A DNA stretch of 33,452 nucleotides. Origin: Fulvivirga sp. (GTDB lineage: Bacteria; Bacteroidota; Bacteroidia; Cytophagales; Cyclobacteriaceae). The notes beneath the pieces are model-generated. The model worked only from the letters and a program-made list of their open reading frames with translations, ran no database searches and was not told where the DNA came from. Below, piece after piece: positions 1 to 33,452 of the stretch (position 1 is its first letter; the number at the start of each line of letters is the position of its first letter). Made by a program: the position numbers and the translations under genes. The DNA lies in NCBI GenBank assembly GCA_028280565.1, contig JANQLQ010000087.1:1-33452 (forward strand). The letters are read 5' to 3'.

Positions 1-85
1 GCCATAGCTACGTAAGTCTTTTTGCAACGCAGAGATCCCGCAAAAGATACCCCGGATTGGCCGTTATTTGAGGCTTGACATGACA

Positions 86-259
86 CTAGTGTTAAGTTAA
101 GCCTCAAATGACGTACCGGGGGCTATGTTTGACGTATTAATCAGTGGGCAATAGGCAAAAGGCAGTAAGCAAAAAAAAGAGGGTTGCCGATTGCTTATTG
201 CCAACTGCCGACTTTAAGAACGGGATTGGAAAGAATAGCTAACCGTCCCATGACACTAG
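86..259. repeat. MITE-like intergenic repeat, family A, copy 1
   Basis: About 174 bp. The left end (CTAGTGTTAAGTTAAG, then CCTCAAATGACGTA) and the right end (CCGACTTTAAGAACGGGATT ... CTAACCGTCCCATGACACT) match the copy at 3412-3597 almost base for base. The middle is diverged and rich in short GCAATAGGC/TTGCC motifs. The right end has lost about 12 bp of the inverted repeat that copy 2 keeps. The left end overlaps a hairpin (arms 66-76 and 99-109) around the palindrome ACACTAGTGT. There is no coding potential. A non-autonomous mobile element is the likeliest reading. Confidence 0.6.
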
Positions 260-274
260 AGAACGATAAGGTAC

Positions 275-940
275 TTAGAGACCTCCTTTCACCGATATGA
301 TCTTTTTCTCTATGGCCTTAATGATCAAACCTGCCGTATTTTTAACATTAAACTTACTAAGCAGGCTTTTTCGATGTCCTTCAATCGTTTTAGGACTAAG
401 AAATAATTTTTGGGCGATCTCCTGTGTCGTGTATTCCTTGGCGATCAGCTCCAGTACCTCCATTTCCCGGGAGGTTAGGTATAAGTGATTCCCCAATTGT
501 GGTTTTTTAGCCATTGACCGGGTCTGCAAGGCTTCCAGCATCGCTTTTGATACATTTTCATTAAAATAGTGACCTTTGAGATACACAGTGTTTATAGCCA
601 TTTCGAACTCCGCTTTGTTTGTATCTTTTAGCAAATAGCCGTTTACCCCGGCTTTCATTAGGTGTGAAATAAGTTCGGGCTCAGAGTGCATGGTGAGAAT
701 GATCACTTTTATCCCGGGGTGATCCTCGTGAAGTTGATGGAATATATCTATGCCATTCAACGGCTCCATTTCCAGGTCAAGGAGCAGGATATCCACCTGT
801 TTTTTTTCCAATTGGTTGAATAACGATGGGCCACTAGTGACGGCCAGCACCACGTCAAAGTTATCAATCGTATCCAGTATCGATTGGATGCCTTCTAGGA
901 ACAGGTAGTGATCATCGACGATTCCTATCTTAATGCTCAT
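275..940 (-). CDS. NarL/FixJ-family response regulator (REC + LuxR HTH)
   Basis: A 221-residue two-component response regulator. The N-terminal receiver domain has the acidic pair in 'GIVDDH' (residues 9-10), the predicted phospho-acceptor Asp55 in 'LLLDLEM', a Thr in 'ILTMHS' and the conserved Lys in 'GYLLKD'. The C-terminal 60 residues are a LuxR-type DNA-binding helix-turn-helix ('LTSREMEVLELIAKEYTTQE', 'LSPKTIEGHRKSL'). I chose the ATG at 940: the longer reading frame only extends into the kinase gene, and MSIKIGIVDDH is the normal family start. It overlaps the kinase gene by 11 bp, so the two are probably translationally coupled partners. The target genes are unknown. Confidence 0.9.
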   Translation of the reverse strand: MSIKIGIVDDHYLFLEGIQSILDTIDNFDVVLAVTSGPSLFNQLEKKQVDILLLDLEMEPLNGIDIFHQLHEDHPGIKVIILTMHSEPELISHLMKAGVNGYLLKDTNKAEFEMAINTVYLKGHYFNENVSKAMLEALQTRSMAKKPQLGNHLYLTSREMEVLELIAKEYTTQEIAQKLFLSPKTIEGHRKSLLSKFNVKNTAGLIIKAIEKKIISVKGGL

Positions 941-1751
941 TTTCTGAAATATTAGTGAGGTCATTCGGTACCACCAAGGAGATGTCCGTACCGGCTCTTG
1001 TATCCCGGTAGCGGATACTTCCGTCCAGCAAGGCCAAACGACTTTCAATGTTCAAGAGCCCCAGTCCTTTGGCAGCATGCTTTTTAGCTTGCCTCCCCGG
1101 GTCAAAACCAATGCCGTCATCTTTATATACAAGACGTAAGCACTGCCCGTCCCTGGTCAGTTCGATATGGATGGTTCGGGCACGGGCGTGTTTTAGTGTA
1201 TTTGTGATCAATTCTTGTAATATCCTGTAAAGTTGGAGCTGTCGTTCTTTGGCCAGCAGGGCCTCGTGATCATAGGTGAACTCTACCGTGAGCCACCGGC
1301 TTTCATTGATCTGTTTGGCCAAACTCTTAATGGCCGCTACCAGTCCCATATTTTCCAGCACCGCCGGCCTTAGGTTTTGAGCGATGTTCCTAATACTTTG
1401 GATCATATCCTCATGGAGGCGTTCGACCTTTTGTACCAATAGCTTCTTTTCTTGGTCTTCAGATTTATCCAACAGCTGACCGATGTATAGCTTGGAGGTA
1501 GATAACAACGCACCAATATCATCATGAAGGTCCTTAGCGATCCTAAGCCGTTCATTTTCCTGGCTTTTCAAGGATGCCTCCAGTAGATCCTTTTGGTGTG
1601 ACGATTCCAGGGCTCGTTGCTCTTTTTGTTGTTTAAGCAGGCGCTTTTGGTAGATAATGAAAAACAAAATAATGGCCAGCGCCATCACGGACATCCCTGA
1701 AACGCCTATCAATAAAATGCTCAGTATTTCTACCTCTTCTCCTTGACCCAT
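930..1751 (-). CDS. Sensor histidine kinase, HisKA_3/NarX-like
   Basis: A 273-residue membrane-anchored sensor kinase. One long hydrophobic segment (about residues 9-34) is followed by a basic, Gln/Glu-rich coiled stretch. The HisKA_3 dimerisation box comes next ('RLRIAKDLHDDIGALLS', phospho-acceptor His76), then an HATPase_c domain with an N box ('LQELITNTLKHA', about residue 183), a G1 box ('DDGIGFD', about 213) and a G2 box ('KGLGLLN', about 232). There is no recognisable extracytoplasmic sensor domain, so the signal may come through the adjacent seven-helix protein or from the cytoplasm. The ATG at 1751 is preferred because an earlier start would lie deep in the upstream gene. It overlaps both neighbours (22 bp upstream, 11 bp downstream), which indicates one transcription unit. 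Confidence 0.88.
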   Translation of the reverse strand: MGQGEEVEILSILLIGVSGMSVMALAIILFFIIYQKRLLKQQKEQRALESSHQKDLLEASLKSQENERLRIAKDLHDDIGALLSTSKLYIGQLLDKSEDQEKKLLVQKVERLHEDMIQSIRNIAQNLRPAVLENMGLVAAIKSLAKQINESRWLTVEFTYDHEALLAKERQLQLYRILQELITNTLKHARARTIHIELTRDGQCLRLVYKDDGIGFDPGRQAKKHAAKGLGLLNIESRLALLDGSIRYRDTRAGTDISLVVPNDLTNISENEH

Positions 1752-2362
1752 AAGGCAATTGAAAACAAGAAAAACCTGGCCATGTTGAGAATCGCGTGGA
1801 TACCCCACATTACCATTTGGGTATCTTTGGATTTTGGCAGCATATAATTGCTGTACATGAAAATCATAAAACTACCCGAAAAATAGATAAGTATTGCGCA
1901 GTTGATCCAAAACATCGGGCTGCGATCCAAAAAATCAATAGGAGGGTCACGGAGCAGCTTTACGAAATAGGAAATGGAATAAATGATCAATACTCCACTG
2001 ACCAGTGTGATGGAATTCGAGCTGAAGACAAAAATACTTTGTACAAAAACACTATTGAAGATGGAAAAAACGATCACCAAGCCCGTTAAAAATGGGATGA
2101 CATTCGGGTGATACGACGTCCGTAGCGCCTTTTGATATAGGACCGAAAAAATAGCCAGTTCTATTAAGGGATAAATGTGGATCAGCGGCAAATTATTGAT
2201 CTTAAAATACCATAGGGCAGTACCTATCATTTGACTCGCGGATAGCAGGTAGATCACCCACTGCAATAGCTTTTGTGTATCATCCAGCGAGTTTCTTCGT
2301 AAGAAAGTTATCCCTAACGGAAGGATAAAAAGATACGAAGATATAGTGATCACACTTGTCAT
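1730..2362 (-). CDS. Seven-transmembrane protein of unknown function
   Basis: 210 residues, almost all membrane helices. I count seven hydrophobic segments, from the N-terminal 'ITISSYLFILPLGITFL' to the C-terminal 'ILNMARFFLFSIALWV', ending in the basic tail 'KEKR'. No catalytic or cofactor motif is visible. The 3' end overlaps the kinase gene by 22 bp on the same strand, so co-expression is expected. One possible role is as the membrane sensor partner of the short kinase, which has only one helix; this is inference from gene order. I do not recognise the family. Confidence 0.75.
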   Translation of the reverse strand: MTSVITISSYLFILPLGITFLRRNSLDDTQKLLQWVIYLLSASQMIGTALWYFKINNLPLIHIYPLIELAIFSVLYQKALRTSYHPNVIPFLTGLVIVFSIFNSVFVQSIFVFSSNSITLVSGVLIIYSISYFVKLLRDPPIDFLDRSPMFWINCAILIYFSGSFMIFMYSNYMLPKSKDTQMVMWGIHAILNMARFFLFSIALWVKEKR

Positions 2363-2383
2363 ACTGACCCACAGTTTCTTGGC

Positions 2384-3178
2384 TTAGCAAGTTGGCGGAC
2401 ATGGGTTGGCCAGGTCTACAGCAATTTGATTTTCTCCTGATCCGTCTTCATTTACCGTGGTCAAAGTGAAAATAAGTATAGGTGCAAATGTAGGGCGATC
2501 TGAAACCTGTTGGTTTAAATTCAATCCCATGGATAACTGTATTTTTGTGATCGCCGCGATCCTTTCTTCCCCTAGGTTTTCGACAATATCAAAGGTATAA
2601 TACCTTACCACCTCTACAGAGGGTAGCGCGGATTGTGAATGTGTGGATTTTGGATTTTTCCAGTCGATCACTTTAAAGTGATCCGCTGTTACTGCCGGGG
2701 AGGTCATGAGCCAGTTGTTTTGTAACTCTAATACTAATTCGGGAGGGATAGGGAACGACTTGAGTACGGGTGCGGTATCATCCTTCTCGCCAATAAAAAG
2801 CAAGGGCTCAGACCTTAGGTTTTCAGAGCTGATGTGATCTTCGGCTTTCAAATCAAAGCATGTGTCGTCGATAATTTGGGTAGGTGAACCCGGACTGACC
2901 TGGAGAAAAGGAGTAAAAAAAGGAGTAGATCCATTATACTCGATCCCCAGTCGCAGGAGACACTTATTCCCTATTATTTTAGTTTTAAACCCGTCCAGTT
3001 TCTTCTTTTGTTCATTATCTGATAATTCATAAAGTAACACCCTGAACCAGTCGGTGCTATGTCCTGTGGCCATGGTTTTGTTTTGTATATTGTTCCTGTC
3101 AAAATAGAAGCTGTGATCCGTTTTTTCAGGGGCCATATCATACCAGTTATTGGCAAGTCTTGTAAATCGCGAGTTCAT
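2384..3178 (-). CDS. Hypothetical protein, probably soluble
   Basis: About 264 residues from the ATG at 3178 ('MNSRFTRLANNWYDMAPEK'). A longer reading frame (to 3289) exists, but its extra N-terminus looks like translated intergenic DNA. There is no signal peptide or membrane helix. The sequence is mixed alpha/beta with a C-terminal stretch of likely beta strands ('FAPILIFTLTTVNEDGSG'), and it ends in a Cys/Pro-rich tail ('ANPCPPTC'). It lies 21 bp upstream of the seven-helix protein on the same strand, so it is probably the first gene of the kinase/regulator operon. I do not recognise the family and propose no function. Confidence 0.65.
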   Translation of the reverse strand: MNSRFTRLANNWYDMAPEKTDHSFYFDRNNIQNKTMATGHSTDWFRVLLYELSDNEQKKKLDGFKTKIIGNKCLLRLGIEYNGSTPFFTPFLQVSPGSPTQIIDDTCFDLKAEDHISSENLRSEPLLFIGEKDDTAPVLKSFPIPPELVLELQNNWLMTSPAVTADHFKVIDWKNPKSTHSQSALPSVEVVRYYTFDIVENLGEERIAAITKIQLSMGLNLNQQVSDRPTFAPILIFTLTTVNEDGSGENQIAVDLANPCPPTC

Positions 3179-3611
3179 AATGATCAAATAGATTTTTTGG
3201 AATAGAATAAATGATTTAAATATACTTACCAGTTCCTTAATGTAGATGGCCGCGGGAAAAATACCCGGGAAAACCCTCGTATTACCCATACAATCCCCTG
3301 GAATGGAATTCGCCTGATCCTGGTCTTTTATGTTGTAAAAACAAGCGGGAACTTTAACATTTTAACACGCTCATTTGAACCTCCCTGCTAGGTACGAATG
3401 GCAAAACTAGGCTCGTATTAAGTTAAGCCTCAAATGACGTATCGACTACAGGATGAGCTATGCTTAAGGTATGGATCAGTCGGGAGTTTACAAATGGCAA
3501 CCTCATATTCTTTGCCTATTGCCATTTGCCTGCCGACTTTAAGAACGGGATTGGAAAAAATCGCTAACCGTCCCATGACACTTAACTTAACACTAGGACT
3601 ATCTCAAGAAC
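3179..3611. other. Divergent intergenic region with repeat copy
   Basis: 433 bp between the divergent hypothetical gene (minus) and the patatin gene (plus). Promoters for both directions must lie here, but I cannot place them. Its right half is repeat family A copy 2 (3412-3597), which ends 14 bp before the patatin start codon. Transcription of the patatin gene may therefore start inside the repeat. Confidence 0.5.
3412..3597. repeat. MITE-like intergenic repeat, family A, copy 2
   Basis: About 186 bp, the most complete copy. The ends form terminal inverted repeats: CTCGTATTAAGTTAAG at 3412-3427 pairs with CTTAACTTAACACTAG at 3581-3596 (14 of 16 positions). It is in the same orientation as copy 1, so the two flank the four minus-strand genes between them as direct repeats. 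The interior again holds TTTGCCTATTGCCATTTGCC-like sequence. Confidence 0.65.
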
Positions 3612-5006
3612 ATGGCCAATACTGCTAATCATAAGTTGAGTGACCCTTGTATAACCACTCCATTTGACCGAATTTCCCTTTCTTTATCGGGAGCGGGTTA
3701 TCGAGCTGCCGCCTTCCACTTAGGCTCTATGGCCTATTTAGAAAAGCTGCAATACCAAGGGCAGCCCTTACTGCAACGCGTAAAGGTGCTATCGTCCGTT
3801 TCCGGGGGCAGCTTTGTAAATGCCATGTACACGACCACGGTGTTGAATCGAGGTGGTTTTCAGCATTGTTTTGAAAGACTTTACCAATTGATGGAACAGG
3901 TGGATATGATAGATGCCGGGCTAAGTCTCCTTGGCGAAAGGTGCTGGCCTTCTTTTAAGCAGAAAAAACTAGTGAATGCGTTGGCCGAGGTCTATCACGA
4001 TCATTTTTTTAGCGACCGGTTCGAGATCTACTGGCGGGACATCCCTTGGCACTTAGACGAAGTGATCTTTAACACCGCCGATCTTGCTAACCGGGCTATA
4101 TTTCGATTTCAGAAAACGAGCCATGATGAGGGGCATTTTGGCAACCACCATCATCCCATTCCTTTGGCTGCGGCAAAGGAAATACGTATTGCGGATATAG
4201 TGGCGGCGTCTTCTTGTTTCCCGGGAGGTTTTGAGCCTTTGGTATTCCCCCAGGACTTTCGCCACGCAGCGTCGCCCAATCTTGATCAATGGGCAGAAAC
4301 ATTGAGATCAAAGCGGCCCGGAAACCCTCATACCCAGCTCATGGATGGAAGTATACATGGCGAAGGAATAGGCTCGGCAATTCATGCCGAGCAAAGGTGG
4401 CGTAAATACCATGGGAAAACCGGTGGTCAAAATCCCGGTTTGTTAATAGTCTCTGATGTTGCTCCTCCAGGTAGGGGAACCGGTGGTGCGAATGTCATGG
4501 GTAACGAGAGGGCTAAATCTCTCAAAACCAAGTTTTCATGTTTCAATAGGGTAGCAAGGTCTTTTTCCCGGTCATTTAAAAGACTAACCCTGCGACATGA
4601 AGAATTCTACGCCCCCATTTTTTCTAATAGGGTTTATGAACTGGCAAAGGATAATTTGAGTAGACGGCAGCTTCCTGTTGATATTTTGAGTGCACATGAC
4701 GATCTGTTTGAACCCAGTCAGCGCATGGAAAAAGTGTCAAACCACGCGGCTTCCGTGGAAGTGACCTTGTGGTTTACTCCACATGAAACATCGGGCAAGG
4801 AAAACAAACTGGCGAGCCTAGTGGTTTACGGTAATTTTAACATGTGCTACCACCTTCTTAACTACACGGGTAAACTTTACCATGAAATGAAAGATACCCT
4901 AGGGGCAGGTCATAAAAAAACGAACGAGTTGAGAACACTCTATTCACAGCTGAAAGAGGACTGGTCTAGGTTCAAGAAGGATCCTTTTTGGCTGTTTGTT
5001 ACTTAA
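3612..5006 (+). CDS. Patatin-like phospholipase
   Basis: 464 residues. It has the patatin fold signature: a Gly-rich oxyanion-hole loop ('LSLSGAGYRAAAFHLG', about residues 23-38), the nucleophile elbow 'SSVSGGS' with predicted catalytic Ser64, and the second dyad residue Asp245 in 'LMDGSIHGEG'. The elbow reads S-x-S-G-G rather than the textbook G-x-S-x-G, as in several bacterial patatin-like subfamilies. The likely activity is lipid acyl hydrolysis. No signal peptide is evident, so it is probably cytoplasmic or peripheral to the membrane. The C-terminal part, after about residue 300, is unassigned. It stands alone on the plus strand between repeats. Confidence 0.82.
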   Translation: MANTANHKLSDPCITTPFDRISLSLSGAGYRAAAFHLGSMAYLEKLQYQGQPLLQRVKVLSSVSGGSFVNAMYTTTVLNRGGFQHCFERLYQLMEQVDMIDAGLSLLGERCWPSFKQKKLVNALAEVYHDHFFSDRFEIYWRDIPWHLDEVIFNTADLANRAIFRFQKTSHDEGHFGNHHHPIPLAAAKEIRIADIVAASSCFPGGFEPLVFPQDFRHAASPNLDQWAETLRSKRPGNPHTQLMDGSIHGEGIGSAIHAEQRWRKYHGKTGGQNPGLLIVSDVAPPGRGTGGANVMGNERAKSLKTKFSCFNRVARSFSRSFKRLTLRHEEFYAPIFSNRVYELAKDNLSRRQLPVDILSAHDDLFEPSQRMEKVSNHAASVEVTLWFTPHETSGKENKLASLVVYGNFNMCYHLLNYTGKLYHEMKDTLGAGHKKTNELRTLYSQLKEDWSRFKKDPFWLFVT

Positions 5007-5305
5007 TGGAGAAAAAATTGTTATAGTAAAGAGCAAGCAGGTATGAATGATACAGATATTAGTTGGCTTTGGGCGGAAACTCGTAAGCTGTGATGAAATG
5101 TCGTGAACCAACGTGGGTTTTCGCCCAATTTTATTGTGATCCATCCGAAATATTTGATATAGATACCGTTCTTAGTCCGTAGGACGGCATTCCTAGTCTT
5201 AAGACCATTCCTAGTGCTACTTTGCTAGATTCAATTATTTGATAGACAGTGATTTAGTGAAAAAATGAGACCGTTGGGTATCCTCATCAAAAACGAAACA
5301 ACAAC

Positions 5306-5536
5306 CTCTTTATCGTCATTCCTTCCGGCCTTGCCGGGTGAGCGATGCGCGAGAGCAGGAATCTGCTGTGTCGTTGAATGTGAACCTTTTTTTAAGTGTA
5401 CCGGGTTTTCGTTTCACGGCTTCGCAGATTCCTTGTCACGCCTAGCCCAACGCATAGGCTGCAAGGAATGACGATGTTAGAAAAAGGAATGACGTTCTTA
5501 GGTATGGTTTTGGATGGGTTTAGAACAGGACGTGTA
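5306..5536 (-). repeat. Interspersed repeat, family B, copy 1 (inverted)
   Basis: About 230 bp. Read on the minus strand it matches 22263-22411 and 33279-33452: the order is CCTGTTCTA.ACCCATCCAA, ACCTAAGAACGTCATTCC, CATCGTCATTCCTTGCAGC, TGCGTTGGGCTAGGCGTGAC, AGGAATCTGCGAAG, GAAACGAAAACCC, then AACGACACA.CAGATTCCTGC and CTCGCGC. It contains several copies of the small unit CGTCATTCC and related GGAATCTGC units. It is non-coding. Confidence 0.65.
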
Positions 5537-5633
5537 TCACCCATCCTTTGCAACTCGCTGGCAATAGGTTTGAAAATAAAAGACTTATTATCAATTACTT
5601 AAATCTGACAAAGTAGAGCTATTTTAGAACTAG

Positions 5634-5903
5634 TCGTAGGTTAAGCGTAGCGGTCCTACGACTTAATAACCGGGAGAGCGTCCGCTCGGAAATGGACTTG
5701 GAACGTACGCTTTAAAACTAGGTGATCCGCTGCATAAATTCGAAGTCAATCCCTGCGTTTAAATTTTCATGGCAGTGTTTTTTTAGATACATGTTGCACG
5801 AAGAGGCATCTATTCCTTTTTGAGCAGTCCGTCATTGACGAGAAAGATCGAGCGGGACGCTCTTGGTTACTTGTAGGTCTTAGGACCGCTGCGCTTAACC
5901 TAA
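5634..5903. repeat. Element with long terminal inverted repeats
   Basis: About 270 bp. The left arm contains AGGTTAAGCGTAGCGGTCC (from about 5638) and then TAACCGGGAGAGCGTCCGCTC (about 5668-5688). The right arm contains the inverted counterparts: GAGCGGGACGCTCTTGGTTA (about 5849-5868) and TAGGACCGCTGCGCTTAACC (about 5880-5899). Outer arms agree at about 20 of 21 positions; inner arms have small indels. There is no open frame of substance. It resembles a MITE or a large foldback element. No second copy is visible in this window. Confidence 0.55.
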
Positions 5904-5941
5904 GATCAGGGTAGGGGTCAGGGTAAGTGAAAGAAGATATG

Positions 5942-5974
5942 AAAAAAGGGGCTAACCTTGAAGGCAGCCCCTTT
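5942..5974 (-). terminator. Rho-independent terminator of the large secreted-protein gene
   Basis: Perfect 9-bp inverted repeat, AAAGGGGCT (5945-5953) and AGCCCCTTT (5966-5974), with a 12-base loop. Read on the minus strand it is followed by a run of T residues (complement of 5942-5947). It lies 22 bp after the stop codon of the 5996-10273 gene. Confidence 0.8.
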
Positions 5975-5995
5975 AGCTTTGCGAATAATGTTATA

Positions 5996-8900
5996 TTAAT
6001 TGCCGTTTAGCAGTACTTTACCTTGGAAAGTGGTATCATCTGCTAGCTTCATAATGTAGAAATACAATCCTTTATTTTGCGGCAGGTCCGAAAATTGGAT
6101 CTCGTTACGTCCTATACGCGTCATGCCTTTGTATATCCTAGTTGACTTTCCGCCGGGGCTGAGGAGCTCCATTGAAAATTCTCCGGAAGTCTTCGCTGTA
6201 AATGAAATATTCATAACATCATTCACAGGGTTAGGGTATACGTTGAAATCTTGGCTCGTCAGCAGGTCGTCGATTGAAGTTACCTGGCTTTGCCTGAAGG
6301 CTACCCCGGACACCCTCATCTCGAAGTTATCCAGTTCTTCTTCATCCCCTTTTACATCGAATACCACCATCGTGAGATCATCCCATTCCTGTGACAAGTT
6401 GCTGGAATCGTAGAAAGAAGACCGGTCAAGGTTGAATTGCTCTTCTTCTTCACCCAGTGTGATGGTAGCATGAGGTTGGTCAGCCCAATCCCTGGTCCCG
6501 GATTTTACCAAGGTAACTTCTACGGTGCCTTTTCCACGAGCTTTAAAGGACAATACGCTATAATTTGAAAGGTCCGTAGGCCTGAAGGAAGGATTAAAGG
6601 AACGGAACACCGCCACTGAATTTTTAACTCCTCCCATGATATGCACGTTTCTCTCAAGTCCGTAAACATTTTGATCATCCGAGAAACCCGGGTCTACGAT
6701 AAAACTGCTCACCTCTTCTTGGGCGGGATCATAATCCATACCCCATGCGCCATCGGCGATGAAAATAACATCCGGCATAGCGTTTTTCTCATCGTGGAAC
6801 GTAAGCCCAAGGTCATAAACACTGCCCAAGCTGAGAGATATATTCTCTTTCGTAGCGCCGTCCAGCGTAATGGATTGGTTGAACTCCCGGGTTCCCGAAG
6901 TTTCGGTTTCACTCAATAAACCATCTGCGTTCAATGTTGTGCTAGAAGTCCGGTTAGTAAAGGTCAAATTCAGTTGCCCGGAGGTCATCTCGGCCTTGTT
7001 GACGAAAACACCCGGCGCTTCACTGATATTATAGGCTTCTATCGGTCGCTGTACTTTTAATAAGCGCAGGGTTTCGTTGACCAAATCTACCAACCTGCTT
7101 GTATTGTTCGCCCAGACCTGGAAGTTGTAATAATCAGTGGCAGGTGGATAAAAAGCTAGGTTCCAGTGACTTTCCACGGCAAACTTATCGCTGCCGTCTT
7201 CTTTTATAGAGAAACTAGTGGCGTACTCCGTCGCCCCGTTAGGTAACCGTAGTTTTACCACCTGGAAGTCATGTTCATCGTCAATTTTGTAGGCGAGGAT
7301 GTCCAATAATTCTGATCCGTTCAAGCGATCACAAACGTATTTAGTATGCTCATACACCCCGTCAACAGAAGTCATGGCCAATACCGTGGCTACCCGTGTA
7401 TCTTCCTCAAAAACATCTACTGAAAACACTTCTTCCGCATTGGTAATACCCACCAAATGTTCTGGCGAAGTCACGAATGACTCGGTACCGGGCAGTACTT
7501 CTAAAGGAATGAATTGCTCGATAGAACCTGAACCTATTCGTCCTCTCGGTGAGCTTTTGCCATACTGCTTACTCCTGCCAATTTTTCGTAACTCGGCTTT
7601 GTTATTGTAATTAACCTTTTGCTCCCGGTTTTTGGCAAATTGTACTTTCGCGATTTTCCCGGCAAGACGGTTGTGACTTTCCAATCCGCCGTCATTTCCC
7701 CCGGGTCCACTAGGTGTTTCAGGACACCCGGATACCCCGGAGCAGTCGGGGTCATCACAGTCAGTGAGCCCGTCTGCGTCGTCATCAATCCCGTTGGTAC
7801 AGTCTTCATCCGAAGTAATTAAGAACCGGTAGTCTTCCACTTCACCCATAGCTACAATGTCACCACTGATATTACTTTGGTCTATGGCCACTTCGGATAC
7901 CACTACACGTACATTCACCAATCCCGTAATAAAATTAGCAGGGGGTGTTAAGGTCTGTGCTAGTGGTGTAGCCCCAGAGATGTCCGTGGAGCCGTTGATC
8001 ACTTCATCGAAAGTCCCATCATCGTTCCAATCTACCCCGATACCATAGTAGAGGGTCAAGTTTTCGTTGGAATTCAACCCTATGTTAGCCGTCAACTGCC
8101 CATTGGCAATACGCGTGTTCATGCTCACACCATCATCAGTATCCCCGTCAGCATCTGCGTTGGCAGGGTCCGTGGTGTTATATTCTACCGTGTTTCCAAG
8201 CCAAACTGTAGCGTAATCGGGCAAGCCATCGTTACTCAAGTCCTGCTTGTAGCTAAGCACCCGGCTTTGTGGAAGACGGCTGTTATCGCCATAGTCAAAT
8301 TCGTATACGGCGGGAATATCCAAGGGGCATGAAAAACCATCATTTTTACTCAATTCAGCTACTGAGCTCGATACTCTACGGGCTTCCCCGGTAGTAACGT
8401 CCACACGTAAAATACTACCACTGGAGTTGTGAGAAGCATAGAGGTATCCATCGGATCCTGTCCATTGAGCCCCGTAGCCCCCGGAGGTGGGAATACCAAT
8501 GCCGGTCAAAGCCGCTACAGTAGATTTGGTATTGGTCGATGTATTGAATTTATAAAGCTGGCCTTGGTGAACCGAATAGAAGTGTCCGTCCATATTGTAC
8601 GCAATATCCCAGCCCACTAAACCTTGGCCGGGGTAGGTGGCTACAATCACAGGAGTTCCGCTTACGTTGATTTTGACCATGTCACTGCCTACTACACCAT
8701 ACCATTCGCTGCTTTCATTGATATCGCCGCGGTACACTTTTTTACTAAATGAAATGCCTTGATCCAATACAAATCCATCTTCGTCCAGCCGAATGAATTT
8801 TTTTCCTGACGCTCCGTATACTAATCCAGTATTGATATCGTACCCCAAACCATTGGCAAAATCGGAGGCAATGGCTATAGGGTCGTAGTCCCCGGTGATA

Positions 8901-10273
8901 GGGTCCAGCTTACCATAAACATTGGGCTGATTTTTTCCTCTTTTCTTATATACTTGGTAGAAAGCAGGCTCACATTGAAACGTATTGGGCGTAGGGCAAC
9001 TGCTGATGATCACATCCGAAGAAAGTGTGACCGGGTCTGAGATTGTCCCGGAATTCCCCAAACTTAAGGTAACGCTATTAGTGTTTGTGCCGCTGGCAGC
9101 CGTGTTATCTACGGTAACGTCATAAGAAATGCGCACGGTTTCGCCACCTTCTAATGTAATGCTGCCCCATTGAAGGGTGCCTCGATCACCTTCTACGGGC
9201 TGTAGGTTGAAATCAGAGCTTCCTCCCGCATCAAAATCCAAGGTATCCTGCAAGAAGATGAACCCGGTAGGAAGTACATCAGTGACCGTGATGGTATTCG
9301 TAATACTTGAATTGTTAGTAAAGAAAGCATGGTAAGTAACAATACTTTCCTGGCAAGCGAAATCCGTACTGAACATGACTCCTGATACACCACAAGAAAC
9401 TGTCGACGTACAGTCAGGATCGTTACAATCCACCAGCCCGTCGCCGTCATCATCCAAGCCATTGTCGCATATCTCGGGGAAGACAGGAGGCGCTGCAAGC
9501 GGGCAGCTCATTCCATCATTACTACCATTGGGTTGCGACGTAGCTGTGAAACCAAAAGACAGCACATTGCCGGCATTATCAAACGAAGCCCGGTAAACGT
9601 TACCCGTACCATTATTGAAGAAATAAGTATTTCCTTGTCTATCTGACCAAGCAGCACCGTATGCCCCAGGAGAGGTGGTAGCAGAATAATCGGCGATCAC
9701 CCTGGCGGTGCGGTTGGCCTGATCAAATTCATGTAGCCTGCCGGACCTCATTCCATAAAATTTTCCCGTTACAGGGTTATAAGCAATGTCCGCGCAAACC
9801 TCGGGGGTTGCGACTCCCGATACTACTGTTACAGGAAATTCTTCCGCTGTAGGTGAGGCGTTACTCACATCGATGCGGGTCATTTTCCAAGAACCGCTTT
9901 TTGTATAAAATGAATGCCAATTACCCAACGTGTCCAAGTCAGCGGAATAGCTGATAGCATTGAACCCGCTAATAGTGCCCAGGTCAGTGGCTGCACCGGT
10001 ATTGTCGATCCTTACTAAACTCCCGGAGCTGATACCATAGATGTATCCGTCTTCGTAATTGAATCCTGCCCCGTTGTAAGATACACTGGCACTTCCTAGA
10101 TCCGTGTAGATCCCGGTTGAGGGATCCATCAGCTTTAGATCTCTGCCGTTCACCACTTGGTATAGGTTCGTGCTACAATCGAAATTGGATTGCGCAAAAA
10201 CAGCAGTTTGCATTAGTAAAAATGCTACTGCCCATACTGGCTGTAATGTTCTTTTCATCCTCTGCCCTTTCAT
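5996..10273 (-). CDS. Large T9SS-secreted multidomain protein (DUF6923-like, GEVED, CBM-like)
   Basis: 1425 residues. N-terminal signal peptide ('VWAVAFLLMQTAVFAQ'; ATG at 10273, or the in-frame ATG at 10258). Order seen: a DUF6923-like propeller region (about 35-260), an Asp-rich calcium-binding-type motif ('DNGLDDDGDGLVDCNDPDC', about 268-288), a DUF11-like beta domain (about 295-420), a second DUF6923-like region (about 433-650), a GEVED domain ending in 'GEVEDYRFLI' (about 658-819), a second Asp-rich motif ('NGIDDDADGLTDCDDPDC'), a basic linker, a long unassigned region (about 930-1215), a CBM11/CIA30-like beta sandwich (about 1220-1330) and a T9SS type A sorting domain (from 'FNVYPNPVNDV' to the end). 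Probably a cell-surface or released protein, perhaps adhesive or carbohydrate-binding. No catalytic motif is recognised. Domain names are from pattern memory and are not tested by search. Confidence 0.8.
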   Translation of the reverse strand: MKGQRMKRTLQPVWAVAFLLMQTAVFAQSNFDCSTNLYQVVNGRDLKLMDPSTGIYTDLGSASVSYNGAGFNYEDGYIYGISSGSLVRIDNTGAATDLGTISGFNAISYSADLDTLGNWHSFYTKSGSWKMTRIDVSNASPTAEEFPVTVVSGVATPEVCADIAYNPVTGKFYGMRSGRLHEFDQANRTARVIADYSATTSPGAYGAAWSDRQGNTYFFNNGTGNVYRASFDNAGNVLSFGFTATSQPNGSNDGMSCPLAAPPVFPEICDNGLDDDGDGLVDCNDPDCTSTVSCGVSGVMFSTDFACQESIVTYHAFFTNNSSITNTITVTDVLPTGFIFLQDTLDFDAGGSSDFNLQPVEGDRGTLQWGSITLEGGETVRISYDVTVDNTAASGTNTNSVTLSLGNSGTISDPVTLSSDVIISSCPTPNTFQCEPAFYQVYKKRGKNQPNVYGKLDPITGDYDPIAIASDFANGLGYDINTGLVYGASGKKFIRLDEDGFVLDQGISFSKKVYRGDINESSEWYGVVGSDMVKINVSGTPVIVATYPGQGLVGWDIAYNMDGHFYSVHQGQLYKFNTSTNTKSTVAALTGIGIPTSGGYGAQWTGSDGYLYASHNSSGSILRVDVTTGEARRVSSSVAELSKNDGFSCPLDIPAVYEFDYGDNSRLPQSRVLSYKQDLSNDGLPDYATVWLGNTVEYNTTDPANADADGDTDDGVSMNTRIANGQLTANIGLNSNENLTLYYGIGVDWNDDGTFDEVINGSTDISGATPLAQTLTPPANFITGLVNVRVVVSEVAIDQSNISGDIVAMGEVEDYRFLITSDEDCTNGIDDDADGLTDCDDPDCSGVSGCPETPSGPGGNDGGLESHNRLAGKIAKVQFAKNREQKVNYNNKAELRKIGRSKQYGKSSPRGRIGSGSIEQFIPLEVLPGTESFVTSPEHLVGITNAEEVFSVDVFEEDTRVATVLAMTSVDGVYEHTKYVCDRLNGSELLDILAYKIDDEHDFQVVKLRLPNGATEYATSFSIKEDGSDKFAVESHWNLAFYPPATDYYNFQVWANNTSRLVDLVNETLRLLKVQRPIEAYNISEAPGVFVNKAEMTSGQLNLTFTNRTSSTTLNADGLLSETETSGTREFNQSITLDGATKENISLSLGSVYDLGLTFHDEKNAMPDVIFIADGAWGMDYDPAQEEVSSFIVDPGFSDDQNVYGLERNVHIMGGVKNSVAVFRSFNPSFRPTDLSNYSVLSFKARGKGTVEVTLVKSGTRDWADQPHATITLGEEEEQFNLDRSSFYDSSNLSQEWDDLTMVVFDVKGDEEELDNFEMRVSGVAFRQSQVTSIDDLLTSQDFNVYPNPVNDVMNISFTAKTSGEFSMELLSPGGKSTRIYKGMTRIGRNEIQFSDLPQNKGLYFYIMKLADDTTFQGKVLLNGN

Positions 10274-10629
10274 TTACTTCAACATTTTGATTCATACAAC
10301 ACTAAGGGCCAAAACTTCTAAATTAATAAGGATGAAAGGCGTTTTTACGAGGCGTGGAATCAAAACCCGGTCGAATGGAAGGTTTTTTAGGATGAACGGG
10401 AGCGTGTTTTTGGACTTTTGAAAGAGGCTTTCAATACCATGCCACTTGGCCAGTTCAGCGAACTACGTTCACGTACAACGCTTTACCCCGGGGTATACCC
10501 CTACAAAAAAATCCATTGATATAAATCAGTTCATATACTGACCAATACCATACTTAACGGGCGCTCAAGTGGTCATCTTGGACTTAAAATTCATGGCACA
10601 GGCAGGGTCCAATTAAACTATTGAAAATT
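10274..10629. promoter_or_regulatory. Divergent promoter region (secreted protein / nifJ)
   Basis: 356 bp between divergent genes, without a gene of its own. It must hold the promoter of the whole plus-strand redox cluster and of the large secreted protein. The only specific site I can point to is the FNR/CRP-type palindrome at 10516-10529. No strong Shine-Dalgarno sequence precedes the nifJ ATG at 10630, which is common in this phylum. Confidence 0.55.
10516..10529. promoter_or_regulatory. FNR/CRP-family-like operator upstream of nifJ
   Basis: TTGATATAAATCAG matches the FNR-type consensus TTGAT-N4-ATCAA at nine of ten fixed positions. It lies about 100 bp upstream of the nifJ start codon. 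Oxygen or redox control of an oxygen-sensitive enzyme would make sense, but the regulator in this organism is unknown and a chance match is possible. Confidence 0.4.
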
Positions 10630-13600
10630 ATGAAAAACTCGCGATACATTACCACCGACGGGAATACCGCGGCATCAAACATAGCGTATGCGTTTAGCGA
10701 AGTCGCGGCTATTTACCCGATCACACCTTCTTCTGACATGGGGGAGAAGGCAGATGCGTGGTCGGCATTGGGAAAAAAGAACCTTTTCGGAGAAAAAGTG
10801 GATGTAATACAAATGCAGTCTGAAGCTGGTGCTGCCGGGGCGATCCACGGTGTACTTTCAGGCGGCGCCTTGGCTACTACCTTTACAGCGTCGCAAGGCC
10901 TGCTATTGATGGTGCCTAATATGTTTAAGATAGCCGGTGAGATGCAGCCCACGGTTTTTCATGTTTCGGCAAGGTCTATCGCGGCCCAGTCCTTGTCTAT
11001 ATTTGGAGATCATTCGGATGTTATGTCTACACGGAGTACAGGTTTTGCACTCCTTTCATCCGGCAATGTACAAGAGGCACAAGACCTTGCTGCCATTGCA
11101 CACTTATCTACATTAAAATCACAGGTCCCGTTCTTACACTTCTTTGACGGTTTCCGCACCTCTCATTCCATGCAAAAAATTGAGGACCTGGAATATGATA
11201 CACTCCATGAGATGCTGGATATGGAGTATATAGAAAAATTTCGCGACCAAGCGCTCAAACCTGAAAACCCTGTCTGCAAAGTAGGGGCTCAAAATCCCGA
11301 CGTCTATTTCCAAGGCCGGGAAACAGTAAATCAATATTACACCGTCTGCCCGTCCATTGTACAAGAGTATATGGACCTTTTTTATGAAAAAACAGGCAGG
11401 AAATACGAACTGTTCCAGTACGTAGGCGACCCCAAAGCAGAAAAACTCATCATCGGTATGGGGTCCGGTATGGAAACCGTGGAAGAGACAGTGAACTATC
11501 TCAATAAAAAAGGGGAGAAAGTGGGACTGCTCAAGGTAAGGTTATACCGTCCATTCTCTATCGAGGCGTTCTTGGATAAAATCCCATCCACGGTCAAAAA
11601 AATAGCGGTATTAGACCGCACCAAAGAGCCCGGCGCCACGGGAGAACCTCTTTACCTCGACGTGCTTTCGGCCTATAAAAACACACCCGACGTACACATT
11701 ATAGGAGGACGTTATGGATTATCCTCTAAAGAATTCACCCCTTCCATGGTGAAAGCAGTATATGATCACTTGGACAATGACGGGTGGCATGGTTTTACGG
11801 TGGGGATCAACGACGATGTTACCAACTTATCAATTCCTATCGGTGAAGAGATCGATACCGAGCAAGAAGGCATCATCCGGTGTAAGTTCTGGGGATATGG
11901 ATCAGACGGTACGGTATCTGCTAATAAAAACTCCATCATGATCATCGGCCAGAGCACGGACCAGTTTGTGCAGGGCTATTTCCAATATGATTCCAATAAA
12001 TCCGGGGGATACACGGTATCGCACCTTCGGTTTGGTAAGGAAAAGATACAATCAGAATACCTTTTAACAAAGGCGGAATTCATCGCCCTACACCGTCCGC
12101 AGTACATAGGCAAGTACGACCTGCTGGAAGGGATCAGCGAAAAAGGTACGTTTTTGATCAACAGCAGTCAAAAACCGGAAAAAATATTCAGCCTCTTTAC
12201 GGAGGGCATGCAAAAGACCATACGTGACAAAAAGATCAAGGTATATGCGATAGACGCTGCGAAAATTGCGAAAAGCGTAGGGCTGGGAGGAAGGATCAAC
12301 AGTGTGATGCAGACGGCCTTTTTCAAACTCTCCGGGGTACTCCCCGAAGAAGAAGCCATAGCGCTGATCAAGCAATACATTGAAAAACAATTCAAGCGCA
12401 AAGGCCAAGAGATCGTAGAAATGAACTGGAAGGCCATAGATGCTTCTGTTGACGCAGTGGTGGAAGTGCCTATCCCGGCAAAAGAAGAAAAACACGCGAA
12501 ATTGCAAGAGGTGGTGCCTGCCGGTTCCGGGGACTTTGCCGAGAAGGTGATGGACCCTGTGCTAAGGCTAAAAGGAGATGTAGTGCCCGTATCTATGATG
12601 TCGCTCAACGGAACTATCCCTACAGCCACGAAAAAGCTAGAGAAACGTGGTCGTCCTGGCAACCCGGCCAAATGGGCGGCCAAGCTAGACTTTGTGCCGG
12701 AGTTTAATTCGGAGGAGCCCTATTTCGAATACCCGGGGTGCTGCTCAGGCTGTGGAGAAACCCCTTACATCCACCTAGCTACCCAACTCTTCGGCGACCG
12801 GATGATCATTGCCAATGCCACGGGATGCACATCCATCTACGGGGGTACGTTCCCATCTAGCCCTTATTCGAAAGATAGCAAGGGATACGGGCCGGCTTGG
12901 GCAAACTCACTTTTTGAAGATAATGCTGAATACGGGTTTGGCATGCGTCTTGCCATCGATGCTAACCGAAAGCAATTAAAAACTAACATCGAGCTGTACC
13001 TACAGCAAACGAAAGCTTCCGGTTTGACCAAAGCCTTTCAAAAATCACTTACCCTGTGGGACCAAGTGACTAATGAAGCTAAGGCCAATGTAGACGAAGT
13101 TAAAAAACTGCTGCCCGCGGCTTTGGATAAGGCGGATGACAATCTTAAACCTGTCCTGGCCAAGATCATAGAGCTGCAAGATTACATTATCGATAAATCG
13201 GTTTGGATCATCGGCGGCGACGGCTGGGCGTATGATATCGGCTTTAGCGGGCTGGATCATGTGATGGCTTCTGATAAAAATGTGAACCTGCTGGTGTTGG
13301 ATACGGAAGTATACTCCAATACCGGGGGGCAGTCGTCCAAAGCCACACCAAGAGCGGCAGTGGCCAAGTTTGCCTCGGATGGTAAAAAACTCGGCAAAAA
13401 GAATTTAGGCCTGATGATGACCACCTATGGAAATGCCTACGTAGCCTCGGTGAATATGGGTATGGACCGTGAGCAGTCTGCCCGGGCCATTGTAGAGGCT
13501 GAAAAGCATAATGGTCCTTCGCTGGTCATTGCGTATTCACCGTGTATCGCTCACGGCTACAACCTACAGCAAGCGAAAAAACAATCGGAAAGAGCTTCCA

Positions 13601-13887
13601 AATCGGGCTATTGGCCTATGTATCGCTTTAATCCTGATCTTCGCCTGCAAGGCAAGGATCCATTCCATTGGGATTCGCCGTCGGTAGATACTGATTTTGG
13701 CAATTTTGTAGAAGATGAGATCCGCTATCGTTCGCTGATGCGTGCCGATCCTGCGGAAGCTGATCGCCTGATCGAATTAGCCCGCGAGGATAACCGCCTG
13801 CGATTTGAAGACCTAAAACATCTTGGCCAGGACCAGCCTGCGGAAAAAAGTAATGAAGAACCTTTAAACGAAGCTATCAATGATTGA
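10630..13887 (+). CDS. nifJ: Pyruvate:ferredoxin/flavodoxin oxidoreductase lacking the ferredoxin domain
   Basis: 1085 residues from the ATG at 10630 (a TTG nine bases earlier is less likely). It oxidises pyruvate with CoA to acetyl-CoA and CO2, reducing a low-potential carrier. Present: the pyruvate-binding N-terminus ('IYPITPSSDMGEKAD', 'VFHVSARSIAAQSL'); the TPP-binding domain ('GGDGWAYDIGFSGLDHV' near 862, 'LDTEVYSNTGGQSSKATP'); and the four proximal [4Fe-4S] ligands Cys705, Cys708 ('CSGCGETPY'), Cys733 ('NATGCTS') and Cys972 ('YSPCIAHGY'). Absent: the usual two-cluster ferredoxin domain. 'KKLEKRG' (about 671) is joined to 'CCSGCGE' (704) by about 33 residues without cysteine, against well over 100 in canonical enzymes, and total length is about 90 below the usual 1170-1190. 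The frame is open throughout, so this is not a frameshift. First gene of the redox cluster; its 3' end overlaps the next gene by 8 bp. Confidence 0.92.
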   Translation: MKNSRYITTDGNTAASNIAYAFSEVAAIYPITPSSDMGEKADAWSALGKKNLFGEKVDVIQMQSEAGAAGAIHGVLSGGALATTFTASQGLLLMVPNMFKIAGEMQPTVFHVSARSIAAQSLSIFGDHSDVMSTRSTGFALLSSGNVQEAQDLAAIAHLSTLKSQVPFLHFFDGFRTSHSMQKIEDLEYDTLHEMLDMEYIEKFRDQALKPENPVCKVGAQNPDVYFQGRETVNQYYTVCPSIVQEYMDLFYEKTGRKYELFQYVGDPKAEKLIIGMGSGMETVEETVNYLNKKGEKVGLLKVRLYRPFSIEAFLDKIPSTVKKIAVLDRTKEPGATGEPLYLDVLSAYKNTPDVHIIGGRYGLSSKEFTPSMVKAVYDHLDNDGWHGFTVGINDDVTNLSIPIGEEIDTEQEGIIRCKFWGYGSDGTVSANKNSIMIIGQSTDQFVQGYFQYDSNKSGGYTVSHLRFGKEKIQSEYLLTKAEFIALHRPQYIGKYDLLEGISEKGTFLINSSQKPEKIFSLFTEGMQKTIRDKKIKVYAIDAAKIAKSVGLGGRINSVMQTAFFKLSGVLPEEEAIALIKQYIEKQFKRKGQEIVEMNWKAIDASVDAVVEVPIPAKEEKHAKLQEVVPAGSGDFAEKVMDPVLRLKGDVVPVSMMSLNGTIPTATKKLEKRGRPGNPAKWAAKLDFVPEFNSEEPYFEYPGCCSGCGETPYIHLATQLFGDRMIIANATGCTSIYGGTFPSSPYSKDSKGYGPAWANSLFEDNAEYGFGMRLAIDANRKQLKTNIELYLQQTKASGLTKAFQKSLTLWDQVTNEAKANVDEVKKLLPAALDKADDNLKPVLAKIIELQDYIIDKSVWIIGGDGWAYDIGFSGLDHVMASDKNVNLLVLDTEVYSNTGGQSSKATPRAAVAKFASDGKKLGKKNLGLMMTTYGNAYVASVNMGMDREQSARAIVEAEKHNGPSLVIAYSPCIAHGYNLQQAKKQSERASKSGYWPMYRFNPDLRLQGKDPFHWDSPSVDTDFGNFVEDEIRYRSLMRADPAEADRLIELAREDNRLRFEDLKHLGQDQPAEKSNEEPLNEAIND

Positions 13888-14908
13888 CCTAACCACGTCC
13901 TACTTAGGGATACCTATCAAAAATCCATTAGTGATAGGAGCAAGTAATCTTGTTACTGACCGGGGTAACCTGGTCAAACTGGAAGAAGCAGGTGCGGCAG
14001 CCATCGTATACAAATCCTTATTCGAAGAGCAAATACAACTTGAATCCTACGCGCTGGAGCAGGAAACCGAGCTATACGAAGATTGGGATGCTGAACACGC
14101 TTCTATTTTCCCAAAACTAGGACATGCCGGGCCGGAGGAGCACCTGCTGAAGCTAAAAAAGGTGAAAGAGGCACTGAATATCCCCGTGATCGGTAGCCTA
14201 AACTGTGTGTATGAAGATACCTGGGAAGAATACGCCCTAAAAATGGCGGACACGGGTATCGACGCATTAGAATTGAATTTTTATGCCAATGTTATTGACC
14301 CGAACAAGACCGGGCCCAGTATCATCGGGGACCAGGTGAATACATTGAAACGAGTGAAAGATGCCGTGAAAATCCCCGTATCGGTTAAACTCAGCCCTTA
14401 TTATACGAATACCCTAGGTGTCATCATGCAAATGGATGAGGCAGGAGCAGACGGCTTTGTTCTTTTTAACCGTTTATTCCAGCCAGACATTGACATAGAG
14501 AGAGAAGAACATCATTTTCCATTTAATTTCAGCGTTTCACGCGACCACCGGCTTGCCTTACGCTATGCGGGATTACTTTACAGTAACGTAAAAGGGACCG
14601 TCTGTAGCAATACAGGTGTTATTACCGGTGAAGATGCCCTGAAAATGATCCTAGCCGGGGCAGATACGGTGCAAGTAGTGAGCGCTATTTACAACAAAGG
14701 CATCTCACATATTTCACAAATGCTGGAAGATATGACCCGCTGGATGGAGTCCAAAGGGTATCATAAGCTGTCCGACTTCCGGGGTAAGTTGGCTAAGTCA
14801 AACCTTAGCGACCCTTTTGCCTACAAGCGAGCACAGTACGTTGATATTTTGATGAAATCTGAAATATTTATGCAATATCACCCCAAGGACGGTGATGATT
14901 TTTTATAA
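13880..14908 (+). CDS. Dihydroorotate dehydrogenase-like flavoprotein
   Basis: 342-residue TIM-barrel protein of the dihydroorotate dehydrogenase family. FMN-site features are visible: 'PLVIGASNLV' near the N-terminus, the Lys strand 'VSVKLSPYYTN', and the phosphate-binding end 'NTGVITGEDALKMILAGADTV'. The active-site loop is atypical: where true enzymes have 'NxSCPN' (class 1, Cys) or 'NxSSPN' (class 2, Ser), this reads 'LELNFYANVIDPNKTG', lacking the catalytic base. It is therefore unlikely to serve pyrimidine synthesis. It overlaps nifJ by 8 bp and sits 17 bp before flavodoxin. Proteins of this type recur beside nifJ in other bacteria, to my knowledge, so a role in low-potential electron transfer is plausible but unproven. 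Confidence 0.82.
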   Translation: MIDLTTSYLGIPIKNPLVIGASNLVTDRGNLVKLEEAGAAAIVYKSLFEEQIQLESYALEQETELYEDWDAEHASIFPKLGHAGPEEHLLKLKKVKEALNIPVIGSLNCVYEDTWEEYALKMADTGIDALELNFYANVIDPNKTGPSIIGDQVNTLKRVKDAVKIPVSVKLSPYYTNTLGVIMQMDEAGADGFVLFNRLFQPDIDIEREEHHFPFNFSVSRDHRLALRYAGLLYSNVKGTVCSNTGVITGEDALKMILAGADTVQVVSAIYNKGISHISQMLEDMTRWMESKGYHKLSDFRGKLAKSNLSDPFAYKRAQYVDILMKSEIFMQYHPKDGDDFL

Positions 14909-14925
14909 AAACTGAACAAATAATT

Positions 14926-15441
14926 ATGGCTAAAATTGGAATTTTCTACGGGTCTACCGACGGTAACACCGAAAGAGTCTCCGCGCAAATACAGGATGCA
15001 TTTGGCGGTGAGGATATGGTAGCACTTCATAATGTGAACTCGTCTACTTCAGATGATATGGCGGAATATGATTACCTTATTCTTGCCTGCCCTACTTGGG
15101 AGATCGGCGAATTGCAAGAAGATTGGGACTCTTTCATCGATGAGATCGAAGATGTGGATTACAGTGGAAAAATGGTCACGTACCTAGGTTTAGGAGATGC
15201 TGACGGGTACCCGGATACCTTCATTGATGCCCCTGGTATCATTCATGAGCGTATCGCGGATTCCGGCGCAAAATTCGTTGGAGCGTGGCCTACCGAGGGG
15301 TATGACTTTGAAGAGTCTAAGGGTATTGTGGACGGTAAGTTCCTAGGCCTGGTGCTCGACGAAGATAATCAAAAGGATCTAACAGACGATCGGATCGCCA
15401 CATGGGTGGCCCAATTAAAAGGAGAAGGGTTCGGGGCTTAG
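14926..15441 (+). CDS. fldA: Long-chain flavodoxin
   Basis: 171 residues, typical of long-chain flavodoxins. The FMN phosphate loop 'GSTDGNTE' is at residues 9-16. Flavin-flanking loops are 'CPTWEIGELQEDW' (with the aromatic residue stacked on the isoalloxazine) and 'GLGDADGYPDTF', followed by the long-chain insertion ('GAWPTEGYDFEESKG'). The protein is acidic and cytoplasmic. It is a one-electron low-potential carrier that can replace ferredoxin when iron is scarce. Encoded between the NifJ pair and the Rnf genes, it is the natural candidate to shuttle electrons between them. Confidence 0.93.
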   Translation: MAKIGIFYGSTDGNTERVSAQIQDAFGGEDMVALHNVNSSTSDDMAEYDYLILACPTWEIGELQEDWDSFIDEIEDVDYSGKMVTYLGLGDADGYPDTFIDAPGIIHERIADSGAKFVGAWPTEGYDFEESKGIVDGKFLGLVLDEDNQKDLTDDRIATWVAQLKGEGFGA

Positions 15442-15520
15442 AGGACCGGGAAATTCCCGGGCCCTGTGCCTGGGATTAACACACGGAGACCTCCCCGAAG
15501 TAAACAAGGAATAAAATACT
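15442..15520. other. Intercistronic spacer with small hairpin
   Basis: 79-bp gap between the flavodoxin and RseC-like genes, the second-longest in the cluster. It begins with a GC-rich imperfect palindrome (CCGGGAAATTCCCGG) about 6 bp after the stop. It lacks a T run, so it is more likely an mRNA-stability or processing hairpin than a strong terminator. Confidence 0.35.
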
Positions 15521-15931
15521 ATGACTACGGAAAGCATATCACATCATGGCAAAGTCACCCAATGTATGGGGGAGAAGGCCATTGTGCAGCTTACCCAGCA
15601 TGAGGCATGTCATAGTTGTCATATCAAGGAGTTTTGCGGTAAAGGCGACGGTAAAGTCGTAAGTTTCGAGGTGTCTCAAAACGACTTGGCCGTGGGTGAC
15701 CAGGTGTCTTTGCAGATCAGTCCTGCGATTGGCTTCAAAGCCCTCTTTTGGGCATACCTGTTCCCATTCCTGCTCATTTTAATGGTAATCGTTGGCGGAT
15801 CTATGCTGGCTGTCCCTGAACATTGGTTGGGAGTTACAGCATTGTTTGTGCTGTTGCCTTATTTCATAGGGCTGTCACGATTTAAAAGAATCTTGAAATC
15901 ACAATTAAACCTTCAAGTGAAGAAGTTATGA
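15521..15931 (+). CDS. rseC: RseC/MucC-family protein, Rnf-associated
   Basis: 136 residues. The N-terminal half carries Cys15 and the cluster 'CHSCHIKEFC' (Cys30, Cys33, Cys39), which could bind an iron-sulfur centre or metal. The C-terminal half has two membrane helices ('GFKALFWAYLFPFLLILMVI' and 'WLGVTALFVLLPYFIGL'). This layout is that of RseC/MucC proteins, which in other bacteria are linked to the SoxR-reducing (Rsx/Rnf) system. Its stop overlaps the rnfB start by 4 bp (ATGA), which supports a role with the Rnf complex. Exact function is not established. Confidence 0.8.
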   Translation: MTTESISHHGKVTQCMGEKAIVQLTQHEACHSCHIKEFCGKGDGKVVSFEVSQNDLAVGDQVSLQISPAIGFKALFWAYLFPFLLILMVIVGGSMLAVPEHWLGVTALFVLLPYFIGLSRFKRILKSQLNLQVKKL

Positions 15932-16878
15932 ATGCAGCGATCATCGCCACCGTACTGATTTTGGTCACCTTGGGCGCCATCGCCGCCGTGATCTTATATT
16001 TTGTTTCACAGAAGTTCAAAGTAAAGGAAGATCCGCGGCTGGCCGCCGTTACGGAAGCTTTGCCTAGCACTAATTGTGGGGGCTGTGGGCTCCCCGGCTG
16101 TAACGCATTTGCAGAAGCGCTGGTGAAAGCAGATGACCTGGCCCCGTACCACTGCCCGGTAGGCGGTAACGAGGTAATGAAGGAAGTCGCCGAGATCTTG
16201 GGCATGGAAGTAGAAGAACGGGACCCCTATGTGGCTGTGGTCCGTTGCTCTGGCTCATTTGAAGCCCGGAAACAAACCAGTATTTATGATGGAGCCGCCA
16301 ATTGCACCGTAGCTACAGCCTTATACAGCGGGGATCATGGCTGTGCTTATGGCTGTGTGGGTTTAGGGGAATGCGTGGACGCCTGTGACTTCGAGGCCAT
16401 GTACATGGATGAGAAAACAGGCCTGCCGGTAGTCATCGAGGATAAATGCACAGCGTGTAATGCCTGTGTAAAGGCTTGCCCAAAAGATATACTTGAGCTA
16501 TGGCCCGTAGGACGGAAATCCCAGCGGATATACGTGGCATGTAAAAGCGAAGAAAAATCAGGAGTAGCCCGGCAAGAGTGCTCAGTAGCCTGTACCGGTT
16601 GTGCCAAGTGTTTTGACGAATGCAAGTATGATGCGGTCCTAGTGGAAAACAATCTTGCCACGATCGATTTTGAAAAGTGTACGTTGTGCGCCAAGTGTGT
16701 GGTGGTTTGTGAAGCAAACTCTCTAAAAGCTGATAATGTACCCGATAAGACCCTTGAAAAGCTGCTGGAGCGTCATAAGAAGAAATTAGAAAAAGAGAAG
16801 GCCGAAAGAAGGGCGAGCAAACAGAGTGATACAGAAGATAGTCCCGTGACCAAAACCGAGAAAGATGCTGTTCGATAA
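15928..16878 (+). CDS. rnfB: Rnf electron transport complex subunit B
   Basis: 316 residues. An N-terminal membrane anchor (about 5-27) is followed by the 'CGGCGLPGC...CP' [4Fe-4S] domain (Cys50, 53, 58, 76). Four more cysteine quartets follow: Cys139/143/149/153; Cys174/177/180/184; Cys222/225/228/232; and Cys251/254/257/261. That gives about five iron-sulfur clusters, more than the three of the E. coli homologue. The C-terminal tail is highly charged ('LERHKKKLEKEKAERRASK'). RnfB is the entry point that accepts electrons from ferredoxin or flavodoxin at the cytoplasmic face. It overlaps rnfC by 14 bp. Confidence 0.95.
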   Translation: MNAAIIATVLILVTLGAIAAVILYFVSQKFKVKEDPRLAAVTEALPSTNCGGCGLPGCNAFAEALVKADDLAPYHCPVGGNEVMKEVAEILGMEVEERDPYVAVVRCSGSFEARKQTSIYDGAANCTVATALYSGDHGCAYGCVGLGECVDACDFEAMYMDEKTGLPVVIEDKCTACNACVKACPKDILELWPVGRKSQRIYVACKSEEKSGVARQECSVACTGCAKCFDECKYDAVLVENNLATIDFEKCTLCAKCVVVCEANSLKADNVPDKTLEKLLERHKKKLEKEKAERRASKQSDTEDSPVTKTEKDAVR

Positions 16879-18202
16879 CCATTTGAAAACCTTCAGCAAG
16901 GGAGGTGTACACCCTGCTGATCACAAACTCTCGGCAGGTGAGGGCATAGAAGAACTTCCACTGCCACGCAGTGTGACTATCCCCATTTATCAGCACATCG
17001 GTGCCCCTCCTAAAATCGTGGTAGAAAGAGGAGATACGGTCAAAGCTGGTCAAGTTATTGCCATACATGAGGGATTTGTCTCGGCTAACATACACTCTTC
17101 CGTATCTGGTAAAGTAGGGAAGATAGACCCGGTCATGGATAGCAGCGGGTACAAGCATATCGCCATTAATATTCGTGTGAAAGGAGATGACTGGGAAGAG
17201 ACCATCGACCGGACGGATACGCTGGTCACGGATATCCCCTATACCGCCAGCGAGATTGTTGAAAAAGTGATGCAGGCCGGTGTAGTAGGCCAGGGAGGCG
17301 CTGCCTTTCCCAGCCATGTCAAGCTCTCCGTTCCCAAAGGGAAAGTGGTGGATACACTCGTGATCAACGGTGTGGAATGCGAGCCTTACCTGACCGCAGA
17401 CCACCGGGTTATGCTTGAGAAGCCCCACGAGGTAATGATCGGTGCCCAAATCCTGATGAAAGCCTTAGGAGTGAGCAAAGCGATCATTGCCATTGAAAAC
17501 AATAAGCAAGATGCTATCCAGCTACTCTCTACCGTAGCACAGGGCTTTCCAAATATTACAGTGGAAGCGCTAAAAGTACAATATCCCCAAGGAGGGGAAA
17601 GGCAACTGATTGAAGCATTGCTGGGAAGAGAGGTGCCTTCAGGTGGCCTTCCCCATGACGTAGGTGCCATCGTACATAATGTGGGGACCACTTATTCCGT
17701 TTATTTGGCCGTACAAAAAAACCAACCCCTCGTCCAGCGAGTGGTCACGGTGACGGGTAAATCTCTTAAGAAGCCTTCAAATTTCTTAGTGCGGATGGGT
17801 ACTCCTGTGATCGACCTGGTCACAGCTGCCGGGGGTATCCCGGAAGATACCGGTAAGGTGATCAGCGGAGGGCCTATGATGGGCAAAGCCTTAGCAGACC
17901 TCAAAGTACCCATCACCAAAGCTACTTCGGGTATTTTAGTGATCCCCGAGGCCGAAACTAAGCGCGCTGAAACGTACCAATGTTTACGATGTGGAAAATG
18001 CATCGAGGCTTGCCCTATGGGCTTAGAGCCGTACCACCTCATGTTATTGGCGCGTGGTAAGAATACTGATAAAACCAAAGAAGAAAATATTTTGGATTGT
18101 ATGGAATGTGGCTCGTGCTCTTTTGTATGTCCCTCTAACCGTCCAATTCTCGATTATATCCGCTTTAGCAAAGCCAAATTGAAAAAAGCTGTTAAAGAAT
18201 GA
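16865..18202 (+). CDS. rnfC: Rnf electron transport complex subunit C
   Basis: 445 residues, peripheral membrane NADH/FMN-binding subunit. It has the 'GQGGAAFPSHVKL' and 'NGVECEPYLTADHRVMLE' motifs of the flavin/NAD domain. The C-terminus carries two [4Fe-4S] sites: Cys373/376/379/383 ('CLRCGKCIEACP') and Cys412/415/418/422 ('CMECGSCSFVCP'). The start ATG lies inside rnfB, and the stop overlaps rnfD by 4 bp (ATGA). The subunit would exchange electrons with NAD+/NADH. There is no long C-terminal repeat extension of the type seen in enterobacterial RsxC. Confidence 0.95.
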   Translation: MLFDNHLKTFSKGGVHPADHKLSAGEGIEELPLPRSVTIPIYQHIGAPPKIVVERGDTVKAGQVIAIHEGFVSANIHSSVSGKVGKIDPVMDSSGYKHIAINIRVKGDDWEETIDRTDTLVTDIPYTASEIVEKVMQAGVVGQGGAAFPSHVKLSVPKGKVVDTLVINGVECEPYLTADHRVMLEKPHEVMIGAQILMKALGVSKAIIAIENNKQDAIQLLSTVAQGFPNITVEALKVQYPQGGERQLIEALLGREVPSGGLPHDVGAIVHNVGTTYSVYLAVQKNQPLVQRVVTVTGKSLKKPSNFLVRMGTPVIDLVTAAGGIPEDTGKVISGGPMMGKALADLKVPITKATSGILVIPEAETKRAETYQCLRCGKCIEACPMGLEPYHLMLLARGKNTDKTKEENILDCMECGSCSFVCPSNRPILDYIRFSKAKLKKAVKE

Positions 18203-19197
18203 GTAGTTCCTTATTGACGGTATCACCTTCTCCTCATGTTCATCATGAATTAACGGTTCCGCAGGTTATGCGGGGGGTGATCTACGCTATGTTGCCAGCA
18301 TTGGCATTTTCCGTATACACATTTGGGCTCAATGCCTTACTGGTGACCCTAGAGGCGGTGATCAGTTGTGTCTTATTTGAACAGTTGATCAACCGGTACC
18401 TGCTAGGGCGGCAGTCCAGTATTGCAGATGGTTCTGCGATCATCACCGGGATGTTGCTGGCTTTTAATGTACCGACTAACTTACCGTTGCACATTATTGT
18501 ACTGGGCAGTGCCGTGGCGGTAGGCATAGGCAAAATGAGCTTTGGAGGCTTGGGGAACAATCCTTTTAACCCGGCGCTGGTAGGTCGGGTGTTCTTGTTG
18601 ATGTCCTTCCCGGTACAAATGACGAGCTGGCCTACCGCTCAAGGTACACTGATCGCCGATGGTACCACGGGGGCCACTGCGCTAGGCCTTCTCAAAGATG
18701 GACTAAGACAAGGCGAACAGGTTTCCTCCCTGATGCGAGAGATGCCTTCTTACGCAGAACTGTTTTTTGGTTTTCAAGGCGGGTCCTTGGGAGAAATGTC
18801 AGCTTTTGCCCTGCTCTTAGGATTGGTCTATATGCTTTATCGCAAAATCATTACCTGGCACGTGCCTGTATCCATGGTAGCTACCGTATTCCTGCTTACC
18901 GCCGTATTTTGGCTGATCGACCCGGGAAAATATGCTAACCCGGCCTTTCATGTACTTACCGGTGGGGTGCTGATCGGCGCTATTTTTATGGCCACTGACT
19001 ATGTAACGTCACCTTTCACACATAAAGGCATGATCATTTTCGGTGTGGGGATAGGACTGATCACCGTAGTGATCCGCTTGTTCGGCAGCTACCCGGAAGG
19101 TGTTTCTTTCGCCATCTTGATCATGAACGCTTTTGTACCCTTGATCAATCGATATACCAAACCCACGAGGTACGGGGCTAAAACTGTTTCTTCATGA
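18199..19197 (+). CDS. rnfD: Rnf electron transport complex subunit D
   Basis: 332-residue integral membrane subunit with about nine or ten hydrophobic segments. The flavinylation motif is 'TTGATALG', with Thr160 as predicted covalent FMN attachment residue. The family signatures 'GLGNNPFNPALVGR' and 'FMATDYVTSPFTHKG' are present. It is homologous to NqrB and takes part in coupling electron transfer to Na+ or H+ movement. It overlaps rnfC and rnfG by 4 bp each. Confidence 0.95.
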   Translation: MSSSLLTVSPSPHVHHELTVPQVMRGVIYAMLPALAFSVYTFGLNALLVTLEAVISCVLFEQLINRYLLGRQSSIADGSAIITGMLLAFNVPTNLPLHIIVLGSAVAVGIGKMSFGGLGNNPFNPALVGRVFLLMSFPVQMTSWPTAQGTLIADGTTGATALGLLKDGLRQGEQVSSLMREMPSYAELFFGFQGGSLGEMSAFALLLGLVYMLYRKIITWHVPVSMVATVFLLTAVFWLIDPGKYANPAFHVLTGGVLIGAIFMATDYVTSPFTHKGMIIFGVGIGLITVVIRLFGSYPEGVSFAILIMNAFVPLINRYTKPTRYGAKTVSS

Positions 19198-19868
19198 GCA
19201 CACGTAAATCTTCTTTTTTCAATATGGTATCTACCCTGGTATTAGTCACGGGAGGTGCCGCTTTAGCACTGGGTTTTGTATACCAATGGACAAAAGAACC
19301 TATTGCACAAGCCAAGATAGAAAAGCAGATGAGGGCGATCCGGTCTGTTACAGGTGAGTACACCAATGATCCTTTAAGTGAAGCTTACCAGGTAGCGCGA
19401 GATAAGGGAGAAGGACAGCGATTCAGGCATAAAGAACCGACAAACGAAGAACAGGCCAAAGGGGAGAAAAAAAGCGAGGAAGTACTGACTTTTTACCCAG
19501 CTAAACTGACCAATGACCAGCAAATTACGGCCATCAGCGCTTATTCTGACAACGGGTACAGCGGTAGGATCGAACTTATGGTAGGCATCGACGAAAATGG
19601 AGCCGTTCGTAATATCGAGGTAGTGAGCCACCTCGAGACCCCGGGCTTAGGCTCTAAGATCAAAGATCAAGACTTTATTGAGCAATTTATCGGCAAAACC
19701 GCCGATGATTTTGATATGCGCGTTACAAATGACGGTGGGGAGGTAGATGGGATCTCCGGGGCCACCATTTCGTCCCGGGCATTTTGTGAAGCCGTACAAC
19801 AGGCACTGGATGCCTTTAACGAAACCAAAGATGAAAAAAGAAATAACCTATCGGGAAACCTTAACTAA
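19194..19868 (+). CDS. rnfG: Rnf electron transport complex subunit G
   Basis: 224 residues. One N-terminal membrane helix (about 10-31) is followed by a periplasmic FMN-binding domain. The conserved '[11 protein letters not shown]' and the flavinylation motif '[10 protein letters not shown]' are present, with Thr191 as predicted covalent FMN site. A charged insertion (about 75-97) precedes the FMN domain. An ApbE-type flavin transferase would be required, and none is encoded in this window. Its 3' end overlaps rnfE by 38 bp. Confidence 0.93.
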
Positions 19869-20427
19869 GGGGTTTTTAAAAGAAAACCCTGTTTTTGTGT
19901 TGTTGTTAGGGCTTTGCCCGGTTTTAGGGGTCACCACCTCTGCCATCAATGGCCTGGGTATGGGGTTGGCCACCTTGTTTGTATTATTTATGTCAAACGT
20001 GGTGATTTCGCTGATCCGTAATTTTATTCCCGCCCAGGTGCGTATCCCTTCATTTATCGTGATCATAGCCTCCTTCGTAACCGTGGTAGACCTGGTCATG
20101 GCCGGTTATACTCCCGCCTTACATGAGCAGCTGGGCATCTTCATCCCTTTGATCGTGGTGAATTGTATTGTTTTGGGTAGGGCAGAGGCTTTTGCCTCCA
20201 AACACTCGTTGTTATTTTCCATGATCGATGGAGTAGGCATGGGCGTTGGCTTCACATTCGCCTTGGTACTGCTGGGGGGAATCCGCGAGATATTAGGCAA
20301 TCTTTCCCTTTTTGGACTTAAAATATTGGACACGGACGGGATGATCCTGTTCATCCTAGCTCCCGGGGCGTTCATTGTGCTCGGATTAATTATTGGTTTT
20401 TTGAACTGGAGAAAGAAAGAGGTTTGA
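19831..20427 (+). CDS. rnfE: Rnf electron transport complex subunit E
   Basis: 198-residue membrane subunit with six likely helices. I chose the ATG at 19831 ('[20 protein letters not shown]'), the usual family start; the frame is open further upstream, but only as rnfG in another frame. Cys29 ('[11 protein letters not shown]') and Cys112 ('[12 protein letters not shown]') are the conserved residues that, with the RnfA pair, hold the intramembrane iron centre. It is a paralogue of RnfA with inverted topology. It overlaps rnfG by 38 bp. Confidence 0.94.
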
Positions 20428-20519
20428 TAATAGGGAATGGTTGGGTATGTCTCAGACTGCCAGTTGCCTGCTATATCCTTGCTGCCCGGTAAACTTTAAA
20501 ATGATGAAGATATAAGCTT
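20428..20519. other. rnfE-rnfA spacer with degenerate repeat
   Basis: 92-bp gap, the longest within the cluster. It holds GACTGCCAGTTGCCTGC and a following CTTTAAAATG that resemble the interior of family A repeats (for example CCAACTGCCGACTTTAAG near 200-218). A decayed repeat may have inserted between two genes that are otherwise tightly packed. Confidence 0.35.
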
Positions 20520-21092
20520 ATGGACTACATTGTGATCATTATTTCGGCTATATTCATTAACAATATCGTTTTGTCCCGCTTCTTAGGGATCTGCCCTTTC
20601 CTGGGGGTATCGAAGAACATATCTACTGCCGTGGGGATGGGCGGCGCGGTGCTATTTGTAATGACGATCGCCACTATTGTCACCTTCCTGATCTATAAGT
20701 TTTTGCTTTTGCCTTTTGAGATCACCTACTTACAAACGGTCGCTTATATACTCGTGATCGCTTTCTTGGTACAGGTGGTAGAGATTGTTATTAAAAAAGT
20801 AAGCCCCGACCTTTACCAAGCTCTTGGCGTCTTTCTTCCCTTGATCACCACAAATTGCGCTATCCTTGGGGTGGCGATCCTCGTGATCCAGCAAGATCTT
20901 ACCTTGCTCAAAGGAGTGGTTTTTGCCGTAGCCAATGCTTTTGGTTTTACCTTGGCTATAGTCCTTTTTTCCAGCCTCCGCGAGTTCTTGGAAATGGCAG
21001 AGCTACCCCCGGCGATGAAAGGCGTACCCGCCGCTTTGATCATCGCCGGTATTCTCAGCATGGCTTTTATGGGGTTCGCAGGTTTGGTCTAA
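20520..21092 (+). CDS. rnfA: Rnf electron transport complex subunit A
   Basis: 190-residue membrane subunit with six likely helices. Cys25 ('FLGICPFLGVS') and Cys113 ('ITTNCAILGVA') are the conserved iron-centre ligands shared with RnfE. The sequence is close to family consensus over its whole length. It is the last gene of the redox cluster; no clear terminator follows within 150 bp. Confidence 0.95.
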   Translation: MDYIVIIISAIFINNIVLSRFLGICPFLGVSKNISTAVGMGGAVLFVMTIATIVTFLIYKFLLLPFEITYLQTVAYILVIAFLVQVVEIVIKKVSPDLYQALGVFLPLITTNCAILGVAILVIQQDLTLLKGVVFAVANAFGFTLAIVLFSSLREFLEMAELPPAMKGVPAALIIAGILSMAFMGFAGLV

Positions 21093-21624
21093 ATTGATCT
21101 TTATGTCCCTTTAAACTTGCCTGCGTTGGCAATGTAGACCTATTGAGTACTATAGGGTACTTACGCCAGCCTTTGTAATGCGGGTATCCAACGAACCTCG
21201 TGACCAAAACGGAAAACTTCCCTGTGTAAAAGGCATGCAACAAGGCATTGCTTAACAAACGTATAGCATCAACTATAAATCTTATAACCCCAGTTTATCA
21301 TCATTGTAGCCTAGGCTTACCATGAGGTTTAGCATAGTTTCACAGTCTTTAAACTAGGGAGAAACTCCGGTTCTGCGACACAGCAGATCCCGGCTCTCGC
21401 CATGGGGTCCTGTCACAACCACCGGCGCGGAATGACGTTCATTTTTTTCATCGAGCCCAGGTTATAAAGACCTCTGCACTGACTTTTATGTTTATACGTA
21501 TTACTGCTGATGCATGACATAGGGCTTACATGACGTAAGTCTTCTCCCATGGTGTGAATTGTCATAAGTGATACCGCATGTTCCGTCTATCTTGACGCTA
21601 AATAACAATTCAAGAACAAAAGCG
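21093..21624. other. Gene-free region with family C repeat
   Basis: 532 bp between rnfA and a small unrecognised gene. It contains a family C repeat (21294-21455). The remaining sequence is AT-rich, with no convincing open frame or terminator. Confidence 0.6.
21294..21455 (-). repeat. Interspersed repeat, family C, copy 1 (inverted)
   Basis: About 160 bp. Its reverse complement aligns with 29707-29862 over the full length at roughly 80 percent by eye. Shared blocks include CGTCATTCCGCGCCGGTGG, CCCATGGCGA.AGCCGGGA, CTGCTGTGTCG, TGCTAAACCTCA and AAGCCTAGGCTACAATGAT. It shares the CGTCATTCC and CTGCTGTGTCG units with family B, so B and C may be related. It is non-coding. Confidence 0.65.
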
Positions 21625-22011
21625 ATGAACATGGAAAGCACAATGGTAAATAATCTCTTGGACAAGGCTTTAAGAGAGTATGATATGGTCATGGAAGAAC
21701 TGAACCGCCCCCAAGAGGACTTGGTAATGATTGCGGCGTGTGAGTTGATCAAAGAATCTATTAAAGATTTTCTCACCGCATATTTAGTAGGAAAAGGAGT
21801 GTTAGATCTACCTAAAGGTGACGTTCTTGCTCTCCAAGAAGAATGTGCGAAAATTGACCCGGTATTCGAGAATTTAAATTTAAACGCTATCCCTTACTTG
21901 AAGAAAGATACCGATAACATGACCTTTATGCACATAACAGCGGGTGGGCAACTTCAAAAGCATATTCAAAAGCTGGAGATTACTAAGGAATTAGTAGTTA
22001 GCTCTCTTTGA
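21625..22011 (+). CDS. Small hypothetical protein
   Basis: About 128 residues from the ATG at 21625 ('MNMESTMVNNLLDKALREYD'); the next ATG at 21631 is equally possible. It is predicted helical and acidic, without signal peptide or membrane helix. The segment 'LVMIAACELIKESIKDFLTA' followed by a Gly and a later helix recalls the layout of HEPN-like helical domains, but I see no Rx4-6H motif, so this is a weak suggestion only. A stem-loop terminator follows at 22048-22092, and both flanks are repeat-rich, which suggests a stand-alone gene. Confidence 0.55.
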   Translation: MNMESTMVNNLLDKALREYDMVMEELNRPQEDLVMIAACELIKESIKDFLTAYLVGKGVLDLPKGDVLALQEECAKIDPVFENLNLNAIPYLKKDTDNMTFMHITAGGQLQKHIQKLEITKELVVSSL

Positions 22012-22047
22012 ACCTTAAGACTAATTACGAGAACCTTCAAAAGACCG

Positions 22048-22092
22048 AGGAAAAAACAGCCATCTTTTTTTATAGATGAGTTGTTTTTTCCT
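22048..22092 (+). terminator. Stem-loop terminator after the small hypothetical gene
   Basis: The left arm AGGAAAAAACA (22048-22058) pairs perfectly with TGTTTTTTCCT (22082-22092). An inner ATCT/AGAT pairing is separated by a small internal mismatch, around a T-rich loop. The distal arm is itself T-rich, as expected of a terminator, and it lies 36 bp after the stop codon. Confidence 0.6.
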
Positions 22093-22262
22093 GTTTTATT
22101 AGTGTTGTTGAATAAACAAAGCTATCAAGTCACCACTTGAAGTGAACAAGAGTTTTCATCTTGCTAAGCTACTAGTTCTACTTTTAAATGATAAGTAATT
22201 GATAATGAGTATTTTATTCTTAAACCTAGTACCAGCGAGCTGCTAAGAATGGGGGATCAACT

Positions 22263-22411
22263 TCCTGTTCTAGACCCATCCAACACCCATACCTAAGAAC
22301 GTCATTCCTTTTTCTACCATCGTCATTCCTTGTAGCTTGTGCGTTGGGCAGGGCGTGACAAGCCCCAACGGGATCACTACGTGGGAATCTGCGAAGTTGT
22401 GAAGCGAAAAA
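22263..22411 (+). repeat. Interspersed repeat, family B, copy 2
   Basis: About 150 bp, in the opposite orientation to copy 1 at 5306-5536. It starts with CCTGTTCTAGACCCATCCAA and runs through CCTAAGAACGTCATTCC and CATCGTCATTCCTTGTAGC to GGAATCTGCGAAG and GTGAAGCGAAAA. It carries a small insertion (CCCCAACGGGATCACTACG) not seen in copies 1 and 3, and it lacks their final CTGCTGTGTCG block. Confidence 0.6.
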
Positions 22412-22534
22412 TAAGGCGTTCTTTAAAATTAGATTTTAGAGTAGGACGTTTAACTTTTGCAAGTTAAGCTATCTTTTTAAGATGTTTCGGGTAATGCCGA
22501 CCTCGCAATGCTGTTCCTGGATGTCAACCCTCCT

Positions 22535-22590
22535 TATGACACTTTAATTTTCAATGATATCCTAATGTTAAGTTAAGCCTCAAATGACGT
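22535..22590. repeat. Family A repeat end fragments
   Basis: A solo left end (GTTAAGTTAAGCCTCAAATG, then ACGT, 22567-22590) matches the left ends of the elements at 86 and 3412. Just before it, TTATGACACTTTAA (22533-22546) resembles their right end. This could be the junction of two decayed copies. It lies about 110 bp upstream of the LPP20-type lipoprotein gene. Confidence 0.5.
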
Positions 22591-22700
22591 TTCGGGCAGA
22601 GCATCACAAAAAACACCTCAAACTACCAAAGATCTTCATATTCCGAGACAAAAATGGCAAGTTTTTTGTTTGTATGGTATAGGAACAAAACCTCAGAGCC

Positions 22701-23261
22701 ATGAAAACATATGTTATTTTATTTGTCCTATCTGCACTGGTATTATCCGGGTGTAGTTCTAAACTGAAAAGGGCAGACTCCAAGCTGAAACGTATTGAAC
22801 AACCCTTTACCGCCAACAAGTATGCCACGGACAAAAAACACTACCGCGCAATTGCCGAAGGCAAAGCGTATGACCTTACCGTGGCTAAACGTATTGCTGA
22901 AACGAATGCCAGGCAAGCGATAGCCTCGCAAATGGAGGTAAAGGTGCGCAGCGTAGGAGAGCAATTTCTTCAAAACCGGGCGGTGTCTAATAAGTTAGAG
23001 ACTACTTCTAAATACGAAGACATTACGCGTACCGTGATCGATGAAACATTAGTGAACGTTAAGATCATCGACCAAGAGTCTTTCCAAAGTAAGAAAGGCG
23101 AATACGTACACTACGTGGCCATGGAAATGTCTACAGCACAGCTGGCCGATCGGATGGAAAGAGGCATATCTGCAGACGAACAGCTGAAACAAGATTTCGA
23201 TCTTGAAAGATTTCGCAAGATATACGAAGAAGAATTAGAAAAACTCAAGAGTGACCGCTAG
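22701..23261 (+). CDS. LPP20-family outer-membrane lipoprotein
   Basis: 186 residues. Lipoprotein signal peptide with lipobox 'LVLSGC' (Cys18 as lipidation site), so it is anchored in a membrane. A basic linker is followed by an LPP20-type domain ('KAYDLTVAKRIAETNARQAI', 'YVHYVAMEMSTAQLADRME') and a charged helical C-terminus ('RFRKIYEEELEKLKSD'). LPP20 proteins are known as surface lipoproteins in Helicobacter; function in Bacteroidota is unknown. The stop codon overlaps the next start by one base, so the two are probably translationally coupled and may act together. Confidence 0.75.
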   Translation: MKTYVILFVLSALVLSGCSSKLKRADSKLKRIEQPFTANKYATDKKHYRAIAEGKAYDLTVAKRIAETNARQAIASQMEVKVRSVGEQFLQNRAVSNKLETTSKYEDITRTVIDETLVNVKIIDQESFQSKKGEYVHYVAMEMSTAQLADRMERGISADEQLKQDFDLERFRKIYEEELEKLKSDR

Positions 23262-24625
23262 TGATCGATTACCAGGGTGCCCATTGTAGAAGTATTTTTT
23301 TCTTAGCACTCTCGTTTTTTCTTTCTTTTGCCGCGCAAGCACAATTGAGACAAGCCCCGATATGGGTGAGTAACCTCCCTGTGACTGACGATGCTTTCTA
23401 TGGATTAGGAGTATCAGACACCAAGGAAGACTCACAATTTAGAACCAAAGCGCGCAAAATAGCCTTACGAGAGATCTCTGAAAAGATATATGTGTCCGTC
23501 AATTCGGCCTCGGAGCTTACGCTCAAATACGAAAATGACGAAATGGAATACCTGTTGGATGAAACTGTGGCCATGGAATCCACTAATTTTCTAAGCGGGC
23601 ATCAAAAAGTAGATGACTGGACGGACCAGCGAGCCAAAAAATACTATGTGCTCTACAAGCTCGATCGCCTAACCTACCTTGAGAATCGGCGGACCTATTT
23701 CCAAGGTGTTGAAGACCTGGTGCGCCTGAAACGTGCAGAGGCAGACCAGCTCTTTGATACCGGGGAATTGGTACGAGGGATCAATAAACTGGTTGATGCT
23801 TTAGTACTGCTGGACAAGGAGATGGATAGGCTTGTAGAACCCGAGTTTTTCCTTTCCCTGCAAAAATTACAGCTACACACTAAGTACGAGTTGGAGAAAC
23901 AGGTCAGCCGGATCGAGCTGCGGACAGGGAATACTTATACGTTCCAAGCAGACGAGGCGGAACCTTTGATCATAGAAGATTTTGTTATTGATCGTGTAAC
24001 GGCCAGGCCGGTCGGTAATTTGAAGACCAAATTGAAGGTATTGAAAGGCGATGTGTTCCACTATGCCTTCAACCAGCAAGGGAATAACAGTGAGCTGGCG
24101 ATATACGGTTTTTACCCGGAAGATGAAAGGGCCGTGATCCAGGTCGAAGTGGAGTTGCCTCTCCCGCCGGTGGTACGAGAGTCCATTGACAACACGATTC
24201 GCAACCGGCTGGTCTCCAAGCCTATCACATTGAATTTTAAGGCCTACCCGGTGTGGTATGACCACCAGGCACTGGATGAGAAAGGTGGTGATCCACTGTT
24301 GGCAGAATTTCTTCGCTCCATCACAGGGGACCTAGGCATAGAGGAGAGTAAAGAAGATAAGGCCTTTTATCACATCACCACCTCCTCTAAAAAAAGTATA
24401 ATAGATCGGTTCCGTGGCCTTTACACGGCGAGTTACGAGGCAGAGGTTGTAGTTACCCGGGCCAGTGATGGCGAAGAAGTTTACCGTTATGAATTCCAAC
24501 CACGCCAGGCAAGGGCTTCTAAAGCGCACAACGCCATTACCGAGGCCTATCAAAAAACGATCAATGAGAATAACCGCTTCCTGGTCTCCTTTGTCACTTT
24601 TTTATGTACAAAACCTGGTGAATGA
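23261..24625 (+). CDS. Secreted LPP20-like protein of unknown function
   Basis: 454 residues from a GTG at 23261 that shares its first base with the upstream TAG. The signal peptide ends at 'FFLSFAAQAQ' (about residue 28). An LPP20-like region (about 30-160) has the same pattern as the preceding lipoprotein: 'PIWVSNLP', 'FYGLGVSDTKEDSQFRTKAR', 'KKYYVLYKLDR'. It continues with a helical segment (about 160-225) and a beta-rich C-terminal part with no motif I recognise. It is probably periplasmic or surface exposed. Pairing with the lipoprotein suggests a shared envelope role. No terminator is obvious downstream. Confidence 0.7.
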   Translation: MIDYQGAHCRSIFFLALSFFLSFAAQAQLRQAPIWVSNLPVTDDAFYGLGVSDTKEDSQFRTKARKIALREISEKIYVSVNSASELTLKYENDEMEYLLDETVAMESTNFLSGHQKVDDWTDQRAKKYYVLYKLDRLTYLENRRTYFQGVEDLVRLKRAEADQLFDTGELVRGINKLVDALVLLDKEMDRLVEPEFFLSLQKLQLHTKYELEKQVSRIELRTGNTYTFQADEAEPLIIEDFVIDRVTARPVGNLKTKLKVLKGDVFHYAFNQQGNNSELAIYGFYPEDERAVIQVEVELPLPPVVRESIDNTIRNRLVSKPITLNFKAYPVWYDHQALDEKGGDPLLAEFLRSITGDLGIEESKEDKAFYHITTSSKKSIIDRFRGLYTASYEAEVVVTRASDGEEVYRYEFQPRQARASKAHNAITEAYQKTINENNRFLVSFVTFLCTKPGE

Positions 24626-25159
24626 GTAGGGTGGATGCCAGTGGTATTGTTACATTTTGGCGTTTCTTTGGTAATCGATGTAATTCACCTTTGGGCATTA
24701 GTTCAAAACTACATGGCCAGCGGTTTTGGGTAATGCCAACCTCGCAATGAGCAGTTTAAGCAGGCGATCATAAATACACAATTGCGAAGTCATTCCAGCC
24801 CAATGACCTGGAATCTACAGGAGCGAGAATCTGCGAAGTCGCCAAAGCGGGAGCAAGATAGTGGTCGTGTCACATGTATTTTTACCCTTTTTCTCAGTAC
24901 CATCTTTAAAGCTGACCGTCAACAATAAGCAATTGGCTAATGTATATTGCCCACTGCCCTTTGCCTATTGCGGACTGATCGAAAGCTTCCCAATACGAGT
25001 TAAACCCGGATCATTAAGCGTACCCATCGTACCTCTTATCTCTAGAGGGGCACTCCATTGCGCGATTGGTTCCCCTTTAGGGGTGAGCGCTGGCCTGAAT
25101 TACGCTAATTGGATTTTTAATGATGCCTTAACTTTACGGCATTAGATCCGGGTTTAACT
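24626..25159. other. Convergent intergenic region, repeats only
   Basis: 534 bp between converging genes. It holds the 21-bp repeat GGTAATGCCAACCTCGCAATG (24729-24749, also at 22490), CGTCATTCC/GGAATCTGC-type units related to family B (about 24773-24848), a family-A-interior-like stretch (CCACTGCCCTTTGCCTATTG, about 24951-24970) and an inverted-repeat element at 24998-25159. The open frame at 24861-25145 is repeat sequence, not a gene. Confidence 0.6.
24998..25159. repeat. Short element with perfect 15-bp terminal inverted repeats
   Basis: AGTTAAACCCGGATC (24998-25012) and GATCCGGGTTTAACT (25145-25159) are exact inverted copies, 132 bp apart. The right end abuts the stop codon of the GH64 gene at 25160. 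The interior has small hairpins (CTCTAGAG, CCCCTTTAGGGG) and no gene. It may be a MITE-like insertion or an unusually wide foldback at the 3' end of the glucanase transcript. Confidence 0.5.
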
Positions 25160-27082
25160 TTACTTTTTAACCATTTTGAAAGTTTCTATTACGTTTCCAT
25201 AAGTCAACCGGTAAAAATAGAGTCCTTGGGGTAAATTGTTACCTTGCCAAGGGAATATATGATTTCCCGCTTCTAACCATTGGTCTTCCAACAAGGTATG
25301 AACCTTGCTGCCATGAATATCAATGACCTCTAAGGACACCGGCAGGGCGGTGTCGAGATCAAAGCTGATATTGACCTCTTGTAGGAAGGGATTTGGAAAG
25401 GCCCTGGAGTTGACCAGGTCAGCCTGCTGGTGTACTGTGGCCGATCTCCTGCCACCGCTGGTACTGTTAGTCTTACCAATACGCAGCCAGTTAATATTCC
25501 AGCCGCCGGATTGAGCAAAGATCCCCAAATTGTATGTGCCGGCATTCACGAAAACAGTATGTTGAACAGTCGTCCAGTTTTGCCAACCCCCGGTATTTGG
25601 AATACTTACTTCTCCTAATACCATGGTGCCTGCCTCAAGATCGGCAGATAAACGGGCACCGTTGATGGCGCTGGCTACCCTATACTCAATTGTGTAGCTG
25701 CCTGTTTCGGGAAAGGTGACATTGCTAAACACCATCCAGTCTCCCGTCTCGATGTATCCTACGTTCAGTCCTCCCTCGGAGCAAGGTTCGGTTTGCATTC
25801 CCCCGGACTGCAGGGTGAAGTTTTCCGCTTCAATGGTTTGAGAGGCAGGGGGAGGAGGGCTGGAGCCGGCAAAGCCTCCCAACGTTATTTTTATGTTGAC
25901 CGGGCCAGGCGTGTGAATGGTGGCAGATTGATCAAATACATCGTCATAAGCAAATGCATACGTAAGCCCATCCACACTGATGCTGGGTTGATGCAGGAAC
26001 TTTGCATACCAGTTATAAGGCCATTGCTGGTAATAGTTAGCCGTGTTTCCAAAATCTTGCAATACACCCGAAGGAACGTCCAGGTCGATAGCATGGCGGG
26101 TGATAGCGGCTACAAACTGGGCTTGTACTACCTTATCCCATTGCCCCCCAGAGGCCAGTACACCGCTTCCTTCCATGGCTTCCAATGTGTTGGGCTTTCC
26201 CGGGATAACGGCCCTTTGACGGTCTCCGTCACGGGTGAAAATGAATTGATCCCCCTGCACACTGCCGCGCCACACACCGGCCTGCCCGGAATTGAATACC
26301 AATTGTTGAGCCCGGTACTTTGACCATATCGCGTCTATATATGACTGGAAGAAATTAGAAGGAAAAGTAGGCGTTTTCGTAGGAAAACGGATCATACCCT
26401 GGGAACTGTCCAGCAGCCCTTGGAACTCTGCTGGTGCCGTAGCTTGCCATTCGGAAAGAATTTCATTATGCGTTTTAAGCTCTCCTACCTTTTTATAAAA
26501 GTTATTCCCCCAAACCTCCAAACCCATCGGGTACTGGTAGGCATCTACCCGTGATGTGTTACACCAAAGGCCGAGATCGTTATAAGTTAACTCTACCATT
26601 TCAAATTTGACCCCTTGGTTAGGGTCGGTAGGGTTATCCAGGTTGGGTGCAGCATACCCACTGGGACTCCCGGAATGACCAAAAAAGTAGAGGTACAACG
26701 GGCTTTCAAAAGAGATGAGTATACGGCATCCTGCTATTTTAGGAATATTGACCCTTCGGTTGGGGATGTCGCTCAACTTCCTAAAACAATTGGCATATAA
26801 TCCATTGTTCCCAGGGCCAAGATCTCCCCCGATCACTGGTCCCGGTACAGTATTGTCCGACACGCTCATAGGGTTGACCTGCCCGGTGGTCGGGTCTACC
26901 CAAACGTGGCCGCCTGTAATGCCTACAATGGCTACATAAACATTTTCATCGGTATATTCAGAGTTATTGACTATTTCGTACGGCAGGGTTTGCGCACGGA
27001 TATGGCCAAAGGAGGGTAAGAACATGAGCAGGCTAAATGCAAGTATTCGTACCGTTTGGGATCGTGTTATAATCATTCTCAT
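25160..27082 (-). CDS. GH64 beta-1,3-glucanase with CBM6 and T9SS sorting domain
   Basis: About 640 residues from the ATG at 27082 (an in-frame ATG at 27076 and an upstream TTG at 27112 also exist). A signal peptide ends near 'HIRAQ' (about 30). The GH64 domain (about 33-410) begins 'LPYEIVNNSEYTDENVYVAI'. The catalytic pair of the family fits a Glu in 'EMVELTYND' and an Asp 16 residues later in 'NTSRVDAY', the same spacing as Glu154/Asp170 of the known laminaripentaose-producing enzyme. A Pro-rich linker leads to a CBM6 ('IEAENFTLQSGG' to 'NINWLRI', about 415-545) and a T9SS type A sorting domain ('AFPNPFLQEV' to the end). Secreted laminarin hydrolase. It lies 55 bp downstream of the GH16 gene, probably in one operon. 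Confidence 0.87.
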   Translation of the reverse strand: MRMIITRSQTVRILAFSLLMFLPSFGHIRAQTLPYEIVNNSEYTDENVYVAIVGITGGHVWVDPTTGQVNPMSVSDNTVPGPVIGGDLGPGNNGLYANCFRKLSDIPNRRVNIPKIAGCRILISFESPLYLYFFGHSGSPSGYAAPNLDNPTDPNQGVKFEMVELTYNDLGLWCNTSRVDAYQYPMGLEVWGNNFYKKVGELKTHNEILSEWQATAPAEFQGLLDSSQGMIRFPTKTPTFPSNFFQSYIDAIWSKYRAQQLVFNSGQAGVWRGSVQGDQFIFTRDGDRQRAVIPGKPNTLEAMEGSGVLASGGQWDKVVQAQFVAAITRHAIDLDVPSGVLQDFGNTANYYQQWPYNWYAKFLHQPSISVDGLTYAFAYDDVFDQSATIHTPGPVNIKITLGGFAGSSPPPPASQTIEAENFTLQSGGMQTEPCSEGGLNVGYIETGDWMVFSNVTFPETGSYTIEYRVASAINGARLSADLEAGTMVLGEVSIPNTGGWQNWTTVQHTVFVNAGTYNLGIFAQSGGWNINWLRIGKTNSTSGGRRSATVHQQADLVNSRAFPNPFLQEVNISFDLDTALPVSLEVIDIHGSKVHTLLEDQWLEAGNHIFPWQGNNLPQGLYFYRLTYGNVIETFKMVKK

Positions 27083-27137
27083 ATGGATTTTGGTCGGTTG
27101 AAAGTTGATCAATTGGGTCAGTTAGATAGAACGTAGT

Positions 27138-28595
27138 TTACTCTTTAATAAAACGATGCATGATAGTTTCACTATCAGCTTGGAACTGTATGAAGTACAT
27201 GCCCTCTTCCAATGATGAGATGTCCACTGATCCTTCATTGATCCCCGTTCTTAACACTTCTCGACCCTGCATGTCCAAGATATGGGCGGTATAGACCGTG
27301 CCTTCTTTTATAAAAACGTTCAGCTTATCCTTGGCAGGATTCGGGAATATAGTATAGGTGCTGCTATTTAAGGGCTCTGAATCATAAGTGTCTAGGTTTT
27401 TGGCAGATGATATGCGGGCGGAAGAGGAATTCAGCTTTGTGATTTTCCACCAGTTGATATTCCACCCCCCGGATTGAGCGTAAATCCCGAAATTATAGGT
27501 GCCTGCATTAACGTATACCGTATGTGAAACCGTGGTCCAGTTTTGCCAGCCGCCGGTGTTGGGAATGCCCACCTCTCCCAATTGAATAGCACCTGCTTGT
27601 AGATCGGCTGATAAGCGAGCCCCATTGACAGCACTCGCTACCCTATATTCGATCAAATAATTACCTGTAGAAGGGAAGTTAATGTTGCTGTAGGCCATCC
27701 AGTCGGCGGTTTCGATGTATCCCACATTGAGCCCGCCCTCGACACAAGGTTCTAATTGCACCCCTGACTGCGCAAAAAAGGATTCGGCTTCTACCTGTCG
27801 TGTGAAAGGTGCAGTTCCACCCCCGCCATTTCGCTGGTAAACCCGCACGTAATCCACGTACATTTTAGCGGGAAAAGCATTATTATCCACGGCAAAGCCC
27901 GGCCAGTTACCACCGATGGCCATATTCAACAAGATGAAAAAGTTCTCATGGAACTCATGGGTTCCGTTGATCCCGTTCTCGATATTGGCCTCGTTGTATT
28001 TCCTGCCATTTACAAACCATTGTATGCTTTTGTCATCCCACTCTACGGAATAAATGTGAAACTGGGTAACATCGGTGCCGGTAGACCGGCCGAACATAGC
28101 GCGTTGCCCAGTGTGGTCTCTCCAATGGATGGTGCCATGAATATCCGGGTCTGTATTGATATGTTCCATGATATCTATTTCCCCACAGGAGGGCCATCCT
28201 ACCGTGGAGATGCTTTCCCCAAGCATCCAAAACGCCGGCCATGATCCCTGGAACGATGGCAAAGCGATACGGGCTTCTATTTTTCCATAACGCCACGATT
28301 TTCTTCCCTGTGTTTTCATCCTTGCAGAGGTGTAACTTCTCCCACCAAAATTTTCCCGGCGAGCGGTAATCACTAGGTTGCCGTTTTCTACCGAAGCATT
28401 CTCCCGCCGGTAGTATTGTAGTTCATTGTTTCCCCAGCCATTGGCGCCTGTGCCGGTTTCAAAGACCCAGTCCGGGCCTATGCCGTGGGTAAATTCATCT
28501 TGCCATACCAGCTGCCAGCTGCTGTTTTGGGCGATCAGTGGTGAGCAGTAAAAGGTTATGATAAATAGGAAGTATGTAGATATGAGGCGGTCCAT
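27138..28595 (-). CDS. GH16 beta-1,3(4)-glucanase (laminarinase) with CBM6 and T9SS domain
   Basis: 485 residues. The signal peptide ends near 'LIAQ' (about 23). The GH16 domain (about 27-255) has the catalytic motif 'GEIDIMEH' (Glu139, Asp141, Glu144), the ExDxxE form typical of laminarinases and related GH16_3 enzymes, plus 'GWGNNELQYY' and the closing 'MYVDYVRVYQ'. The CBM6 (about 263-385) is nearly the same as that of the GH64 neighbour. The T9SS type A sorting domain starts at 'YTIFPNPAKDKL'. It is an extracellular endo-glucanase likely to act on laminarin or similar beta-1,3-glucans, upstream of and probably co-transcribed with the GH64 gene. Confidence 0.9.
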   Translation of the reverse strand: MDRLISTYFLFIITFYCSPLIAQNSSWQLVWQDEFTHGIGPDWVFETGTGANGWGNNELQYYRRENASVENGNLVITARRENFGGRSYTSARMKTQGRKSWRYGKIEARIALPSFQGSWPAFWMLGESISTVGWPSCGEIDIMEHINTDPDIHGTIHWRDHTGQRAMFGRSTGTDVTQFHIYSVEWDDKSIQWFVNGRKYNEANIENGINGTHEFHENFFILLNMAIGGNWPGFAVDNNAFPAKMYVDYVRVYQRNGGGGTAPFTRQVEAESFFAQSGVQLEPCVEGGLNVGYIETADWMAYSNINFPSTGNYLIEYRVASAVNGARLSADLQAGAIQLGEVGIPNTGGWQNWTTVSHTVYVNAGTYNFGIYAQSGGWNINWWKITKLNSSSARISSAKNLDTYDSEPLNSSTYTIFPNPAKDKLNVFIKEGTVYTAHILDMQGREVLRTGINEGSVDISSLEEGMYFIQFQADSETIMHRFIKE

Positions 28596-29122
28596 AATAA
28601 ATAGAGTTTAGTTTGAGTTTAGGTATATGTTGTGATTATGCTTTTACCGGTCTGTCATTTATTCACACTCGAATAAACAAGACCATGGATTCAGTAAGCC
28701 ATGAGATAAGGAGTAGATCTACTTCATAGGAAAGGGGGTTTTGTTAATGATTACAAATTCATAAAGCCATTAAAAAATGGACTGACACGTTAAATCTCGT
28801 GTTACAGTTGCCATTTCTAATTTCATCAAAGTGTGGAAGATGTAATAGTTTTTTAGCGGAGCAGGTTGATAGTATCGCTAAATGACATTCTTTAGCACTA
28901 AAGATTCATGTTTCAGTTTTGTTGCCTATGGAAAGGTGCGGTGGGTGAGCCATAAGCTTTCAAAAAAAAGGTACGTAATGGTGCTTTAAACCGTTTTTTT
29001 GGACCTTGAAAACCCTGTCATTTACGTAAATCAACCTTCGACAGGTTCGGAGAACCTGTGTATTCTTAAGCACGGGTTTAGAAAACCCGCGCTATGTTAG
29101 ATACATTATAACGAGTTCTGGC
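28596..29122. other. Intergenic region with palindromic units
   Basis: 527 bp between the GH16 gene and the SRPBCC-like gene, both on the minus strand. The left end is the leader and promoter of the GH16-GH64 pair. The right end holds the palindromes ATTTACGTAAAT (29020-29031), ACAGGTTC-GGA-GAACCTGT (29041-29059) and CGGGTTT-AGA-AAACCCG (29073-29089). I see no gene in it. Confidence 0.55.
29041..29095. repeat. Short palindromic repeats after the SRPBCC-like gene
   Basis: Two hairpins in tandem: an 8-bp stem ACAGGTTC/GAACCTGT and a 7-bp stem CGGGTTT/AAACCCG, each with a 3-base loop. The second is followed by CGCTA. The unit AGGTTCGGAGAACCTG recurs at 33120-33135, also followed by CGCTA. The pair could end transcription of the minus-strand gene, whose stop is at 29123, but no T run follows. 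Confidence 0.45.
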
Positions 29123-29632
29123 TCAGGAAGGCACTAAGGATAGTTTGGCAATTTTTCGTATGGACCGGCGGGACCATCCTTTGAATCGCCCCCAGAACAT
29201 TTTTTGTGACCGTGTCCAAAACCCTGCGATAAAAGGTTTCACATAAGAGCGTAGCGTGCATTGGACTTCTGTCGAATCACCTTTGGGTTCAGTCCGGAAT
29301 TCTAAGCGGTAAGGTCTTATCCAACGAAAGCTAATGGCATAACTCCCATAAAAGTACTGGAGATCACGATAGTTATGATCGATCTTGACCAACTCCCCGG
29401 CTAAATTGATAAACGGGCCAAAATGATTAGTGAGTACCTTTTCATGAAATCCATTCGGGATACGTTTTGCATCAGGGCTGTAGAATTCCACCTTCCAAGG
29501 CCATACTTGGGTGTCCGTAAAGGTGCGAGTATCATTAAGCCATTGCCAAATGTGCTCTTCTCCAGCTTCTATTACAAAGGAGAACTCGTAAACATGGTCC
29601 TGGAAACCCGGTGGCTGAGGTTGTTTGATCAT
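29123..29632 (-). CDS. SRPBCC (START-like) superfamily protein, hypothetical
   Basis: 169 residues, no signal peptide. 'YEFSFVIEAGEEHIWQWLND' at the N-terminus, beta strands through the middle ('YAISFRWIRPYRLEFRTEPK', 'TEVQCTLRSYVKP') and a basic C-terminal helix ('FWGRFKGWSRRSIRKIAK') fit the helix-grip fold of SRPBCC/polyketide-cyclase-like proteins, which bind lipids or other hydrophobic ligands. This assignment is from pattern only. It lies between two glucanase units but shows no obvious link to glucan use, and is isolated by gaps of over 430 bp on both sides. Confidence 0.6.
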   Translation of the reverse strand: MIKQPQPPGFQDHVYEFSFVIEAGEEHIWQWLNDTRTFTDTQVWPWKVEFYSPDAKRIPNGFHEKVLTNHFGPFINLAGELVKIDHNYRDLQYFYGSYAISFRWIRPYRLEFRTEPKGDSTEVQCTLRSYVKPFIAGFWTRSQKMFWGRFKGWSRRSIRKIAKLSLVPS

Positions 29633-29706
29633 ATTCGATTAACAGGGAACTAAGCCGAAATGTTAAAAAAAGCACTGTAATCTCATTCCTACTGACCTGG
29701 ACTCGA

Positions 29707-29862
29707 TTAAAAAATGACCGTCATTCCGCGCCGGTGGCTGTGGGAGGGCCCATGGCGAAAGCCGGGACCTGCTGTGTCGTAGAACGGAAGTTAATCCCCA
29801 ATTTAAAGCCTGTGAAAGCATGCTAAACCTCACGTTAAGCCTAGGCTACAATGATTTTAAGT
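29707..29862 (+). repeat. Interspersed repeat, family C, copy 2
   Basis: About 156 bp, in opposite orientation to the copy at 21294-21455. It begins near CGTCATTCCGCGCCGGTGG and ends AAGCCTAGGCTACAATGAT. The two copies differ by scattered substitutions and a few short indels, so they are not a recent duplication. Confidence 0.65.
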
Positions 29863-30011
29863 CCAACTAAGGTTACTCGCTTCTTTTTGTTCACCGTATA
29901 CACCGTTCTTTGATCGATTCACAGGTGTCAATCATATGCTTGAAGTTGAGAGGATCACAACAATATTTCTCTAGAAAGAAAATGGATCATTAGCCCAAGC
30001 GGACCCTAAGT

Positions 30012-30053
30012 AAAGCTATCTCAAGAGAGGGTATTCTCCCTTGAGATAGCTTT
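30012..30053 (-). terminator. Stem-loop terminator of the large GH16 gene
   Basis: Perfect 14-bp inverted repeat, AAAGCTATCTCAAG (30012-30025) and CTTGAGATAGCTTT (30040-30053), with a 14-base loop that can pair further. It lies 19 bp after the stop of the 30072-32867 gene. The T run on the minus strand is short, so termination efficiency is uncertain. Confidence 0.7.
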
Positions 30054-30071
30054 CACATATACATCCTACTG

Positions 30072-32867
30072 CTATTTCACAATGCGCAATACTTCGGTGG
30101 CATTTCGGCCTAATAGTTCCACTACATACATCCCGGGCGTGAAGCCTGTTGTGTTGATCTTCAACATCGATTTTTCTTCGATGTCGATCGTGTTTATTAA
30201 TTCACCTTGTAGCGTGAGTACCCTCATCGTGTGAAAAGCCTGCTTTGCTGGCCATTCGATCGTTAATTGGTTCCCCATAGGATTAGGGTAGATCCTAGCG
30301 CTAGTAGTGTTGACCGTGGTCCTGTTGTCTATATCTTTTTGCACCCTACTCGTAGTGGAGCTAGCCCGGCATGCCCCGACTACAAAGCTATGTATGGAGG
30401 ACATTGTTGTTCTCTCACCTCCGCCAGGTACTGAATAGGTATAATAGAAATAAACCGTTTCGCCATTGTTGGCATTCAGGATGAAAGGTGTATTTGCTGT
30501 TACAGTGTAGCCGGGAAAAGTTATGCCCGGGTCTGTACTGTAATACAGGATACAATTGGGTGTGCCTATACCCGCTTGTGATGGAATGAAGGTAATAGCA
30601 GTGCCTGCTGGCTCCTCTGTGACCTGGGCGGTATAATCCCCGTTAGCCGCTACCTGGTCACAATTATTTGCTTCTTGTGTCGCGGTGTTGATATCGAAGT
30701 AATTAATGTTCAGTCCGTCACTTTCAAAAACAAGCCTTAGCGTGTGTTGACCGGCATTGATGGCAATATCATTGACCGTGACGTCTGCATAATTCTGCCA
30801 GCTACCCGTATTGGGCACGGATAAAGTACCAGTAATATTTATCCCGTCTATGGCCAGGTGGAACCTGCCCGCGCCATTAGGAGAAGATACCCTGAAGCCA
30901 ATATCGAAAGCATTGGAACTTGGAGCATTAATGGTATACTGCAGCCATTCTCCTGCTGTGATCCAGCCGACATTGAAAGCCCCACTGGCATCCCCGGTGG
31001 CTTCAATATCTACATCATCGGTGCGATAGCTTCCTCCTGTATTGCCTACCGTAGTATCGAAATAGCCTACACCGGCCCCATCTTCATCATAATCTTCTGC
31101 TTCAATCCGTGCAGGTATCACAGTACCCACAACCGTGGGATTTACGGTAATATTCGTATTGGCGTTGACCGAACCGCTGGTGGCAGTTACGCTATAAGTG
31201 CCCGGGGTGGTGGCAGTATAAAGTCCGCTGGCCGAAATACTCCCGCCGGTCGTGGTCCAACTGATGTCGGCAGCGATCGGGTCGCCGAACTGGTCAAATG
31301 CATTGGCTTGGAACTGCTGCGTTTGGCCATTGGATAAGGTGATATTTGTAGGAGAAAGAGTGATGCTGGTAACGACACGCGGATCGGTAGTCGTGGATCC
31401 GTCTTTCCAAACAATATCGTCAACGGCAAACTCAAAAGTCGAGGTGGGGAAGGCCCCGTCGACGCTGGTGATAGCGAACATATACCCTATGTCTTGAAAA
31501 GCCAGCAGCCCGGAGAAATCTACCAAGGGGATAGATACTTGTCCCCATTCTCCATTCCGTGTAAGCCCATATTGATTTTGACCTGCCGGGAATTCTATAA
31601 ATTTTTCATTGGTAAAGTTATCCGTCATGCCGATCCTGAATGACACGTCAGCCGGTATTTTGATCCGGAATTCCAGGCGGCCATTGTCCCGGTAGTTAGA
31701 CATATTTTTTCCATTAAGTGCCACGATACCTCCACCAAACCAACTGTTCGGGTTTACGGTTCGCCAAGAGAGCACATTGGTCCCTTCGTAAGGAGGGATA
31801 CTTCCGGCGTCCAGTGTGCCACCCCAAGCATAGATCTCAGCGTCGGTACCAAAATTTAGCCGGGCACTTACCGGGGTATTATCTGTGTATACACCAAAGT
31901 CACCATTTTCTGCCACTAAGTCGCCATAGTCAAGTGATACGCTACCGTGCCCGTTCCATTCGTAAACCCGGACATAATCCACGTACATTTTCGCGGGTAG
32001 GGGAGCATTGATACCGGCATCGTTTAATATACCGGGCAGCGTGCCCCCCACGGCCATGTTTAACAGCATGTAAAACGGCTTGGTAAACGGCGCAGTGACC
32101 CCTTCCGGGTCAAGGGGTAGAGGATTGGTATACAGGTCGTACTCTGTAGTGCCGTCGATCACGGTAAATCGCAATTGGGTAGGTTCCCAGTAGATGCGAT
32201 ACGTGATGAAGCGATCGTTTAAGGGGGTAGCGGCTACGTAGGGTTGATTATAATCCACGTCAGACGCGATATTCCCCACACCGCCCCCGGGCACTGAGAA
32301 AAATGCATTGGCTCCTACATATGTATTTACCGAAGAATTGGTCGCCTGCTGGGCATCCCTAGCCGATTGGCTGAAGCCCATTTCCATCATATCGATCTCT
32401 CCCTTGGCTGGCCAAGTTAAATTGGCGGTTCCGAGTAGCCATACTGCCGGCCAGAGACCCATATCCAAGTCCGGGACCCTGGCACGTACTTCTACAAGGC
32501 CGTAGTGGATGGCCAGGTTCTCTTGGGTAGTGACCTTGCCTGAAGTAAATCCCCGGGTACCAGCTTGCTCTCGACGAGCCTCTAGCACCAAGGCATTATT
32601 TCCCGGTTCACCCGGTACCTGTTCGATGTAAACATTATTGGCCTGGTAGGATTGTAGCTCTTGGTTACCCCAGCCACATAGCCCGATGTTGCAGCCATCA
32701 CCGATATCCGGAACCCACACGTTAGGATCTAGGGTGTCAAAATTATCTTCCCAGATCAACGGACCGATCTGCGCGGATAACGGGATATTAATCGTAAACA
32801 GCATGAGACAAAGCAACCATAGGCCGATATTACTTAGGGTAGAGCCTCTTTTAATATTGGTGAGCAT
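30072..32867 (-). CDS. Large GH16 beta-glucanase with Ig-like, CBM6 and T9SS domains
   Basis: 931 residues. The signal peptide ends near 'NIPLSAQ' (about 33). The GH16 domain (about 37-305) has the catalytic motif 'GEIDMMEM' (Glu157, Asp159, Glu162), 'GWGNQELQSYQ' and the closing 'MYVDYVRVYEW'. A beta-sandwich module (about 315-485) resembles a carbohydrate-binding domain ('LEFRIKIPADVSFRIGMTD', 'FEFAVDDIVWKDG'). It is followed by a BIG2-type Ig-like domain ('SITLSPTNITLSNGQTQQF', about 490-575), a CBM6 ('IPARIEAEDYDEDGAGVGYF', about 580-720), an unassigned segment, and a T9SS type A sorting domain ('ARIYPNPMGNQLTIEW' to the end). Secreted, probably endo-acting on laminarin. Its CBM6 is distant from those of the two smaller enzymes, which suggests a separate origin. 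Confidence 0.88.
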   Translation of the reverse strand: MLTNIKRGSTLSNIGLWLLCLMLFTINIPLSAQIGPLIWEDNFDTLDPNVWVPDIGDGCNIGLCGWGNQELQSYQANNVYIEQVPGEPGNNALVLEARREQAGTRGFTSGKVTTQENLAIHYGLVEVRARVPDLDMGLWPAVWLLGTANLTWPAKGEIDMMEMGFSQSARDAQQATNSSVNTYVGANAFFSVPGGGVGNIASDVDYNQPYVAATPLNDRFITYRIYWEPTQLRFTVIDGTTEYDLYTNPLPLDPEGVTAPFTKPFYMLLNMAVGGTLPGILNDAGINAPLPAKMYVDYVRVYEWNGHGSVSLDYGDLVAENGDFGVYTDNTPVSARLNFGTDAEIYAWGGTLDAGSIPPYEGTNVLSWRTVNPNSWFGGGIVALNGKNMSNYRDNGRLEFRIKIPADVSFRIGMTDNFTNEKFIEFPAGQNQYGLTRNGEWGQVSIPLVDFSGLLAFQDIGYMFAITSVDGAFPTSTFEFAVDDIVWKDGSTTTDPRVVTSITLSPTNITLSNGQTQQFQANAFDQFGDPIAADISWTTTGGSISASGLYTATTPGTYSVTATSGSVNANTNITVNPTVVGTVIPARIEAEDYDEDGAGVGYFDTTVGNTGGSYRTDDVDIEATGDASGAFNVGWITAGEWLQYTINAPSSNAFDIGFRVSSPNGAGRFHLAIDGINITGTLSVPNTGSWQNYADVTVNDIAINAGQHTLRLVFESDGLNINYFDINTATQEANNCDQVAANGDYTAQVTEEPAGTAITFIPSQAGIGTPNCILYYSTDPGITFPGYTVTANTPFILNANNGETVYFYYTYSVPGGGERTTMSSIHSFVVGACRASSTTSRVQKDIDNRTTVNTTSARIYPNPMGNQLTIEWPAKQAFHTMRVLTLQGELINTIDIEEKSMLKINTTGFTPGMYVVELLGRNATEVLRIVK

Positions 32868-33452
32868 AATTAAGTAAAGTTTAGGTGATGAATTGATTCG
32901 TTCGAATATGAAATAAGAGACCTAGAGGTGTATTTCAAAACGAATGACCCCATCAATACTACGTCATGTCCTGCTTGCTATGGCTTCTATAAAATCTTTG
33001 TTGTGTTTAACTTAAAGAGTATTAGGTCATTACCGAATTTACACTACATCACCACTACATCATATTTAGGCATAGAAAAATTTACCTTTACCGGGTAGAG
33101 GGAAGGTTTGCGATCTTGTAGGTTCGGAGAACCTGCGCTAGGGGAGCGCCTCATGAGCCTGGTGAGTCGAGTAGGATAGGGGTATTATGACCAATATCTT
33201 AACCCTTTACCCCTAGTTATTGCTTCATATTATGACGGGGCTTACCCCTGCCCATAGAAAGGGCTACCAACTCGCAGGGTATGTGTGGGTAATACCTAAA
33301 AACGTCTTTCCTTACTTTCTATCATCGTCATTCCTTGCAGCTTGTGCGTTGGGCTAGGCGTGACAAGGAATCTGCGAAGTCGTGAAACGAAAACCCAGTA
33401 CACTCAAAAGAAGGTTCACGTTTAACGACACAACAGATTCCTGCTCTCGCGC
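32868..33452. other. Intergenic region at the window end
   Basis: 585 bp without a gene. The left end is the promoter and leader of the large GH16 gene. Further right are one AGGTTCGGAGAACCTG palindrome (33120-33135) and family B copy 3 (33279 to the end). Nothing else is recognisable. Confidence 0.55.
33279..33452 (+). repeat. Interspersed repeat, family B, copy 3 (cut by window end)
   Basis: At least 174 bp in the same orientation as copy 2 and opposite to copy 1. It matches the reverse complement of 5306-5536 through CATCGTCATTCCTTGCAGC, TGCGTTGGGCTAGGCGTGAC, GGAATCTGCGAAGTCGTGAA and AACGACACAACAGATTCCTG to CTCGCGC. It probably continues beyond the window. Confidence 0.6.

Follow-up and report, generated by a model that had tools for sequence, protein, structure and literature searches.

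The window analysed here, a stretch of 33,452 nt from Fulvivirga sp. (Cyclobacteriaceae; assembly GCA_028280565.1, contig JANQLQ010000087.1, positions 1-33,452, forward strand), encodes a single-chain pyruvate:ferredoxin (flavodoxin) oxidoreductase (PFOR, NifJ), a key enzyme in oxygen-free sugar breakdown, together with a dihydroorotate-dehydrogenase (DHOD)-like protein, a long-chain flavodoxin and a set of Rnf genes (Table 1). The PFOR frame opens with an ATG at 10630 and closes with a stop codon at 13885-13887, a further in-frame TTG lying at 10621. Its product matches the TIGR02176 profile with 1494 bits against a curated cut-off of 911 and contains the Pfam domains POR_N, PFOR_II, POR, EKR and TPP_enzyme_C, with no Fer4 domain detected by Pfam at E <= 0.001. 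The RnfE profile match begins only at about residue 36 of the frame tabulated, so that the gene probably begins near 19852.

Table 1. Features of the short PFOR and its neighbouring genes, in window coordinates.
Feature	Position	Strand	Basis
Single-chain PFOR (NifJ) without domain V, 1085 aa	10630..13887	+	ORF, TIGR02176, Pfam, PDB alignment
Short linker in the place of domain V, residues 675-704	12652..12741	+	Alignment, residue and Cys counts
CxGC motif, Cys 705 and Cys 708, proximal [4Fe-4S] ligands	12742..12753	+	Invariant in 43-sequence alignment
Cys 733, presumed proximal cluster ligand	12826..12828	+	Invariant in 43-sequence alignment
Cys 972, presumed proximal cluster ligand	13543..13545	+	Invariant in 43-sequence alignment
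DHOD-like protein (PRK07565)	13880..14908	+	ORF and profile; 8-base overlap of its start with the PFOR stop
Long-chain flavodoxin (TIGR01752), proposed electron acceptor	14926..15441	+	Profile; linkage counts
RseC/MucC-family protein, head of the Rnf genes	15521..15931	+	Pfam
RnfB, polyferredoxin subunit	15928..16878	+	Profiles, CxxCxxCxxxC motifs
RnfC	16865..18202	+	Profiles
RnfD	18199..19197	+	Profiles
RnfG	19194..19868	+	Profiles
RnfE	19747..20427	+	Mechanical ORF; profiles
RnfA	20520..21092	+	Profiles

When compared with the Moorella thermoacetica enzyme (6cin), the window PFOR aligns in two blocks, residues 8-684 with 5-683 and residues 695-1066 with 799-1169, leaving about 115 residues of 6cin, the ferredoxin domain, unmatched. 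The Desulfovibrio africanus chains 7plm and 1b0p show the same gap, and domain V is present in all three of these solved single-chain sequences. No cysteine occurs between KKLEKRG and CCSGCGE in the window PFOR. Between positions 676 and 703, the short forms (n = 36) have 26-30 residues with 0 or 1 cysteine, and the proteins keeping domain V (n = 124) have 122-141 residues with 8-10 cysteines. In all six frames of the window, CxxCxxCxxxC motifs occur only in RnfB and RnfC. The window enzyme is a PFOR that keeps the catalytic domains and the four proximal-cluster cysteines and lacks domain V; as the two CxxCxxCxxxC clusters of that domain are missing, we file it as a variant of TIGR02176. A preliminary description of this DNA had proposed that domain V was lost, leaving only the proximal-cluster cysteines, and that the TPP domain, the pyruvate motifs and those cysteines were intact. 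Both proposals are borne out by the profiles, by the PDB alignments, including that with the D. africanus enzyme it had called for, and by a 43-sequence alignment; ferredoxin clusters encoded elsewhere in the chain, which it had considered, were not found in the window PFOR.

Cys 705, Cys 708, Cys 733 and Cys 972 are retained in 36, 36, 36 and 35 of the 36 short forms, respectively, the single exception being a gap; like the preliminary description, we take Cys 733 and Cys 972 to be ligands of the proximal cluster. The cysteine count supports a predicted complement of one [4Fe-4S] cluster per chain in the window PFOR. The two CxGC cysteines are proximal [4Fe-4S] ligands according to PMC5020499, where the TPP/pyruvate pocket of D. 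africanus comprises Thr31, Arg114, Leu121, Ala219, Ile843, Asn996 and also Met1202. Counted by hand on the 7plm alignment, the equivalents in the window PFOR are T32, R115, L122, A220, I736 and N897, all invariant in the 43-sequence alignment except A220, with Met1202 falling outside the aligned part of the two proteins.

The short form is found in 20 of the 35 PFOR-bearing genomes of Cyclobacteriaceae (295 genomes searched) and, in one spirochaete order, in 19 of the 34 such genomes among 46 searched; the preliminary description had allowed for a common, known form or an assembly deletion in a single strain, and these counts speak against both. No genome with both forms was seen among the two best candidates per genome in Cyclobacteriaceae or among all candidates scored in the spirochaete order, so the short form appears to replace the normal PFOR. 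On a tree of 160 rows the 36 short PFORs make up one clade (SH-aLRT 100), with the label changing once, and 13 positions, such as R489, Q491, K668 and P702, distinguish them from domain-V PFORs. Because this clade is nested among domain-V single-chain PFORs from other phyla, the tree fits one loss and one inter-phylum transfer. In four pairs dN was 0.07-0.19 while dS exceeded what could be estimated, values that indicate coding under purifying selection. To look for independent losses, a junction probe of 121 aa was run against 392 genomes from the phylum to which G702 belongs and 395 from that of G705. It matched 74 and 80 genomes, respectively, at E <= 1e-17, and none of the matches listed spanned the junction, although a short form that has diverged strongly, or a PFOR scoring below the threshold, could escape such a probe. 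A Mycoplasmatota MAG (L130) whose match length first suggested a short form has at least 10 cysteines in that stretch and retains domain V.

The genes around the short PFOR differ between the two groups. At the Cyclobacteriaceae loci for which 2 kb or more of downstream sequence is available, a flavodoxin gene lies no more than 2.5 kb from the short PFOR in 20/20, although loci within one clade are not independent and these represent far fewer than 20 events; the corresponding counts for domain-V PFORs are 0/12 in the family and 0/52 elsewhere. RnfC and RnfD, counted where at least 7 kb of downstream sequence was available, occur within 10 kb of the PFOR at 15/19 Cyclobacteriaceae short-form loci, 0/12 family domain-V loci and 0/40 other domain-V loci. 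The co-occurrence with flavodoxin and Rnf genes raised in the preliminary description holds in Cyclobacteriaceae, for Rnf at most loci, but not in the spirochaetes, where flavodoxin is beside the short PFOR at 1 of 10 testable loci and Rnf at 1 of 7. One spirochaete, G714, has the alternative gene order Rnf...flavodoxin-PFOR-DHOD-like.

At the level of whole genomes, flavodoxin goes with either form of PFOR. It is present in 20/20 short-form, 9/15 domain-V and 4/20 PFOR-free genomes of Cyclobacteriaceae, and in the spirochaete order in 15/19 short-form genomes, 12/15 with another PFOR (two of these 15 being fragments not assigned to either form) and 2/12 without PFOR. Since 4 of the 19 short-form spirochaete genomes have no flavodoxin match at E <= 1e-10, flavodoxin use is not a defining trait of the whole clade, and the spirochaete counts do not support flavodoxin as the cause of domain V loss throughout it.

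We favour, with moderate confidence, a model in which this PFOR lost domain V once and an external carrier, most likely flavodoxin, drains the proximal cluster, the flavodoxin being re-oxidised by Rnf. The loss would have been a single event in the ancestor of the clade now found in Cyclobacteriaceae and one spirochaete order. Pyruvate would be decarboxylated on TPP, electrons would leave singly through the sole proximal [4Fe-4S] cluster, and the external carrier would dock where domain V was and accept them directly. In the window's organism this carrier would most likely be the FMN flavodoxin whose gene is the second one after that of the PFOR, a flavodoxin which Rnf would re-oxidise with NAD+ while pumping ions. 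Gene linkage indicates that flavodoxin is probably the acceptor of the window PFOR's electrons, and it may, as the preliminary description suggested, receive them directly; a separate ferredoxin is a possible carrier. More tentatively, and at somewhat short of even confidence, the short forms may constitute a stable subfamily of pyruvate:flavodoxin oxidoreductases that are built as a single chain with one cluster and need 4 Fe per chain instead of 12, in which FMN flavodoxin occupies the vacated domain V site and is fed by the proximal cluster, and which moved between Spirochaetota and Bacteroidota, being joined in the latter by flavodoxin and Rnf genes. An AlphaFold monomer of the window PFOR (mean pLDDT 78, with residues 660-687 and 702-707 below 50) superposes badly on solved PFORs (whole-chain rmsd 27.6 against 6cio), and we therefore draw nothing from it on access to the cluster.

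A small two-cluster ferredoxin could instead fill the vacated pocket as a stand-in domain V, leaving flavodoxin as a backup or to serve Rnf or other enzymes. The window's genome does encode a 115-aa dicluster ferredoxin outside the locus, in the modelling of StOFOR a dicluster ferredoxin occupies this pocket (PMC5020499), and flavodoxin is not adjacent at 9/10 testable spirochaete short-form loci. However, flavodoxin is linked at every testable Cyclobacteriaceae locus, and across 18 short-form loci, the window's included, CxxCxxCxxxC occurs outside RnfB and RnfC only in a chance-like 51-aa frame (L217), in a scan of the loci that a distantly encoded ferredoxin would escape; on balance we regard the ferredoxin route as rather unlikely. 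It is improbable that the DHOD-like protein is a partner subunit whose flavin, itself assumed from the protein family, acts as an electron relay between the proximal cluster and flavodoxin or NAD+. Its gene overlaps that of the window PFOR translationally (8 bases) and lies directly downstream of the short PFOR at 20/20 testable Cyclobacteriaceae loci and in G714, but it is likewise found after 8 of the 12 testable domain-V PFORs of the family and is missing next to 9/10 testable spirochaete short forms, and hence does not track domain V loss. Direct delivery to the membrane RnfB polyferredoxin, suggested by the Rnf genes that follow at 15 of the 19 Cyclobacteriaceae loci with sufficient sequence, is very improbable, as the other four have flavodoxin yet no Rnf within the downstream stretch examined. 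An assembly or sequencing artefact, or a decaying pseudogene, had nothing in its favour and was discarded as scarcely conceivable, given that 20 family and 19 spirochaete genomes share this kind of junction, and given the long open frames and the dN and dS values.

We found no description of a single-chain PFOR without domain V in the literature on PFOR domain loss, flavodoxin and Rnf, a search whose coverage excluded most subscription journals. That a natural enzyme of this kind has been kept in two phyla suggests that the domain V clusters are dispensable, and makes the short form a direct system for studying the role of those clusters, how a single cluster drains the radical intermediate, and what determines the choice between ferredoxin and flavodoxin. 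If our model is true, PFOR, flavodoxin and Rnf would form a low-iron, three-component path from pyruvate to an ion gradient.

The window enzyme resembles the PFORs of D. africanus (1b0p, 7plm) and Moorella thermoacetica (6cin) in chain order, TPP core, proximal cysteines and pyruvate-pocket residues, but has a short, cysteine-free linker where they have domain V with two [4Fe-4S] clusters. The NifJ of nitrogen fixers is a pyruvate:flavodoxin oxidoreductase; unlike the window enzyme it keeps domain V, and flavodoxin would then dock at its distal cluster. Flavodoxin is also reduced by the POR of E. limosum (PMC13390469). StOFOR1/2 of Sulfolobus tokodaii and the Halobacterium salinarum enzymes are reported to have a single [4Fe-4S] cluster in each protomer, to lack a ferredoxin domain within the chain and to rely on an external carrier, which for the StOFORs is a ferredoxin, modelled into the domain V pocket (PMC5020499). 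These two-subunit enzymes are (alpha beta)2, with the StOFORs also lacking domains IV and VII (PMC5020499), whereas the window enzyme is one open frame of 1085 aa rather than separate alpha and beta chains. The archaeal likeness drawn in the preliminary description is an analogy rather than kinship, as the tree places the closest relatives of the window enzyme among single-chain PFORs with domain V.

The pyruvate:ferredoxin/flavodoxin oxidoreductase (PFOR; NifJ) in the window is a single frame of 1085 residues read from an ATG, with an in-frame TTG at 10621 as a less likely start. It scores 1494 bits against the NCBIfam family for pyruvate:ferredoxin (flavodoxin) oxidoreductase, TIGR02176, and a Pfam profile search returned POR_N, PFOR_II, POR, EKR and TPP_enzyme_C domains and no 4Fe-4S domain. 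Against solved structures, phmmer aligned it with the Moorella enzyme (6cin) in two blocks (query 8-684 with 5-683; 695-1066 with 799-1169), so that about 115 residues, the intramolecular two-cluster ferredoxin domain (domain V), are unmatched. The Desulfovibrio africanus chains 7plm and 1b0p likewise align in two blocks, leaving domain V unmatched, and this extra stretch is present in all three PDB-matched single-chain PFOR sequences. Domain V has been lost, whilst the catalytic core and the proximal-cluster cysteines are kept, both as the preliminary description had claimed: C705, C708, C733 and C972 are invariant in an alignment of 43 proteins, and the D. africanus pocket residues listed in PMC5020499 (Thr31, Arg114, Leu121, Ala219, Ile843 and Asn996) correspond, by hand count on the alignment to structures, to T32, R115, L122, A220, I736 and N897. 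These matched positions make pyruvate the expected substrate.

Coordinates of features in the window and on other contigs
Feature	Location	Strand
PFOR without domain V	10630-13887	+
DHOD-like protein PRK07565	13880-14908	
Beta-1,3-glucan cluster	25160-32867	-
1425-aa protein	5996-10273	opposite to PFOR operon
PFOR-like, three proximal cysteines missing (genome G505)	L194:3962-7423	+
PFOR-like, three proximal cysteines missing (genome G500)	L197:3824-7258	+
Long PFOR-like frame	L013:1408-4074	+
115-aa dicluster ferredoxin (contig C146)	L289:944-1291	+

The short PFOR is not a local accident. It is the only PFOR found by genome search in its own genome, and a comparison of 58 genomes, the window's and 57 relatives, showed the same short form in one congener, at full length and 89% identity, and in a second genus of the family, at 72% identity; a third named example, 66% identical, came from the contig scan, in a Spirochaetaceae MAG. 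A deletion confined to this strain is therefore dismissed. Nor is the short form a common one: in an even sample of 395 Bacteroidota genomes (E <= 1e-100), 213 had a PFOR match, and among the matches listed, in E-value order, one-piece full-length matches came from 4 genomes, the window's and three of its family (1812-2482 bits), with a best piece of at most 828 bits in every other genome, although this survey could hide short forms broken by contig ends. Domain V was kept in all 26 loci examined from the remaining matched genomes. Within the Cyclobacteriaceae (Cytophagales; 295 genomes, E <= 1e-60) the deletion recurs, 35 genomes having a match, 20 with the short form and 15 with domain V. 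Long PFOR-like frames (L007-L014), roughly 1590-1680 aa in length and sharing 29-31% identity with the window PFOR, also occur in eight relatives, two of them from the window's genus; one of these frames, scanned in part, has POR_N, PFOR_II and POR domains.

In one order of Spirochaetota, 34 of 46 genomes had a match. In 19 of them a single piece spans the junction, in 13 domain V splits the match, and the other two (G718 and G733) are fragments of undecided form. A sample of the whole spirochaete phylum matched in 103 of 198 genomes, and the only two one-piece full-length matches among those listed by E-value were that order's. A junction probe of two further phyla (392 and 395 genomes; 74 and 80 matched) found no short form among the matches listed, and the remaining phyla were surveyed through the best 80 contigs of the contig scan; the genome searches total 1888, overlaps included. 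No genome with both forms was seen in the family table (two candidates scored per genome) or the spirochaete-order table (all candidates scored).

Across 160 aligned sequences, the segment flanked by residues 676 and 703 (window numbering) spans 26-30 residues in 36 short forms, without cysteine except for a single one in three of them, as opposed to 122-141 residues with 8-10 cysteines in the other 124. With the domain V columns left out, a quick tree search recovered the 36 short forms together as a single clade with an SH-aLRT support of 100. This clade sits within PFORs of spirochaetes, Aminicenantes, Lentisphaerota and others, not within those of Bacteroidota, and the sequences closest to it come from one spirochaete-phylum genome and two MAGs labelled Nanoarchaeota. 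The spirochaete short forms group as one with a support of 63. The short/domain-V label changes once on this tree, which was drawn with a midpoint root and in which most comparison proteins were chosen by similarity to the window protein. This fits a single origin of the short form, with one loss and a transfer, in either direction, between spirochaetes and Cyclobacteriaceae. Compared with four relatives, the window gene has a dN of 0.07-0.19 and a dS too large to estimate, indicating purifying selection on the protein. The tree also contains a mirror-image variant from the same family: two long-branched proteins (L194 and L197) keep the eight domain V cysteines and lack the equivalents of C705, C733 and C972, three of the four proximal-cluster cysteines, a pattern shared by no other of the 124 domain-V proteins, gaps not counted.

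The PFOR gene is followed on one strand, to 21092, by genes for the DHOD-like protein, whose start overlaps the PFOR end by 8 bases, flavodoxin, an RseC-like protein and RnfB, C, D, G, E and A. Elsewhere in the window, the beta-1,3-glucan cluster encodes GH64 and two GH16 proteins with CBM6 domains and Por secretion tails, and the 1425-aa protein has DUF6923 repeats, a GEVED domain and a weak Por secretion tail. Of the Cyclobacteriaceae short-form loci with 2 kb or more of downstream sequence, all 20 (from 19 family genomes and a named Cytophagales MAG) have flavodoxin and the DHOD-like gene within 2.5 kb of the PFOR; where the downstream sequence reaches 7 kb or more, RnfC and RnfD lie within 10 kb in 15 of 19. 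The family's domain-V loci have flavodoxin in 0/12, Rnf in 0/12 and the DHOD-like gene in 8/12, so it is linkage to flavodoxin, not to the DHOD-like gene, that tracks the loss within the family. Because the linked loci have common ancestry, they represent few independent events. Domain-V loci from the contig scan had flavodoxin in 0/52 and RnfC with RnfD in 0/40; a lone RnfD-like match was seen in two. The proposed co-occurrence with flavodoxin and, mostly, Rnf holds in the family and breaks down in most spirochaete loci, where flavodoxin and the DHOD-like gene are absent nearby in 9 of 10 testable short-form loci and Rnf is present in 1 of 7. Spirochaete G714 provides one further case of the linkage: on a 3.29 Mb contig its short PFOR gene lies together with Rnf and with genes for flavodoxin (50%) and the DHOD-like protein (49%), in another order.

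It is possible that the electron partner of the short PFOR is a separate ferredoxin rather than the linked flavodoxin. The spirochaete loci lacking a nearby flavodoxin point this way, and a dicluster ferredoxin encoded on another contig of the window's genome is an obvious alternative carrier. Across whole genomes, the presence of flavodoxin follows that of a PFOR, short or with domain V: flavodoxin occurs in 20/20 short-form, 9/15 domain-V and 4/20 PFOR-lacking family genomes (the last drawn from 260 without a match), and in 15/19, 12/15 (including the two undecided fragments) and 2/12, respectively, in the spirochaete order.

Whichever carrier is used, the short PFOR would hold one [4Fe-4S] cluster per chain, and an external carrier may dock at the former domain V site. 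The AlphaFold monomer (43 alignment rows; mean pLDDT 78) has domain folds resembling solved relatives; much of the linker falls below pLDDT 50, and over its full length the chain fits them poorly. As to flavodoxin, Rnf is reported, in the title of a work cited in PMC13390469, to re-oxidize it in a sodium-dependent manner. Two papers describe flavodoxin reduction by Eubacterium limosum PFOR (PMC13390469) and, in Bacteroidetes at low iron, increased flavodoxin with decreased PFOR and ferredoxin (PMC10434189). Given this low-iron response, we speculate that an enzyme with 4 rather than 12 Fe would save iron.

Our search of the literature on PFOR domain loss, or on PFOR with flavodoxin or Rnf, found no single-chain PFOR without domain V. 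A precedent for a one-cluster enzyme with a carrier docking in place of domain V is provided by the two-subunit Sulfolobus tokodaii enzymes, in which, according to PMC5020499, a large pocket has the single cluster close to its surface and was modeled with a dicluster ferredoxin inside. The known one-cluster oxoacid oxidoreductases named there, from Halobacterium, Aeropyrum and Hydrogenobacter, are two-subunit enzymes, whereas the window enzyme is a single chain.
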